A stretch of 64,000 bases of DNA, taken from contig CP002098.1 in the NCBI GenBank assembly GCA_000145985.1, positions 1,122,182 to 1,186,181 of the forward strand, read 5' to 3'. Positions 1 through 64,000 of this stretch are shown here, in pieces (positions within the stretch are counted from its first letter, which is position 1; every line of letters starts with the position of its first letter). Origin of the DNA: Ignisphaera aggregans DSM 17230 (GTDB lineage Archaea > Thermoproteota > Thermoprotei_A > Sulfolobales > Ignisphaeraceae). The position numbers and the translations under genes were made by a program. The notes below the pieces were generated by a model. It ran no database searches, was not told the origin of the DNA, and saw only the letters and a list, made by a program, of their open reading frames with translations.

Positions 1-445
1 TACCACGTCTCTTTAATTCAAGGCTTATAGCTCTGGAAATAGTGCTCTTTCCCGCACCTGTCTTTGTAGCTGTAACAGCTATAACAGGCTTAATAGTTTC
101 TAACATAGTTTCATAGGGATTTAATAACTTAAAAGAAACTCCCTTTATAAGAATCTCTGAAATCTTTCTTCCAAGTTCCTCATATGTTAAATCACTATAG
201 CTCAAAACAACCTCATCTACCTTATATTTACGTATAAGCTCTTCTAACATTTCTTCAGGATATATAGGTATTCCATTTGGATAATTTCTACCGGCTAACG
301 ATGGAGGATACCTTCTATATTCTATTCCAGGTATTTGTGTAACTACAAATGCAACTACATGATATTCATCATTATCTCTAAATAATACATTAAAATTATG
401 AAAATCTCTACCACCTGCACCTAGTAAAATTATCTTCTTAACCAT
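1..445 (-). CDS. COG2403-type GTPase, related to cyclic 2,3-diphosphoglycerate synthetase (N-terminal part, runs off window)
   Basis: About 148 codons are visible; the 3' end lies beyond position 1. The N-terminus reads as a Rossmann-like start (KKIILLGAGGRDFHNFN) and residue ~125 onward has a P-loop (TATKTGAGKST). Both are typical of the COG2403 family of predicted GTPases related to archaeal cyclic 2,3-diphosphoglycerate synthetase. The start is either the ATG at 445 or an in-frame ATG at 460. The family assignment is confident. The true substrate is not: many archaeal members are uncharacterised, and the downstream catalytic half is not in the window. It is transcribed divergently from the AAA ATPase gene at 558. 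Confidence 0.8.
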   Translation of the reverse strand, partial: MVKKIILLGAGGRDFHNFNVLFRDNDEYHVVAFVVTQIPGIEYRRYPPSLAGRNYPNGIPIYPEEMLEELIRKYKVDEVVLSYSDLTYEELGRKISEILIKGVSFKLLNPYETMLETIKPVIAVTATKTGAGKSTISRAISLELKRRG

Positions 446-557
446 AGTAGACATCACCATATATAAGCAAATTGCAAATTACATTAGTTAAGCTAAACCC
501 TAATAAGACTTTCCTCAGACGCACACTTAAAAGTAAGTTTAGTTATTAAGGATTTTA

Positions 558-2015
558 GTGGTGTGTATACTAATGAGCCATATCGTTGGACATGCAATGG
601 TTTATACAATAACACCATTAAAAGCACCAAACTATAGAGTAATTCTTGTAGAGACAAAACCTGTAGTAGCTAATACATCTATAATCCCATTATTCAATAT
701 AATTTCAAAGATATTTAGAGCTCCTTTAATAGCTAATGTCAAGCTGAAGGTTAAAGGAAAACCTATTGAGAAGATAGAAAGAGCTAAGCTTGCATATATA
801 GTATCACTTCTATCAACTATAACCATACCTATCTACATAATGGAATTTGAACAGAACTCACAGGTTCTCATATCATATATAGAGATGAATAATGATGAAC
901 CTTCAGTGATATCTACAGCATTAGTAACTAAAAAGAATCTAAAGAGGATATTGGATAGAGAGACACATTTTGTTATCATATTACGTGGATTATCTAAAGA
1001 ACTTACATCAGAGTTTATTAACAATATGTATAAGTATTCTTGGAAATTACTTAATAGTTTAGCAAATCTTCAGCTCGATATTAATGATAAAACTGAGAGC
1101 CCGAGAAAGAGATATACTGTTGCTGTGCTTCTGGAGGGGAAGAGCGAGGAAGATAGTATTGAAATTAATGTACCAGAAATGCATGATACTATAAAAATAA
1201 GAGTTCCTGTTAGAGAACCTCTATGGAGATTAGAGGATATACCACCAAAGCTTAGATACGATATTGAGACAATAATACTTAGACCTATTATCTCCAAAGC
1301 GCCATATGCACCAAAAGGTATTTTAATAATAGGTCCACCAGGTGTTGGAAAAAGTGTAACTGCGGAAACCATTGCTGGGGGTTTAGGATTAAAATTGGTT
1401 GAGATTAGACCTAGTATATATAGATCAATGTGGTATGGATTAACAGAAAAGATATTAGAACATTTATTGAAAGGTCTCAAGAATAGAAAGAACATTGCAA
1501 TACTTATGGACGATGTTGATTTTCTTGTTGGAAGACAGATATCTATACATGAAACACATATAAGTGAAATCACTATATTTCTGCGTTATCTTCAGGAACC
1601 TTCAAGACCTCTTCTAATTATGACTACAAATACCCCAGAATTGCTAGATCCAGCGTTAATGAGGCCAGGGAGAATAGATGTAATAGTAGTTATGGGGTAT
1701 CCAGACAAGGAGTTTAGAAGATATATAGCTCTAAAAAGTGCTGAGAGATATCGTATTAAATTAGATGAAAATATTCTAAACTCTATTGAGAGAATAACTA
1801 GATGGTTTACAAACGCTGAAATAGATGCTCTAATAAGACTTGCTGCAAGTAAAGGCGATGGCATCATAACTGAAGATGCTCTTCAATGGGCTCGACAGAG
1901 ATTTAATATAAATGAACAGATGAGGAGAAATATACAGGATCAATTAAGATGGTTTGCAGAGCAGATACAAGGTATAACGATAAAATATATACCCAATGAT
2001 AATGAGATAGTCTAG
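558..2015 (+). CDS. AAA family ATPase (CDC48/proteasome-like AAA module) with unknown N-terminal domain
   Basis: The 485-residue protein has an N-terminal region of about 240 residues that I do not recognise, then one AAA module. Visible motifs are Walker A GPPGVGKS (~259-266), Walker B ILMDDVD (~315-321), sensor-1 TTN and the arginine-finger region ALMRPGRID. A C-terminal helical lid follows. The second Walker B acidic residue is Asp instead of the usual Glu, which in other AAA proteins positions the catalytic water, so hydrolysis may be altered. Starts are possible at GTG 558 or ATG 573 (MSHIVGHAM); I favour 573. The single AAA domain suggests a remodelling ATPase. No partner gene is adjacent. 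Confidence 0.85.
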   Translation: MVCILMSHIVGHAMVYTITPLKAPNYRVILVETKPVVANTSIIPLFNIISKIFRAPLIANVKLKVKGKPIEKIERAKLAYIVSLLSTITIPIYIMEFEQNSQVLISYIEMNNDEPSVISTALVTKKNLKRILDRETHFVIILRGLSKELTSEFINNMYKYSWKLLNSLANLQLDINDKTESPRKRYTVAVLLEGKSEEDSIEINVPEMHDTIKIRVPVREPLWRLEDIPPKLRYDIETIILRPIISKAPYAPKGILIIGPPGVGKSVTAETIAGGLGLKLVEIRPSIYRSMWYGLTEKILEHLLKGLKNRKNIAILMDDVDFLVGRQISIHETHISEITIFLRYLQEPSRPLLIMTTNTPELLDPALMRPGRIDVIVVMGYPDKEFRRYIALKSAERYRIKLDENILNSIERITRWFTNAEIDALIRLAASKGDGIITEDALQWARQRFNINEQMRRNIQDQLRWFAEQIQGITIKYIPNDNEIV

Positions 2016-2040
2016 ATAGAGTCATAGCCTCCTAATATCT

Positions 2041-3000
2041 TCATATATTTATTCTCTTCAATTCAGATACAACATATCTAACTAGCAATCCCTTTGATAA
2101 TCTAAATAATATCTTTTGAAGTAGATTGATATTTAGAGGTGCTCCTGAAGCACGAGGATGCCCACCTCCACCTAGTCTTCTTGCTATATCCCTTACATCA
2201 TATCTATTAGATCTAAAACTAATACTCTTTAGTTTTTCATTAATAATAACAGCAATATCACTCTTACATCTATTCAATACAAAGTTTCCAATGATACTTG
2301 TACCAGGAATTCTATGGTGTTTAATATATATAGCTACATCAATACCATTGATTTTGATTCTATGTATCTTAGAACACAATCTCGATAGTTCATTTAATTC
2401 TTTATCAACATATTCCTCTACATACCTTTCTGAAGTCTCTATTAACCATTTAAAGTCCATATCTCTTAGAGTCTTCAAAAACATATTTAGTGCATTATAT
2501 CTCCAAGAATCACTATCTTCTATTTCAATATAGCGATAAAGAAAATTTGATTCCCATCTCCTAAATAACCAGAGATCTATATCACAAACAATATCTGCAA
2601 ATTCTATAGCCTTTATATCATTACTACATAGAATATTTGCTACAACACCTGAGGCACAAGTTTTAGTGTCTATGAATAATTTAATACCTCTAGCACTTAA
2701 TTCATCTATCCAATCCTTTTCCCATATATGATGATCATACCATTCAATCTTTATATCCTTTAGATCCATATTGATCAAGACATTATAGAAATTTGGATTG
2801 ATACCTAGATCTATTAGCACAACTTTATCACTATCTCTAAGATTTTTACTATCAATATATCTATGAATTTGAGATGGTTCTACGAAAACTATATTAGTAT
2901 TAGTGATTTCTAGATTGTTACAATAAAGATATAGTGCGGCTCCTGCAATACCGTCTAGATCTGTATGGGTAAATATCTTGACTTTATTCATTATTATCAC
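2041..3000 (-). CDS. DHH/DHHA1 family phosphoesterase
   Basis: The 319-residue protein begins MNKVKIFTHTDLDG (start at 2991 preferred over 3000). TDLDG is the first metal-binding motif of DHH phosphoesterases, WYDHH near residue 90 is the DHH motif, and RRLGGGGHPRASGA near the C-terminus is the DHHA1 substrate-binding glycine motif. Family members are metal-dependent phosphodiesterases: oligoribonucleases, RecJ-like nucleases or cyclic dinucleotide hydrolases. The short length and lack of extra domains fit a nanoRNase/pAp-phosphatase-like enzyme, but the substrate cannot be fixed from sequence. It is convergent with the upstream AAA gene and shares strand with the aminotransferase gene behind it. 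Confidence 0.88.
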   Translation of the reverse strand: MIIMNKVKIFTHTDLDGIAGAALYLYCNNLEITNTNIVFVEPSQIHRYIDSKNLRDSDKVVLIDLGINPNFYNVLINMDLKDIKIEWYDHHIWEKDWIDELSARGIKLFIDTKTCASGVVANILCSNDIKAIEFADIVCDIDLWLFRRWESNFLYRYIEIEDSDSWRYNALNMFLKTLRDMDFKWLIETSERYVEEYVDKELNELSRLCSKIHRIKINGIDVAIYIKHHRIPGTSIIGNFVLNRCKSDIAVIINEKLKSISFRSNRYDVRDIARRLGGGGHPRASGAPLNINLLQKILFRLSKGLLVRYVVSELKRINI

Positions 3001-3036
3001 TATATCACAATACTAAAGAGATTATATAATATAAGC

Positions 3037-4185
3037 TCAAGTTATTGAAGTGAAGTGAATATAGTTATCAATACATTTACTTAGTACCATAGATATAGTA
3101 TTTATATCATTCCTACTCAACTTAGGGTGTACAGGAAGGCTTAACTCCCTTAATGCAAGGTTAGATGAAGTAGGACAGCAATCTTTATATCCAAGAGATT
3201 TGAACAATGGTTGGCTATGTAATGGTAGTGGATAGTTTATTGCTACCTCCACTCCATTACTATTCATACATTCATATAAATAATCCCTTAGTGTTTTATC
3301 CTTAAGTTTAATAGCATAGAGATGATATACATGTCTAGCCCAAGGTTCCTCAACAGGCAACTCTATGACATTACCATATTGAGCATTTATACTGGTTATA
3401 ATTGCTGAGAGAAGCTGTGCATTATCCCTTCTAATCTCGTTTAATCTATCTAGTTTTCTCAATTGAGCTCTTCCTATAGCAGCTTGTATCGAGGTCATCC
3501 TATAATTGCCACCAAGTTCAGCATGAATATATCTAGATATCTGTCCATGATTTCTAAGCAGTTTAACTTTCTCAATAACTTCTTTCTTATCTGAAACTAC
3601 CATTCCTCCTTCACCTGTAGTAATATTCTTTGTTGCATAAAAGCTAAATATAGCAGCATCTCCAAAGGATCCTACTTTTTGTCCCCAAGCTTCAGCACCA
3701 TGTGCTTGTGCAGCATCTTCTATAAGCATAATATTTTTATCGCCTATGACTTCTTTAACTGCCTTAATATTTGCTGGATGTCCAAATAAATGAACTACTA
3801 TTACTGCTTTTGTTCTATCACTAATCTTGTTCTTGAGATCCTCTATATCTATATTAAATGTATTGACATCAACATCAACAAATTTAGGTATTGCTCCCAC
3901 CATTAAAGGTGCTGTTGCTGTAGCGATAAAGGTGTAATCAGGAACTAGAACTTCATCTCCTTGACCTATACCTAATGCTTTAAGAGCTAACATTAGAGCT
4001 ACTGTTCCATTACTTACAGCAGCTGAATACCTTACACCTATATATTCAGCAAACTCTTTTTCAAACATCTCAACCTCTGGGCCTTGAGCTAACCATCCAC
4101 TTTTTAAGACTCTAATTACAGAATCTATTTCTTCTTGCTCTATTACTGGTTCAAACAATTTGATATTTATAGATCTATTACTCAT
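3037..4185 (-). CDS. DegT/DnrJ/EryC1/StrS family PLP-dependent sugar aminotransferase
   Basis: The length of 382 residues is typical of the family. SNGTVALMLALKALG near the N-terminus binds PLP phosphate, EDAAQAHGAE carries the aspartate for the pyridine nitrogen, and FYATKNITTGEGGM contains the Schiff-base lysine. These enzymes transaminate nucleotide-linked keto-sugars, usually for surface glycans or glycoprotein glycans. The gene starts 4 nt after the stop of the M24 peptidase gene, so the two are probably co-transcribed. No sugar-nucleotide biosynthesis cluster surrounds it, so the exact substrate is open. The dehydrogenase-like gene at 19.3 kb and the glycosyltransferases at 24-27 kb are the nearest sugar genes. 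Confidence 0.9.
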   Translation of the reverse strand: MSNRSINIKLFEPVIEQEEIDSVIRVLKSGWLAQGPEVEMFEKEFAEYIGVRYSAAVSNGTVALMLALKALGIGQGDEVLVPDYTFIATATAPLMVGAIPKFVDVDVNTFNIDIEDLKNKISDRTKAVIVVHLFGHPANIKAVKEVIGDKNIMLIEDAAQAHGAEAWGQKVGSFGDAAIFSFYATKNITTGEGGMVVSDKKEVIEKVKLLRNHGQISRYIHAELGGNYRMTSIQAAIGRAQLRKLDRLNEIRRDNAQLLSAIITSINAQYGNVIELPVEEPWARHVYHLYAIKLKDKTLRDYLYECMNSNGVEVAINYPLPLHSQPLFKSLGYKDCCPTSSNLALRELSLPVHPKLSRNDINTISMVLSKCIDNYIHFTSIT

Positions 4186-4188
4186 GAA

Positions 4189-5325
4189 TTATAACCTCAA
4201 CACTCTAGTGAGAGTAGTTAATTTTTTATATGTATTCAAAGTCACATATATATCTTCCTCAATCCTAACACCATATCTACCCCTAATATATATTCCCGGT
4301 TCAATTGTAATGACATCGCCATTGATAAGCCTGTGTTCAGACCTTGGAGAAAGTCTAGGCTCTTCATGTACATCTATGCCTATTCCGTGTCCAAGTCCGT
4401 GAAGGAAATATTTATCTAATCCTCTCTTCTTTAATACATCTCTAGCTACATAATCTATGTTTTTACATATTGCATCCTGACCTACAACCTTTAACGTCTC
4501 ATCAATAGCTTCATCAATAATGTTAATATTATCCTCTAAATCATTATATTCCTCTCCTAGCTTATTTGGTATAATCATTCTTGTTATATCAGATACATAC
4601 CCCTGGACTCTAACCCCAAAATCTATGAGAATAGGTTCACGACCTGTAAACCTTTGCAGAGTTGGTATATGATGAGGCTTAGAAGTATTAACTCCTATTG
4701 CAACTATACTTCCAAAAGCAAATCCATCAGCTCCAAATTCTCTAGCTTTCTTTTCTATTAAAGCCGCTATAGTTTTTTCATCAATACCAATAACTATTTC
4801 AGAGAGTATTGAGTCCAATGCTTTCTCAGTAATTCTTACAGCCTTACCTATAATATCGGCTTCTGCCTGGTCTTTAGATCTCCTACACCTTCGAATTAAA
4901 CCTCTAATATCTATACATATAGAGTCTAGGCAGTATATAGGTTCATCAATCATTATTATTCTATTCTTTTTTATATATTCATGTATTATAGAATTAAGCT
5001 TATCATGATCTATAATATCAACACCTAGATCTAATCCCATATCTCTACTAGCAACAGGATAAATATTGACTCCCTTAACTCCATAGATCTCTTCTACTCT
5101 ATAAAAATCCAAGGCACTTACATAGATATCAATGTCAAATGTATCAAGATGTAATATAGATGCAAAAATGCTTACCTCTTCTGGCGGAGGATTGTAAATT
5201 TCTGCAAATAAATATGTTAGTGATTCTTTGCTTCTAAATATAGCTATATTGCCATCGATACCCATCTCTTTTATAGCTTTTATTATCTTTGAAATCCTAT
5301 TTTTGAATAGATTCGTATTCATCAA
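4189..5325 (-). CDS. M24 family metallopeptidase (Xaa-Pro dipeptidase-like)
   Basis: The 378-residue protein has an N-terminal creatinase/prolidase-like domain of about 135 residues and a pita-bread catalytic domain. The five metal ligands of M24 enzymes are recognisable: Asp in ILIDFG, Asp in YVSDITRM, His in LHGLGHGIG, Glu in TIEPGIY and Glu in RIEEDIY. The expected role is removal of N-terminal residues in front of proline, or dipeptide cleavage, in the cytosol. It is followed after 3 nt by the aminotransferase gene on the same strand; no functional link between the two is obvious. Confidence 0.9.
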   Translation of the reverse strand: MMNTNLFKNRISKIIKAIKEMGIDGNIAIFRSKESLTYLFAEIYNPPPEEVSIFASILHLDTFDIDIYVSALDFYRVEEIYGVKGVNIYPVASRDMGLDLGVDIIDHDKLNSIIHEYIKKNRIIMIDEPIYCLDSICIDIRGLIRRCRRSKDQAEADIIGKAVRITEKALDSILSEIVIGIDEKTIAALIEKKAREFGADGFAFGSIVAIGVNTSKPHHIPTLQRFTGREPILIDFGVRVQGYVSDITRMIIPNKLGEEYNDLEDNINIIDEAIDETLKVVGQDAICKNIDYVARDVLKKRGLDKYFLHGLGHGIGIDVHEEPRLSPRSEHRLINGDVITIEPGIYIRGRYGVRIEEDIYVTLNTYKKLTTLTRVLRL

Positions 5326-5452
5326 CCCCTAGAAAATTTGTATCGGTGCAAAAAGTTTATGAGTTCTCCTATATTTCTAATATCTAGGAGAAAAAATACC
5401 AGTAACTATAGTATAGTAATCGTAATCAAAGATATAGTGAGGTCTGGAAGTA

Positions 5453-5686
5453 ATGTTCAAACATGGTATGCCATATAATCCATGTCCAAGATGTAAGAAT
5501 GAACTACAACTTTCAATAGAAGTTGAAAAGAAACAAAAGATGGCTACAATTTCATATACATATATATGTCCAGTTTGCAAATACAAAGATGTTAATGAAT
5601 ACATAGAACTACAGTTGAATGGAAATAAAGTTTTAGTGAGAAGAATACGACTAAAGACCGATAGCCAGAAAAAATTACCACAATAA
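5453..5686 (+). CDS. Small zinc-ribbon protein
   Basis: The 77-residue protein has two CxxC knuckles, NPCPRCKNEL at residues ~9-18 and YICPVCKYKD at ~36-45, followed by a basic tail. This is the layout of a single rubredoxin-like zinc ribbon and resembles small archaeal RNA- or polymerase-associated zinc ribbons. I do not recognise a named family. The ATG at 5453 follows the sequence TGAGGTCTGGAAGTA. It lies between the M24 gene (divergent) and a DUF2208 gene (same strand), so it may be co-transcribed with the latter. Confidence 0.7.
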   Translation: MFKHGMPYNPCPRCKNELQLSIEVEKKQKMATISYTYICPVCKYKDVNEYIELQLNGNKVLVRRIRLKTDSQKKLPQ

Positions 5687-5756
5687 ATCTTTTTATAGTC
5701 TAAACTCACTATCTTTATCTACATAAAAACTATGTAGATCTATTTGGGGAAGTAAT

Positions 5757-6446
5757 ATGAATAGTAAAATAACAATGGCACTGTATATCATTATACCATT
5801 GATATTCTTTGCAACAGTAAGTACCTTTGTTCCACCCAATTGGACCTTTGTAGTATTTCTGTTATACACAATTGTCTTCTTATCTATTGCCTCCATAATA
5901 CCTCAGTTAAGAGCTAGAAAGAAAGCTTCAGAAGCTGGGGGAAATGTAATCTTAAGATCAAATGAACAGGAGGTACTAAAGCTTATTACAAAGGACACAC
6001 AGCTTAGTGATGAAATAAAGTCTCAACTTACTAGTACAATGATATTATTCATCGCTCCATTCATTATCTGGTACATAGTTTCTATAACCATATACCCCAT
6101 ATTAATTCCACAGAATTCAGGAAACATTGATCTTATGCAACGCTTCTTAAGAAATCTCATATTTTATGGAATCCTAATGGGTATATTCCAAGGTCTGAGA
6201 ATGGTAACCATGCCTAAGAAGATGATTATTGCAATAACAAAGTACGAAATTAGAAATGTTGGATTAAAACTCGGCTCTATATTTATTCCATTTCCAATAG
6301 ATCTTAAGAGATATAGTATTTCTGTTGATCATAAAAGATGTTTTGTCGAAATATTTGATAGATCGTCAAGACAAGCCTTTAGGCTCTATGCTACAGATCC
6401 TCAAAAAATAATTTCAATAATAGAGAGATATGGTATGTCTAAATGA
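5757..6446 (+). CDS. DUF2208-like crenarchaeal membrane protein
   Basis: The 229-residue protein has two hydrophobic segments near the N-terminus (~7-27 and 32-50), a soluble segment, then two more (~98-117 and 133-152), and a C-terminal basic soluble domain of about 75 residues. The arrangement and the internal ARKKASEAGG/VLKLITKDTQL region match what I remember of the DUF2208 family of crenarchaeal membrane proteins; function is unknown. The ATG follows GGGGAAGTAAT, a fair ribosome binding site. It overlaps the next small gene by 4 nt (ATGA), so the two form an operon. Confidence 0.7.
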   Translation: MNSKITMALYIIIPLIFFATVSTFVPPNWTFVVFLLYTIVFLSIASIIPQLRARKKASEAGGNVILRSNEQEVLKLITKDTQLSDEIKSQLTSTMILFIAPFIIWYIVSITIYPILIPQNSGNIDLMQRFLRNLIFYGILMGIFQGLRMVTMPKKMIIAITKYEIRNVGLKLGSIFIPFPIDLKRYSISVDHKRCFVEIFDRSSRQAFRLYATDPQKIISIIERYGMSK

Positions 6447-6670
6447 TTCTATACACCTCTAAGTCTTGGAGAGTTCCAGAACCTATAGAAAAAGATAAAA
6501 ATATACCTATCACTATTCTTAAATCTCTCCTACAACCTCTACATGACATCAGGATTATTATAATTCTACTACTCATAGGTATTACATTTATAGTAACTGG
6601 AATAATTATAGTAATGAAATTTTATCGTAAAATAGCTCCTAAAGAGGTTCGACAGCTTCCCCAACCCTAA
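6443..6670 (+). CDS. Small single-span membrane protein
   Basis: The 75-residue protein has a soluble N-terminus of about 30 residues, one strong transmembrane segment (IIIILLLIGITFIVTGIIIV), and a short basic C-terminus. It starts inside the stop of the DUF2208 gene through an ATGA overlap, which supports translation coupled to that gene and probably a joint role at the membrane. Its 3' end overlaps the convergent THUMP gene by 32 nt. I do not recognise a family. Confidence 0.6.
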   Translation: MILYTSKSWRVPEPIEKDKNIPITILKSLLQPLHDIRIIIILLLIGITFIVTGIIIVMKFYRKIAPKEVRQLPQP

Positions 6671-7190
6671 TATTTTTGTATACTATTGCCTTAGCAACAC
6701 CAATAGCTGCTACATAGCTCCATCTTCTATATGGAACAACTCTTATGTAGACAACCCAATCAGGATTCTTAAGATTTACCTTTCTATCAATTCCTTCAGC
6801 AATAGCCTTAATAGCATCCATACTAGATATCTTTACTAGTCTACCACTACTATCTATAGAATAGAGCCGGCCATGCAAAGTTACTCTATAAGTAGCATCT
6901 CTAGGTATTCTATTTAAAGCATATTCTTGAGCTTTACGAGATACTCTATCGAGAATAGGATCAACAATTTCATCCACTGGTATTACTCTTTGTATTGGTG
7001 TATCCTTATTGTAAAGACATTTCTTAAGATTATACCAAACCTCATACGGATTTGATACAGCTAACAATATTAATGAAGATCTTATCCTTACGATTACATA
7101 TGATGTCCCTATACAACTATTAATCTGTGAGAAAACCCAATCTATATTCTCTCTACCAGGCTCACACGTTATAATTAGATTAAAACTCAT
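6639..7190 (-). CDS. THUMP-domain RNA-binding protein (COG1818-like)
   Basis: The 183-residue protein starts at MSFNLIITCEPGRE. I place the start at ATG 7190 because GGTGGT lies 8-9 nt upstream; a TTG at 7205 is in frame but less likely. The N-terminal half is a ferredoxin-like fold and the C-terminal half (ending VNLKNPDWVVYIRVV ... AAIGVAKA) is a THUMP domain, a module that binds the acceptor end of tRNA in ThiI, Tan1 and Trm11-type enzymes. No catalytic domain is present, so it probably acts as an adaptor, as Tan1 does for tRNA acetylation. It follows the Sm-like gene with a 1-nt gap. Confidence 0.82.
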   Translation of the reverse strand: MSFNLIITCEPGRENIDWVFSQINSCIGTSYVIVRIRSSLILLAVSNPYEVWYNLKKCLYNKDTPIQRVIPVDEIVDPILDRVSRKAQEYALNRIPRDATYRVTLHGRLYSIDSSGRLVKISSMDAIKAIAEGIDRKVNLKNPDWVVYIRVVPYRRWSYVAAIGVAKAIVYKNIRVGEAVEPL

Positions 7191-7191
7191 A

Positions 7192-7617
7192 TTATCTACC
7201 ACCAACCCTTATAAAAGAAATTTTAGATCTAGGTATTATCAATGCTCTATTTCCTTGCGCTATACCAATCTCATTTTTTGTTATCTTAACTATCCTTCCA
7301 CCTATTTCTTGACCATTTATTAACCTTAACTCCACATCTACACCAATAAAATCTTCATCAAGTATATATTCTTTTTCGCAACATTCCGAAGAGCCATGCA
7401 AATCACTTAATCCTGAAACCATATAGAGTATTGAGGCTCTCTCAATAATTATAGGATTATTTTCGACATACATCCCTATTTCATGAGCAGCTACCTCATC
7501 TACTAATCCAATTAGCTTTTCACCATCTATAGTATATACCTCTAGACTTCTACCCTCAAATCTATGATCTATAATACTATAACCTTTTCTCCTAGATTGA
7601 TATATTTGTGAATCCAT
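7192..7617 (-). CDS. Tandem Sm-like (LSm) domain protein
   Basis: The 141 residues contain two Sm-fold-like segments. Residues ~20-68 (SLEVYTIDGEKLIGLVDEV ... ILYMV) and ~88-138 (VDVELRLINGQEIGGRIVKI ... ISFIRVG) each read as five short strands with the Sm1-type turn (DG or NG followed by a hydrophobic strand). A loop with two cysteines (SECCEK) lies between. Known archaeal SmAPs are single-domain ring-formers or carry a different C-terminal domain. A two-Sm chain is less usual. It is co-directional with, and 1 nt from, the THUMP gene, so an RNA-metabolism operon is likely. Confidence 0.65.
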   Translation of the reverse strand: MDSQIYQSRRKGYSIIDHRFEGRSLEVYTIDGEKLIGLVDEVAAHEIGMYVENNPIIIERASILYMVSGLSDLHGSSECCEKEYILDEDFIGVDVELRLINGQEIGGRIVKITKNEIGIAQGNRALIIPRSKISFIRVGGR

Positions 7618-7721
7618 TATCTTTCTCCATCTCTATACTTATATCCAAGTATCTAAGTTAATTTTCTAGGTATATATACTCTCTATACCTAATTAGCTTA
7701 AAGGTTGCTGGTGTATTTAAT

Positions 7722-8471
7722 GTGGATATAAAGAAGAAAAAGAACGATATACGCTTAAGTATTTGGAAGATGATGGAAGAACAAAATATTGCTACCTTTC
7801 CTAGACCTGTATACAATAGAATACCAAACTTCATTGGTGCTGAAGTTGCTGGTATTAACATATTGCGTCTTAATCAATTCAAAAAAGCAGAGATAATATT
7901 AGTATCTCCTGATGCTCCTCAAAAGCATGTAAGATTCTTAGCCTTACAGCATGGCAAGAAGGTTATTATGCCTACACCGCATATAAGAAATGGTTTTATA
8001 TTATTAGATCCTACTACTATTCCTAAACGCAATCTAAAAATTGCATCAACAATATCTGGTGCATATAGATTTGGCCATATATTAAAACCGTGGGATTTAC
8101 CAAGAATAGACTTTATCGTTATAGGATCTGTTGCTGTAAATAAATTAGGTGCTAGACTGGGGAAGGGTGGAGGATATGCTGAGCTTGAATATGCTATTCT
8201 TAGATCACTATGCAAAGTTTCAGAGGATACATATATAGCTACAACAATACACGATATACAATTGATTGATACGGATATACCTATGGAGCCTTATGACCTT
8301 GGTGTTGATATAATAGTTACACCAACTAATATTATAGAGGTTAGACCTAGACCTAGAAAACCTAGTGGTATACTATGGGAGCTACTCACCCCAGATAAAT
8401 ATAGAGAGATCCCGTTGCTGTCCGAAATCAAGAATATGTTAATAAACAAAAAACATTTAATCTGTAGCTAA
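7722..8471 (+). CDS. 5-formyltetrahydrofolate cyclo-ligase family protein (COG0212)
   Basis: The 249-residue protein shows family features: an N-terminal helix with RPVYNRIPNFIGAE, the nucleotide/folate fold strands (AEIILVSPDAPQKHVRF), and the glycine motif RLGKGGGYAELEYAILR around residue 145. Bacterial and eukaryotic relatives interconvert folates. Crenarchaeal members are suspected to have another role because these organisms use modified folates, so the reaction is inferred. The start is GTG at 7722, preceded by GGTG ten nucleotides upstream. It lies 34 nt upstream of cysS on the same strand. Confidence 0.8.
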   Translation: MDIKKKKNDIRLSIWKMMEEQNIATFPRPVYNRIPNFIGAEVAGINILRLNQFKKAEIILVSPDAPQKHVRFLALQHGKKVIMPTPHIRNGFILLDPTTIPKRNLKIASTISGAYRFGHILKPWDLPRIDFIVIGSVAVNKLGARLGKGGGYAELEYAILRSLCKVSEDTYIATTIHDIQLIDTDIPMEPYDLGVDIIVTPTNIIEVRPRPRKPSGILWELLTPDKYREIPLLSEIKNMLINKKHLICS

Positions 8472-8505
8472 GTTATAGTGTTAATAGTGAGGGTGAACAA
8501 TATTT

Positions 8506-9936
8506 GTGTTAATAACTATATATAACACATTGTCTAGAAGAATTGAACCCTTTGAACCTATCAATCCTCCACTAGTTAAAGCATACTTTTGCGGTCCTAC
8601 AGTTTACGACTATACTCATCTTGGTCATATAAGAGCGTATTTAGCATTTGATTTTATAAAGAGATATTTAAAGCTTAGAGGTTATGACATCATACATATA
8701 CAGAATATTACTGATATAGATGATAAAATTATCAAGAGAGCTAACGAAGAGGGTGTATCGTGGAAAGAACTAACGGATAAATATATAAGAGATTATCTAC
8801 AGATTCTCAACGCTTTAAAGATTGAAATACACCTTCATCCAAGAGTTACTGAACACATTAATGAAATAATAGAGTTTATCAAAGGTTTAATAGATAAGGG
8901 ATATGCATATGTAGCACCAAGCGGCTCTGTATACTTTGATATATCCTTAGTAAATGATTATGGTAAACTCTCAGGAAGGAAAAAGGCTGAAGAGTGGAGA
9001 CAAGAGGAGGAATTTTTATCTGAAAAAAGAAATCCGTATGATTTCGCTCTATGGAAAGCCTCAAAACCGGGTGAACCATTCTGGGAATCTCCATGGGGGC
9101 GTGGTAGACCTGGTTGGCACACAGAATGTGCCGTCATGAGCTCTAAGTATCTTGGAACACAGTTTGATGTTCATGGAGGTGGACAAGATCTGATATTTCC
9201 ACACCATGAAAATGAAATTGCTATGGCAGAGGCCTTGTATGGGGTAAAACCATGGGTGAAGTACTGGATACATGTAGGATATCTAACAATTAGAGGTGAA
9301 AAGATGAGCAAAAGCCTTGGAAATGTAATTTATGCTAAAGATGCTATAAATAAGTATTCTCCAGAAATCTTAAGGTTATGGGCATTTTCATCCCATTATA
9401 GAAAACAGGTAGAGGTTAGCGATGAAGTACTAAATAGTTATAGGGATGTATATTCAAGGCTTGTATTAGCAGTTGAGACCCTAAAGAAAATTATAAAACA
9501 AGAGAATATTAAATACTCATTAAAAGAAGATGAGATTAATATTCTGAAGAAACTTGAAATGATAGAAATAGAATTTCATAAGGCAATGTCTGATGACTTT
9601 AATACCCCCAAGGCTTTTGAAGCTGTTCATGAACTAACTTCACTAGTATTTAAAGAAATTGAAAGATATGAAACCTTTGAATTAGCATTAAGAGCTTATG
9701 AAATTCTATTAAACTTTAACAAGGTTATTGGTGTTCTAGATAAATATTTTGAAGAAAGTATTACTGTAGACATAGAAATGATAGAAAAATTAATCGAACT
9801 TATATTAAAGGTTCGAACTGAGCTTAGAAAACGAAAAGAATATGAACTAAGTGATAAGATACGACAAGAACTGTTAATGTTAGGAATAAAAGTATTTGAC
9901 TATAAAGATGGGAGTAAATGGGTTATAGAAAGATGA
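8506..9936 (+). CDS. cysS: Cysteinyl-tRNA synthetase
   Basis: The 476-residue class I synthetase shows [13 protein letters not shown] (the HIGH-type signature with the first zinc cysteine), WHTECAVM and FPHHENE for the remaining zinc/cysteine ligands, and KMSKSLGNV. It charges tRNA-Cys in the cytosol. The start is GTG 8506 with a strong site GAGGGTGA about 10 nt upstream. Its last codons overlap the downstream 106-residue gene by ATGA, so the two are translationally coupled. Confidence 0.97.
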
Positions 9937-10253
9937 TATGTACAATCATATCAGAATCCTTAAATGAAAATGAAATATTGCAACTAGTTGATAGAAGTGT
10001 CCTTGAAGCAAGAATAAATAAGGAACAATATATAAGCATAATATTCATCACAAATTCTATAAGAAACGTCTTTAGATATAGAGATATATTCACTAAATAC
10101 ATAGATATTGGTATACGTCTCTATACCATAAAGGAATTAATAGAGCTTAAAGAAATTGTACAGAAATGTAAATATATTTTCATATCTAGTAATGACAAAT
10201 ATTTAAATTCCATAGTAAACGAATACAGTGATAAAAAGATTAATGTTATATAG
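9933..10253 (+). CDS. Unknown 106-residue protein coupled to cysS
   Basis: It begins at the ATG inside the cysS stop (ATGA, 9933-9936): [16 protein letters not shown]. An in-frame ATG at 9918 would overlap more and is less likely. The sequence alternates hydrophobic strands and helices (ISIIFITNS, KYIFISSND), suggesting a small alpha/beta fold. I recognise no motif or family. The coupling to cysS may only reflect operon packing. Confidence 0.6.
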   Translation: MICTIISESLNENEILQLVDRSVLEARINKEQYISIIFITNSIRNVFRYRDIFTKYIDIGIRLYTIKELIELKEIVQKCKYIFISSNDKYLNSIVNEYSDKKINVI

Positions 10254-10258
10254 AATTA

Positions 10259-10323
10259 TATCAACGGTCCCCGTCGCTCCACCCAACATCATGATATCAG
10301 AGGAGCTCCTAAGGTCATCCCGT
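10259..10323 (-). ncRNA. Candidate C/D-box-like sRNA in a GC-rich island
   Basis: This is a GC-rich block in an AT-rich intergenic region, which in hyperthermophiles usually means a structured RNA. On the minus strand it reads: box C-like GGGATGA (10315-10321), 14 nt, box D' CTGA (10297-10300), 4 nt, box C' ATGATGT (10286-10292), 21 nt, D-like TTGA (10261-10264). The imperfect C and D boxes and the long second guide make it weaker than the other sRNAs here. It may instead be another kind of RNA. Confidence 0.4.
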
Positions 10324-10337
10324 ATAATTAGATATAG

Positions 10338-10351
10338 AATACCGGGGTATT
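10338..10351. promoter_or_regulatory. Inverted repeat AATACCGGGGTATT before the zinc-finger gene
   Basis: Perfect 6-bp arms (AATACC/GGTATT) surround a central GG, ending 4 nt before the TTG start at 10356. It could be an operator, or it may just be that GGGGT serves as the ribosome binding site. There is no second copy that I noticed. Confidence 0.3.
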
Positions 10352-10355
10352 AAAG

Positions 10356-10703
10356 TTGTATGGAAATCTATGTGAGATATGTTTTGAAAAACCTGCATAT
10401 TATCGTTGTCCTCTATGTGGACGTTATGTATGTGAAGAACATTTTAATCGTAGACTTAATAGATGTTATATCTGTATAGAGAGTGGTTGTAATGTATGTT
10501 ATAGAAATTTAGCTATAGCTGAGTGTCAATTGTGTGGAAGAAGAATATGTCATAAATGTTCTATTGAATTAGATGAAGTAAGGAGGATATGTTACCTATG
10601 TATTATAGGCTCCATAAAAATAAGGAATACAATTTGGAAAACTGGAAGAAAAATTAATAAGCTTCTACATGAAACTATTAAATATCAAGGTGTATATCTA
10701 TGA
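10356..10703 (+). CDS. Cysteine-rich protein with two tandem zinc-finger repeats
   Basis: The 115-residue protein starts at TTG 10356, 4-9 nt after GGGGT. Residues ~6-40 and ~45-83 are copies of one pattern: CxxC, 8-9 residues, CxxC, 4 residues, CxxH or CxxC, then a final CxxC (CEIC...CPLC...CEEH...CYIC and CNVC...CQLC...CHKC...CYLC). Each copy could bind two zinc ions in a cross-brace, like HIT/B-box-type fingers. The C-terminal 30 residues are basic and helical. It overlaps the next gene by ATGA. Protein or RNA binding is likely, but no function is known. Confidence 0.7.
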   Translation: MYGNLCEICFEKPAYYRCPLCGRYVCEEHFNRRLNRCYICIESGCNVCYRNLAIAECQLCGRRICHKCSIELDEVRRICYLCIIGSIKIRNTIWKTGRKINKLLHETIKYQGVYL

Positions 10704-11221
10704 TAATAACAAATGGGCTTGGAAGACCTATTGAGAGAATATATGGAGCAGTAAGGAATATACTGGAGAGAGCTACAGATGAAGAAAGAGATAAAAGGTA
10801 TATACAGACGTTAACAGAACTTACATCATTTCTTTCAATTTTAAGAAATTTTATTAATACCTGTACATATCTTGATACAGTCTATAAAGATGTAAAATAT
10901 GGAAGAATATGTGGCAGATGGATTTACACAGAGGATATAAATAATATAGCATTAGTAAAATTAAATCCTAGAACAGTAATATCATCTGATGGTTCTAACA
11001 TTAAAGTATCCTACAAAAATAGAACAATAGTAATTTCAGGTAAAGAACTTAGATTAACTATAAATAACTATAACGATGTAATAAATCTTGATGATGAGGA
11101 TAACATAATCCTGAAAAGGAGCCTTATACTAAATGCTATAGGATCGCTTAAATCTCATATTAATCATATAACTAATGACTTTGTTCTATGTTCAAAATTT
11201 GTAAGACAGCAACTAAAGTAG
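10700..11221 (+). CDS. Unknown 173-residue protein in operon with zinc-finger protein
   Basis: It starts in an ATGA overlap with the cysteine-rich gene, so translation is coupled. The sequence has a helical N-terminal half (residues 10-70), a beta-rich middle (VISSDGSNIKVSYKNRTIVISGKELRLTI split into short strands) and a helical C-terminus. I recognise no family. The neighbour's zinc fingers suggest the pair forms a complex, which is inference. Confidence 0.6.
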   Translation: MIITNGLGRPIERIYGAVRNILERATDEERDKRYIQTLTELTSFLSILRNFINTCTYLDTVYKDVKYGRICGRWIYTEDINNIALVKLNPRTVISSDGSNIKVSYKNRTIVISGKELRLTINNYNDVINLDDEDNIILKRSLILNAIGSLKSHINHITNDFVLCSKFVRQQLK

Positions 11222-11263
11222 ATATATTATTAAATGAATACTACACATCTTATAACCTATTTG

Positions 11264-11324
11264 TCTCAGACGGGGATTCTTACATCATTACATATTCAGA
11301 TTCTTAGCTCAGCTTCATCATATA
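11264..11324 (-). ncRNA. C/D-box sRNA (2'-O-methylation guide)
   Basis: Minus strand order: box C ATGATGA (11315-11321), 15-nt guide AGCTGAGCTAAGAAT, box D' CTGA (11296-11299), 7 nt, box C' ATGATGT (11282-11288), 12-nt guide AAGAATCCCCGT, box D CTGA (11266-11269). All four boxes are in order with archaeal spacing. By the N+5 rule the D guide would direct methylation of the G in ACGGG in a target containing ACGGGGATTCTT. Part of the D' guide (AGCTGAGCTA) is complementary to the conserved tRNA D-arm sequence TAGCTCAGCT. It lies 53 nt downstream of the same-strand gene ending at 11377. Confidence 0.85.
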
Positions 11325-11376
11325 TCCATACTTATTGAGCCTATTTCTTTAGATAAACAAAAGATCTATGTCTTAA

Positions 11377-12075
11377 CTAGAGGTATACTACCCATTTTTT
11401 AAGTGTAGCGTCATAGACTATTATTGCTGATTCTCTTAATTTACTAAATAATCTATACTCAATGGGATCGAGTATTTTCTTTATTTCGTCTTCATTAGTT
11501 GTTGTGATATTCTCTAACTTTTTAACGAATTCGCTCCAGAATGTATTCTCAATTGCGATACGTTCATCCTTAGCCTCTACTATTATTGCACCACTTTTCT
11601 GTAGTTTTGCAAAGAAGCTATCTCTATCCTTTATTCTGCTTGCTATATCTCTTTCAAACATAACCTTTTGTTCTTTTAATATGTCAATAGCAGTTTTCTT
11701 TGGTGTAACCTTCTCTTCTTTCTTCTCCCTCTCTCTTCTAATTGTTGAAGAAAGCTGGTTTTCTATATCAGCAATCTTCTGTTCTAAATTCTCGATTCTT
11801 TCAATAATGTCAGCTATTCTCTTTCCTAGATCATCAATCTTAGAAGTAAATGGATTCAATTTATCTTGTAAACGTCTTTCTAAAATAGCTATGATTTTAT
11901 CTAAAGATAGCTGTACCTTCTTTTGTACCTCACTCTCTTTTTCTATTTGTTGTCCAAGAGTTCTTAAAGTTAGTGAATAAATGTATTCAGATACTGTTAA
12001 AAATCCTTCAGCTTTTGCTTTTTTCTCGAGTTCCTCATAGATTTTTTCATCTACTCTTATTACAATTGTTTTCAT
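11377..12075 (-). CDS. Ribbon-helix-helix N-terminus with coiled-coil protein
   Basis: The 232-residue protein opens with MKTIVIRVDEKIYEELEKKA, a ribbon-helix-helix type DNA-binding start (residues 1-45). A long heptad-rich coiled coil follows (~50-125, including LGKRIADIIERIENLEQKIADI in shorter runs), then a globular C-terminal domain of ~100 residues ending IIVYDATLKKWVVYL. The arrangement suggests a dimeric DNA-binding protein, perhaps structural or a regulator. I do not know a named family. Start is ATG 12075 with a T-rich upstream region. Confidence 0.7.
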   Translation of the reverse strand: MKTIVIRVDEKIYEELEKKAKAEGFLTVSEYIYSLTLRTLGQQIEKESEVQKKVQLSLDKIIAILERRLQDKLNPFTSKIDDLGKRIADIIERIENLEQKIADIENQLSSTIRREREKKEEKVTPKKTAIDILKEQKVMFERDIASRIKDRDSFFAKLQKSGAIIVEAKDERIAIENTFWSEFVKKLENITTTNEDEIKKILDPIEYRLFSKLRESAIIVYDATLKKWVVYL

Positions 12076-12120
12076 TTTTTTACCTTATGTATATATAGAA
12101 TTTTTCAAAAATTATAAGGT

Positions 12121-13308
12121 CTAGAGCTCTACATCTTTTAATTGACTTAATACATAATTCCTTATCTCTGTTGGTGATGGTAGTGGTCTTACTAGTTTCC
12201 CATTCTCAATATATTTTAGTATCATAGGTGTAGCCTTGCTACCATCGCTACATATATATTCCTTTCCTGGAACATCGATATAGTCTTCTATGATTGGTTT
12301 ACATCTGTAAAGCTGTTTACTTCCTGGGAGCTTTCCTCTCTTTGTAACTGGAATCCAAGTATTGGTTTTTTCATCATATATTTCTACAATATCCATACTT
12401 ATATCAATTGATGGGGGAAATGCTATAGATGTTCCTACACCAAATGCATCAACTATGTTTCTAAGATTTCTTATCTGATCTTCATCAATTCCTCCACTTA
12501 CTACAATTTTAACATTGTCAAATCCATTGATTTTTAAGGTCCATTTAACTTCTTGAACAATGAGTCTCATATCGCCTCTTCTACTTCTTGGTGTATCTAG
12601 TCTAACACCCCAGAGTCTTTTACCCAATGCTTTTGCTGCCATTAAGCTTTCAAGCCTTTCATCATAGAATGTATCAACAAGTGCTATCCTAGGTACATCC
12701 TCAGGCATAGTCTCATCAAAAGCTTTTAAAGCCTTAACCATATCACCAAAGATTATTATGAGTGCGTGTGGCATTGTACCTCTAGGTTCTATTCCTAGAA
12801 ACTCCTTACTATATGCTCCCGATACAGCATCACAACCACCTATATATGCTGCTCTATCTAGTGCTGGTGCCAATGCTGGATGCTGTGCTCTTAGCCCAAA
12901 GAATATCACTTGTTTATCTCCAGCAATCTTTTTAATTCTAGCTGCTTTTGTTGATACACTAGAATAGAATCTTAAGATGCCTAATAAAGATGTTTCGATA
13001 TGAATTATATCACATATTTTTCCTTCAACTATTGCTAATGGCTGTAGTTCCGTAAATAATGTTCCTTCAGGAACAGAGTAAAGAGTGACCTCTCTATTCT
13101 CTAGCAATGCAATTACTTCTTCAAGTCCTGTATATACTGCCCATTTATAGCTCTTAGGAAGACCATATGTATGTATTTCATATCTAACAATGGTATCGCA
13201 CATTCCATATTTTTTCAAGATCTCTCTACTTCTTATGAAATATATATCTGTAGCTTTCCCTTGATATATATCCTCATGATTTAGTGTATATAGTCTTGGA
13301 TATATCAA
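12121..13308 (-). CDS. pncB: Nicotinate phosphoribosyltransferase
   Basis: The 395-residue protein matches the archaeal NAPRTase family: [15 protein letters not shown] and [14 protein letters not shown] near residue 115-150, VDTFYDER and [14 protein letters not shown], then a phosphate-binding [13 protein letters not shown] and [16 protein letters not shown]-terminal zinc-type segment is suggested by YRCKP ... EYICSDGS. It makes nicotinate mononucleotide from nicotinate and PRPP in NAD salvage. No other NAD gene is adjacent. Confidence 0.93.
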
Positions 13309-13373
13309 TAGTTTATCACCTCAAAATAATTAAAAATAATATTAGATACAGTATATTTGTTTAATGACTAGAT

Positions 13374-13622
13374 TTATTTTGAGATAATGCCTTGTTCTTC
13401 TGCTAATTTCTTTGGCATTAATGTTATTATGCCTTTATCCTCATCTCTAATAACTACAAACTCATAGCCATATCTTTCCACTATATTTCTCGGCACATAT
13501 AGATTAAGAGATAGTGTATAGTACTCATAGCTATATGTCTTATTCTTTACATTCTTTTTTCCAATTATTCTTCTTACTTCTACTTCTCTTACACGTATTT
13601 TCTTACTAAGGGTTTGCTCCAT
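13374..13622 (-). CDS. Small AbrB/SpoVT-like protein
   Basis: The 82-residue protein has a beta-rich sequence with SLNLYVPRNIVERYGYEFVVIRDEDKGIITLMPKK split over short strands; 'hVPRxIVExxG' is the signature of the swapped-hairpin AbrB fold. The N-terminus is basic. Such proteins are dimeric DNA binders, often regulators or antitoxins, but there is no toxin gene beside it. It lies between leuS and the NAPRTase gene on the same strand. Confidence 0.6.
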   Translation of the reverse strand: MEQTLSKKIRVREVEVRRIIGKKNVKNKTYSYEYYTLSLNLYVPRNIVERYGYEFVVIRDEDKGIITLMPKKLAEEQGIISK

Positions 13623-13676
13623 ACTTTTCCCCTAAGCCTTAGCTCTATGATGAGAATTAAATAAGCGTTTCTATTT

Positions 13677-16616
13677 TCACTCTATATATATACCAGGTCT
13701 AAGTGGTAGAGACGCCTTCTTTTTACCTCCATAGTCAGGAGCAGTAATATCTTCAGCACTATATATCTCTATCCTTACATTTAATACCTTTGAAATATAC
13801 TCCTTGGCCATATTAAGCATACTCATTTCATCTAAATCATCATACTTTATATATAACTCCTTAATATTGTCTGGAGTGGAAATAGCAACATCATACATAG
13901 GTCTTATCAACTGCGAAACAACTCTTTTCTCCATACCTAATTCCTTAGACACCAATTCTATTATTTCACTAATCCGCAACCCATTCTTTAAACCACGTAT
14001 AATTCTTCTCATCAGATCTTGCATATCTCTTTTTGCAACATATATAACCATTCTATTTAATGTAGATTTCTTAGTAGCTCTAATTATGTTTTCAACAAAA
14101 TTAATTACATGATCTGCATACATAAATGCCAAAATAATCCTTTCATCAATATTTCTAGGTATCTCTATAGTATATTTAGACACTCTACCTATAGCAAATG
14201 TCTTACTCCAAGTCTCCTCTGCTATAAATGGTGTATACACACTAATTAGTGGTATCCATATCCTAAATACTTCAATTAATATTTTACTAGGCTTTGAAAC
14301 AAGACCTAGATACTTCTTTATCAAGTCTGTAATATCATAGTAAATTATTATTCCAGCTTCCCTCAATCTAAAATTATTAGCTAATTCAATAACAGTATTT
14401 ACCTTTCTCAAGAATTCGTTCCAGAACCATAGATCTAAAATTGTAGTTTCATCCCTAAACGAATCTCTTTCACTATATAACCTCACTATTGTATCATATA
14501 TGAACTTGAGTTGATATGGATATTCATTTCTACATAGCCTCTTAAGTAAATCTGGATCTATATTTTCATCCTGATATACTTCTGCTCCTAAAGCTAATAA
14601 CAATCTTACTATATCTGAGCCATATTCCTCAATTAGATTTTTCAATGGTATAATGTTTCTAGCTGATTTACTCATTTTTTGCTGCTTTATAAGTACCCAA
14701 CCATTGGCTATTATACCTCTTGGATAGAAGGCTTTTGGATATATAGCAACATGGTTAAATATGAAGAAGGTTAGATGATTAGGTATTAGATCTTTTCCAC
14801 TAACCCTTAGATCCAATGGATACCAATAACTAAATTCTTTATGGAGATCTTCTAGTGCTTCAGGCGGTAATGATAATTCATTGGAGATTTTCATGAGATT
14901 TCCTTCCCCGAGCATTACATAATCCCAAAATCTATCGTTTAATTTGTCTATTGGTATAGAATATTTACGTATCTTATGAATTACTGTATAGAATGCCATA
15001 TAAATAGTAGAGTCGCTAAGGCTTTCTATAATCCATCTATTATCCCAAGGTAGAGGCACTCCAAGTCCTCTTGTTCTTGCACATGCTCTTCTTCTTAACC
15101 AATCTATTGTAGCTTCAAACTGTGCTCTAGCTTCTTCAGGAACTATAATCATATTATTTAGAGCTTCTCTAGCCTTTTCCTTCCATGCTTGGTTACCATA
15201 GTCAATAAACCATTGATCCTCTAATACTTTAACAACGATCTCTGTACCACATCTACAGTAAACTGGTTTATTGATTAGCTCATATATAATCATTCCCATC
15301 TTATTTTCAATTAAGTATCTCCTTATTATATCTCTAGAATAGCTAACTGATTTACCAGATATATTTTCAGAAACAAATCTCTTTATATCTTCAGAAGCCA
15401 TGGGAACAATTAAATGAAGATCCCTAAGCATTATGCCTCTCTGAAGTTCTGTAGTGTATACATATCTTGTTGCTTCATCTAGTTTTTCTTTATCTTCCTG
15501 TGATTTTATTTTCATATTTTCTATTATTTCATATGCTAGAGCCTTCTTCACACCATTTATTTCTATAATTATTCTAGGCTCTATAGATCCTGCATACATG
15601 CTATACTTAGGATCCCTCTTAATCTCCTCTAACGCAATTGCATCATAAGGTGCATGTGCAGGTACACTCATAACAATACCTGTTGCAAATGAATCATCAA
15701 CAAAGTTTGCAGGCAAAATAGAAACATGTTCTCCTGTGATAGGATTCCTAACTATTCGCCCTACAAGCTTCTCCCCTTCTATTAGTTCTATTAGATTAAA
15801 ACGTAATTGATATTTTAATCTATGGTATGCACCCTCTCCAACTATCCATATATCACCATTATCTAATTTAATCTTAGCATACATTGCTTTGGGGTTTACC
15901 CATATATTTGTTACACCAAATATTGTTTCAGGTCTGAGTGTTGCTGTTGGATAGATAACACCATTATCATCCTTAAAATATATTGCAATGAATTCCCCAA
16001 TCTCTGGTTCAACATCTCCCTTAGTATCATGCATCCCTACAGGCATTTCATGACGTGGACACCATCCTACAGGATGTGTCCCTTTCTCAATGTATCCTTT
16101 TTCATATAATTTCCTAAATTGCCAGTGAATAAAACTCTTAAACTCTGGATCTATGGTTGTAAACTCTCGTCTCCAATCAATTGAAAGCCCATATAGTTTC
16201 ATAACATCCTTAGAAACTCTATGAAAATATCTTGCTAGATATAAAGGATCCTTCATACGATCTATTTCATCACTTGGAACACCATATGTATCTCTAAATA
16301 GTTCAATTAAATCTTTATCCCCCTCAGATATAGCTTCAGCCATAGCTATAATAGGGGTACCCGTATAGTGAAATCCCATTGGAAAAAGGACATTGTATCC
16401 TTGAAGTCTCTTAAATCTTGCAATTATATCAGCAATCAGATATGTTCTTCCATGCCCTATATGTATAGGGCCATTAGGATACATAAATGCTGCAGTTATG
16501 AAATATTTACTTTTAAATTCATCAACATCAGCCTCAAAAATCCTCTCACTTTCTAATATTCTACTCCACTTTTTTGCAAGTTCTACAAACCACTCGTTAA
16601 TGTTCTCACTACTCAT
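13677..16616 (-). CDS. leuS: Leucyl-tRNA synthetase (archaeal type)
   Basis: The 979 residues fit the archaeal/eukaryotic LeuRS size. MYPNGPIHIGHGRTYL (around residue 40-55) is the HIGH motif, the CP1 editing domain follows (TLRPETIFGVTNIWV ... GTGIVMSVPAHAPYD-like), and QKMSKSARN near residue 650 is the KMSKS loop. A C-terminal anticodon-binding and tRNA-Leu variable-arm-binding domain follows. The start ATG 16616 is preceded by TGGTGTTACTATGAG. It charges tRNA-Leu and proofreads in cis. Confidence 0.96.
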   Translation of the reverse strand: MSSENINEWFVELAKKWSRILESERIFEADVDEFKSKYFITAAFMYPNGPIHIGHGRTYLIADIIARFKRLQGYNVLFPMGFHYTGTPIIAMAEAISEGDKDLIELFRDTYGVPSDEIDRMKDPLYLARYFHRVSKDVMKLYGLSIDWRREFTTIDPEFKSFIHWQFRKLYEKGYIEKGTHPVGWCPRHEMPVGMHDTKGDVEPEIGEFIAIYFKDDNGVIYPTATLRPETIFGVTNIWVNPKAMYAKIKLDNGDIWIVGEGAYHRLKYQLRFNLIELIEGEKLVGRIVRNPITGEHVSILPANFVDDSFATGIVMSVPAHAPYDAIALEEIKRDPKYSMYAGSIEPRIIIEINGVKKALAYEIIENMKIKSQEDKEKLDEATRYVYTTELQRGIMLRDLHLIVPMASEDIKRFVSENISGKSVSYSRDIIRRYLIENKMGMIIYELINKPVYCRCGTEIVVKVLEDQWFIDYGNQAWKEKAREALNNMIIVPEEARAQFEATIDWLRRRACARTRGLGVPLPWDNRWIIESLSDSTIYMAFYTVIHKIRKYSIPIDKLNDRFWDYVMLGEGNLMKISNELSLPPEALEDLHKEFSYWYPLDLRVSGKDLIPNHLTFFIFNHVAIYPKAFYPRGIIANGWVLIKQQKMSKSARNIIPLKNLIEEYGSDIVRLLLALGAEVYQDENIDPDLLKRLCRNEYPYQLKFIYDTIVRLYSERDSFRDETTILDLWFWNEFLRKVNTVIELANNFRLREAGIIIYYDITDLIKKYLGLVSKPSKILIEVFRIWIPLISVYTPFIAEETWSKTFAIGRVSKYTIEIPRNIDERIILAFMYADHVINFVENIIRATKKSTLNRMVIYVAKRDMQDLMRRIIRGLKNGLRISEIIELVSKELGMEKRVVSQLIRPMYDVAISTPDNIKELYIKYDDLDEMSMLNMAKEYISKVLNVRIEIYSAEDITAPDYGGKKKASLPLRPGIYIE

Positions 16617-16993
16617 AGTAACACCAGTATAAAATTCGATGAATTAGCTTAGATATACAAGCTTATAGAGAGAAATTTATATCTTTTCTTTTAACAATTG
16701 CTAATATTTTCCCATATAAGAAGTATTTTATTTCTCTTTATCGAGTTCATATTTTCATCTCCAACTAAAACGCTCAGCTTTTCATACACCATTGGATCTC
16801 CGCATATCTAATTAATTTAATTAATTCTATTTCCTGATAAATGATCCATAGTCTCTTCCTTCACATCCTCATCATATACTACAAAACTAAAAACTCTTGC
16901 CAAAAATTAGAGTATTCCAGTGCCATCTAAATTAATTAAAGAAATTAAATAACATTATATTTTCAGGTAGCCCTTAAATGTGGTAGGTATAAT
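16617..16993. other. Intergenic region between divergent leuS and a small membrane protein gene
   Basis: AT-rich throughout. It must hold the leuS promoter and that of the small gene at 16994. A minus-strand box C-like ATGATGA near 16875-16881 has no box D at a proper distance. I see no other gene or repeat. Confidence 0.5.
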
Positions 16994-17257
16994 ATGAAAA
17001 CAATATGTTCAAATAGATTTAATCTATTTAGAACCATAGTATTGATGCAACTATACTTAATCCTAGGTATGTGTATACTAATAATTCCATTCTATGTTGC
17101 GTCAATACTATTTAGCTCCTTAGAACCCGCAATATTATTGCTAATAATACTACTAATCTTCCTCTCCGCTACATATATCTATTATTTTGTAACAAAGACA
17201 ATAATAATGAAATTCATTATAAATAAAAGAAAGAGATCACATATAAATGATGCTTAA
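16994..17257 (+). CDS. Small two-span membrane protein
   Basis: The 87-residue ORF has two long hydrophobic segments (residues ~15-38 and ~43-66) separated by a short turn, then a basic tail (KFIINKRKRSHINDA). The region upstream is GTGGTAGGTATAAT, a possible ribosome binding site. No family is recognised, and no conserved neighbour supports it. It could be a real membrane protein or a chance hydrophobic ORF in AT-rich DNA. Confidence 0.45.
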   Translation: MKTICSNRFNLFRTIVLMQLYLILGMCILIIPFYVASILFSSLEPAILLLIILLIFLSATYIYYFVTKTIIMKFIINKRKRSHINDA

Positions 17258-17336
17258 CATCATCATAATCTTATTCTAACAACCAATTAATAACTTAAAA
17301 ATATTAACTAGCTAAATAACTATTTTAGTGATTATG

Positions 17337-17398
17337 GTTGATGATGAGCTTGGCCGTTACAGAATACAAAGATGTAGAAAATGGTAGCCTCTGAACAC
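17337..17398 (+). ncRNA. C/D-box sRNA
   Basis: Plus strand order: box C ATGATGA (17341-17347), 12-nt guide GCTTGGCCGTTA, D'-like CAGA (17360-17363), box C'-like AAGATGT (17369-17375), 15-nt guide ending GGTAGCCT, box D CTGA (17391-17394). The outer boxes are perfect and the inner ones degenerate, as is common. An A/T-rich TATA-like element (TTAAAAATAT, about 17294-17303) lies upstream. It sits free between two genes, so it probably has its own promoter. Confidence 0.7.
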
Positions 17399-17477
17399 TA
17401 TTATTGTTTCATTTGACTAAGATTTATAAGGTTGAAAATAGAAACATAATATCTGAAGTTCTTTGGGATGAAGATAC

Positions 17478-18389
17478 TTGCCCCCTACAGATATGATGAA
17501 GACATTATCGCGAGCTGACCAAAGAATATCCTATGATAGATTTGTTGTATCACTTAATATAGGTAGATATGTTAATGAAGAAAGGATATACAATATTCTT
17601 CCATATACTATGAACATCTTATTAGATGAAGAAATATATAATTGCCTCGGAATGAATATATGTATCAAGAATAACATTACTCCAATAATATTATACCGTG
17701 ATAATGTTGCCATAGAAAATATAGCAATAACATTAAGAACAACATCTAAGATATGTTATGATAAAATAGATTCTGTATTATATCTATTCAATAATAATAT
17801 AAGTATTATTAGCAAAAATAATATAAAGATGATAACTATATTAAAAGAAGATTATAGTATCAATGAATATATACCTAGAATAGATAATAAATTAAGTGAA
17901 AAGAGAGTCATTGGAATAACACTATACTATGAATCTGGACATACTATTTCGATTTCCTCTATCAATCCATTTTCATTTGAATGTTTTAATAGAAGAGTAT
18001 GTGAGGCAGAACAAATACATGCAGATCCTTTATTCCTAGTGTCGAAAAAACCATTAGTATTCCTTATGCGAAAGCTTTTAGTTAAGAACAATCTCAAGAA
18101 GATGAATATTGAAATAAAATTTCTTAAACCTATTATAGAGTTCCTAGATATGGCTACACTAATCAATTCTATCGAATTTTATGAGAATTATATAAGAATA
18201 AGAATAACAAATGTTATGTCTAGACCAATAAATTCTGTATTAAGATCATGGATCCCTATAACTAAGGTCGTACTAGATAAAGTAACTGAATATTCTAATA
18301 GATATGGAATTATTAGAATAGCTCTACCTGCATATGAATCAGCTTTAATAGATCTTTATCTCAGTAATTTATCTTTAGAAAGCCTATGA
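17478..18389 (+). CDS. Unknown 303-residue protein
   Basis: The start is TTG 17478 with GGGATGA about 8 nt upstream; an ATG at 17493 is an alternative. The sequence is alpha/beta with no membrane segments and no recognisable motif. It is rich in Ile and Asn, like the genome. A central segment (residues ~150-190, YYESGHTISISSINPFSFECFNR split in short strands) and a C-terminal helical region can be seen. No neighbour gives a functional clue. The ORF is long and has no interruptions, so I take it as real. Confidence 0.6.
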   Translation: MPPTDMMKTLSRADQRISYDRFVVSLNIGRYVNEERIYNILPYTMNILLDEEIYNCLGMNICIKNNITPIILYRDNVAIENIAITLRTTSKICYDKIDSVLYLFNNNISIISKNNIKMITILKEDYSINEYIPRIDNKLSEKRVIGITLYYESGHTISISSINPFSFECFNRRVCEAEQIHADPLFLVSKKPLVFLMRKLLVKNNLKKMNIEIKFLKPIIEFLDMATLINSIEFYENYIRIRITNVMSRPINSVLRSWIPITKVVLDKVTEYSNRYGIIRIALPAYESALIDLYLSNLSLESL

Positions 18390-18469
18390 CAAGCATTTAA
18401 GATGTTTTAATATCATTATAAAAGTATATAAGCTGATATTGAATTTCAATGAAAATAGATTTATGTTCT

Positions 18470-19192
18470 TTAAACATATAATGAAGCTAATCTTTTTATA
18501 GCCTTAAGCATCTGACCTTCATATGGTAGGCCTACAAATACTACTCTACTATTTATAGCTATTGTTGGAACTGTTGTAACCGCATATTTATCGGCTATCT
18601 CTGGAAACTCATACGCTTCAACAATATATGATCTTACATTCCCTTTACCTATCATACTACTTGCATATGCGAACATGTTTGCTAATAGAGCTGCATAGGG
18701 ACAGTAGGGACATGGTGGTGTTACAATAACCTCTATATCTGCTTTACCCTCTAGATTTGCTAATTCCTTTAATGTATTCTCTGAGAGCCCGTGATCATCT
18801 GTACTTATTCTTATTATAGTCTCTATAAATCCTTTGAGCTCCTCTCCTGCAGGCATCCCTAGGTATGTTATTGCTCCATCAAGTAGTATTATTGTTGGAG
18901 CTTTTAATACATTGTATTTTTTGGCTATCTCACTACTCTTTACAATATCAATAATGTCTAAATTAATAGCAGGCTTATCACCAATGCTAGGACTTACTGT
19001 TTGCAAAAGTGTTAATAACTTCTCTGTTTCTCTACAAGAGAAACATGACATTCTATCATTAGTTGTAAACAATTTTATTGCTACAGGTTTCCTTAGTTCA
19101 CTAAGGGTTTCTTTCAATACAGTGATATCTCTATCAGAGAGTTCTAATTTAAACATTTCCTCTATATATGGTGGTAATGAATACTGTGACAT
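18470..19192 (-). CDS. Protein disulfide oxidoreductase with two thioredoxin folds
   Basis: The 240-residue protein has two thioredoxin-like units. Unit 1 has the redox motif CFSC at residues 50-53 and the cis-proline KAPTIILLDG; unit 2 has CPYC at 161-164 and cis-proline TVPTIAINS. This is the archaeal/Thermotogales PDO family, which forms and isomerises disulfide bonds in the cytosol of hyperthermophiles. Both active sites keep both cysteines. It is the last gene of a minus-strand pair, with the dehydrogenase-like gene behind it. Confidence 0.92.
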   Translation of the reverse strand: MSQYSLPPYIEEMFKLELSDRDITVLKETLSELRKPVAIKLFTTNDRMSCFSCRETEKLLTLLQTVSPSIGDKPAINLDIIDIVKSSEIAKKYNVLKAPTIILLDGAITYLGMPAGEELKGFIETIIRISTDDHGLSENTLKELANLEGKADIEVIVTPPCPYCPYAALLANMFAYASSMIGKGNVRSYIVEAYEFPEIADKYAVTTVPTIAINSRVVFVGLPYEGQMLKAIKRLASLYV

Positions 19193-19254
19193 GTTCTCAC
19201 AATCTTTATCTAAAATCGTTTTCCTTAACTTAAAAATTTTGTCTCTATGAATCT

Positions 19255-20085
19255 TTAGGTATAGTATTCATAGTTTGTATATCTAATGAATATTTCTTTA
19301 AGTTTTTCAGTCTCATGCCTAATGTTTACATCTTCTAGTTCCTTAAGTCTTTTTTCATTGGATTCTAAAACAAATTCAAATAATTTGGAACTATATACAC
19401 TATTTAATATTATTGTGTTTGGAATAAGGCAGTGACCCCCTATATATCCAGGAAAATATATGGGTCTATCATGCAATACTTCATGAACCTCCCCTATAAA
19501 TTCTGCCACTGTAGCAATATCCGCATTAAACTTTCTTGCAATTCTATGTAATTCCTGCCACGATGCTATCATTATAGCTCTATAGACTGTTTCCCAAAGC
19601 TTTGCTAATTCCAATGACTCTGGTTCACCGTGATATGGTTTAACCTTAAAGCCTGCAGTGGATAGATGTTGAGTTACTGCATCTAGTATCTCTTTGGGTA
19701 TAGAGCATACCCATTTACTCCAGAAACGAAGATGTTTTTTCATATTAGGATGCTTACCCCTAACAGGAGAAAAGGCTATCGGTATCCTAGCCTCTTCATA
19801 AAGTCTTCTTGTTGTTGTTGGAGCTACAGTAGAATGAATAATAGCATACATAGGCTTAAAATCAATTAAATATTGCTTTACTATATCAATAAATTTTGTA
19901 CTGTATGGAATAGCTATGTGTACTACATCTATAGGCCTTGGAATATCCTCATATCTATTAATAGTTCTTGAACTATCTATGTCATATCCATACACCTCAA
20001 ATTTTTGTGATTCAACAAATATCTCATATAGAGCCTTCCCAACTTCTCCAAGACCTATAATAACTATTTTTTCCACGATTTTCAC
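19255..20085 (-). CDS. Two-domain UDP-glucose/GDP-mannose dehydrogenase-like protein
   Basis: The 276-residue protein starts with an NAD-binding Rossmann motif (IVIIGLGEVGKALY). It then shows family signatures: STVAPTTTRRL, SPVRGKHPN, the middle-domain ESLELAKLWETVYRA (catalytic-lysine region) and YIGGHCLIPNT, where the Cys matches the catalytic cysteine of NDP-sugar dehydrogenases. The usual third, NDP-binding domain is missing: length is 276 against about 430. The Asp after the Cys motif is Asn. It may therefore act on a different, perhaps non-nucleotide, substrate. The alternative is a decayed family member, but the ORF is intact. Confidence 0.75.
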   Translation of the reverse strand: MKIVEKIVIIGLGEVGKALYEIFVESQKFEVYGYDIDSSRTINRYEDIPRPIDVVHIAIPYSTKFIDIVKQYLIDFKPMYAIIHSTVAPTTTRRLYEEARIPIAFSPVRGKHPNMKKHLRFWSKWVCSIPKEILDAVTQHLSTAGFKVKPYHGEPESLELAKLWETVYRAIMIASWQELHRIARKFNADIATVAEFIGEVHEVLHDRPIYFPGYIGGHCLIPNTIILNSVYSSKLFEFVLESNEKRLKELEDVNIRHETEKLKEIFIRYTNYEYYT

Positions 20086-20356
20086 CTAGTAATGTTCTAA
20101 ATCTATTTCTTTCTTTAGGTGATAAATATTTTACTACTATTTATAGAGATACCATGTCAATTCAATAATACTATCTTCTAGGCATAGAAAAGTATTTATA
20201 TTTCTTCGATGTATGTATAAAGGACTATTTATGTATCTATAATGAAGTAATAATTTAATTCCAAAGAAAGCATTTCCAGATATGATTAAGACATAGTTTT
20301 ACATCATGGATCATCTTCATTGAGTTAAGGATTATAAAAAATAACTTTAAGGATGT
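20086..20356. other. Intergenic region between divergent-looking minus-strand units
   Basis: This stretch lies between the dehydrogenase-like gene and the sRNA/speD unit. It is AT-rich, with several TATA-like stretches (for example TATTTATATTTC near 20190-20202) that could be the promoter for the minus-strand gene ending at 19255. No ORF or repeat is evident. Confidence 0.5.
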
Positions 20357-20408
20357 GCTCAGAGTAGCTCAGCCACATCATTCTTCAGAGCCTTTATCAT
20401 CATCATCC
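20357..20408 (-). ncRNA. C/D-box sRNA with guide complementary to tRNA D-arm
   Basis: Minus strand order: box C ATGATGA (20400-20406, within a TGATGATGAT run), 11-nt guide, box D' CTGA (20385-20388), 3 nt, box C' ATGATGT (20375-20381), 12-nt guide GGCTGAGCTACT, box D CTGA (20359-20362). All boxes are perfect except the last base of C'. The D guide is complementary to AGTAGCTCAGCC. The tRNA with CAU anticodon in this window has GTAGCTCAGCC, and tRNA-Lys and tRNA-Thr have GTAGCTCAGCT. N+5 counting points to G10. The gene starts about 12 nt after the stop of the SpeD-family gene on the same strand. Confidence 0.88.
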
Positions 20409-20419
20409 TATTCTATACA

Positions 20420-20839
20420 TTATGTCTTTATCACGGAAAAACTACTTCTATCAGCATAGTTAACTGTATAGTATTTTGGTTTGAGATTTGAAACAATGTA
20501 TTCGAATGCTTTCCAGGGATCACTATATTCTCCACATGTATATACATCTACAGTAGCATAGCTATATTCAATCCAAGTATGAACCGCTATATGGCTTTCG
20601 AGAACTAATGCTATTACTGATACCCCTCCCTTCCTCCCACCAAAACTCCAGCTTTTTATATCATAGAGGGTCATATTAGCTAATTTTGCTGCTTCTATGA
20701 CTATCTCTCTTAATTTCGATTCATTACCTGCAATTTGTGGTTCTATATCATATAGATTTCCATATACATGTTTACCTATTACTCTATCTGCTTTACTGGG
20801 CTGTGGATTTGTACTTAGATTTTCACCTATGTTTTCCAT
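20420..20839 (-). CDS. speD: S-adenosylmethionine/arginine decarboxylase proenzyme (SpeD family)
   Basis: The 139-residue proenzyme shows the self-cleavage site LESH (Glu81-Ser82), where the serine becomes the pyruvoyl group, followed by VHTW and DVYTCG with the catalytic cysteine. [11 protein letters not shown] is the N-terminal beta strand of the family. Crenarchaea use paralogues of this family both as AdoMet decarboxylase and as arginine decarboxylase for polyamine synthesis. The sequence alone does not tell me which this is. An sRNA gene follows directly on the same strand. Confidence 0.9.
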
Positions 20840-20954
20840 CTCAACACAGTACCTGTTTGCGCTCTCTAATGCAGTGTAGCTTATAAGCTCTATGGCTATA
20901 TCAACTTACTAACCATTTCATTTATATGTTTACCAAATCTAACTATATTAATTG

Positions 20955-21569
20955 TTATGTTCTTTTCTTTGGACATATAAGTGCGTAGGAACAATATGAA
21001 CATTCCCATTGATATCGAGGGGCAGGTTCACCCGATGTTATACTTCTGACAAGATCTGATATCTCTCCATCGGAAAGGGGCTCTATAATTTCATATTCTG
21101 CTATTCTATTCGATGTTATGTATAATAACAATCCTCTTTTACAACCTGTAAGCCATAAGTATATTCTTAGTTGTAAAATGTGATGCTCATGAGGAATATT
21201 TGTATCACTTCTGCTAGATTTAATCTCAATTATATTATTATCAACTATTAAATCTGCCCTCCCCTTAATCACATACTCTTTCCCATCAATATTGATTTTC
21301 CTCTCAACTTCTACTTCACTCATAATATTTTTCCCTTTTAGTAAATCTGATGCTAATTTCTCCATACCTATATGAATAAGTTCACCCATTATTGTTGTAG
21401 GACTAACTGATGCTACAATAGAAAGTTCTTTATACATCTTTTGATATCTATACTTTAATGGACAATAGATTAAGTCTGTCACGTAGATTTCATTATCTTG
21501 CTTCCTCTCAATCCTTTCTTTTGATTCATTAATTCTCCATCTATATAATAGATCTACAAAACTCATCAC
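20955..21569 (-). CDS. Solitary Cas4-like PD-(D/E)XK nuclease with Fe-S cysteines
   Basis: The 204-residue protein has the Cas4/RecB-family layout. YCPLKYRY near residue 36 holds the first cysteine, GELIHIGME is the conserved His region, and GRADLIVDNNIIEIKSS (around 118-134) is the D-ExK catalytic core. QLRIYLWL follows, and CSYCSYALICPKK at the C-terminus supplies three cysteines for an Fe-S cluster. No CRISPR array or other cas gene is in the window, so it may act in DNA repair or recombination rather than adaptation. The start is ATG 21569 or 21566. Confidence 0.85.
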   Translation of the reverse strand: MMSFVDLLYRWRINESKERIERKQDNEIYVTDLIYCPLKYRYQKMYKELSIVASVSPTTIMGELIHIGMEKLASDLLKGKNIMSEVEVERKINIDGKEYVIKGRADLIVDNNIIEIKSSRSDTNIPHEHHILQLRIYLWLTGCKRGLLLYITSNRIAEYEIIEPLSDGEISDLVRSITSGEPAPRYQWECSYCSYALICPKKRT

Positions 21570-21677
21570 AGATCACCACCAGTATAATAAAAATATATTA
21601 GGTTAGATATTTAGAATTTAGAATACTGATTGAGACACGAAAGACTGTCAGGTAATACTTAGATATAAACATATTTG

Positions 21678-21750
21678 AATTGATGCTGAGAGGACCACGG
21701 TCTGATCATGAAAAGTAATAAGAAATGATGTACCAAATTCTAGTCTGAGA
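21678..21750 (+). ncRNA. Candidate C/D-box sRNA upstream of DUF1152 gene
   Basis: Plus strand order: C-like TTGATGC (21680-21686), 15 nt, box D' CTGA (21702-21705), 19 nt, box C' ATGATGT (21725-21731), 13-nt guide, box D CTGA (21745-21748). The C'/D pair is very good; the first C is degenerate and the D'-C' spacer is long. It ends 5 nt before the ATG at 21754, so it could also be a leader element. Part of the spacer is repeated at 34944-34962. Confidence 0.45.
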
Positions 21751-21753
21751 AAT

Positions 21754-22809
21754 ATGACCATACCCTGCTTATCCATACCAAAAACTAAAAACATACTATT
21801 CATAGCGTTAGGTGGCGGTGGTGATATAGCACTAACATCAGTTTTAGCATTATCCTATGAAAAATGTGGTGGAAGGAGTTTTATTGGAGGTATTGTATGG
21901 GAGCGCTATGTTGTAGATATAATACCTGGGCCAATAAAGTTAGAGGAATTTCATAATATTGTAGAAACATATAATGACTATATTGCTGTTAATGCTCATA
22001 GTTATGCCATCAGAGGAAATAGAATTATTCATCCACAAATAGTTAATGCATCTAAGGTATTAAATAGAAACCTATATGTATTTGACATATATGGAGGCCC
22101 ACAAAAACTTGCTAAATCTATGGAAGACTTTATAAGAAGATATAATATTGATCTTGTAATAGGTGTTGATGTGGGTGGGGATTCTCTTGCTAAAGGATAT
22201 GAAGAGAATTTGTGGAGTCCTCTTTCAGATGCTATAGGTGTAGCTTCATTAGCACAAATATCAAAGCCTTCATATCTAGCTCTTGCAAGTCCTGGAGCAG
22301 ATGGTGAATTAGATCATAAGTATCTCTATAGCAGGGTTCAAGACATAGCTAGATTAGGTGGATATATAGGTGGATATATATTAAGCATAGACGATATTAA
22401 TATTCTTAAAGAGATTTTGAAATATGTAAATACAGAGGCAAGCTCTATACCTCTCCTACTATTTAGGGAAAAGAATGAAAATGAAATTTCAATAAGATTG
22501 GGTAGTAGAAGAGTTGAGATAGGATTCCATAATCTAATGATCTTATTACTCGATTCACAAATAGTTGCTAGAGATTCTATAGCTAGATATATATATGGAG
22601 CTAAAGATCTCTTTGAAGCCAGAGAAATTCTCAATGAACTTGGGATTTATACAGAACTTGACCTAGAAGAGGATATTTATAGAGAATTCCTGCAAGGAAA
22701 AAGTATAGAGACTATAGATGTCGTAGAACTTAGGAGGAAAGGTATAAAGAGTCTTATGAAAAAACATTTTATTAGAACTTTAATGAAAGTCTCTGACAAT
22801 ATAGAATAG
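21754..22809 (+). CDS. DUF1152 family protein
   Basis: The 351-residue protein has a glycine-rich N-terminal motif (LFIALGGGGDIALT) and the conserved block DLVIGVDVGGDSLAKG around residue 130-145. ALASPGADGELDHKY follows; these belong to the DUF1152 family, which I place from memory. The motif suggests an enzyme or nucleotide-binding fold, but no reaction is established. The ATG at 21754 was chosen because upstream codons contain a stop. It is monocistronic between two minus-strand units. Confidence 0.75.
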   Translation: MTIPCLSIPKTKNILFIALGGGGDIALTSVLALSYEKCGGRSFIGGIVWERYVVDIIPGPIKLEEFHNIVETYNDYIAVNAHSYAIRGNRIIHPQIVNASKVLNRNLYVFDIYGGPQKLAKSMEDFIRRYNIDLVIGVDVGGDSLAKGYEENLWSPLSDAIGVASLAQISKPSYLALASPGADGELDHKYLYSRVQDIARLGGYIGGYILSIDDINILKEILKYVNTEASSIPLLLFREKNENEISIRLGSRRVEIGFHNLMILLLDSQIVARDSIARYIYGAKDLFEAREILNELGIYTELDLEEDIYREFLQGKSIETIDVVELRRKGIKSLMKKHFIRTLMKVSDNIE

Positions 22810-22829
22810 CAACATAATATGGTTATAAT

Positions 22830-22882
22830 AATCAGTAACACGGGTTTTCATCAAACTCAGTTACAGCCGTGTTCATCATCTT
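22830..22882 (-). ncRNA. C/D-box sRNA with two mutually complementary guides
   Basis: Minus strand order: box C ATGATGA (22873-22879), 12-nt guide ACACGGCTGTAA, box D' CTGA (22857-22860), 2 nt, box C' TTGATGA (22848-22854), 12-nt guide AAACCCGTGTTA, box D CTGA (22832-22835). Spacing is textbook for archaeal sRNAs. The guides contain ACACGG and CCGTGT, complementary to each other, so the two targets could be the two strands of one RNA helix. It begins about 10 nt after the stop of the wHTH gene, same strand. Confidence 0.9.
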
Positions 22883-22889
22883 ATTAGTT

Positions 22890-23150
22890 TTATCTCTTTA
22901 CACGCTTATATATTGCTATCAATACCTTTCCTGCAAAAGATAGTTTATACCTACCACTTCTAGTTCTTCTTATAAATCCCTCTCTTCTTAATTTCCTTAA
23001 AATTGTTTTTGCAGTATCTATATCTGTATTCCAAATTTTTGCTAATTCATGTAGACTATAAGATTTTTCTTCTCCGTACAAGGGCTCTGAATATTTTAAT
23101 AATGCCTCAAGTTTTGTTCTATCTATATCTAGCAATTTATATTTCCTCAC
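22890..23150 (-). CDS. Small winged-helix DNA-binding protein
   Basis: The 86-residue protein is a single winged helix: helix 1 (DRTKLEALLKYSEPL), helix 2-turn-helix 3 (SLHELAKIWNTDIDTAKTILRKLRREGF), then the wing IRRTRSGRYKLSFAGKVLI. It is probably a transcription regulator or a nucleic-acid-binding accessory. It overlaps the stop of the RuvBL-like gene by 4 nt and is the second gene of that operon. Confidence 0.8.
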   Translation of the reverse strand: MRKYKLLDIDRTKLEALLKYSEPLYGEEKSYSLHELAKIWNTDIDTAKTILRKLRREGFIRRTRSGRYKLSFAGKVLIAIYKRVKR

Positions 23151-24523
23151 TTAAGGAATTTTGATTCCCACTTTTTTGCAAATTCTATACTCAGAGATAC
23201 ATCCATAAACAACTTAGCTGCTTCCTCTACATCTTCCGCTCTAACTTCATCCCTTCCCTTTCTATCTGCTATTATTTTAGCTGGATGCATAAGTTGAACA
23301 GCATATCTAAGACTTCTCTCAGAAGCAATTTTTACAAGAGCCTCTATAGCATCCTTAGACAGCTTAACATCTTCTTCATCAGATCTTATCATTATTATTT
23401 CTCTCATTTCATCTGGGGTATAGGGTCTTACCGGTATTATTAATAATCTATCAAGTAGATCTAGAGGAATACCGTGAGGAGACTCTATATCTGTTCCTCT
23501 TATCTTTGTCATACCTCTATTTGTAGCCATTATTACTATTGGTGAAAACTCACTTTCGAGAACCCTTGATAAGAAACTAAATGATTCTATGTCAAGCATG
23601 TGTACATCATCTATAAATAGTACGCCTGGTACCAAAGTTACTTTACCTTCACTTAGGTGCTTTCTGACAAGTTCATCTACATTCTTTCTTATCTCTGGAT
23701 CTATCTCCCTTTCCTCTAATAATCCTCCAATAATTGAAAATACTGCTCTTCTTTGTGCTGCATAAGCTTCATCAAGATCGTGTAGTGTTACTGTTCTTAT
23801 AATTTCTTTCTCCTTGAATATCTTTCCCTTTGGCATTTCCTCGAAGACTCTTGTTGATTCGACATCAAAATATTTTGCTTTTTCTATACCCTTAACTCTT
23901 CCAAGCTTAAAGACCTCACCAGTATCAGCATCTATGCTTATCATATCTCCTCTTCTAATACCATGTTGTGCTAATTGCATTGCAATGCTTTCGTCTACTT
24001 CTAAGGTTTTTTCTTCATCCTTAGTTGCTAAAGTTATTCTAGCTGCTCTAGGAACTTTTACATATGGATTAAATGGATGTGAGGTCAGTGCAAACTTAAT
24101 ATCCTTTACAACACCCTCATAGACCCTTCTAATCTCTTTAAATCTAACACCAATAGCTCTTCTTACAGCTCTCATAAGTATTTCAGTCTTTTTAACCTCC
24201 GCAGAGTAGAGTTCTGCACCATTTATCATAACAAATGGAGTGTCTTCACCAAGCTCTCTAGCGATAGCTATTGCCAATGCAGTTTTACCAGACCCTGGAG
24301 GACCAACAAATAGTATTCCTCTGCCTGCCAATCTACCCTCCTTGATCATCCTTACAACTATTCCAGCAGCTCTTCTAGCTTCAATCTGTCCAACAAGACC
24401 ATCTGCCACAGGTAGAGGCTCTCCTTTTTCATCCAAGCCTAAACCACGTATATGGCTATGTGCACTTATTCTCTTTAGCATCTCTCTTCTGCTCTCTTCT
24501 TTAACTTCTCTAATAATACTCAT
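23147..24523 (-). CDS. RuvB-like AAA+ ATPase (TIP49/RuvBL family)
   Basis: The 458-residue protein matches the archaeal homologues of Pontin/Reptin. Features are SHIRGLGLDEKG near the N-terminus, GLVGQIEARRAAGIVV, Walker A GPPGSGKTAL (~74-83), a ~150-residue domain II insertion (OB-fold-like), Walker B PGVLFIDDVHMLDIE, sensor-1 IMATNRG and the TPHGIP-type segment (here SPHGIPLDLLDRL). The usual Walker B is DEVH; here it is DDVH. Eukaryotic relatives act in chromatin remodelling and snoRNP assembly. The last link is interesting beside so many C/D sRNA genes, but it is inference. Confidence 0.92.
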   Translation of the reverse strand: MSIIREVKEESRREMLKRISAHSHIRGLGLDEKGEPLPVADGLVGQIEARRAAGIVVRMIKEGRLAGRGILFVGPPGSGKTALAIAIARELGEDTPFVMINGAELYSAEVKKTEILMRAVRRAIGVRFKEIRRVYEGVVKDIKFALTSHPFNPYVKVPRAARITLATKDEEKTLEVDESIAMQLAQHGIRRGDMISIDADTGEVFKLGRVKGIEKAKYFDVESTRVFEEMPKGKIFKEKEIIRTVTLHDLDEAYAAQRRAVFSIIGGLLEEREIDPEIRKNVDELVRKHLSEGKVTLVPGVLFIDDVHMLDIESFSFLSRVLESEFSPIVIMATNRGMTKIRGTDIESPHGIPLDLLDRLLIIPVRPYTPDEMREIIMIRSDEEDVKLSKDAIEALVKIASERSLRYAVQLMHPAKIIADRKGRDEVRAEDVEEAAKLFMDVSLSIEFAKKWESKFLK

Positions 24524-24574
24524 ACTACAATCACCATATTTATTAATTTCAACTCTATCCTGCTTATATACTTA

Positions 24575-25987
24575 TCATTCCCTCAAACTATAGTTTTCCA
24601 ATAAAGTTCTAGATAGAATGTATATCCATAGAATTAATAATGATATATTTCTTAATGCTGCAATCCATTGTACAGGGGACGACATTACATATGGATTTTG
24701 TTCAACAGGTATACTGATAAATTGTGAAAGCCGTAATCTAATTTCGTAATCTATGAAAAATGTTGTCATAATATTAAAGTTAGCTACATCTCCAAGTAGA
24801 TAGAGAAATAAAGATTTAGCATCATTTATAACGAAAATAGCTAATGGTGTTAGTAGAAGCCACATCTGTGGTGTAAATACATAGTTGAATAGGATTATAG
24901 ATACCATAGCTAGAAATGAACATTTTAGTAATAACCTCTCCTCTTTGATAGGAATAGAAAATATCAATATCATTGCAATTGTTAATATAGCTATATACAA
25001 TGTTCTATTCATAGGATTATATATATCATTTATGACTAGCATATAGATACAGTTTTCACAATACCATGTAGCATGATGTACAATAAAGTCTGTAAATCCT
25101 ATTGGTGTTAGTAATAATAATGTTATATAGGGTATACCCATGGATGCTATAGCTGTAACAATAAATAGTTGAGAAGATGGCACTAGAGACTTTCTACTAA
25201 TGTAATTTTGTATTAATTCATATAATACTATTGCTAATATAACTATAGTCAATAGCTTTGTCGCTATAGAAAGCCCAAGACAAATTCCAGATAAGATATA
25301 TCTTTGTCTTATGTATAGATATAGACCCATTATGGCAAGAGATATACATATTATATCCCAGTTATATGTTAGATAAAGAATTGTTGATGGTAAAAGGATA
25401 GATATGAAAATCTTCCTCCAGTCCTCTCTAATGTCATCAATTATTTTAAGTAAATAGACTTGTAACAATACAAAGAATAATATTAAAATTAGTGACTGAA
25501 GATTAAAATGTATTTGTGCTATTGAATCTTTATATAGAATATAATCATTAAATCCATAGTTAGAGGGTAATCCCATTTGAAAAGCTATACATGTTGTAAT
25601 ATACCATAACAAACCTATGATAGGTGGATACTCAAATTTATAATCAATATATGGAATTGGACATATCTTCTTACCAAATATAAGCATTTTTAACTTATCA
25701 CCATTATACCATAGATCCTTAAGCCTAATTTCATCATATATTAGACTCTGATCGAATATCTTATAGAATAGACCAAAAGTTATATCAGTATATCTAACTC
25801 CAGGATTTCCATATATTACATCAACTAATTTATTAAAGGGTTCAGGTACCTTTGAAGAATCTATAGGTATTATTGGTAGATGTATAACCCAAGAAAAAAT
25901 CCCAATAATAATCGAAATAACTATTACTATAAAGATTCTAGTCTTAAAATAGCTCAACATTTTAATCATGTTCATCTTTGCATTCAC
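24575..25987 (-). CDS. GT-C fold (GT87-like) membrane glycosyltransferase
   Basis: The 470-residue protein has an N-terminal membrane anchor (~16-36), a long loop with DYKFEYPPIIGLLWY, and about ten further transmembrane segments, including YNWDIICISLAIMGLYLYIRQ and a following SGICLGLSIATKLL. The 'YPPL' loop and the GLxxGxxxxxK segment are typical of GT-C mannosyltransferase-like proteins of the GT87/DUF2029 type, which use polyprenyl-phosphate sugars. It faces outward across a short divergent promoter region from a second GT-C protein, suggesting shared surface glycosylation. Confidence 0.75.
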   Translation of the reverse strand: MNAKMNMIKMLSYFKTRIFIVIVISIIIGIFSWVIHLPIIPIDSSKVPEPFNKLVDVIYGNPGVRYTDITFGLFYKIFDQSLIYDEIRLKDLWYNGDKLKMLIFGKKICPIPYIDYKFEYPPIIGLLWYITTCIAFQMGLPSNYGFNDYILYKDSIAQIHFNLQSLILILFFVLLQVYLLKIIDDIREDWRKIFISILLPSTILYLTYNWDIICISLAIMGLYLYIRQRYILSGICLGLSIATKLLTIVILAIVLYELIQNYISRKSLVPSSQLFIVTAIASMGIPYITLLLLTPIGFTDFIVHHATWYCENCIYMLVINDIYNPMNRTLYIAILTIAMILIFSIPIKEERLLLKCSFLAMVSIILFNYVFTPQMWLLLTPLAIFVINDAKSLFLYLLGDVANFNIMTTFFIDYEIRLRLSQFISIPVEQNPYVMSSPVQWIAALRNISLLILWIYILSRTLLENYSLRE

Positions 25988-26064
25988 TAGTAGCTTAATA
26001 GATTTATTAGGGTTTTTTATACTATCTTAGTAAATTTGTAAGAATTAATAATGAGGATAATACT

Positions 26065-27516
26065 ATGGCAGTTTTCACTAAATCATCGCTTATCTATTAC
26101 ATTATATTGATTGTGATATTATTGGTAGGAGTATATCTATATGCTCAACAAGCGTTATATTTTGAACAAGAGGAACTATCGAGATTTGATCAAGGAGCTA
26201 AGGGCTATGTCTCTGATGAAGTATGGTATGTAGATGCTGCTAGAAATCTTCTTAGGAAAGTATTTGGCTTAACACCACGTCTAGAAAGACCTCGAGCTAC
26301 ATTGGTATATTCATCTAACGAGGCTCTTCAGAAAGCTTTAAATATCGCACCTGGCTATGGAATAAAGGTTTTCAGTAATAGATTTTCTAAGATCAATGCC
26401 ATATATGTTGAGGCAAATAGTATTGAATTGCTGGAGTATTTTGCCAGAGAAACAAACGCCACAGATATTGTATATGGATGGATCTTGGGCGATGCTGAAA
26501 ACATAAATAACTATCTCAATGTAGAAAGTCATCCCCCTACAGCTAAATATCTAATTGCTTTAGTTATGTATCTTTTTGGTGATAGACCATTTCTATGGCG
26601 AATACCATCGATAGCCATGGGTTTTCTAACAATATTATTCTCCTTCTTAGTCACACATGAAATTACAAAATCCTATGAATTGGCATTAATAGTCTCAGCT
26701 CTTGTAGCTGTCGATCCACTAACAAAGATTATGTCTTCAATAGCCTTGCTAGATATCTTTGTCGCTGCAATGACATTGATAGCCATATATATTGCTTTAC
26801 GTGGTCATTTAAAAGAAGCTGTAGTTTTCATGGGGTTTGCCTCAACATTTAAGTTTACAGCTCTCTTAGCATTTATACCACTTCTATTCCTATATATAAG
26901 AGATATTGTTAGGAAATACTCTAGTAAATTCTCATTTATATTCTTTGAGTCTATCGGCTATCTCATGTTAGCAATACTATCATTTATATTCTTTCAATTA
27001 CTAATATCTATACCAATAATTATTAGACTCGGACTTGGTGAATGGCTGAAACAAAGTATCTTCATCGCTATTTCGTGGCATCTATCTGTTAAGTGTACTG
27101 GACCAACATGTCCAATAGCATCAACACCCTGGGAATGGTTTTTCGGTATTAATTCATTTCCAATATATGTAGATCCAAAGCAAGGTAGTACTATTGTGGC
27201 ACAGGGATTGGTGCCAGCATATGTAATATGTTTTGTGTTAATGTTTTTTACAATTCCTTATAGAAAGATAGATAATCAATCAAGAACTGCATGGTATTTG
27301 ATAATTGGTTTATTCTTAGGATACACACTACTTTGGATCTTAGGCTCGAGAACTCAGTATAGTTTTTATGCGGTTCAGCTAACACCATTTATCTATATAT
27401 ACCTCGTTATACAGATATACGAGTTCCTAAATAGAGAAAATATCATCATAGCTTTAAGAAGCTGGAAAGAAATCTTAGAGACTCTGTGGAATGCTGTATT
27501 GGCAATATTTAAGTGA
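26065..27516 (+). CDS. PMT/ArnT-like GT-C glycosyltransferase
   Basis: The 483-residue membrane protein has a signal-anchor (~9-28) and then the first outside loop with GYVSDEVWYVDAARNLL, whose Asp-Glu pair is the metal/catalytic site of protein O-mannosyltransferase-like enzymes. SHPPTAKYLIALVMYLFGDRPFLWRIPS is the family's conserved 'HPP' segment. Eight to ten more transmembrane segments follow. It probably moves a sugar from a polyprenyl-phosphate donor to protein or lipid at the outer face. The downstream gene overlaps its stop (GTGA). Confidence 0.82.
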   Translation: MAVFTKSSLIYYIILIVILLVGVYLYAQQALYFEQEELSRFDQGAKGYVSDEVWYVDAARNLLRKVFGLTPRLERPRATLVYSSNEALQKALNIAPGYGIKVFSNRFSKINAIYVEANSIELLEYFARETNATDIVYGWILGDAENINNYLNVESHPPTAKYLIALVMYLFGDRPFLWRIPSIAMGFLTILFSFLVTHEITKSYELALIVSALVAVDPLTKIMSSIALLDIFVAAMTLIAIYIALRGHLKEAVVFMGFASTFKFTALLAFIPLLFLYIRDIVRKYSSKFSFIFFESIGYLMLAILSFIFFQLLISIPIIIRLGLGEWLKQSIFIAISWHLSVKCTGPTCPIASTPWEWFFGINSFPIYVDPKQGSTIVAQGLVPAYVICFVLMFFTIPYRKIDNQSRTAWYLIIGLFLGYTLLWILGSRTQYSFYAVQLTPFIYIYLVIQIYEFLNRENIIIALRSWKEILETLWNAVLAIFK

Positions 27517-28334
27517 TAATTATGTCATTAATACAACAACTAAAAGTTATACTTATAAGGCTTAGCAATGAACTCAATAAATTAGATATCGATCAAACCA
27601 TGTTTAGAAGATCTATAGATAAACTCTCCTTCTTAGAAAATAGCTTCTTATTACCAATGTATTTAGCTAAGAGCTTTAAAGATATTGCTGAAATTGTAAA
27701 CAAGATGAATGATATACTAACAACAAAAGATTATAGAGATAAGCTAAAGGAGATTATATCACATTTATCATCTAAGATAGATAGCATTGTAGAGACTAAC
27801 ATTAGTGCTTCTAGAAGAATTAGATTAGTATTAACATTCGTTATATTTATATTAACAACAATGGGAACACTATTCTCCTATCATTCTTCCATATACATAG
27901 GCAGAGACACCCTATTTATCTTCCTAATAGCTTTACATGGCACTAGTATCGCACTATTTCTAGGTATTTACTTAGGACTTTATACAACTATTCTACTGCT
28001 TCCAACAATAACACTGATACCTCTTGTCTCTCTATTTCTCTCATTAATGATGACTGGCGATATTACTATTATACTTATGATTCTATCTGAACTCTGTTGC
28101 TTAGCGATTATAACAATATTTATAACAAATACTATAAAGAGCTATAGAGATCTTGCTATAGAGATATTAAGATTAGTGTCTTCTATTGAAATATTTATAA
28201 ATAATATTAATAAGACACTTAGGCCAAGTCCCATTCAATCAAAAGAAATATTAGAGATATATAGTAAGGTATATGGTGATAAAGCTAATGAGCTTATAAG
28301 GTATGTTGAAGAACTATCTAAACTTGGTACATAG
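27513..28334 (+). CDS. Unknown membrane protein with coiled-coil N-terminus
   Basis: The 273-residue protein starts at GTG 27513 inside the previous stop, or at ATG 27522. Residues 1-95 are helical and charged, with heptad-like spacing. About four hydrophobic segments follow (~98-200), and then a ~65-residue soluble helical tail. The layout faintly resembles archaellum/pilus platform proteins but lacks their conserved residues, so I make no assignment. It is in an operon with the PMT-like gene and the next wHTH-like gene. Confidence 0.6.
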   Translation: MIIMSLIQQLKVILIRLSNELNKLDIDQTMFRRSIDKLSFLENSFLLPMYLAKSFKDIAEIVNKMNDILTTKDYRDKLKEIISHLSSKIDSIVETNISASRRIRLVLTFVIFILTTMGTLFSYHSSIYIGRDTLFIFLIALHGTSIALFLGIYLGLYTTILLLPTITLIPLVSLFLSLMMTGDITIILMILSELCCLAIITIFITNTIKSYRDLAIEILRLVSSIEIFINNINKTLRPSPIQSKEILEIYSKVYGDKANELIRYVEELSKLGT

Positions 28335-28356
28335 ATCTAATCTTGGTGATAATAGA

Positions 28357-28830
28357 ATGCCTGATAAAACTCAACAACAGCAACAAAAAACTAAGGAGTT
28401 GAAAGTATTTAGTGCACAGGTTATTACATTAGATCAAATTAGAAATGATTCACGAAAATTAAGACTATTATTTGCTATTAGTACATTAAAAGAGGTTAGT
28501 GAAAAAGGTCTTGCATATATGGTTCAGTATCTCAAAGAAGAAAGGAAAATTGATATGGGATATAATATCGTGAAACTTGGAAATAAACTAATTGTAAGAG
28601 AACTACCTGATGATATCAAGGCTCTCTTATATGTTGGATTAATTGAGGTGGATCCAAAGACAAAGAAACTAAGATTAACAAGCAATGGTCAGGAATTCCT
28701 AGAGAAGATATCTAAGAATGAAGATATAGATAATTTTATCAAAGTAGTTGATGAACTACGAAGTAAAATTGTTGTTATTGATGAAGAAGTATCTCTTACA
28801 GCTCTTCCTACAGAACGAAAGAGAAGATAA
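28357..28830 (+). CDS. Unknown 157-residue protein, winged-helix-like C-terminus
   Basis: The start at ATG 28357 (MPDKTQQQQQK) is chosen because GGTGATAA precedes it by six nucleotides; a longer frame from 28303 would overlap the upstream gene. The glutamine-rich start is followed by a helical region and a segment LLYVGLIEVDPKTKKLRLTSNGQEFL, a typical helix plus wing. It could be a nucleic-acid-binding protein. It ends an operon of three genes. No family is recognised. Confidence 0.6.
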   Translation: MPDKTQQQQQKTKELKVFSAQVITLDQIRNDSRKLRLLFAISTLKEVSEKGLAYMVQYLKEERKIDMGYNIVKLGNKLIVRELPDDIKALLYVGLIEVDPKTKKLRLTSNGQEFLEKISKNEDIDNFIKVVDELRSKIVVIDEEVSLTALPTERKRR

Positions 28831-28913
28831 TTTTACAATATTAGATTTGGATTTTCATAGACATTATGAAAATATTATCTATTAAATATCAATATTTAAA
28901 TAGTTAAGTTATT

Positions 28914-29330
28914 CTATATAGATAGCGTAACTCCCTCACGCTCTCCTCTACGCCTCCTTCCTCCACCCTCATTAAATATTTCAACAAGCATTGGATTTAG
29001 CTTACCCTCCTTCTCCAAAGCTATTATATAGTCTCTAAATCCTTGAGTGTGTCTAACATCAAGTTCAAGTAGCTGTTGCAGAAGTTTATATGTTGTTTCC
29101 CATACCTCTTCAAGTTGATCTTTTGGCATATTGCTTATGATAAATGGATCTTGTAGCCAATTATCAAATGCCTTTAATGTTCTTATCATATGCTGAAACG
29201 CCATTCTTGTATATAGTATTAGCTCTAGTCTATCACCCTTCTTTACATTGTCATATACACTATCAAACCATGCTCTAACTTTCTTTTGCATTTCAATCCA
29301 TTGTGATAAACTTTCATATAGTGATGACAA
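28914..29330 (-). CDS. DUF2153 family protein
   Basis: The 138-residue helical protein (LYESLSQWIEMQKKVRAWFDSVYD ... KAFDNWLQDPFIISNMPKD) matches the archaeal DUF2153 family as I remember it. Long amphipathic helices suggest a helical bundle. It ends with a glycine/arginine tail (GGGRRRRGEREG). No function is established. It is co-directional with the Trm112-like gene 63 nt upstream. Confidence 0.7.
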   Translation of the reverse strand: MSSLYESLSQWIEMQKKVRAWFDSVYDNVKKGDRLELILYTRMAFQHMIRTLKAFDNWLQDPFIISNMPKDQLEEVWETTYKLLQQLLELDVRHTQGFRDYIIALEKEGKLNPMLVEIFNEGGGRRRRGEREGVTLSI

Positions 29331-29392
29331 CCTGTAACACCTAAAATCATATTATGCTTAACCAATTTTTAAGCACATTGTATCTAAATAAA

Positions 29393-29791
29393 CTATTGTG
29401 CTAAAGAAAATGGTTTTCCTTCTCTTTTTATTTCATCTGGTATCTTGTCCTGATAAGTTTTTAAAAATAGCTTATCCTCCTCTTCCTTTCTATAATTATC
29501 AGGAAGCATACGAGGAATCTCATCTATTATTGGATACCACCTCTTGCAGTTAGTACATATCAGCATTCCACTTTTCACCTCTATCTTTATACACTCATCA
29601 CATGGATATTCCGTTAAGTTCTTCACATATGTATTCCTATACGCACAATAGATATCGCATAAGGGTTTTTCTATTCCCTCTGGAAGTTTTCTACCCTCAT
29701 ACAAGTTAGTCTCAAATACTACTAGCTTTAATGGGAACCCCTTATCTTTGCAATAGGGACATGTAACATAGTTAAGAAGTCTGTACTTCAT
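29393..29791 (-). CDS. Trm112-like zinc-binding methyltransferase activator
   Basis: The 132-residue protein begins MKYRLLNYVTCPYCKDKGFPLKL and ends with LICTNCKRWYPIIDEIPRMLPDNYR, the zinc knuckle and signature strand of Trm112 proteins. In eukaryotes and archaea, Trm112 activates methyltransferases acting on tRNA, rRNA and release factor. Extra cysteines (CDIYC, CDEC) lie in the middle insertion. It starts in an overlap with the phosphohexomutase gene stop (ATGA-type, 4 nt), an operon arrangement. Confidence 0.83.
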   Translation of the reverse strand: MKYRLLNYVTCPYCKDKGFPLKLVVFETNLYEGRKLPEGIEKPLCDIYCAYRNTYVKNLTEYPCDECIKIEVKSGMLICTNCKRWYPIIDEIPRMLPDNYRKEEEDKLFLKTYQDKIPDEIKREGKPFSLAQ

Positions 29792-31167
29792 TGATTTTTA
29801 CCTTGGATAGATTTGATGTAAGTTATTAATTCATTTAATGTTTTTTCTGCTATATTTCTATCCCACGACTCTACAGTTATCCTTATCAAGGGTTCAGTTC
29901 CACTTGGCCTTACAAGAAATGCAAAATTGTGTGATATGACCTTTATCCCATCTATATCTATATATCTATTGCCTCTATATATCTCCTTAATACCTTCTAT
30001 AATCTTCTTACCTTCCTCTCTACTTTGTATTGGTAGCTTCTCCCTCAATACTATAGGTTTCTTTATAGAGTCTACAACAGAAGCTAAACTAGTATCTATA
30101 GAGGCTAAATATTCTGCCATTAAGGCGGCAGTCATAGTCCCATCTCTAATTAGTTGATGGGGTACATATGCAAAACCTCCATTATCCTCAAAACCTGAGA
30201 GAGCTCCTCCAAGCTCAATTATCTTTCTAGCTATGTTTAAAAATCCTACCCTTGTCCACACAACTTCGATTCCTCTCTTAATCAAATTTTCCTCAACAAG
30301 GAAGTGACTTGTTGAAATAGCAGTTACTATTCGCTTTGGAAGTTCTGGTCTCTTTAATTCGACATACCATGAAAGTATTATTGCTGAAATATCCCCAGGG
30401 ATAAATCTACCTAGATTATCAATAAATACTGCTCTATCACCATCACCATCATGTGCAACACCAAAATCTGCACCAACTGCCTTTACAATACTCATTAATT
30501 CATATAAGTTTTCAGGTGTAGGTTCATAGGGTCTATATGGAATACCTATATCGGAATTTATAGACAATACCTTTAGCCCAAGCTCTTTTAAAGTTCTGGG
30601 TGTTGTAAGTGCTGAAACACTATTAGCACAATCTACAACAACTTTTATTTGCTTCTTCCTAATTTTCTCTACATCTACATGTTTCTTTATTGCATCAATA
30701 TAATATCCTATAGCACCTTCAAATTTTTCTATCGATCTCACTTCATACCATTGAACTCTCCTGAATTTAGACTCAAATAATATTGATTCTACCTCTACAT
30801 CAACATTTGGTGGAGCTTCTATACCATCACTTAATATCAATTTTATACCTACCCATTCTGGTGGATTATGGCTTGCCGTTACCATAACACCATAGTCAAA
30901 TCCAAACTCTTTTACACAGTATTGTAATGCTGGAGTAGGTAGTAAGCCTGCATCATAAACTTTCGACCCTGAAGCAGAGAGGGCACTTAGAACAGTTCCA
31001 TATATTGCTGAATTTCCAAGCCTACCATCCATACCAACAAGTGCTCTAGAGCCCTTTGGAAAATAGCTTCCTATAGCCATTGCCAATCTTAATACGAAAT
31101 CTAGACTTTCCTTATCTACTATCCATCTAACTCCATCCGTTCCAAATAGCTTTCTCTCCATATTCAT
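29788..31167 (-). CDS. Phosphoglucomutase/phosphomannomutase family enzyme
   Basis: The 459-residue protein has all four signature loops of the alpha-D-phosphohexomutase superfamily: the phosphoserine loop TASHNPPEW (~98-106), the metal loop DGDGDRAVF (~240-248), the sugar loop GFEDNGGF (~325), and the phosphate loop RPSGTEPLIRI near the C-terminus. It interconverts hexose-1- and -6-phosphates (glucose, mannose or glucosamine; not resolved). The likely start is ATG 31161 (MERKLFGTDGVRW). It feeds sugar-nucleotide synthesis. Confidence 0.93.
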   Translation of the reverse strand: MNMERKLFGTDGVRWIVDKESLDFVLRLAMAIGSYFPKGSRALVGMDGRLGNSAIYGTVLSALSASGSKVYDAGLLPTPALQYCVKEFGFDYGVMVTASHNPPEWVGIKLILSDGIEAPPNVDVEVESILFESKFRRVQWYEVRSIEKFEGAIGYYIDAIKKHVDVEKIRKKQIKVVVDCANSVSALTTPRTLKELGLKVLSINSDIGIPYRPYEPTPENLYELMSIVKAVGADFGVAHDGDGDRAVFIDNLGRFIPGDISAIILSWYVELKRPELPKRIVTAISTSHFLVEENLIKRGIEVVWTRVGFLNIARKIIELGGALSGFEDNGGFAYVPHQLIRDGTMTAALMAEYLASIDTSLASVVDSIKKPIVLREKLPIQSREEGKKIIEGIKEIYRGNRYIDIDGIKVISHNFAFLVRPSGTEPLIRITVESWDRNIAEKTLNELITYIKSIQGKNQ

Positions 31168-31247
31168 AAAATTACACCTAAAGCTCTTTAATTCTTAATC
31201 TAATACTACACCTAAATTAATGTTTAGCTACTTAAATAGCTATATAA

Positions 31248-32342
31248 GTGATAGAGATGAATGAAAGAAAAGTGATATGGCTTGATATATTAACACCGAA
31301 ACAGGCAATGCTCTTTGGTTCTATGGCACTAGAGCTTATTGAGAATGGATATAGTGTGATAATTACAGCTAGAGATTATGACTATACCTTTGCTGTTTTA
31401 AAAAATCTTAATATCAGGTTTATTCCTATTGGAAGATATGTTGATACACCTATAGACAAACTCATAGAAGAAGCAAAAAGAACTATTGAATTAATTGAAA
31501 AGGTTAAGCATTTCGATATTCTAATATCTTATCCAAATCCTGTAGCCTCTAGAATAGCTTTTGGACTTGGAAAGCCATATATAGCTATGACAGATAGCCC
31601 TCATAGTGAAGCTCCATCGCGGTTATCCCTTCCGCTAGCACATACAGTAGTGTTCTCTAAATGTATTCCAGAAGAATCTATTAAACCATATATTGTAGAG
31701 AATAAAACAAGATTAATACAATACAATGGTGTTGATGAGATCCAGTGGATTAAGAACTTTATCCCTAGTGAAAACTATATTAAATCTTTGGGACTTGAAC
31801 CATATAACTATGTTGTTTTTAGACCCCCTGAAATTAAAGCATCATATTATAAAGATAAAAATATTATCGATATTTTTGAATTGATACTTAAGAAAATTCT
31901 AGAAATGAATATAACTGTTATATATCTACCTAGATATAGAGATGATGCGATTATTAGAAAATATGGTCATTTCAAATCATTTATTGTTCCAGAACAGGAT
32001 ATAGGTGTATTTGGTCCAAATCTACTATATTTCGCTATAGCTACGATAAGTGGTGGTGGGACTATGCCAAGAGAAGCAGCATTGCTAGGAACTTTAGGGA
32101 TATCTCTTTTTCCTAAAGATCTATATGTTGATATATGTATAAGAGATAGAGGTTTACCACATAAACGCTATAGTATTTTTGAATATAGTGATATAATTGA
32201 TAGAATTTTATCAGATATTAGATATGTTATTAAAGAACCTGAGAGGTTCAAGAATATTGCAAAATATGTTGTAAATAAAATGGAGAAACCTAGTCAAACA
32301 ATTCTAAAATTGTTAAAGGAAGAAATAAGCATTGAAAGCTGA
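31248..32342 (+). CDS. DUF354 family glycosyltransferase-like protein
   Basis: The 364-residue protein starts WLDILTPKQAMLFGSMALELIENGYSVIIT, the typical N-terminus of COG1817/DUF354, a GT-B-like fold. AMTDSPHSEA and YNGVDEIQW, and a C-terminal ATISGGGTMPREAALLG nucleotide-binding loop, follow. A sugar transfer role is inferred from fold only. The start may be ATG 31257 rather than GTG 31248. rnhB follows after 12 nt. Confidence 0.8.
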   Translation: MIEMNERKVIWLDILTPKQAMLFGSMALELIENGYSVIITARDYDYTFAVLKNLNIRFIPIGRYVDTPIDKLIEEAKRTIELIEKVKHFDILISYPNPVASRIAFGLGKPYIAMTDSPHSEAPSRLSLPLAHTVVFSKCIPEESIKPYIVENKTRLIQYNGVDEIQWIKNFIPSENYIKSLGLEPYNYVVFRPPEIKASYYKDKNIIDIFELILKKILEMNITVIYLPRYRDDAIIRKYGHFKSFIVPEQDIGVFGPNLLYFAIATISGGGTMPREAALLGTLGISLFPKDLYVDICIRDRGLPHKRYSIFEYSDIIDRILSDIRYVIKEPERFKNIAKYVVNKMEKPSQTILKLLKEEISIES

Positions 32343-32354
32343 GGTAGCTATGCC

Positions 32355-33053
32355 ATGAACATCCATATATGTGGAATAGATGAGGCTGGTCGTGGTCCAT
32401 TAATAGGAGATATGTTTATAGCAATGATAGTAATTAATACCGATGCATTGAAATATCTTGAAAACATTGGTGTAAGAGATAGTAAGAGACTATCTAGAGA
32501 AAAAAGAATAAAGTTCTTCCCAATAATCATAGAGAATTCAGAGCTAGTTCTAATCTCTAGGTTAACCCCTTCGCAACTAGATGAAGAGAATATTAATAAG
32601 TTAGAGCTTAATACTGTTTGTAGACTTATTAAGAAGTCTATATCGATTGTAAGCACAATTAGCGAAATATATATAGATGCCTTTGCTAATCCAAATAAGC
32701 TTCTACATTATATTAACTCTAATTGTATAGCAAGTAACAGAAGTATCAATGTATATATAGAACATGGGGCAGACAACAAATATGTTGTTGTTGGTGCTGC
32801 TAGTATTGTTGCAAAAGTTCTTAGAGATACTCATATTGATAATCTGAAGAAGGTTTATGGAGATTTTGGTAGTGGTTATCCTAGCGATAAAAAGACTATC
32901 GAATGGCTTAGAAACTACTATGCAAAACATAATGCCCTTCCTCCAATAGTTAGAAAATCTTGGTCTACAATAACAAGAGTTCTTGGTGTTCCTAAAATAC
33001 ATAAGGAAGGTGTATCAAAATCTCTTCTAGATTATGTTCATAATGATATATAG
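32355..33053 (+). CDS. rnhB: Ribonuclease HII
   Basis: The 232-residue protein begins with the catalytic ICGIDEAGRGPLIG (two acidic residues of the RNase H site), then RDSKRLSREKR and the conserved VVGAASIVAKVLRDTHI. It removes RNA from RNA-DNA hybrids, including misincorporated ribonucleotides. It begins 12 nt after the DUF354 gene and is probably in its operon. Confidence 0.95.
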   Translation: MNIHICGIDEAGRGPLIGDMFIAMIVINTDALKYLENIGVRDSKRLSREKRIKFFPIIIENSELVLISRLTPSQLDEENINKLELNTVCRLIKKSISIVSTISEIYIDAFANPNKLLHYINSNCIASNRSINVYIEHGADNKYVVVGAASIVAKVLRDTHIDNLKKVYGDFGSGYPSDKKTIEWLRNYYAKHNALPPIVRKSWSTITRVLGVPKIHKEGVSKSLLDYVHNDI

Positions 33054-33104
33054 GTTGTGGTTAGAACTGTATTCTAAGAATAATGGTATTCAAATTTAGA
33101 AGAG

Positions 33105-33656
33105 ATGTTAATAATGCCCTCTAGTCCGAGGTTTATTGTTGATTCTATGCTTGGACATGTAGCTAGATGGCTACGAATGCTGGGATATGATACTGTTTAC
33201 TATAGAAATATTGATGATTGGAAATTATTAAGGATTGCAAAAAATGAGGATAGAATAATCTTAACTAGAGATTTAGGGTTATTTAGAAGAGCGAGAAAGA
33301 ATGGATTGAGAGCTTTATTTATTGAGGATCCATCTATTGAAAAAATTCTTGCACTGCTATCAATTAGATATGGTATTAGGCTAGAATTCGATGAAAATGA
33401 TACAAGGTGTCCTGAATGTAATGGTATTCTAAGATGTACTTCATCAATAGTAGAAGTCTCTAGTAAGGTAAGTAAAGATATTGTTTTAAAATACAAAAAG
33501 TTTTGGATTTGTCAATCATGTGGTAAGGTCTACTGGCAAGGGACACATTGGAAAACAATACCATCTATATTAGAAAGAGCACAACAAGAAAAGCTAAAGT
33601 TTCTCTCTAAAATTAAACCTATTGAGAAAAAGATTAGTAGTGAAGAAGGTGTATAG
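33105..33656 (+). CDS. Mut7-C RNase domain protein (PIN-like with zinc ribbon)
   Basis: The 183-residue protein has a PIN-like start (FIVDSMLGHVARWLRMLGYDT ... RIILTRDLGLFRRA), with acidic residues placed as in COG1656, and a C-terminal zinc ribbon CPECNG ... WICQSCGKVYWQGTHW. The family is thought to be an RNase related to the C-terminal domain of Mut-7. The start is ATG 33105 or ATG 33114. It is followed within 3 nt by the AMMECR1 gene. Confidence 0.88.
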   Translation: MLIMPSSPRFIVDSMLGHVARWLRMLGYDTVYYRNIDDWKLLRIAKNEDRIILTRDLGLFRRARKNGLRALFIEDPSIEKILALLSIRYGIRLEFDENDTRCPECNGILRCTSSIVEVSSKVSKDIVLKYKKFWICQSCGKVYWQGTHWKTIPSILERAQQEKLKFLSKIKPIEKKISSEEGV

Positions 33657-33658
33657 AT

Positions 33659-34333
33659 TTGTCTTATGAACAAAATATTATTGAACCTAGTGAAATTTCG
33701 ATAGATGAAGGTGTATTCCTTGTTCGTCTTGCAAGAAAAGCTATAGAAACATATGTAATTGAGTCTAGAAAAATAGGATTACCCGACGATACCCCGGAAA
33801 AACTTAAAAGGAAAGGCATGGCATTTGTAACAATTGAAAGTGTTTTAAAGGAATCTAAGGAGCTAAGAGGTTGTATAGGTTTCTTACAACCAGTAGCTCC
33901 ACTAGCAGAAACTGTTATAAATGCTGCTATAGCAGCTGCTACAGAAGATCCTAGATTTCCACCATTAACATATAATGAACTGAATAACATAGTCATAGAG
34001 GTTTCAATACTCTCAATACCTAAACCTGTAAGGAGAATCCCAGATGATATTATTATAGGCAAACATGGAATAATTGTTATGAGGGGTTGGTATAGTGGTA
34101 CACTTCTTCCACAAGTACCAATAGATTATTGTTGGGATGTAGAGACATTTTTAGCTGAAGGATGTCTAAAAGCTGGTATGGAACCCGATTGTTGGTTGGA
34201 TCGACGTACAAAGCTATTTGTATATGAGGCATCCATCTTCTATGAGGAGTCTCCACGAGGAGCTATAAGCCATAGAAATCTTATACAAGAATTTAAATCA
34301 AAATGCAAAGCAGATTATCCATATTCTAAGTAG
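33659..34333 (+). CDS. AMMECR1 family protein
   Basis: The 224-residue protein carries LRGCIGFLQP, the invariant motif of the family with its exposed cysteine, and later YCWDVETFLAEGCLKAGM. PDDTPEKLKRKGMAFVTI matches the N-terminal strand. The start is TTG 33659, three nt after the previous stop. Members are conserved from archaea to humans. The reaction is not settled, though archaeal members are often near MEMO-type genes, and no MEMO gene is visible here. Confidence 0.9.
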   Translation: MSYEQNIIEPSEISIDEGVFLVRLARKAIETYVIESRKIGLPDDTPEKLKRKGMAFVTIESVLKESKELRGCIGFLQPVAPLAETVINAAIAAATEDPRFPPLTYNELNNIVIEVSILSIPKPVRRIPDDIIIGKHGIIVMRGWYSGTLLPQVPIDYCWDVETFLAEGCLKAGMEPDCWLDRRTKLFVYEASIFYEESPRGAISHRNLIQEFKSKCKADYPYSK

Positions 34334-34383
34334 CTATATACTTTACATTTTAAATTTTAACTATATCTAAGAATTCGTTAAAC

Positions 34384-34926
34384 GTGGGCAGAGAGATAAT
34401 GATACTCTCAGATTTTGATCTTAAAAACTATATAAAATCTGGACGAATAGTTATAGAACCATTTGACGAGTCTATAGTTAGAGAGAATGGGCTTGATCTA
34501 AGACTTGGAGACGAAATTTGTGAATTAATGGGTATTGAAGAGGTATTAGATCCGTATACAGCTTCAGATATTTCAAAATATTATAACTGTCATAAAATCG
34601 ATGAATTCATAGTTAAGCCATACAATAAATATCTTTTAACAACACTTGAATACATTAGAGTTCCGCCAGAGCTTATGGCATTTGTTGAACTTAGATCTAC
34701 ATTTGCAAGACTTGGACTAGCTATTCCTCCAACAATTATTGATGGAGGTTTTGAAGGGCAAATAACAATAGAGCTACATGGATCTGCCTTTCCAATAAAA
34801 CTTAGAAAAGGAACAAGATTTCTACATATAGTATTCTCAAAGGTTACAAGTCCTATAGAAAGACCTTATAGTGGTAAGTATCAAAGACAACGAGGTGTAA
34901 AGCTGCCTCATCTTCCAATAGACTAA
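34384..34926 (+). CDS. dcd: dCTP deaminase
   Basis: The 180-residue trimeric dUTPase-fold protein contains VRENGLDLRLGDEI, ELRSTFARLGLAIPPTIIDGGFEGQ (catalytic Glu and the dUTPase-like motif) and the C-terminal substrate-covering loop YSGKYQRQRG. It converts dCTP to dUTP for thymidylate synthesis and may also hydrolyse dUTP. The start is probably ATG 34399 (MILSDFDL); GTG 34384 is the longer option. Confidence 0.93.
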   Translation: MGREIMILSDFDLKNYIKSGRIVIEPFDESIVRENGLDLRLGDEICELMGIEEVLDPYTASDISKYYNCHKIDEFIVKPYNKYLLTTLEYIRVPPELMAFVELRSTFARLGLAIPPTIIDGGFEGQITIELHGSAFPIKLRKGTRFLHIVFSKVTSPIERPYSGKYQRQRGVKLPHLPID

Positions 34927-34927
34927 G

Positions 34928-34962
34928 GTCTGATGCATTAATATCATGAAAAGTAATAGGAA
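34928..34962 (+). repeat. Partial copy of the 21.7-kb sequence after dcd
   Basis: GGTCTGAT and CATGAAAAGTAATAGGAA occur here with 10 nt between them; at 21699-21724 the same two blocks are fused, with A for the G. This looks like a partial duplication of the sRNA-like region at 21.7 kb, although no good C box accompanies this copy. Confidence 0.45.
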
Positions 34963-35045
34963 TTACTTAAAAATTAGGATGATTAATAATTTTCATATCA
35001 ATTTAAAGCATTTTACATATGATGTTACATTATCGTTCCTTTTAT

Positions 35046-35543
35046 TCATCCTCCTGGTCCTCCATGCCAAGGGCTATGTTTCCATATTTCCATCCATATA
35101 TCCTCTTCTTCTATGGTTTCTACTTTTGCTATTCTATCCCTTATATTTATAAGAGCTCTATGATGCTTTACTTCATCTTCATATACTATTTCTAACAATA
35201 TCTTTATCCTTGGATCATCAATTCTATCTAAGAGCTTCTTTGAACTTTCAATCATTCTATTCTCTGTCTCTATATGTCTATCTATCTCTTTTCTTATTAA
35301 TGATAATTCTTCTTGTGATAACATTGGCTGTACATCTTTCATTAACTTAAGTATTGCTTTATAGAGATCTCCGTGTTTCTCTGAATCCTTTGCTATAGCT
35401 AATAGTATTGCAGATAATGTTGGATGTTTTATCTTTTCTGCTATAGCTTTCAATTCCTTAGAATAGCTATATTCTGTTTCTATCAGCATATTTAGAATTT
35501 CCTCGATACTCATCTTATCATCACTATTACATTTTTTCTTCAA
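35046..35543 (-). CDS. Ferritin-like protein next to encapsulin
   Basis: The 165-residue protein is a four-helix-bundle candidate. Acidic/His helix motifs include IETEYSYSKE, DSEKHGD (no exact ExxH), HIETENRMIE and a clear ExxH in YEDEVKHHR (residues 124-127). It overlaps the encapsulin gene by 17 nt (start ATG 35543, or ATG 35513), so translation is coupled. The C-terminus is an unstructured WKHSPWHGGPGG tail, possibly a docking peptide into the shell, as encapsulin cargo proteins carry such tails. Iron oxidation or peroxide handling is inferred. Confidence 0.75.
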   Translation of the reverse strand: MKKKCNSDDKMSIEEILNMLIETEYSYSKELKAIAEKIKHPTLSAILLAIAKDSEKHGDLYKAILKLMKDVQPMLSQEELSLIRKEIDRHIETENRMIESSKKLLDRIDDPRIKILLEIVYEDEVKHHRALINIRDRIAKVETIEEEDIWMEIWKHSPWHGGPGG

Positions 35544-36600
35544 GTATAACTATTCCCTTGGGATTCTTAATCCTTAATGCAATAGTTTCTCTAATCCTAA
35601 ATACATGGTTACCATTTTCAGGTCCTATGTAATTTACCTCTGTATCTACACCTACAGCTACATCTATTACATATGGATTAGCCGATATAAGTATAGCTAT
35701 ATTTCCTGGAATATGTATAGATTGAACTACATCTTTAACAAGAGACTTTAGTCTTTCAAGCTCTGTTACTCTTTCATAAACCTTTAATAGTTTTGCATAT
35801 CTATCTGGACTTACAAACAATACATATGGTCCTACAATACCTTGTTTTACAAGTTCCTGTAAAGCCTTGGTTACATCATCTATAGCTACACCTGCTTCTT
35901 CCCATCTACCCATTGAAATTCTTAAAACATCCTTACAGCTCAATAAAGTTTTTACAATATAGCTATCTTCATCAATAGCTAGTTTTGTTGCTGCTTGAAG
36001 AGCTGTTGAAATATCTGGCATTTCCTTTCTACTCCTTGCATAATCAATACTTTTCTGACTTAATACAAATTTCGTAGAGAACTCTTGAAGAGGTATCACA
36101 ATTCTTTCTACAGGTGTTATACCATCTTTAGATACTATGGTTTCTAGAGGTACAGCATCAACACCTTTTCCAGCACTATACACAGGAATATACTTTCTAA
36201 AGACCCTAACACTACCAGCAACTCTAGCAACTTCAGAGGATAGATATTTAAACTCATCCTCAGTCAACACATTATCATCACTACTTTCATCTACAGTACT
36301 ATTAGCTACCTTCAACCCTGTTAATTCTTCAACTTCTCTAGCCCCTCTCTCAAGCTCTGTAACCTGCTCTTCATCCAAAACCTTTAAAAGTGCTAAAAAT
36401 TCACCAACATGTGTCTTTTCCTCTTTAGCAATATCCTCAAAAACCTTTCTAATTTTTTCATCATCTATAGCTCCTGCAAGCTGTAAATATAGATTGATAG
36501 CATCAAGCTCTGCAATAATAGAGAGCCTAAGAGCTTGGGCAATCTCCTCTTTACTAAGCTTTCTACCAACAGGTAGTTCTAATGGATGTTTAGACATCAT
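35527..36600 (-). CDS. Encapsulin shell protein with fused N-terminal ferritin-like domain
   Basis: The start is set to ATG 36600 because GGTGG lies 5 nt upstream; the ORF extends to 36624. Residues ~10-85 form a ferritin-like domain (ALRLSIIAELDAINLYLQ with E31; KEEKTHVGEF with E61/H64), then a linker, then an HK97-fold encapsulin shell of ~240 residues (RVFRKYIPVY ... DISTALQAATKLAIDEDS ... GPYVLFVSPDRYAKLLKV ... RIRETIALRIKNPKG). The layout is that of the Pyrococcus encapsulin (PF1192), in which the ferritin-like part lies inside the shell. The predicted product is an iron-storing protein nanocompartment. Confidence 0.9.
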   Translation of the reverse strand: MMSKHPLELPVGRKLSKEEIAQALRLSIIAELDAINLYLQLAGAIDDEKIRKVFEDIAKEEKTHVGEFLALLKVLDEEQVTELERGAREVEELTGLKVANSTVDESSDDNVLTEDEFKYLSSEVARVAGSVRVFRKYIPVYSAGKGVDAVPLETIVSKDGITPVERIVIPLQEFSTKFVLSQKSIDYARSRKEMPDISTALQAATKLAIDEDSYIVKTLLSCKDVLRISMGRWEEAGVAIDDVTKALQELVKQGIVGPYVLFVSPDRYAKLLKVYERVTELERLKSLVKDVVQSIHIPGNIAILISANPYVIDVAVGVDTEVNYIGPENGNHVFRIRETIALRIKNPKGIVILEEKM

Positions 36601-37194
36601 ATATACCACCGAGGATATATCCACATCAGAATTTTTATATCTTTTGTATATAACATATTATCATTAACCCTTATCAACAATACTTTTAACCATAAAGGAC
36701 TGTTTCTTAGATACTGATACCCTAAAATATCTCACCCTCCAATGAAAAACTCAAGTAAGCGCTAAGACATATCTATAATAACTGAAGATATTTAGAAATA
36801 ATGAAAAGAGTATAACAAATAGAAAACACTATGATTTTATTTTACCTTAGAAACCTTAGATGTACTCCCTAGGTATTTCAATTGGATCTCCATATCTATT
36901 AAACAGTCTTTTAATTACAAGAAAACCTTGGAGAAATAGAGAATAATACTTTAGAGATTATTCACAAATTGGGGAATTGTGTTACTCATATACATGCTAA
37001 GAATGTAGATAAATCAAGTGATTGAATAGCATATTTCAGTGCAACAACTAAAGAACTTAGCTTATCTAGATATAGAGGTTTTCTCTATAAAATACAAAAG
37101 TAATGGAGATTAGATCTATGGATTTGGGATATAAGTAAAATATTAAGAAGCTCCAGAATAAAAAATACTTCGTAAATATGATATAAATATTGTG
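36601..37194. other. 594-nt region with no confident gene
   Basis: AT-rich, holding the encapsulin promoter and the tRNA-Ser 3' flank. Short frame fragments appear protein-like: on the plus strand around 37022-37099, IAYFSATTKELSLSRYRGF, and on the minus strand around 36865-36930, LFNRYGDPIEIPREYI. These could be the remains of decayed genes. I cannot identify a family. Confidence 0.4.
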
Positions 37195-37282
37195 TGGCGC
37201 CGGGGGCGGGATTTGAACCCGCGTGGGGATTACCCCCACCGGCTCTCCAGGCCGGCCCCTTAGACCACTCGGGCACCCCGGC
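37195..37282 (-). tRNA. tRNA-Ser(GGA)
   Basis: Acceptor GCCGGGG/CCCCGGC, G73 with an encoded CCA (37195-37197), anticodon stem CCGGC/GCCGG with loop CTGGAGA (anticodon GGA). The long variable arm TGGGG-GTAAT-CCCCA is the class II arm of serine tRNA. No intron. An A/T-rich TATA-like stretch lies 15-30 nt upstream (37291-37312). Confidence 0.96.
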
Positions 37283-37369
37283 ACCTTATATATCTTAATA
37301 TATATTTTAAATTCAAGTAGTCTAACTGTGTAAGAGCTCTAGAAATTTTTAAATATTTTTAGCTAAAAA

Positions 37370-37684
37370 TTATCTTCTCTTTATTTCTATCTCTATGTAA
37401 ACATTTTCAGGTACTCTAACCCTCATTATCTGTCTTATTACATGTTCGTTTGCTTCTATGTCTATCAATCTTTTATGTATCCTCATCTCCCATTTATCCC
37501 ATACCTTTGATCCTTCGCCATGTGGCAATCTTGGTACACTGACTATAAGTCTTTTTACTGGTAGTGGTACCGGCCCCTTTACTCTTACTCCTGCTTTTTT
37601 CGCTATATCTACTATTTGTGATACTACATAGTTTAAATTATTTATGTCATTGCTCCAGAGCCTTATTCTTACTATTGATGACAT
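37370..37684 (-). CDS. rps10: Ribosomal protein uS10
   Basis: The 104-residue protein has the uS10 pattern [38 protein letters not shown] and [22 protein letters not shown]. It binds 16S rRNA in the 30S head. It is the last gene of the cluster, 37 nt after the EF-1A gene, the usual archaeal order. Confidence 0.97.
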
Positions 37685-37721
37685 TTATTGTCCCTTGTGA
37701 TTAGGGGCCTTATTCCTAGAT

Positions 37722-39074
<1,353 letters not shown>

Positions 39075-39181
39075 ATTATTCTCCCTTATCTAACTATCAG
39101 AAGTTATTGGTTAGAACTTATAAGTGTATTGTTAAATCAATGACCAATTGACGTATATGAAAATTAAATGGGAATGGATCT

Positions 39182-39790
39182 CTAACGCGAACTTAGAGCT
39201 ATCCTCTCTATCTCTTCTTTTCTCTGTATAGCATAGCTTCTGGTATCATAGGCTGCTGCTGCTATTATTTCATCTGCTAGGCATTCCTCTATAGGCTTTG
39301 CAGATCTAAATGAACAATTAAATGCTCCCTCAGTTATATGTCTCAATGCTAGATCAACTCTTCTCATGGGGGCTATATCAACAGCTACATGATATACTAT
39401 ACCTCCATACATAATTCTTGTAGTCTCTTCTCTAGGTGCTGCATTCTCTATTGCTCTAACAAAAACTTGTAGTGGATTCTCCTTTGTTTTTATATATATG
39501 AGGTCAAAAGCAAGTTTGACAATATTATAAGCAAGATGTTTCTTCCCGGTATTCTTAGCTTTTCTCATCAGTCTATTTATAAGTCTTTCAACAATTGGAA
39601 CTGTAGCTTTGCCAAATCTTTTACGTGCATGGCGACCAGCAGTATGTGGAACTATAACAGGTCTTAATGATATATATTTCTTAAGACTAGGATCAATGAC
39701 AACTACATCTCTATAGCTCCACTTCCCAAATAGCTTTATATCATCAAGGTCTACAACTATCTTTGATATACTCATATCTTCTGTAGCCAT
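39182..39790 (-). CDS. rps7: Ribosomal protein uS7
   Basis: The 202-residue protein contains the uS7 helices ([27 protein letters not shown], here in shorter parts; [32 protein letters not shown]). The archaeal N-terminal extension is present. It nucleates the 30S head and lies 7 nt after rps12. Confidence 0.97.
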
Positions 39791-39797
39791 ATTATCC

Positions 39798-40241
39798 TCA
39801 CCTCAAAGGTTTCTGCTTTTTACCCTTTAGCAACTCTGTAAGAGCAACCCCATTTACTGCAATAACCTTAAATTTAACACCAGGGATATCGCCCATAGAC
39901 TTTCCTCTACTACCACCAATACCAACTATAAGAACTTCATCATGTTCATCAATAAAGTTTAGTCCACCATCATACGGGACAAACGCTGTAACAACCTTAC
40001 CATTTTTAACCAACTGAACTCTAACACATTTTCTAACACCAGCATTAGGTTGACGAGCCTCTACACCAACTTTCTCAAGAACTATTCCACGAGCCATCGG
40101 CGCTCCTTCAAGTGGATTGTATTTCTCTTTTAACTTTAACATTCGTACTCTAAAATCTCTTTGACTCCATCTAAATTTCAATCTTTTTAATCTAAGTTTT
40201 CTTGCTGCATAGAGTCCATACGGTGCCTTCTTTCCAGCCAT
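39798..40241 (-). CDS. rps12: Ribosomal protein uS12
   Basis: The 147-residue archaeal uS12 has [19 protein letters not shown] and the decoding-loop region [19 protein letters not shown]. It sits at the decoding centre of the 30S subunit. A TATA-like element may lie upstream near 40290-40310, so rps12 could start its own transcript. Confidence 0.97.
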
Positions 40242-40321
40242 ATTTATTCAGACCCACTTCTATTTGATTTCATAAATCTTTGCAGAAGCTTAAAAATCTT
40301 TTAACATAAATACTCAATTCT

Positions 40322-40762
40322 TTATACTATCACCACAGAGTCTATCATAAAGTATCTATTTAGTAGCAACCTAGCTTTTGCAACATTTCTACCATTTTTA
40401 CCTATAGCAATACCCTTATCTCTAGGATCTACATAGACATACACAATCTTCTTATCTCTACCTTCAACCAATTGTATCCTTTGAACTCTTGCAGGCATAA
40501 ATATATTCTTAACAAAGTCTTCTAAATTATTACCCCAGCCAACAATCTCAACATCTTTTCCTATTAACTTAGACAAATACTTAACATTTATACCCTTTCT
40601 ACCAATTGCTTGACCTAATTTATCGCTCTCCACAACGAAGAATACTGTTCCAAGCTCTTCATTTATAATACAATCCTTTGGAGTAACACCAGTAATATCC
40701 TGAAATAATGACATATATCTCATTTCTTCCATTGTTAATTTTACATTTATTTGAGGTTTCAT
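40322..40762 (-). CDS. nusA: NusA-like KH-domain transcription factor
   Basis: The 146-residue protein has two KH domains. GQAIGRKGINVKYLSKLIG and GIAIGKNGRNVAKARLLL are the two GxxG loops. Archaeal NusA homologues consist only of these KH domains, without the S1 or N-terminal parts. It sits at its usual place between rpl30e and rps12 and probably binds RNA near RNA polymerase. Confidence 0.92.
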   Translation of the reverse strand: MKPQINVKLTMEEMRYMSLFQDITGVTPKDCIINEELGTVFFVVESDKLGQAIGRKGINVKYLSKLIGKDVEIVGWGNNLEDFVKNIFMPARVQRIQLVEGRDKKIVYVYVDPRDKGIAIGKNGRNVAKARLLLNRYFMIDSVVIV

Positions 40763-40796
40763 ATCTGATGTTTTAGATGCTATATCTCACCACCTC

Positions 40797-41114
40797 CTAT
40801 TGCTTAATAAATCTATTTAATATCTCAGGGGTTATCTGACCTGGATCAATTATTCCCATTACTGCTACTGAAAATGGTTTTCCTAATACCGTACCAAGTT
40901 CTCTATTTGTTCCTGGAAAAACTATTATAGGTATATTTGATAGCTTTGAGTAATACTCAATATCTTGTCTTATATTTTCTGGAACATTAGATGATATTAC
41001 AACATACTTTAGTGCTCCAAGCTTTAGTAGTTTTATTGTATTCTTTGACCCTATAACAATTTTTCCTGTCCTTACCACGAACCTTAATATATTATCTATT
41101 GACTGTGATGCCAT
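40797..41114 (-). CDS. rpl30e: Ribosomal protein eL30
   Basis: The 105-residue protein shows the L7Ae/L30e fold (VVRTGKIVIGSKNTIKLLKLGALKYVVISSN) and a proline-rich loop. Members of this fold bind k-turns, though L30e acts in the large subunit. It follows rpoA2 by 10 nt in the standard archaeal order. Confidence 0.93.
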   Translation of the reverse strand: MASQSIDNILRFVVRTGKIVIGSKNTIKLLKLGALKYVVISSNVPENIRQDIEYYSKLSNIPIIVFPGTNRELGTVLGKPFSVAVMGIIDPGQITPEILNRFIKQ

Positions 41115-41124
41115 GTTTTATCCC

Positions 41125-42315
41125 TCAACTCTGTTTTCTATATGGATTATAAACTAACTTAACCTTAGCTGTACCTATAGGCATATAGTTTCCAACTATA
41201 ATATTTTCTATTACACCTTTTAAATTATCTATCTCTCCTCTACTTGCAGCATCGATAAGCTGCTTAACTGTGACCTCAAATGATGCTCTAGATAATACAC
41301 TATCCTTCATTCCGGCTATTCCATGACGGCCTATTTGCCGAACGCTTCCTGTTCTAGTCATAATATCTGCAACTAGAGTTACATGCCTTATATCAACATC
41401 TAGTCCCTGTTCCTCAAGGACATTCATAATCTCTTCAATTAGTAGTGATCTAGCAGCCTCTATTCCTAATATCTCTTCAACTTCTCTGATATTATTTGTT
41501 CTTATCCTTCTATAATCAACACCTTCTATCTCCATCAATTCACTAAGATTGCTACCCTCACATACAAGTACATATTCATCTCCTCTTCTCTGTATTATCA
41601 CCTTATTTATACCCTTAATACCCTTTATCTTAGTATTTAATATCTTCTCCCTCAATTTTTCGACCTTAGTAGGATCTAAGGGTTCTGTAAACTGAATAAT
41701 AATCTCATTAGGATTATCTGGATTAACATTAATCTTAGCCTTTTTAACAGCTTTTTGAAGAGCCTTAATGATATCTTCAACAAAAACACCTTTATCCTCA
41801 AGCATCACCGGGTCTAGGGTTATTATCATGGTATTGTTAAATAAATCGATATCTATTCTCATTGCTACATTAACTATTTTTGTAAGTTCAATCTTTCTTG
41901 CTATTTCAATTGCTTTTTCTCTATCACCTCTGTATTCTTCTGTTAAATATACATATGTTAAGGGTGTTGATGGTGTTTTCTTTGCATCAACAAGCTCTAT
42001 AAGTCTTGGTAATCCCAATGTAACATTTAATTCTCTTACTCCGGCATAGTGAAATGTTCTTAGAGTCATTTGGGTGCTTGGTTCTCCAATGCTCTGTGCT
42101 GCTACAATACCTACAGGTTCACCAGGATCAATAGAATTTTCTTCAATTTCTCTAACTATTTCATTCAATACCATCTCCATTTCTTCTTGAGAAAGATTGT
42201 ATTTCCTTAATGTATCTTTAATTTCATTGATGATCTTCGGAGGAACACGAGAACCTAATTTATCTTCTACAATTTTATCAATATCTATTTCCTTTTTCAT
42301 GTTCACATCTTCCAC
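41125..42315 (-). CDS. rpoA2: DNA-directed RNA polymerase subunit A''
   Basis: The 396-residue C-terminal part of the largest subunit includes the trigger-loop region [21 protein letters not shown] and the clamp C-terminal part with [23 protein letters not shown]. The A subunit is split as in Crenarchaeota. The start at 42315 overlaps the A' gene by 13 nt and follows GGGTGG; ATG 42300 is an alternative. Confidence 0.96.
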
Positions 42316-44957
42316 CCTATAACCCTCTCAATAATTCTTTCAACATTTACAATATTCCCATGCGGAGCTTTCGCTGGATCTGCTCCATCTTCACCATAAA
42401 CAAATTGTATAATTGAATTGGTGGAATCCCTTACAGTACCATCATATTCAACATATAGATCCTGTAATGCATTTATCAATCTACGCTGCATATATCCACT
42501 TTGTGATGTTCTTACAGCAGTATCTACTAGACCTTCTCTACCTCCAGCTGCATGCATAAACATTTCTGTAGGTGATAAACCTGAATAGAAACTATTAACA
42601 ACAAAACCTCTTGCTAATGGCCCTAAATCGTTTTGTCCATAGCTAGAAATAGGTCTTCCCATATATCCTCTCCATATTCTTTCTCCACGTACGGTCATTT
42701 GACCAAGTGTAGCTGACATTTGTGTTAGGTTTAAGACATTTCCTCTAGCACCTGTTCTTGCCATAATAAATGCATTATTGAATGGATCTAAACGATTTAC
42801 TGCAACCTCACCAGCCTTATCTCGTGCTTCAGCTAATATCTCAAGAATCTTTATCTCTAAGCTTTCTTCAAGGGATCTTCCCGGTACAACTTCCAGCTTA
42901 CCTTCTACATATTGCTTTACAAGTTCTTCAACTTTTGAAAATGCCTCCTTAATAATCTCAAGTATCTCTTTCCTAGTATTCTCATCGATAGCTACATCAT
43001 CTAACCGTAAAGTAAATCCTCTCTTCTCTAAAACTCTAATAAACATCCTAAAGACATGATCCATAAATAGAGCTACATATTCCACGCCATATTCTTTTGC
43101 TAACCAATAAAGCAAACTATCCTGTTGTTCAGCTCCTATAGTCTTTTTGTCTAATACCCCCATCAACAGCTTCCCCTTTCTTACAACAACATATGAATCC
43201 CAGAAACATTCTATATCTTCACATTTTAATGGTCCTGAAGATATATTTGCTTTACCATGATAGTTAAAGTCCTCTGGAAGGAACATACTAATAATTTGTT
43301 TTCCTGTCCATAACCTCTTTGGAGATAGTATTGCAGGTTCTGGTAACTCTTTAACAACTCCAGCAGCAGATAGAAGGTCAATTACATCCTCTTTTTTAAG
43401 TAGAGTTGTCTTTATTGTTAATATATATGCTCCACTTATATAGTCCTGAATAGCCCCTATAATTATTCCTCCATATCTTGGGGTAAGTATATGGTTCTGA
43501 ACCTTTAGAAGAAGTCTTGTTTCAGCTCTAGCATCTTCGGTTTGCGGAATATGTAGATTCATTTCATCTCCATCGAAATCAGCGTTATATGGTGGACATA
43601 CAGCAAGATGTAATCTAAATGTTTTTCCTGGTAACACCTTTATTATATGGCCCATCATAGACATTCTATGTAGTGATGGTTGTCTATTAAATATTGCTAT
43701 ATCTCCATCTCTTACATGTCTCTCAACTATATATCCAGGTGCTAATGATTCTGCAACACTTTTTCTATCCTTAACATATCTCAAGTCTATTCTTCTACCA
43801 TCTGGAGTTATTATATAGTTAGCGCCAGGCCATCTATTAGGACCATTAATTACTAGCTTTCTCATCTCCTCAATATTCCACTCAGTAACTTTCTCTGGAA
43901 CAGTTAATATCTTAGCAACATCAATTGGAACTCCTACCTCATTTATGCTTAAATAGGGCTCAGGACTTATGACAGTACGAGCTGAATAATCAACTCTTTT
44001 ACCAGATAAATTCCCTCTAAATCGACCTTCCTTACCCTTCAATCTCTGAGCAAGAGTCTTAAGAGGTCTCCCTGATCTATGTTTTGCCGGTGGTAGACCG
44101 GGTACCTCGTTATCGAGATATGTTGTTACATGATACTGCAAGAGTTCCCATAAATCATCTATGATTATCTGTGGAGCACCTGCTGAAATATGTTCTCTTA
44201 ACCTCTCATTGGTTCTAACTATATCAACAAGCTTATGAGTCAAATCATCCTCTGATCTAATACCAGTTTCTATAAGTATTGATGGTCTTATTGAAGTTGG
44301 GGGTACTGGAAGTACTGTGAATACCATCCATTCTGGTCTTGAATCTCTAGGATCATATCCTAATAGCTCTATATCTTCATTAGGTATCCTCTCCAATCTA
44401 CTCCTTACAGTTAATGGATTGAGTCTAACCACCTCTTTACTCTCTTCATGTTGTTCAACAAATGTTGTTGGCTTTTCTAATTTAATCTTAGGTTGTTTAG
44501 CTCCACAATGAGGACATACAGTAACCTTTATTGCTTTCTTCTTTATGAATTCAGAAAATCTTTTAGCAAGATATGGATATCTTGCCTTTAATTTTCTTAG
44601 ATATACCATATACTTTTCAATTTCACTTGGACTAACTTTTATACGACCACAGTTAGCACATGTAGCTCTAAGTAAGTCATATATATGTTTAACGTAGAGA
44701 ACATTGATTACAGGTAATGCCAACTCTATATGTCCAAAATGACCAGGACATGCCTTCATAGTATTTCCACATATAGGACATGTCTGACCGGGTTCAATAG
44801 CACCTAATCTTGGATCCATAACAGAACCACTAATAGGAGTACCATCCTCATCGTATGTCTCTGGAGATACTATTTGAACTACAGACATCCTTCTTATTTC
44901 ATCTGGAGATAGAATTCCAAACTTTATACCCTTAATAACTTTCTCCTCCATCGCCAT
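42303..44957 (-). CDS. rpoA1: DNA-directed RNA polymerase subunit A'
   Basis: The 884-residue N-terminal part of the largest subunit has zinc-binding [17 protein letters not shown] and CANC/CPHC knuckles, and the invariant catalytic loop [13 protein letters not shown]. The bridge helix lies near the C-terminus. The gene sits 11 nt downstream of rpoB. Confidence 0.97.
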
Positions 44958-44968
44958 AGTTCCTCACC

Positions 44969-47900
44969 TCACCCTAAATAAACCTTGTATTTATCTCCGA
45001 GGAGTAGCCTTGGCTTTATACCCATACTCATCAACTCTTGTAGCAGTAGTTTAAAGGCATATGGTATAACTATGGGATGTAGAACTCCTTTATCACCATG
45101 TATAGGACATTCGTATATCTCCTTCTTCCTATTATACCATCCAATAAATCCACATAATTCACATACGTATACTATAGTTTTATCTGAGCTCTCAACCATT
45201 CTCTCTCTTAATAGAGCTGCTGCACCATGTCCTATAATAGCGTCTCTCTCCATTTCACCAAACCTAAGACCTCCCTCTCTTGCCCTTCCCTCGGTAGGCT
45301 GTCTTGTTAATAGTTGTACAGGGCCCTTAGATCTTGCATGCATCTTATCAGAAACCATGTGATGAAGTTTCTGATAATACACTATACCAATAAAGATGGG
45401 ATTTCCTATGAGCTCTCCTGTTCTTCCATCATACATAGGCTCAGTACCATCCATAGGATATCCAAACATAAGTAGTTGTCTCTTTAGCTCATCAATATTC
45501 TCTTCAAAGAATGGTGTCCCATCTACATTTTTACCTCGTAGTGCTGCTACCTTACCCGCTATACTTTCCATAAGCTGACCTAATGTCATTCTCGATGGAA
45601 GTGCATGAGGATTTATAATTAGATCTGGTGTTATTCCATCTGGTGTATATGGCATATCATATTGTGGTATAAGTGCTCCTATTACTCCCTTTTGTCCATG
45701 TCTAGAAGCAAATTTATCTCCTATCTCAGGAATTCTTAAATCTCTTACTCTTACCTTTATCAATCTATGGCCTTCTAGTGATGATGTGATAAACACTGCA
45801 TCTACCCATCCTATCTCTCCATGTCGAACAGTTACTGATGAATCCTTTCTTCTTTGGGCTAAAATTCCATATCCTTTGTATTCTTCAACAAATCTTGGTG
45901 GACTTGTTTTACCTATAAGTGCTTCACCTCCTTTAACCTGTACCTCAACCTTTGCAATACCATCTTCATCTAACTTTGTATAGCTTTCTTTACCTCTATA
46001 CCCTAATACCTTTGGATCAGGAATCTCTATCCTATCCTCCTGCCCTCCTGCATACTTAAGCTCCTCCGTTGAATATAGTCTAAAGAAATTAGATCTTGCT
46101 AATCCCCTATCAACAGATGATTTATTCATTATCAATGCATCCTCCATATTATATCCTGTATAGCTCATTACTGCTACAACCATATTCTGACCCGAAGGCC
46201 TATCATTGTATCCTATTATTGATAAAGCTCTAGTTTGGACCAAGGGTATCTGAGGATAATGCAGTATATGAGCCCTTGTATCAGTTCTCAATATAAAGTT
46301 AGCCATATAGAAACCTAGTGCCTGTTTAGCCATTGCCGATTGATATGCATTTCTAGGCGATTGATTATGCTCTGCATAGGGTATGGTTGACGCTGCAACT
46401 CCCATCATGGCTGGAGGCCATATCTCTACATGTGTTGTCTCCTTCCCTATATCCTCCGGATTTATAGCAACTAATGCATTTTCTTCCTCCTCTGGATCTA
46501 GAAGCTCTATATAGCCTTTCTTAACAAGATCCTCAAATGTCATCATCCCCTTCTTAACCTTGTCTATAACCTCCTTAGTTATTTTAAGTTTTCCATTTTC
46601 AACTACCATTAAAGGTCTAAGAATTCTCCCCGAATCTGTATTTACATAGACTTCATTTATATATTTAGTTCTATAGTAAGCTATACCTACCTCATATGAT
46701 AGTTCTCCCCTGTGCTTCATATCCCTAAGCTTCTCTACAAGTTCCTTTCCATTGGGGTGATAGCCTATTAATGTTCCATTTAAGTAGACCTTGCTCCATG
46801 TTTTTATATCTTCATAACTAAGCTCACCATTTCTTACTTTCTCAAATAATACTAGTATGGGTATAGTGCCCTTATCATATAATATCTTCTCAACTAAATG
46901 TTCATCTTCTCCAACACTTATTGTTGCCATTAATGCAAGATTCTTAACCAACCCACAGTTAGGCCCCTCAGGTGTCTCAAATGGACAAAGTCTGCCAAAT
47001 TGAGTTCCATGAAGATCTCTTGCCTCAAAATGAGGTTGGCTCCTACTTAGTGGAGATAAAGTTCTTCTCATATGACTTATTGAAGAAATCCAATTTGTTC
47101 TATCGAGTATCTGGCTAACACCTGTTCTACCACCTATCCATGTCCCAGTAGCCATAGCATGCTTTATTCGTTCTGTTATCACATCACTACGAATATAAAG
47201 TGCTATATTAAGCCTTCTCTCCTTTATTTTTGCACGTTCAAGCTGATATCTAAGATCTCTTAGAAATGCCTTAAAAGCTACTCTAAATAACAATGCTAAC
47301 ATTTCACCAGCAAGCTTTATTCTCTTATTTGCATAGTGATCTTTGTCATCAACAGGTCTATAGCCTAAAACAAATTCTATGAGTTTACATGCCATTTGTC
47401 CTAAGAATAGTGCTTTTCTTAATCTATCTTCAGGTTTAGAGCCAAGATGTGGTAGGAAGTATTTGTCAAGAACATATTTGGCTCTTTCAATTCTACTCTC
47501 TCTTGCCTGTCCTATTGCTATCCTAGAACCAATGTAGTCAAGAGCATCTTCAACAGTAGCTATATCACTTGCCTGTACAAACGATGGTAGTAGCTCATTC
47601 TGAATTACAGGATCAAAAGATACAGCTATAGCAATATCAAAATCTCTCTCTAGGCCTAGAGCTCTCATTAAGACTACAAATGGTATTTTACCTGGTACTG
47701 CTGGAAAAGAAACATGTAGTGTACCATCCTTATGTCTATCCATTATTACAGGTACTCTATATCCTATTGTTGAAGATATTACTTTTGCAGTATGAGTTAT
47801 ATTTAATCCCTCCTGACCATAGTCTACAATTACACGATTTGAAGCTAAATCCTCTTGGGCAACAATAATTCTCTCTGTACCATCTATTATGAAATATCCT

Positions 47901-48421
47901 CCAGGATCCTTAGGATCCTCACCTATCTTAATCAATTCCTCAGATGTCATTTTACTTAATGGATCTTTAGAGGATTTAACCATTAATGGTATTTCCCCTA
48001 TTAAGACCTCCACAGGGTTTCCAGGCACATCATTCTCATAGGGAACAAGTGTAATGTATATTGGTACAGAATAGGTTATATCCCTATGTCTACACTCCAT
48101 AGGTGTTATATTTCTATTTATACTACCATCAATCTCCTTTACCTGTGGCTCACCAACCCTCCAACCCTTTATTACAACCTTAAACCCTGGTATAGATGTC
48201 TCTATAACTGGTTCCTCCATTATTATTTCTCCAAGTATCTTCTCTATAAATGCATTATAGGAATCTATATGATGCCTTGTAATACCCTTCTCTTTAATGA
48301 AGGCTTCCATAATAGCCCATCTATCATCAGGTGAAAGTATCTTTGATATTGGATGAGCTACTGGTATAGGTTCCTTAGTTGCATATACCGCCTCTTTATC
48401 AATTATTGAAATACTACTCAT
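44969..48421 (-). CDS. rpoB: DNA-directed RNA polymerase subunit B
   Basis: The 1150-residue protein is a single-chain second-largest subunit (not split into B' and B'' as in many euryarchaea). Visible signatures are FETPEGPNCGLVKNLAL, GYNMEDALIMNKSSVDRGL, KFASRHGQKGVIG and the C-terminal zinc region CELCGFIGWY ... CPIH. It lies 6 nt after rpoH, in operon with the A subunits. Confidence 0.97.
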   Translation of the reverse strand: MSSISIIDKEAVYATKEPIPVAHPISKILSPDDRWAIMEAFIKEKGITRHHIDSYNAFIEKILGEIIMEEPVIETSIPGFKVVIKGWRVGEPQVKEIDGSINRNITPMECRHRDITYSVPIYITLVPYENDVPGNPVEVLIGEIPLMVKSSKDPLSKMTSEELIKIGEDPKDPGGYFIIDGTERIIVAQEDLASNRVIVDYGQEGLNITHTAKVISSTIGYRVPVIMDRHKDGTLHVSFPAVPGKIPFVVLMRALGLERDFDIAIAVSFDPVIQNELLPSFVQASDIATVEDALDYIGSRIAIGQARESRIERAKYVLDKYFLPHLGSKPEDRLRKALFLGQMACKLIEFVLGYRPVDDKDHYANKRIKLAGEMLALLFRVAFKAFLRDLRYQLERAKIKERRLNIALYIRSDVITERIKHAMATGTWIGGRTGVSQILDRTNWISSISHMRRTLSPLSRSQPHFEARDLHGTQFGRLCPFETPEGPNCGLVKNLALMATISVGEDEHLVEKILYDKGTIPILVLFEKVRNGELSYEDIKTWSKVYLNGTLIGYHPNGKELVEKLRDMKHRGELSYEVGIAYYRTKYINEVYVNTDSGRILRPLMVVENGKLKITKEVIDKVKKGMMTFEDLVKKGYIELLDPEEEENALVAINPEDIGKETTHVEIWPPAMMGVAASTIPYAEHNQSPRNAYQSAMAKQALGFYMANFILRTDTRAHILHYPQIPLVQTRALSIIGYNDRPSGQNMVVAVMSYTGYNMEDALIMNKSSVDRGLARSNFFRLYSTEELKYAGGQEDRIEIPDPKVLGYRGKESYTKLDEDGIAKVEVQVKGGEALIGKTSPPRFVEEYKGYGILAQRRKDSSVTVRHGEIGWVDAVFITSSLEGHRLIKVRVRDLRIPEIGDKFASRHGQKGVIGALIPQYDMPYTPDGITPDLIINPHALPSRMTLGQLMESIAGKVAALRGKNVDGTPFFEENIDELKRQLLMFGYPMDGTEPMYDGRTGELIGNPIFIGIVYYQKLHHMVSDKMHARSKGPVQLLTRQPTEGRAREGGLRFGEMERDAIIGHGAAALLRERMVESSDKTIVYVCELCGFIGWYNRKKEIYECPIHGDKGVLHPIVIPYAFKLLLQELMSMGIKPRLLLGDKYKVYLG

Positions 48422-48427
48422 CTCTTA

Positions 48428-48688
48428 TCACCATGGCACTACATATCTATATACAACAATTTCTCCACCAGTAGGAGACTTTCTAACTATTTTAACTATA
48501 TCTCCAGGTCTTGCCCCTATAGATCTTGCCACAGGATCGCTCGCCCTTAGCCATGGAAGTTGCTCAGGCTTTATCCCATATGTTTTTAAGACCTTTAACC
48601 CCTCTTCTAAGCTTAAAACTTCATGCTTTGGAACAAGCTCATGCTCCAATATTTTAGCCTTAACCGAGGAACCCTTTCTCGATACCAT
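48428..48688 (-). CDS. rpoH: DNA-directed RNA polymerase subunit H
   Basis: The 86-residue subunit has the RPB5 C-terminal fold signature [16 protein letters not shown] and the conserved [25 protein letters not shown] 15-20 residue N-terminal extension is present. It is the first gene of the polymerase cluster; the promoter probably lies at 48690-48760, where the region is AT-rich. Confidence 0.96.
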
Positions 48689-48847
48689 TTATTACACCAA
48701 CTAATGAGTGACAGCCGAATCAGTATAGATTAGCAAAATGCTTTTTAATAAAACTGCTTATAAGCTCATTATATCAATAACTAAGTGTATTCCCATAAAA
48801 ATCCAAAAACCTTTTTAGCTTACGCCTAAACTATACTGTCTTGAATA

Positions 48848-48940
48848 GGGCCCGTAGCTCAGCTAGGTAGAGCGGCGGGCTTTTAACCCGTAGAACTGAG
48901 GGTGCGGAAGTCCCGGGTTCAAATCCCGGCGGGCCCGCCA
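48848..48940 (+). tRNA. tRNA-Lys(TTT) with 16-nt intron in the variable loop
   Basis: Acceptor GGGCCCG/CGGGCCC, G73 and encoded CCA. The anticodon stem GCGGG/CCCGT and loop CTTTTAA are complete, so the extra 16 nt cannot be at 37/38. The T-arm is CCGGG/CCCGG. Between the anticodon arm and T-arm there are 21 nt instead of 5. A bulge-helix-bulge can be drawn: helix CCGT/GCGG, bulges AGA and AAG, inner pairs AC/GT. Cutting both bulges after the second base removes 48894-48909 and leaves the variable loop AGGTC. A TATA-like CTTTTTAGCT is at 48811-48820. Confidence 0.9.
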
Positions 48941-49018
48941 CAAATTCTAATTATTCAATTTATTTCAATACCATAATTTATTATAAGATTAAAAAGATAC
49001 AAAAATCTAATTATATTA

Positions 49019-49092
49019 GCCGCCGTAGCTCAGCTCGGTAGAGCGCTGGCCTCGTAAGCCAGTGGTCGCGGGTTCAAATCCCGCCGGCGGCT
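49019..49092 (+). tRNA. tRNA-Thr(CGT)
   Basis: Acceptor GCCGCCG/CGGCGGC with T73 and no encoded CCA, D-arm GCTC/GAGC, anticodon stem CTGGC/GCCAG with loop CTCGTAA (anticodon CGT), variable TGGTC, T-arm GCGGG/CCCGC. No intron. A TATA-like TTAAAAAGATA lies about 20-30 nt upstream. Confidence 0.96.
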
Positions 49093-49160
49093 TTAATGAT
49101 ATCTTATAATACATAATGATGAAGCTGTATTGAGAGTCTTAACTAAATACACATTTTGTC

Positions 49161-50675
49161 TTAACTTATTTTCCTAAATGGCAAAGGTGCTTCAACTACT
49201 TTATATTTCTCTATATAACCAAAATTGAACTGTTTTATATTTCTCTCAATCTCTACTCCAAGCATATTTAGTATAGTCTTTATAGTGTTTGGCATTACTG
49301 GCTGGAGTAAGAGAGAGGTGATTCTTATTGCTTCTAATGCTGTATATATAGTTTTCATAGGATTTGCTTCTTTCCATGGCTCTCTTCTATTGAGATAACT
49401 ATTAGTGTTATGGGCTATGTCAAGCGTATATTTTATTGCCTCACTAATGTTAAGATTATTATAGTTTTCAATAGCTTTATTCTTTAGCTCATCTATATCT
49501 CTAACAAATTGTTCATCTAGATCTCTTTCTACATTTCCATTAATATATCTCTTCGCTAAAACGGCTACTCTACGGACCAGATTTCCATAATTGTTTAAAA
49601 GATCATTATTATAGATAGAATCGTATATTTCCCATGAAACTTCAGTATCTTTATCATAATTAGCTATTCTAGCTATAATAAATCTTACCACCTCTGGATT
49701 TCCATACCTTTTAATAGTATCTTCAATAGATATTACATTTCCTAGACTCTTCCCCATCTTATGTCCCTTAACTGTTAGATATGCATGTACTAAGAGTTTC
49801 CTTGGTGGTGGAATCCCTAACATTGCTAGAATTGAGAACCATATTGCTGTATGAAACCATAGAATATCTTTACCTATAAGCTGTATTGCTCCACTCCAAT
49901 AATTAGTGAATTCTTCAATGTTTTTCAAATAGCCTATACCCGTAAGATAGTTTAATAATGCATCTATCCATACATATAATGTATAGTTAGGATCAAAGGG
50001 AAGCTCTATACCCCAATACACTCTTGATTTCGGTCTTGCAATCGATATATCTTGGAGTCCTTCTAATTCTATTTTTGATGCAATTTCAATTGCATATTGC
50101 TTAGGATAAACGACATCCCCCTCCTTCAATATTTTAAGTACATAATCTCTAAATTCTGAAATTCTTAGGAAATATGTATCTTCCTCTATAAACTCCAAGG
50201 GCCTTTTATGAATAGGGCATATCGGGGTATTGTTTTCAATGATATACTCTTTTTCAGAATAGAACTTCTCACATCCTGAACAATACCATCCGCTATATCT
50301 TCCCCTATATATATATCCCTTCTCCAACAGCTTATTTAGTACATATTTAACCAATTCTTCATGATCTTTATCTGTAGTCCTAATAAACCTATTATAACCT
50401 ATTCCAAGTACATCCCAATAACTCCTAAAAATACTTGACATTTCATCAACAAAAGTCTTTGGATCCTTACCCCTTTTCTCAGCCTCCCTCTGAAGTTTTA
50501 ATCCATGTTCATCAGTACCGGTTAAAAGAAAGGTATTGTATCCTTGCAAATAGAACCACCTTGCTATAATATCTGCTAGGATAGTAGTATATGCATGTCC
50601 AAGATGAGGTTTATCATTAGGATAGTAGATAGGTGTAGTTACATAGACATATCTATTTCTATTCATAGTTCTCAC
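49161..50675 (-). CDS. metG: Methionyl-tRNA synthetase
   Basis: The 504-residue class I enzyme has YPNDKPHLGHAYTTILADI (HIGH region), a zinc knuckle with YCSGCEKFY ... CPIHKRP, and KMGKSLGNVI in place of the usual KMSKS. The C-terminal dimerisation domain found in some MetRS is absent. It charges methionine tRNAs. The start ATG 50675 has a site near GGTGAGAACTATG. Confidence 0.95.
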   Translation of the reverse strand: MRTMNRNRYVYVTTPIYYPNDKPHLGHAYTTILADIIARWFYLQGYNTFLLTGTDEHGLKLQREAEKRGKDPKTFVDEMSSIFRSYWDVLGIGYNRFIRTTDKDHEELVKYVLNKLLEKGYIYRGRYSGWYCSGCEKFYSEKEYIIENNTPICPIHKRPLEFIEEDTYFLRISEFRDYVLKILKEGDVVYPKQYAIEIASKIELEGLQDISIARPKSRVYWGIELPFDPNYTLYVWIDALLNYLTGIGYLKNIEEFTNYWSGAIQLIGKDILWFHTAIWFSILAMLGIPPPRKLLVHAYLTVKGHKMGKSLGNVISIEDTIKRYGNPEVVRFIIARIANYDKDTEVSWEIYDSIYNNDLLNNYGNLVRRVAVLAKRYINGNVERDLDEQFVRDIDELKNKAIENYNNLNISEAIKYTLDIAHNTNSYLNRREPWKEANPMKTIYTALEAIRITSLLLQPVMPNTIKTILNMLGVEIERNIKQFNFGYIEKYKVVEAPLPFRKIS

Positions 50676-50763
50676 CTCTGATTTACTAAAATCTCTATAC
50701 TAATGTCTATCTCTCTTACAAACTTAAATTTCTAAGTATCAATAGCTTTACTATGTATCATCA

Positions 50764-51687
50764 TTATATAGATGTCAATGGCTCTACCCTACTCATTATA
50801 TCATCTTCACGAGGTTCTAATAATCCTACTCTAGCTAAATACCATATCTCCCTATGTATATTTGCTTCACCAGGTGATACTCTTCTTAAAGGTCCTAATG
50901 TCTCAAGCTCTAATATTTTATCATTTGCATAGACCTCTACATATACATCAAAATCTGGATAACGAAGTGTTTCACCCGGATGGAATTTCTTTATAAATAC
51001 ATAGTTATCAACATAGTAAGCAGCCCAATATGGATAAGCTCTAGCACCTATTTTTATGGGTTCTCTAACTCTTTCATCATGTTTAATGAATATGAAATTA
51101 TTTGAGAATTTAACTCTATAATCAGCCAGCTTTGTATAGGGCCATAAAGCAATAGCTCTATCAGGAAGAAGACACTTTTCATCAATACATCGAGATTTTA
51201 TTGGAATTATTGCAAAACCATTTCTTCTCATAACTGAAAGTGCCCAACATGCAAATTCTATATCCCATCTACCAATATTAGTAATTCTATGTATAACTTC
51301 TACACTATTATCTGATGGACCAGGTCTAATAATAATCTCCTTTTGAACCATATTAACAGTTTCTGGGTTTCCCCTAACTATTATCTCATTGTCTCTAACC
51401 TTAATTTCTACAGGTTTATCGTCTAAGGAATATGATCTTGGCATAGCTTCAGGTGAAACCCATAGCCTATGACCTCCAAAGATTCTCCATAGTCCTTCAG
51501 ATGTTTCAACAGTTATCTCAGGGACAATACCAAATATATTTAGATCTGGACTATCTTTATGAGCTAGAAACAGTATTCTAGGTCCAATATCTGTTGCAAT
51601 ACCTAGCATAACATTATTTATTTGAAACAAGTTTACCTTAAACCCATCTAAAACTCTGTACCCTAGATTTATCATTGTGTATCCCAA
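50764..51687 (-). CDS. Mutarotase-fold protein (DUF4380-like)
   Basis: The 307-residue protein is beta-rich with GYRVLDGFKVNLFQINN and IATDIGPRILFLAHK at the start. GGHRLWVSPE follows, the kind of start seen in galactose mutarotase-like domains (DUF4380). NIGRWDIEFACWALSVM is another conserved segment. It might bind or epimerise a sugar, though the catalytic residues are not certain. The gene lies between metG and an MFS transporter, all on the minus strand. Confidence 0.65.
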   Translation of the reverse strand: MGYTMINLGYRVLDGFKVNLFQINNVMLGIATDIGPRILFLAHKDSPDLNIFGIVPEITVETSEGLWRIFGGHRLWVSPEAMPRSYSLDDKPVEIKVRDNEIIVRGNPETVNMVQKEIIIRPGPSDNSVEVIHRITNIGRWDIEFACWALSVMRRNGFAIIPIKSRCIDEKCLLPDRAIALWPYTKLADYRVKFSNNFIFIKHDERVREPIKIGARAYPYWAAYYVDNYVFIKKFHPGETLRYPDFDVYVEVYANDKILELETLGPLRRVSPGEANIHREIWYLARVGLLEPREDDIMSRVEPLTSI

Positions 51688-51726
51688 GATATGCTTATAA
51701 ATAAATAGAATTAATTAAGTTTTTCT

Positions 51727-52902
51727 CTATCTGCACCAAGACTCTGCCAAATATAACAATATTATGGAGATGATTTCAACAGCGATTACATATATTGTTG
51801 TTATATATATACCAAGATTTATAAGTGGTGTTATGATGAATCCTCCAATAGTCCATGAAACCCCATATATCAGTCCAAATACACCATAGGCTAAAGCTCT
51901 CTGTTTTTCCTCAACAATATCAGCAACACCCGCTCTCATATTTGTTTCATATACACCCATTATAATGCCCCATATTGCAGAGAGAACATATGGTAAAATC
52001 CTATTTGTAGTGGATAGGAATAGTGTGATGGGGATCGATATACATAGTAGTGGAGCTATATAGAGGGATCTAAGCTTTATGATATCGTATAGAAATCCTA
52101 TGGGGAAAGCTATTATAGCATCTGTAGCCATTGCAATCATATATGATAGAGCTATTTCTACATCTGATAGTATTGCCCAGTGTTTAAGGTAGTAGGATAT
52201 TATTGCCCAGTGTATATATCCTAGAGAGAGGAATGCCATTGATATTGTATAGAACCAGAACCTCTTACCAAGACCTCTAAATGTAAGCCTCTGTCTTCTA
52301 CCAACTGCTCTAATTGATGGATATAGTCTCCATGCAGCTACAACTAGCGATACAGAGATTACTGCAGGTACTATTAGAACTATATAGGCCAGACCATAAC
52401 CTCCATAACTTAGTGCTAAAGCTACAATTAAAGGTCCTGAAATAGCACCTAACTGATCAAGAACCTCATGTATCCCAAAACCCTTGCCAAGACCAATACC
52501 ACTAACAACCTCTGATAATATAGTATCTCTTGTTGGTGTTCTAAGACCCTTACCAATACGCTCAATAAGATATATAGCTACAACAGCTATCCACCAATTA
52601 GTAAAAGCAAGTAGAGGTAGTGTGAATTGCAATAGATATCCAGCTAAGGTGAATCCCCAATATATAGCTGAGGAACCTATATAACTTGCAATAACACCAC
52701 TTACAAATCTCATGCCATATCCTATCAAGTCTCCTGCTCCCACAATAGCTGCAGCTATTGCAGGAGCTTCAACAGTCTCTAAATAGGACCCACTAACAGA
52801 TCTTGCACCCTCATAAACAATATCAGCTGTAAGAGATACGAAACCAAGTAATAAGAATACTATTAGCATCCTCCTAGATATAGAGTTCTTCATAACTATC
52901 AC
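51727..52902 (-). CDS. Major facilitator superfamily transporter
   Basis: The 391-residue protein has about twelve transmembrane segments with the typical loop motif after the second (RFVSGVIASYIGS) and the cytoplasmic loop ERIGKGLRTPTRDTIL, which resembles MFS motif A and is frequent in members related to sugar or drug efflux. The substrate is unknown. Start is ATG 52902 or 52893. Its 5' end borders the decayed element region. Confidence 0.87.
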   Translation of the reverse strand: MIVMKNSISRRMLIVFLLLGFVSLTADIVYEGARSVSGSYLETVEAPAIAAAIVGAGDLIGYGMRFVSGVIASYIGSSAIYWGFTLAGYLLQFTLPLLAFTNWWIAVVAIYLIERIGKGLRTPTRDTILSEVVSGIGLGKGFGIHEVLDQLGAISGPLIVALALSYGGYGLAYIVLIVPAVISVSLVVAAWRLYPSIRAVGRRQRLTFRGLGKRFWFYTISMAFLSLGYIHWAIISYYLKHWAILSDVEIALSYMIAMATDAIIAFPIGFLYDIIKLRSLYIAPLLCISIPITLFLSTTNRILPYVLSAIWGIIMGVYETNMRAGVADIVEEKQRALAYGVFGLIYGVSWTIGGFIITPLINLGIYITTIYVIAVEIISIILLYLAESWCR

Positions 52903-53319
52903 CTTAGATTCATAGACATCTAAGCTAAAGGGATAAAATAAATATATTTATGCTTCTAAAGATTGAAATGCTACATATTGTGATTGCCATAGAGATAGTT
53001 CATTGCTATCCTACCTCCTCCACAATGAATAAAACATATCCAAATAGAATTCATAGGTCTTGCTACATAACTACATCAGCTATCTACACTTGAATAAAGA
53101 GATAGAAAGCTAAAAACCATAGTCAGATTGCCACAGACAACATAATTTGATATGCCAAATAGACTCACAGTGAGAGGAAATAAATGTGGAGCAATGTTTA
53201 AAACTCTTTGGGAGAGCATCAATAGAGTTGATTGGTGGAACCACAGAGATTTGAACTTCTAACCTTGTATTTCCCTATCTCCACTGAGTAATACTGAATA
53301 ATTATGCGAAGTACTACAT
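52903..53319. other. Intergenic region with decayed element boundary
   Basis: Apart from the MFS promoter region, it holds the mutated boundary copy (53149-53262) described separately. No intact gene is visible. Flanking sequence to the left of that copy may also belong to an old element but shows no coding potential. Confidence 0.5.
53149..53262 (-). repeat. Decayed copy of the tRNA-Pro att boundary
   Basis: The segment aligns without gaps to 61590-61703 (offset 8441). Both begin with GATATGCCAAAT, continue through GAGTTGATTGGTGG, and run into a mutated 3' tRNA end (GATTTGAAC). Most differences are G to A or C to T in this copy, as expected for old DNA drifting to AT-rich host composition. 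It marks an older integration at the same tRNA. Confidence 0.75.
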
Positions 53320-53727
53320 TCATTTCTTGTAGATTTTCTGGTATGCTAATGTTAGCAAGATTCCTGTTAGTATAGCTCCGAACACGTATCCCAGCATCGT
53401 TATGGTGATGAACATCCTTTTCTTTGGGATGACGTTTCTCTTCAATGGTTTCAGACAACTCAATTCTACTATAAGTGCAAACACAATGGATGCTACGGGA
53501 AATAGGTATAATGGGCTGAATATACCCAGTCTAGAGGATATAGGCAAGTCTTCTCTATCTAGCTGAGGCTTTAACGGGGCTGGAGATATATACGAATAGA
53601 AAGCTAATTGAACAGCTACAGCAATGATAGAGGATAGACCTATGAAGACTAGGAAAGCAAAAGCAAGAGTAACATATATACGGGCTTCATCAAAGTCCTG
53701 CAAAATTACCACCTTCTCTACACACAT
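53320..53727 (-). CDS. Three-span membrane protein, element remnant
   Basis: The 135-residue ORF has three hydrophobic segments (~18-44, 70-90, 107-129) and a basic linker KPLKRNVIPKKRM. It starts at ATG 53727; a TTG near 53703 directly after GGTGGT is a possible true start. It lies between the decayed boundary (53149-53262) and the newer att copy (54081), so it is probably left from an older integrated element. I recognise no family. Confidence 0.55.
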   Translation of the reverse strand: MCVEKVVILQDFDEARIYVTLAFAFLVFIGLSSIIAVAVQLAFYSYISPAPLKPQLDREDLPISSRLGIFSPLYLFPVASIVFALIVELSCLKPLKRNVIPKKRMFITITMLGYVFGAILTGILLTLAYQKIYKK

Positions 53728-53825
53728 GTATTATCCAGTATATATGTCCTGTTTCCACATATAAATCTTAATAATTCTGAAAACTGAAAAACGTATTGTA
53801 TAACTACTCATAATGGATACCTAGA

Positions 53826-54037
53826 TTACCATCGGATATCTATGTATCTAACCCATATACCGTGATTGCTTGATGTACCGAAAACTGGGTCAAAGTCTAT
53901 TTGGGCGTAAAGCGTCTCCTCCAATTGGTACGCCTATTGCGTATACATCTGCTATTATGAATATCCAGTATGTATGTCCAATTGTCACATTAAATGTTCC
54001 CTGAACATCAATATCATAGTTCCATGAAGTATCAAGC
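53826..54037 (-). pseudogene. Fragment of a beta-rich surface-type protein, frameshifted
   Basis: In one frame the minus strand reads LDTSWNYDIDVQGTF and then VTIGHTYWIFIIADVYAIG. In another it continues ETLYAQIDFDPVFG and ends WVRYIDIRW at 53826. The frames join near 53925, so a single frameshift breaks the gene. The 5' part is missing. The aromatic, strand-rich sequence suggests an exported or surface protein. Confidence 0.55.
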
Positions 54038-54080
54038 TAGCATCAATTGAAAGTATGGAGAAGTAAGTATATGAGTTTAT

Positions 54081-54121
54081 TTGGTGGGGCCGCGGGGATT
54101 TGAACCCAGGACCACGGGGGC
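54081..54121 (-). repeat. attL: copy of the 3' half of tRNA-Pro
   Basis: It matches 61673-61713 with one difference at 54108 (A for C). The match runs from the CCA end through the T-arm and variable loop to the 3' side of the anticodon stem, the usual attachment region for archaeal integrases. It then stops abruptly. It has no 5' half and is not a functional tRNA. Confidence 0.88.
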
Positions 54122-54127
54122 TCCTGC

Positions 54128-54170
54128 GATATGCCAGACCTATTTACCCCGGCACGAGCCTGATATGCCA
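54128..54170 (+). repeat. GATATGCCA repeats near attL
   Basis: Two copies of GATATGCCA at 54128-54136 and 54162-54170, 34 bp apart. Identical units cluster by the other end of the element (61531-61598) and one lies at 53149. They could be integrase arm sites or origin iterons. Confidence 0.6.
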
Positions 54171-54321
54171 AATCAGCAGGAGCGATATTCTATAAGTACT
54201 ATCACAGCGTTCAGTACTTCAAATACCGTATGCTAATATCTGATTAAACGCTTACACAATAGTAATCGCAACTCCAGCTAAGAACCTTGAATGAAAAGTT
54301 TCGATCTTCGCTTTTTATACG

Positions 54322-54470
54322 TAGTTGCAGTACTCAGATGCTTTTTGTGTTTCTGTTTTCTGTAGCTTGAAAGAATAGATCTTTTGCACAGCACATTGTG
54401 AAACCCCCACGGAACCAGCTACGATTCGATACACGCAGTCAACCAGCAAGCTTAAAGCTTACTGCAACTA
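54322..54470. repeat. 149-bp segment bounded by 11-bp inverted repeats
   Basis: TAGTTGCAGTA (54322-54332) and its exact reverse complement TACTGCAACTA (54460-54470) bound a noncoding segment. AAGCTTAAAGCTT lies just inside the right arm. It could be a small terminal-repeat element or a structured RNA. I see no target-site duplication. Confidence 0.35.
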
Positions 54471-54487
54471 GTATTCGTGTCTCTTGT

Positions 54488-55817
54488 TTATCTCCTTCTC
54501 TTTAAAATTAAGACTATCACAGTTATTATCGTCAATGCCGCTCCTATTACAGCTAGCTGTATCATTGTCGGCACAGTAATCCAGCCTTTTTGCTGTTGAG
54601 ATTTTCTTCTGTTGATATGGAGTACACAACAAGTCTCGTGTTGGATGTTGGAGAATATACAACAAGTTTCACGTTGCCGAAGACAACAATTGTGATAGCT
54701 TTGGCTAGAGCGTAGTCTATTCCCGCTACGTATATATCGCTCCCAGCTAGTGTTGCTCTACCAATGTTGTTGAAGTGCAAGCTGGTGCTCATAATTTCGC
54801 TCAGCACACGTTTCTCAACTACACTTAGATTGGTGCCATTGGTGCCTAGGACGTATAGTGTACGCATCTCATAACCCTCGCTGTAGCTCTCTCCAAAGGC
54901 ATATAAATAGACATTGCTGCACACAATCTTCTGCACGAACCCAACGTCTCTGTTTACGGCTACCAGCTCTCCATCTAAGCTAAACTTGGCGACACCCTTG
55001 TCGCCTCAGACGTAGACGTATATTGCTTCCGTCAAAAGTTACACCATAAAGTGGGCCTAGACATCCCTCACTATCTTCAGGATAGACGATCACTTTGAGG
55101 ATTTCGAGATCTCTGCCAAGTACAACTATTAACGAGTGATTATCGTGGTATCCCACAGTCCATATCCTACCGGTAGATGATTCAACACCTATATCATTCA
55201 TCCACCCCTCTCTCCATGAGCCGAAGTATATCTCCCTCGATTCTACAAGCCCGAGAGTATTAAGATCTCTTTTCTCAACCAGCCAAACCTTCTCTGGGTC
55301 ACCATCTCCGTCCAAATCCTTTCTAATCGAACCACCCACGTACAGTGCTCTGCCATCATATGTCAGCGAGTAGTACTCTGACGACTCTCTACCTGAAACC
55401 TCTTTCAAAGTGTTGAGGTTTGCATCATACACATAGATGTACTTGTAGGAGACACCGACGTAGGTATAACCAACTGTGTAGAGCTTCCCATCAATTGACA
55501 ATGCAGTTATAGAGTCTCCCAGCCTGTTACCGATTATCTCTTTCACTACTCTACCATCGCTTCTGCGTAGCAGAGCTACGTATGGTCTGCCTACATTCAA
55601 ATCGGGGAAGTTGTAGCCAACCTCTCCTACAACTGCTACGTAGTCCCCAAAGATGCATGTCCCATAGGTGTCGTCTCGTCTATCCGTTGGGTTTATGTAT
55701 CTACTCCATTTTACAAATACCCCCGCTAGCTTCATCACCCACTACCACTACTGTTATGAACGGCGTCACCAGGTGGATGAACATTAGAATCAATGTTAGC
55801 TGTGGTAAGCTACGCAT
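54488..55817 (-). pseudogene. Beta-propeller surface protein with C-terminal anchor, broken in several places
   Basis: Reassembled in order: a signal peptide from ATG 55817 (MRSLPQLTLILMFIHLV, ending about GDEAS); the main body in a shifted frame (54980-55738; propeller blades such as LYTVGYTYVGVSYKYIYVYD and ALYVGGSIRKDLDGDGDPE); a third part with KGVAKFSLDGELVAVNRDVG joining the 54562-54936 ORF; and a membrane anchor in yet another frame (VPTMIQLAVIGAALTIITV then basic KRRR, ending at 54488). The breaks include a shift at a GGGGG run near 55730 and a TGA near 55000. It was probably an exposed protein. Confidence 0.75.
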
Positions 55818-55918
55818 AGAGCACTATCCACAGAACACCTACAACGCTCAGATGTATATGCTTTGATGCAGTATATGAGGATAAAAAATTATAATTTCAC
55901 CCTCTGGCAGGTGGTAGT

Positions 55919-56461
55919 GTGGCTCGGGTGGATGTAATGTCTGAGGAAGTCGTCTTAGGGGGAATCACAAGTTTAGAGCTTGGCGGTGGCTATGGTATAT
56001 ACGTTACGAATCGCAGAATAATAGGGGTTAAGAAGGGTTTGTTCGTAAAGAAGGTTCTGAGCGGCTTGCTCTCCCTCATAATCACAGTTTTAATATTTGT
56101 GATTATCGGTCTACTAACATTTGGTGTAGCAGTAGGAGGCACTTTAGGAGTTATGTTTGGACTTCTAATGATGAGGTTTGGTAGATGGATTACGAAAACA
56201 ATTGCACCCGGACTTGTAAGAGATACGAATCCGAAAAGCCTAGCCGAGCTCGACACAAACAAAGACTACGAAATACGCAAAGAGGACATAGACTATATAG
56301 AGATCAAAGAGCCATATATGTTCGAATCCGGCTACATCAAGATTGTCCGTAAAGGCGGAAGTAAAGACAAGGAGAAACACATAAGTATCAGCGATAGGTA
56401 CGAGTATGAATATCTTCTGGAATTGCTCAGAAAATTCTACCCAGAAGCTCTAAGAGTTTAA
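55919..56461 (+). CDS. Membrane protein with PH-like domain
   Basis: The 180-residue protein starts at GTG 55919 just after AGGTGG. An N-terminal beta segment (VVLGGITSLELGGGYGIYVTNRRIIGVKKG) resembles a bacterial PH-like (bPH) strand pair. Two transmembrane segments follow (~47-66, 68-88), and the C-terminal KEDIDYIEIKEPYMFESGYIKIVRKGG completes the PH-like sheet. It is intact, unlike most genes here, so it may have been acquired recently or kept under selection. Function is unknown. Confidence 0.65.
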   Translation: MARVDVMSEEVVLGGITSLELGGGYGIYVTNRRIIGVKKGLFVKKVLSGLLSLIITVLIFVIIGLLTFGVAVGGTLGVMFGLLMMRFGRWITKTIAPGLVRDTNPKSLAELDTNKDYEIRKEDIDYIEIKEPYMFESGYIKIVRKGGSKDKEKHISISDRYEYEYLLELLRKFYPEALRV

Positions 56462-56699
56462 TAATAAGCTCTGTAAATCGGTTCAACACATTTTTATATA
56501 AACATTTTTATAGAGCAAGGCTCGTCTTCTCCTCGATTGTACAGTCACTTTGGTTTACTCGCTGAAGGCTGTTCTGGCTGCAGATCAACCGCTCCTCATA
56601 GTTTTAGTGAAGTTAACCGGAGAGCTTGTTGAGAACGTTTTCAGGTAAAATTGTATAAAAAATGTATTGAGCAGAGAGCATAAGGCTTGATGGGCCTGT
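56462..56699. other. Short region with a gene remnant
   Basis: On the plus strand, about 56548-56649, the reading LVYSLKAVLAADQPLLIVL ending ENVFR before a stop looks like the end of a lost gene. No start or ribosome site is evident. Otherwise the stretch is AT-rich. Confidence 0.35.
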
Positions 56700-57335
56700 C
56701 TATGCTTGTACTGTCTTCTCTATGGTTATATGCTGCGGTAGTTGGTTCCATGCAATTATGTGTAGTAGTAGTGCGATTATCACGATGTATATTCCTATTC
56801 CTACTGCGATGAAGAGTATTGCTCCTATGAGGTATACAAGTCCTACTGCTCTAAACATTCCGATGTTTGTATGCTTTTTGACTAGGTCGTAGGAGTCTTT
56901 CAATGCTTTTGCTGAGAGGATCCAGAATATGTACGTTGCAATGAAGGAGAGTATAATTGTTTGCAGTGCTTCAGCTGCTTCCTCTAATTCTCCATAGGAT
57001 AGAGCTGTGAAGAGCTTCTCTAGTGCTCCTCCAATAGTTAGTCGTCCCAGAATTGTGAAGAGCAGCACGAATATGCTAAATAATATAGACCACTCGTAGC
57101 GTTGCTTAATCCTAATATTGTTAACAGCTTTCGAGAATCTCGATACAGCTACATATGTAACCACGATTCCTGCGAACCACAGAATCAAGCCGATGGGAGG
57201 CCAATCCACCACGAACTCATCGATGAGGAGCCCAACAAACCCTATTACTGCACCCACAATCCCCAACCTCTTAATACCGTCCAACGCAATCTTCTCTACA
57301 GCAGGAGCCTGAACAGTTTGCGTAGCATCACTCAA
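56700..57335 (-). CDS. DUF996-like membrane protein
   Basis: The 211-residue protein has about five transmembrane segments, including LGIVGAVIGFVGLLIDEF and LILWFAGIVVTYVAVSRFS. RFSKAVNNIRIKQRYEWSIL and ALKDSYDLVKKHTNIGMFRAVG match the DUF996 family of archaeal membrane proteins as I remember it. It is intact. Role unknown; such proteins occur on chromosomes, so it could be passenger DNA of the element. Confidence 0.7.
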   Translation of the reverse strand: MSDATQTVQAPAVEKIALDGIKRLGIVGAVIGFVGLLIDEFVVDWPPIGLILWFAGIVVTYVAVSRFSKAVNNIRIKQRYEWSILFSIFVLLFTILGRLTIGGALEKLFTALSYGELEEAAEALQTIILSFIATYIFWILSAKALKDSYDLVKKHTNIGMFRAVGLVYLIGAILFIAVGIGIYIVIIALLLHIIAWNQLPQHITIEKTVQA

Positions 57336-57479
57336 CCCTTTGCACCGAAGGAGAGAAAGCTGTGAAGCTTAAATAAAAACTTTATTCTTCAAAAATTATA
57401 TAACCAGTTCAAAGTATTGAGAACCTGTTAAGCCAAGACCGGCGGCAACCACAGAGAAAAATCCTTTATGAAGATGAGT

Positions 57480-57562
57480 TCACTTCTTCCTCAGCCGGAC
57501 AACTATCACTACTGCAACTGTAGCTACAGTAACTGTTATGATTAGTGCTACGAGCTACATCT
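57480..57562 (-). pseudogene. Orphan C-terminal membrane anchor
   Basis: The frame LVALIITVTVATVAVVIVV with tail RLRKK and a stop at 57480 is preceded by an in-frame TAG. It is the same kind of anchor-plus-basic-tail as at 54488 and 60258. It is the end of a lost surface protein. Confidence 0.55.
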
Positions 57563-57578
57563 GATTTATACATAATAT

Positions 57579-59810
57579 TTATTTAACTTCTGAGATTATT
57601 GTTCGCCTTACTGCTACATAACGTTTAATCAGCGAAGCAATTCTCATGATGTTAAGTGTTACTAGGTATACTATTGCTGAAAAGATTGATATCATTAGGA
57701 CTAAGAGTATGTAAAGATAGGCAGATATAATCGTTATTTTGCCCACCATCAACCTAGACGCAAACCACAGTAATAATCCCGCAAATGGACCTAAAACGCT
57801 ATTTATGCTTGAGTTAAGCAACACCTCTTGATCTAAGTTTATCTGTGGTAATACGAAAAATACCAGCAGACTAATCGTTATTAGAGCGAAAAACATGGCT
57901 ATTCTAACAAAGTCAGCTTCACCCCTATCAACTGCTTTATCTTCCATTCCTCCTAATGCTATTAAAGTTACAGATATCAGTATAACGATGATACCTATTA
58001 TTGAATTATATAGACCTGAAAGAAGTGTGATGATTATCATGAGGAGTCCTATAGTACGCATCGATCCAAGATATACAAATGCAAAGCATCCTCCCATAGA
58101 TGCAAACCCAATAAATAACGATATTAGCGCGAATTCAAATGAATACGATATATTTATCGGTAAGATGTATGACAAAGCATTGAGAATGAGTGGAGTGATT
58201 ATGATGAGTATGCCATAGGCTAACAAGGTAATTCCGGGCACTCCCTGAATAATATCAGATTCATACCTTACTTTACCACCACGTAGTATACCGATACCTA
58301 TCAGCAATGGCAAAACAGCGAACAGCATTATTGATGGTTCTCTTCCCGCACCGATCGATAAGAATAGAACTACAGCCATAGAGACTATCACTAAGAAGAA
58401 GAGGATGTAAACTATGTAGATATCTATAAGAGGTGCTAGAGCTAATTCTGCCGAAAGCCGTAGAGATCTCCTGAAATTGGATCTATTTCTGTTAATGCCA
58501 TATATAATCACAGATCCAAGCAATATGGTTGATGCAATAGATGCGGCTATAACTATCATAGTGTTGTCTATTCCTAGTCTTCCCAACTCCACGAAATGAT
58601 CTATAGGATTCACAGTTATGCGACCCGTCATAAGATATAGAAAAGCTGAGAAGATAATTACTGCAACCACTATGTAGGCTATTGGAGTTAATAATGTCCT
58701 TACACGGGAGCACCCTACAAATCCCTCCCTGTTGTACGTAGTTATTATGGCGAGTACTGCAGTAAGCAAAATGCCTGTTATTAGTCCAAGCGTAGAATAT
58801 ATCATTATTGGAGCTACTACTCTTGAACACCATGGTTCAAATAATTCCTTCTTCGCCTTTTCCTCTGGTGAAGCTAAGGCAGAAAACTTTGTACTGTACT
58901 CTGATGCTTTCTCAGAAATAGTGCTCAGCGATAAGCTAGCTTTTTCAGCTAGCGATTCCAAATCGCTGAGCAGGTCAGCGAAATAATCTATGAATCTGCG
59001 TACAAGACCTGTAGGATCACGTCTTCCAATAGACTCTAGATATTTTTGTACAGTTGTAAGCATGTTAACTAGATTCGAAACCTTACTGTTAATACCATCA
59101 ACCCCTCTTTTCAGATCCTTAAATGCTGATGAACATTCTGAAAGTGGTGCTTTTAGTGCTGAGAAGGGAATATTCTCGCCATATATGTAACGCTCCAATT
59201 CATCTATGACTACAGGCAAACAGCTATCTATTCTTGAAGAGGAGTCCACTATCATGCCTAGATAGGAATTCAATGAGTACACTTCATCTTTAAGTTGTGA
59301 GACTTCGCTAATGCCAATTTCTTTAATGGCATCAATCGCACATACTTTCTTATTGAACATGGTGATGCATGACTTATTAGTAAGCCAGTAAATTATGCTT
59401 TCCGTATACGACTTGTATGGAACAACAGCTTCTCTAAGTGTTAGAACCTGTCTGTGAAAATCTCTTAAAGCTTCTATATCAGAAATTGTTATCTGAGACA
59501 ATTCTTTCCTAAATACAACCTGTGTTAGAATGGCTAATGCCTCTTCTTTTTTAGAAACTCGCGCACCACTACTTGCAAAAATATCGATACCGCTAGCATA
59601 GGGTAAAGCATTAGTAGAATTCACAACGATGTATCTAGTGTCGTTGTAGTCAACTATATCAACTATTTGAAAGCTGATATCAAGAAGCATTCTATTCCGT
59701 GCTACTACATCTAGTGCAGAATAATTTGATGCCGTTGTTATAATTGCTGTTATATGTGGAGACACTGCTAGTAAGATTAATGTAGCTATAGCAGCAAGTA
59801 GCTTTCTCAC
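57579..59810 (-). CDS. Large membrane protein with exported coiled-coil domain
   Basis: The 743-residue protein begins with a signal peptide (MRKLLAAIATLILLAVSPHITA), then about 310 residues outside the cell, containing coiled-coil segments (EIGISEVSQLKDEVYSLNSY, DYFADLLSDLESLAEKASLS) and several cysteines. The C-terminal ~400 residues contain about ten transmembrane segments. I recognise no family. It is the longest intact gene of the element and could be a structural or secretion-related surface protein. The next gene fragments upstream are decayed. Confidence 0.7.
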   Translation of the reverse strand: MRKLLAAIATLILLAVSPHITAIITTASNYSALDVVARNRMLLDISFQIVDIVDYNDTRYIVVNSTNALPYASGIDIFASSGARVSKKEEALAILTQVVFRKELSQITISDIEALRDFHRQVLTLREAVVPYKSYTESIIYWLTNKSCITMFNKKVCAIDAIKEIGISEVSQLKDEVYSLNSYLGMIVDSSSRIDSCLPVVIDELERYIYGENIPFSALKAPLSECSSAFKDLKRGVDGINSKVSNLVNMLTTVQKYLESIGRRDPTGLVRRFIDYFADLLSDLESLAEKASLSLSTISEKASEYSTKFSALASPEEKAKKELFEPWCSRVVAPIMIYSTLGLITGILLTAVLAIITTYNREGFVGCSRVRTLLTPIAYIVVAVIIFSAFLYLMTGRITVNPIDHFVELGRLGIDNTMIVIAASIASTILLGSVIIYGINRNRSNFRRSLRLSAELALAPLIDIYIVYILFFLVIVSMAVVLFLSIGAGREPSIMLFAVLPLLIGIGILRGGKVRYESDIIQGVPGITLLAYGILIIITPLILNALSYILPINISYSFEFALISLFIGFASMGGCFAFVYLGSMRTIGLLMIIITLLSGLYNSIIGIIVILISVTLIALGGMEDKAVDRGEADFVRIAMFFALITISLLVFFVLPQINLDQEVLLNSSINSVLGPFAGLLLWFASRLMVGKITIISAYLYILLVLMISIFSAIVYLVTLNIMRIASLIKRYVAVRRTIISEVK

Positions 59811-60257
59811 TATTCATCCCCTACAGATATTCCATGAATCCAAATATAAATTTATCGATTCTCTTTTTCATATTAGTAGCTCTACAGGCTCCTGCTTACC
59901 TTTGAGGATACTATGAATAATGAATAGTACTCTTACCGATGCCTGATGCTTTTCCAGATCTCTGGCGTTATATCAAAGTCTTTGATATAGACCCCGGAGA
60001 GACCTCAACACTCTGCTCACTACTGAAGCACACATAACATACTGACAAGCAGGTTTTGAGCCCACATTCATGGGCAACAGCGAGATCAAAGAATCCGCTG
60101 GATTTAGGTTAAAAGCCTTAAGCAATAACTGTAGCTCTGAGGAAAAAGGTTGGAATAGAAATCCATAACCGAGAGGAAGAACAGACGTAATTCCAATGTT
60201 TTTATTTTTATCTGCTAGAGCTTTCTCTTTCAGTCGTATATGGTTGTAAAGGTTTTG
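59811..60257. other. Noncoding stretch with a gene tail
   Basis: On the minus strand at 59933-59995 a tail GVYIKDFDITPEIWKSIRHR precedes a stop. It looks like the end of a lost gene. The remainder shows no reading frame of interest. Confidence 0.35.
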
Positions 60258-60633
60258 TTACTGTCTTCTCTTCCTCATCTTCACAGCTATTACCGCTAGC
60301 AGTGATATTGCTGCAACAGTCAGTATCACCATGGTTGTAGTTGTCAGCTGTATGGGTAATCTGTATATCACTGACCCAGTTGCAGTCCTATTTGCAGTTG
60401 CAATCTCGGCGTTCTCACTATACACAACGCTGTAGTTCTTGATGTTCAGAGGTTCCACGGAGATCCTGTTCCCTAACCAAGATACTGCTACTCTCTACTG
60501 CTCACCTCTCTCCACAGATGCTGAAAGCATTGCCAAACTCAATCCACCTTCGTTGAAGCTAACAACAGTTAGGTTGTAGTCCTCCAAATCGTAGACAGCA
60601 TCCCCAGCATCAACAACGATTGTAAAGTTGGAG
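60258..60633 (-). pseudogene. C-terminal part of surface protein, fused to integrase remnant
   Basis: After the integrase arginine box the frame continues TSNFTIVVDAGDAVYDLEDY ... SASVERGEQ, a TAG at 60495-60497, then VAVSWLGNRISVEPLNIKNY ... and a membrane anchor (TMVILTVAAISLLAVIAV) with KMRKRRQ tail ending at 60258. Both sides of the TAG are in the same frame. A deletion probably joined it to the integrase. Confidence 0.6.
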
Positions 60634-61489
60634 GTCTCCGGCGGTCTAAGGCCTGTCTCGGCTAGGAGGATGAAGGCGAGCTTCGCGCCTATGTCTGTGA
60701 TTGCTTCGGCTACACACCTAATCTCGTCAATTGTCGGCGCCTTCTCGTAGCCTAGCATAATCCTCTGCATGAGCGGCATCTCTTTGCTACTGTCCTTGGG
60801 GACCTTGACAGCTTCCAGGATCTGTGTTGCGAGGGTTCTATTTCTCTTCTTAATCGCCACCTTGACGAACTTCCTGAACGCTTTAACCATGTGTCTGGCT
60901 TTAGCGTAGCCAAATTCATCTACAAGTTCATCCCTCAGGTCCTCCAGCCTGTCAAGAGTAAACGTGTAGCCCAGCTATGCCAGGAGCTCGTTGAGGTACT
61001 TCCAGTACTTGGAAGCTGTATCCCTGGACAATGCCTTCCGAGAGCTTGGAGCTCTTCTCACATATCCTGACCTGCCTATCCAGCCACTCCCTGAACTCAT
61101 CAAGATCCTGCTGCATATAACCGTGTACCTGGTGGCCTCAGCGAATATCTCTGCTGCAAGCCTGTTCTTAACGAACTCGACCAGTATAGACTTCAGAACA
61201 GGGTCTGAGACCGCTGACGCGAGGATCTTGACGAAGGTCACGGGGTCGACTTTAACTATTGAAACGCCTTCAACCAACTCCGCATATTCTTCAGGCGTTA
61301 GGAATTCGAGCATTCTCTTCAGAAGCTCGTCGGAGACCCCCTCTTCCTGCTCTTAATCCTGTTAGCCTGGTAAGGCTCTAAACCTAGGTCTCTGGATCTC
61401 AGACCCTTCTTCTCCCACAGGTAGTCGAATACCTTGTAGCGAACCTCGTCGAGTATGCTGGATAAGTCTATGAACCTCGTATCAACCAT
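60634..61489 (-). pseudogene. Tyrosine recombinase (integrase), broken
   Basis: N-terminal ORF MVDTRFIDLSSILDEVRYKV ... DLGLEPYQANRIKSRKR (start 61489) shifts frame at a GGGGG run near 61340 into GVSDELLKRMLEFLTPEEYAELVEG. Near 61025-61130 a stretch reads sensibly only in another frame (QDLDEFREWLDRQVRICEKS). A TAG at 60975-60977 interrupts NELLA*LGYTFTLDRLEDL, and the frame then goes on to the catalytic start with the arginine box TGLRPPE. The rest of the catalytic domain is missing. The recombinase is not functional. Confidence 0.8.
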
Positions 61490-61530
61490 GCATACCCACC
61501 CTGATAATCTTTAAAGAATAGCCTATCCCC

Positions 61531-61598
61531 ATATGCCAGAGCGATATGCCAAATATATGCCAAGTCTGATATGCCAGTCTGCATGATTCGATATGCCA
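61531..61598 (+). repeat. Five ATATGCCA direct repeats by the integrase
   Basis: Copies of ATATGCCA start at 61531, 61544, 61555, 61569 and 61591 (three of five preceded by G). Spacings of 13, 11, 14 and 22 bp are near one or two helical turns. They lie between integrase start and tRNA-Pro, where arm-type sites or iterons would be expected. Confidence 0.7.
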
Positions 61599-61673
61599 AA
61601 TGGGCTCGCACCGAGAGGGGATATACGTAAAGCAAGGCTTAAAGCTTTTTGGGGAAACATTAGAAGAGTTGAT

Positions 61674-61750
61674 TGGTGGGGCCGCGGGGATTTGAACCCC
61701 GGACCACGGGGGCCCAAGCCCCGCATTCTACCAAGCTAAACTACGGCCCC
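61674..61750 (-). tRNA. tRNA-Pro(TGG), integration site
   Basis: Acceptor GGGGCCG/CGGCCCC with A73 and encoded CCA, anticodon stem CGGGG/CCCCG with loop CTTGGGC (anticodon TGG), variable TGGTC, T-arm CGGGG/CCCCG. The tRNA remains intact because the element carried a copy of the 3' half. No intron. Confidence 0.96.
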
Positions 61751-61780
61751 TATTAAATTTTCTAAAAATTGTTCAGTGTT

Positions 61781-62278
61781 TTAAGCTATTATGTTTTCTA
61801 TAGCGATATTTTCCTGTATTGGGATGTAGATTTGGTTTATACTGTATTTATCTTCTATACTATTCAATATGTTTAGGAATAGTGCGTAGAGTGCTGCAAA
61901 AGATATTTCTATTAGATCAGATTTTTTATTGAATATATGTAGCTTTCTTCCGAATACTATCTTTAGTATTTCTTCTATTTCTTCAAGAGAGATATTTCTA
62001 TTGCTTGCAACTCTTCGGATTATACTAATTAGCTTCTCTATATCTTCCTCTCTCAATTCATTTATATTCTTCACATAGTTTTGAAGTATTTCAACAGTTG
62101 AAAATCTGATTTTTATACCTAGAGATTCAGCAATTCTATGTATAGCATTCAATGACTCTGGTATACAATCTATATACTCCTTAACTATCTCTAAACTATC
62201 TCCACATAGCGAATATGCACATATAGCTATATCATCTATATCGAAGAGCGACATATGCACATCGCCATTCCAAGTCAT
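61781..62278 (-). CDS. Unknown helical protein
   Basis: The 165-residue protein is almost entirely helical and acidic (ELREEDIEKLISIIRRVASNRNISLEEIEEILKIVFG, in shorter runs). Start is ATG 62278, or ATG 62254 (MSLFDIDDIAICAYS). It lies between tRNA-Pro and the CAU tRNA, outside the element, and has host-like composition. I recognise no family. Confidence 0.6.
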   Translation of the reverse strand: MTWNGDVHMSLFDIDDIAICAYSLCGDSLEIVKEYIDCIPESLNAIHRIAESLGIKIRFSTVEILQNYVKNINELREEDIEKLISIIRRVASNRNISLEEIEEILKIVFGRKLHIFNKKSDLIEISFAALYALFLNILNSIEDKYSINQIYIPIQENIAIENIIA

Positions 62279-62332
62279 TTTCTAGTCTAATTAAATATAT
62301 ATGAATTATCAGACATATTTAATAATTGAGAA

Positions 62333-62423
62333 TGCCGCCGGCGGGATTTGAACCCGCGACCACCAGATCTCTCAACCAATAGCTTATGAGTCTGGCGCTC
62401 TAACCGGGCTGAGCTACGGCGGC
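62333..62423 (-). tRNA. tRNA(CAT), elongator Met or Ile2, with 16-nt intron at 37/38
   Basis: Acceptor GCCGCCG/CGGCGGC with A73, CCA not encoded. The anticodon stem CCAGA/TCTGG encloses CTCATA, an extra 16 nt, then A. A canonical bulge-helix-bulge forms: helix CTCA/TGAG, bulges TAA and AGA. Removing 62369-62384 gives the loop CTCATAA (anticodon CAT). The stem does not have the GGG/CCC pairs of initiator tRNA, so it is an elongator Met or an agmatidine-modified Ile tRNA. Confidence 0.92.
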
Positions 62424-62561
62424 ATCAAGATTTAAACAATATACTAGGCTTATAAACCTTTAGAATTTGTTAATGTCAATTGAGATAAGAATTAATATAA
62501 CGAAATCTCTATTTTGTAAATATAATAATGCAATACATACATCAGATTATGTTTGAAATAG

Positions 62562-62616
62562 AATTCAGCCCTTCTAAGCTTCGTCACCCTTCAGATATAC
62601 AGCCCTCATCACCGTT
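62562..62616 (-). ncRNA. C/D-box sRNA
   Basis: Minus strand order: box C GTGATGA (62606-62612), 11-nt guide GGGCTGTATAT, box D' CTGA (62591-62594), 3 nt, box C' GTGACGA (62581-62587), 12-nt guide AGCTTAGAAGGG, box D CTGA (62565-62568). Boxes and spacings are as expected. Unlike those after protein genes, it stands alone with its own promoter. Target sites by the N+5 rule are A in ATATACAGCCC and T in CCCTTCTAAGCT. Confidence 0.88.
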
Positions 62617-62635
62617 CTACTAGCAGTAGCATTCA

Positions 62636-62645
62636 TCTTTATATA
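62636..62645 (-). promoter_or_regulatory. TATA element of the 62.6-kb sRNA
   Basis: CTATATAAAG on the minus strand is about 25 nt upstream of the sRNA 5' end (near 62615), the normal archaeal distance. Confidence 0.6.
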
Positions 62646-62702
62646 GCTTTTCAGCTATATAAGTAGTTTTTAGAGGATAAAAACATAAATAGGATAGCTA
62701 AA

Positions 62703-63098
62703 ATGGGTAGCTGTGTAGATAAGCTAATCAATATAGTTCAGGAGGCAAAGGCTCCTCTTACTATAGAGGTGGTCAAATCTATAGCATATCTATGTCATGA
62801 AGATCCCTATAACCTTTGGTATAAATTGGCATCTGTGTACACCACTATAGTAACTGAACAGAGATCTTCGACTAAAGCACAATCTATTCAAACAAAACAT
62901 GAAACTGAAAAATGTTGGAAATGCCCTGCATGTAATAAGATATTTGATGACTATAAACATCTAGTCAATCATATCACATATTTTGTAAAACAACATGATG
63001 TTTCTCATATAGATCTGTATAAAAAGCTAAAGAAGATTAGTAGTGATACTGGTAAAACCTTTAGTGAAATTGTTGCTAGTGAACTTAAATGTTCTTAA
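62703..63098 (+). CDS. C2H2-type zinc-finger protein
   Basis: The 131-residue protein has an N-terminal helical part (~70 residues) and a single finger CPACNKIFDDYKHLVNH with C74, C77, H90 and H98; a His spacing of seven is longer than in classic fingers. A helical C-terminus follows. It probably binds nucleic acid. Its 3' end overlaps the thiI stop by 4 nt on the opposite strand. No family is recognised. Confidence 0.65.
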   Translation: MGSCVDKLINIVQEAKAPLTIEVVKSIAYLCHEDPYNLWYKLASVYTTIVTEQRSSTKAQSIQTKHETEKCWKCPACNKIFDDYKHLVNHITYFVKQHDVSHIDLYKKLKKISSDTGKTFSEIVASELKCS

Positions 63099-64000
63099 CC
63101 CTTACAACTAATACTATGACCTGAAATATCCTTAAAATCCATAGAGAAAGATTTGAGATCTATTTCAGTAGCATTTGAAATAAGTTCCTCAATTTCTGTG
63201 TCTGAAACACCAATTCTATTCTCTATCTCCTTCACCTTATCGAGTATAGCTCTAGTTGTAGTAACTCTTGCTCCTATGGGGCAGAACTCTGGTACCTTTA
63301 TAGAATATTCATATGTGCCAATGAATCTGGCCATTCTAACTATCTCATCCTTATCAAAACCTATTAACGGTCTTAGAATAGGTATTGTAACAGCCTCCTC
63401 AATCACATATATATTGCTAAGAGTTTGAGATGCTACCTGTCCCAAACTTTCACCTGTTACAATTGCAAGAGCATCTATCTTCCTTGCCAAATATTCAGCA
63501 AGTCTACTCATATACCTTCTAAGCAGTATAACCATATACTCCTCAGGAGCATATAAAGCAATCCTTGAGATAATAGGTCTTATATCAACAATATACATCT
63601 TAGGTCTATATCCATAGGCCCATCTATCAACAAGAGCTTTTGCAACCATAACCCCACCTCTCACATGTTCATCTCCACCAATATTAAATAATACCATATG
63701 AACCTCGCAACCTCTTTTCATAGCATACCATGCAGCTACTGGAGAATCTATACCTCCTGATATTAGTGCTAAGACCCTTCCCTCAACCCCTATAGGAAGT
63801 CCTCCAGGACCCTTTATAATCTTATCAAATAGATAGGCAGAACTATCTCTAATCTCAATAAATGCTATATATTCAGGATTCTCAAGATCTACCCTCCCAC
63901 CACCACTCTCTAATAAAAGTCTACCAACAATTTTCTCAACATCTTTACTAGTAAAACTATGAGTTCCAACTCTATGAACTCTTACAGCAAACTTCTTATC
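63095..64000 (-). CDS. thiI: tRNA 4-thiouridine synthase ThiI (5' end outside window)
   Basis: About 300 residues are visible. The visible N-terminal part DKKFAVRVHRVGTHSF ... YIAFIEIRDSSAYLFD is a THUMP domain. SGGIDSPVAAWYAMKRG is the PP-loop that adenylates uridine 8 of tRNA. EYMVILLRRYMSRLAE and CPIGARVTTT follow. ThiI uses sulfur to make 4-thiouridine; the archaeal type lacks the C-terminal rhodanese domain, and none is seen here. The gene continues past 64000. Confidence 0.93.
   Translation of the reverse strand, partial: DKKFAVRVHRVGTHSFTSKDVEKIVGRLLLESGGGRVDLENPEYIAFIEIRDSSAYLFDKIIKGPGGLPIGVEGRVLALISGGIDSPVAAWYAMKRGCEVHMVLFNIGGDEHVRGGVMVAKALVDRWAYGYRPKMYIVDIRPIISRIALYAPEEYMVILLRRYMSRLAEYLARKIDALAIVTGESLGQVASQTLSNIYVIEEAVTIPILRPLIGFDKDEIVRMARFIGTYEYSIKVPEFCPIGARVTTTRAILDKVKEIENRIGVSDTEIEELISNATEIDLKSFSMDFKDISGHSISCKG

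Follow-up and report, generated by a model that had tools for sequence, protein, structure and literature searches.

A decayed element in the tRNA-Pro gene of Ignisphaera aggregans belongs to a tandem array and has ends in common with integrase-less toxin-antitoxin cassettes

A 7.6-kb element, here called element A, sits in the proline-tRNA gene of Ignisphaera aggregans DSM 17230 (genome 1,875,953 bp). It lies within a stretch of 64,000 nucleotides that was analysed as a whole (the window), and all coordinates are positions in that window. From the tRNA leftwards, the features are:

61674-61750, minus strand: tRNA-Pro(TGG), the integration target, whole after insertion (ARAGORN)
61673-61713, minus strand: att core at the tRNA (tRNA-Pro 3' half)
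61530-61598, minus strand: integrase-side arm with five TGGCATATC-type sites
60624-61489, minus strand: pNOB8-type integrase pseudogene with frame changes; catalytic C-terminus (YxxR, Tyr) gone after TGLRPPE
60261-60620, minus strand: C-terminal remnant of a membrane-anchored surface protein, fused to the truncated integrase (from translation)
57579-59810, minus strand: 743-aa membrane protein (ORF), near-orphan cargo in a block of 37% GC
56700-57335, minus strand: DUF996 membrane protein (PF06195, E 1.3e-31)
55919-56461, plus strand: 180-aa membrane protein, bPH assignment unconfirmed
54562-55738, minus strand: broken surface-protein gene (two ORFs) of a host paralogue family
54121-54236, minus strand: distal arm, with TGGCATATC sites at 54128-54136 and 54162-54170
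54081-54121, minus strand: distal att core, the left end of element A, 40/41 identical to the tRNA-side core

The 3' half of tRNA-Pro is duplicated, as the first-pass annotation had claimed; the two cores form a direct repeat of 41 nt, equal in orientation and with one mismatch. In a search of the entire genome the distal core is the tied second-best match to the tRNA-Pro end (94%, E 2.6e-14), and the remaining matches are other tRNA-like places. Since the tRNA-side core lies outside the integrase gene, which starts at 61489, integration leaves that gene unsplit. The reported change in composition holds (42% GC in element A against 34-36% in the flanks), but the interior is a mosaic of four blocks (0.437, 0.425, 0.373 and 0.471). 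The same tRNA adjoins the 165-aa gene in seven congeners. To the left of the element, the gene at 49164-50690 has a counterpart (66-68% identity) in two congeners, starting 197 bp (G007) or 628 bp (G005) from tRNA-Pro. The suggested comparison with relatives gave synteny without the insertion, although in G005 the site is not cleanly empty but holds a remnant with repeats. Together with the integrase type and the repeat-bearing ends, this synteny supports the earlier view that a decayed element, both of its ends still visible, is integrated in tRNA-Pro.

The integrase gene matches phrog_5127 (integrase, E 2e-7) and is homologous to the pNOB8-type integrases of 12 plasmid records (25-28% identity, 96-98% query coverage). 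It is a dead member of that family, and the call of a broken integrase at the tRNA end was correct. There are several frame changes, and of the catalytic R...YxxR...Y set only the first Arg motif (TGLRPPE) is kept, the catalytic C-terminal part having been replaced by the C-terminus of the membrane-anchored surface protein. Its N-terminus is 80% identical to that of the G029 integrase, and a related, intact integrase of the tRNA-Gly type (G016; L072, 8954-10330) carries R, YELR and the C-terminal Tyr. An intact tRNA-Pro integrase was not found, every readable copy being broken or ended by a contig edge. HTH_3 gave weak matches to 6 of 12 integrase N-termini (best E 5e-4), the best E for a helix-turn-helix overall was 1.4e-4, PDB profile searches with the N-terminal domain returned no credible match, and a structure model of a related N-terminus (mean pLDDT 51, low confidence) was left unused. 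These matches hint at a helix-turn-helix-like, Cro/CI-like N-terminus that may serve as a putative arm-binding domain.

The 743-aa protein has no match in plasmid or phage collections and just two weak matches among 60 relatives (G015, G013). Pfam confirmed the DUF996 call. The bPH call for the 180-aa protein found no such backing: there was no Pfam match and no homologue in the 60 relatives, and a low-confidence model gave no significant fold match (best PDB E 0.34). The broken surface-protein gene has eight further matches in its own genome (best 49% identity); the kelch-like protein is a host paralogue. No toxin-antitoxin remnants were found inside the element by tblastn, and Pfam and PHROGs recognised neither viral nor conjugation genes in this interval. 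Element A has the integrase and att sites of a cryptic integrated element, without viral or plasmid hallmark genes. Its relatives have the recombination ends in common with it but not the cargo. The idea of an undescribed type with membrane cargo therefore survives in its first half: a new type is likely, but the membrane cargo is private to element A. The type is likely to be defined by its recombination module, namely a tRNA core, TGGCATATC arms and a pNOB8-type integrase whose N-terminus looks HTH-like, a module that it shares with many other elements.

Direct repeats of TGGCATATC are present at both ends of element A, so that the core has repeated sites on both sides, as in a lambda-like attP. 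On the integrase side they occupy 61590-61598, 61568-61576, 61554-61562, 61543-61551 and 61530-61538. Two end models, for which these ends were among the training sequences, match here: R2 at 61561-61652 (E 5e-14) and R1 at the distal arm (79 bits). Elsewhere in the genome neither R1 matches nor clustered TGGCATATC were found, except at the 699-kb remnant. Across 214 genomes of the order, 14 of 15 matches to clustered TGGCATATC lie at tRNA-Pro cores. Further families of this order show the repeats again, with the spacing and the tRNA core preserved, a pattern that lambda-like arm sites would be expected to give. Distances from the core are near-fixed, including at the ends of integrase-less cassettes. 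The models also recovered ends on which they had not been trained, in the window and in G006, G011, G012 and G071. In one element of G146 (its element B) the arms are altered jointly at both ends (TGTTATATC), and in tRNA-Gly arrays the ends bear TTTCATATC, as does the tRNA-Gly integrase. Read across these genomes, the arm sequence follows the integrase and the target tRNA. The distal-end pattern has no match in IMG/VR. The cores of pNOB8 and pMGB1 showed no arm repeats next to them, so the arms are not general for the pNOB8-type family.

To the left of element A, two further insertions of this kind, both older and more decayed, reach to about 53.1 kb:

54035-54087, minus strand: integrase-side end of element B (R2 match E 3e-7, outside the training set)
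53320-53727, minus strand: 135-aa membrane protein (ORF) inside element B, between cores 2 and 3
53232-53266, minus strand: distal core of element B; this third copy of the tRNA-Pro 3' end is strongly decayed (24/34 matches)
53134-53211, minus strand: integrase-side end of element C, the oldest visible (R2 match E 2e-5, outside the training set)

The 24/34 matches of the third core compare with a maximum of 22 in 300 shuffles, and its region contains a 92-bp match to the tRNA-end flank of element A (E 8e-11). The element C end has a TGGCATATC site at 53149-53157. These decayed insertions make the locus a tandem array. The first-pass annotation had overlooked both them and the end repeats; its interval, 54081-61713, is a real element, but probably only the newest insertion in a stack of at least three at tRNA-Pro.

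In other Thermoprotei, ends like those of element A enclose cassettes of 1.0-1.7 kb that have no integrase and are often in tandem. All eight such cassettes (8/8) hold one toxin-antitoxin pair each. In a test of vertical descent, a cassette present in both G019 and G029 proved clearly more similar between the two than the host flank (93.7% against 78.5% identity). No description of integrase-less toxin-antitoxin elements at archaeal tRNA genes was found in the open-access literature. The family is widespread and apparently undescribed, and its smallest members have nothing but a toxin-antitoxin pair and lack their own integrase.

Very probably, tRNA-Pro(TGG) holds an accretion array built by site-specific, pNOB8-type integration with core and arm sites. 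A pNOB8-type tyrosine integrase would recombine the element core (the tRNA 3' half) with the chromosomal tRNA, its putative N-terminal Cro/CI-like helix-turn-helix binding TGGCATATC arms on both sides of the core, as lambda Int does. Each insertion would leave the tRNA complete beside the integrase end and put a copy of the core at the distal end, and elements arriving later would therefore enter between the tRNA and older ones. Element A would then be the newest and B and C, to its left, older. With its integrase dead, element A would be trapped and its cargo drifting. The best reading is that of a cassette system whose minimal toxin-antitoxin cassettes are probably inserted by cognate integrases provided in trans, with element A as a dead member that bears an integrase.

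The cassettes may instead be leftovers of integrase-bearing elements that shrank by deletion, the toxin-antitoxin pair at the distal end being kept by addiction. We think this possible but rather doubtful. Such a pair does lie beside the distal end in larger or integrase-bearing elements (G029_1, G006), integrase remnants persist in several small elements (G012, G084), and every tRNA-Pro integrase seen is decayed. Against this, eight cassettes have both ends and no integrase trace, arms and cores remain matched at both ends, and tandem runs reach five cassettes. In addition, a TumE cassette is 79-81% identical in DNA between G026, G085 and the I. aggregans genome, with no flanking DNA matched beyond the tRNA and the ends. 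It is unlikely that the TGGCATATC repeats are operators of the integrase gene with no role in recombination; they lie directly upstream of that gene, which a Cro/CI-like N-terminus could autoregulate, but copies also occur in the distal end and on either side of integrase-less cassettes, with near-fixed spacing from the core. It is also unlikely that element A is an SSV-type fusellovirus in decay or a conjugative plasmid of the pNOB8 type that has degenerated. Its integrase has homologues in Sulfolobales conjugative plasmids, but conjugation ATPases, transfer genes and viral structural genes were not recognised in the interval, the att site does not interrupt the integrase gene as it does in SSV, and the largest gene has no plasmid or phage match. 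Segmental duplication of a partial tRNA gene, a process that can form such copies in general, is hardly credible here, given the integrase at the expected end, the matching repeats at both ends, and the same layout in many genera alongside relatives without the insertion.

Site-specific integration with arms resembles phage lambda attP in having a core between repeated short sites and an integrase with a putative extra N-terminal domain. It differs in being archaeal, with arms known from sequence alone, and the putative domain for arm binding resembles Cro/CI, not the N-domain of lambda Int. Homology to pNOB8-type (type II) archaeal integrases, found in tRNA-integrated plasmids, extends over nearly the full available integrase, and in those elements too the core is the tRNA 3' half, outside the integrase gene (PMC8371274). 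They differ from element A in its arm repeats at both ends, its integrase-less relatives and its lack of recognised conjugation genes. Arm-type sites of archaeal integrases are not described in that review, which gives no demonstrated activity for the pNOB8 integrase (PMC8371274, Table 1). Cryptic integrated elements of Thaumarchaeota are likewise tRNA-integrated, with an integrase and without viral or plasmid hallmark genes, and tandem integration is known among them (PMC6563490). By definition they have an integrase, and their length is 2.6 kb or more (PMC6563490), whereas many units here are integrase-less, 1.0-1.7 kb long and carry a toxin-antitoxin pair only.

There is an even chance that Thermoprotei possess an integron-like system, in which minimal integrase-less cassettes with lambda-like arms, mostly single toxin-antitoxin pairs, pass between species through cognate pNOB8-type integrases acting in trans and build up in tandem at tRNA-Pro, tRNA-Gly and perhaps further tRNA genes, three-letter changes in the arms deciding which integrase serves which cassettes. 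Integron arrays likewise consist of small tandem units, often toxin-antitoxin pairs, collected at one site by a tyrosine recombinase. Integrons use IntI and attC sites, whereas the present arrays would use a pNOB8-type integrase, duplex tRNA cores with arms and a tRNA-gene target. The conserved ends offer ready substrates and a candidate specificity code (TGG, TTT, ATG or TGT before the ATATC half). If the cassettes do move in trans, they would be a minimal vehicle for toxin-antitoxin pairs in hyperthermophilic archaea. This would bear on the abundance of such pairs in these genomes and on the variability of tRNA flanks.

The 3' half of the tRNA-Pro gene is duplicated, as the first-pass annotation claimed: 54081-54121 repeats 61673-61713 over 41 nt in the same orientation, with one mismatch. 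The genome searched is a single contig (C1) of 1,875,953 bp, of which the window is C1:1122182-1186181; the Ignisphaera aggregans AQ1.S1 genome has 1,875,953 bp and 35.7% GC (PMC3035270). Genome-wide, the distal copy is the tied second-best match to the tRNA-Pro end, the remaining matches being other tRNA-like places. The change of composition noticed between the two cores also holds (42% GC within element A, 34-36% outside). Since GC differs from block to block (0.437, 0.425, 0.373, 0.471), the interval is a mosaic. The assignment of 54081-61713 to one element stands in that both cores are real, but two older insertions, B and C, abut on the left. The features at this locus, including matches to R2 (our model of the integrase-side end), are:

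61674-61750, minus strand: tRNA-Pro(tgg)
54035-54087: integrase-side end of older insertion B (R2 match, E 3e-7, not in training set)
53232-53266: third, decayed core (24/34 matches, above 300 shuffles)
53134-53211: integrase-side end of insertion C (R2 match, E 2e-5, not in training set)

Leftward of 54081 these follow in the order end of B, decayed core, end of C; a 92-bp match (E 8e-11) to the tRNA-end flank of element A lies here. Insertions are more decayed with greater distance from tRNA-Pro, as expected if every new element enters at the tRNA. Successive elements would each insert there and push older ones further away.

The broken integrase reported at the tRNA end was confirmed. Three ORFs (60495-61489) constitute one gene, one of them matching the phrog_5127 integrase (E 2e-7). 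Twelve Sulfolobales plasmid records, pNOB8 among them, have integrases that align with 96-98% of the read-through at 25-28% identity. TGLRPPE is kept and the remaining catalytic part is lost; what follows in the reading is the membrane-anchored tail of a surface protein. Judged by its sequence, the enzyme must be inactive. The integrase gene does not contain the core, which agrees with type II archaeal integrases and differs from SSV (PMC8371274). Recombination at the tRNA-Pro core by a pNOB8-type integrase is well supported. According to a 2021 review of archaeal integrases (PMC8371274), activity of the pNOB8 integrase had yet to be demonstrated; the review contains no description of arm sites for these enzymes. 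Elsewhere, the tRNA-Pro integrases of stretches L067 and L068 lack the protein middle with the frame still open, the N-terminus being fused in frame to the C-terminus. In L083 (G055, 3056-10602), 7.4 kb that include a pNOB8-type integrase are bounded by a 45-bp exact copy of a tRNA-Val 3' half. The tRNA-Gly element of L072 (G016:C8, 1679-10330) is a candidate autonomous relative: its 458-aa integrase is intact, and it also encodes a metallophosphoesterase together with primase-like and helicase-like proteins.

Short direct repeats, the proposed arms, flank the cores. GATATGCCA (tRNA strand: TGGCATATC) occurs three times near the integrase end of element A, with two additional one-base variants, and twice near the distal core. 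A genome-wide search for pairs of it spaced by 4-34 nt returned three places, each at one of the two ends of element A; the reversed control returned none. In the order (214 genomes), 9 genomes gave 15 matches to the cluster pattern (control: one); 14 of these matches stand at a tRNA-Pro 3' end or a copy thereof, the exception being inside a gene of G049. Integrase-side ends read core, about 50-60 nt, then TTGGCATATCACCATTTTCAGACTGGCATATC; distal ends read TGGCATATC, about 60 nt, TGGCATATC-AGC-TATATGCC, 17 nt, TGGCATAT, core. Across 84,980 species, the strict distal pattern recurred in five contigs apart from the own genome, each from a Thermoprotei-type metagenome genome, and IMG/VR had none. 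R2 and its distal counterpart R1, built from sequence only, detected ends outside their training sets in G006, G011, G012, G016, G029, G068, G071, G120 and others and, outside the order, in G519, where the tRNA-Pro core is perfect and the arms are of TGTTATATC type.

TGGCATATC arms accompany tRNA-Pro integrases and ATGCATATC arms tRNA-Val(CAC) integrases. At tRNA-Gly(CCC), the G016 integrase has TTTCATATC, and the G137 array of about five units has CTTTCATATC; a pattern derived from the latter detected distal ends at tRNA-Gly in G120, G137 and G038 (control matches 0). That array (L186, G137:C199, 809-8430) carries a STAND-like ATPase, a small gene with PIN, a TumE pair, a small gene with a retropepsin-like protein, and PIN. 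Three elements abut at a tRNA-Pro core in L068 (G146:C2, 966-7392); the middle one, B, whose integrase has an internal deletion, has TGTTATATC at both its own ends, whereas element A of that array has TGGCATATC. Because abutting elements differ, the arms belong to the element and not the site. Among the elements compared, arm sequence follows the integrase; no such repeats were seen beside the cores of pNOB8 and pMGB1. Given where the arms lie, that both ends conserve them and that they covary with the integrase, we infer that it may bind them. The integrase N-terminus, with weak Cro/CI HTH matches (HTH_3 in 6/12, best 5e-4; HTH_26 best 1.4e-4), is a candidate arm-binding domain.

Seven congeners keep tRNA-Pro paired with the 165-aa gene (61781-62278). 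The window gene at 49164-50690 lies about 11 kb from tRNA-Pro; its relative (66-68% identity) starts much closer, at 197 bp (G007) and 628 bp (G005). The empty site sought in relatives was largely found: no genes of element A were found at the congener tRNA-Pro loci examined, and in G007 the neighbour is close, but the G005 site is only nearly empty because one integrase-side end remains (R2 model). In G006 this tRNA-Pro harbours a separate element of 7.2 kb (L030 3975-11215), which includes glycosyltransferase-like genes and, next to its distal end, an AF2212-like/PIN pair. Window genes at 50.7-53.1 kb are absent between tRNA-Pro and the neighbour in G007 and G005; these MFS-like and adjoining genes (50700-53130) separate the oldest visible insertion from the gene adjoining tRNA-Pro in G007.

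Within element A the DUF996-like membrane protein called initially is confirmed, and the kelch-like surface protein has paralogues in the host. The suggestion of an undescribed type with mainly membrane cargo is partly upheld: no or weak relatives were found for the bPH-like protein (relatives' genomes) and the 743-aa protein (relatives' genomes, plasmid and phage collections), but the family is not defined by its cargo. A search for toxin-antitoxin remnants within element A found none.

Integrase-less units of 1.0-1.7 kb lie between paired ends in G011, G071, G019 (two), G085 (two), G026 and G029_2, each with one toxin-antitoxin-type pair: PIN toxins with small antitoxins (two AF2212-like; the PIN match in G019_2 is weak, E 0.0035), TumE with a small partner, or NTP-transferase with HEPN. 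G016 has an AF2212-like/PIN pair beside a distal end, and the gene beside that of G519 is read as HicB-like. In the own genome, C1:698961-699074 (L177 10243-11502) is a displaced distal end of the family (64.5 bits, core broken). Its neighbours are a gene for a VapB-like antitoxin, related to the one in G019_2, and a gene for a TumE partner, with about 80% DNA identity to the G026 cassette.

A serious rival is that the pairs survived deletion of larger elements rather than moving in trans. Integrase remnants persist in two units, beside an ARMT1-like gene (G012) and beside genes for a DUF6036 and a winged-helix protein (G084). The VapBC cassettes of G019 and G029 share 93.7% identity over 1,088 bp, against 78.5% in host flank. 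The G026 TumE cassette recurs in G085 and the own genome at 79-81%, with no flanking-DNA match beyond tRNA and ends. Cryptic integrated elements of Thaumarchaeota, which by definition carry an integrase, measure 2.6 kb or more (PMC6563490); the cassettes differ in both respects, and our search of the open-access literature turned up no account of toxin-antitoxin cassettes lacking an integrase at archaeal tRNA genes. As the integrase-less units have matched ends, we infer that these cassettes would have been moved in trans by a cognate integrase.
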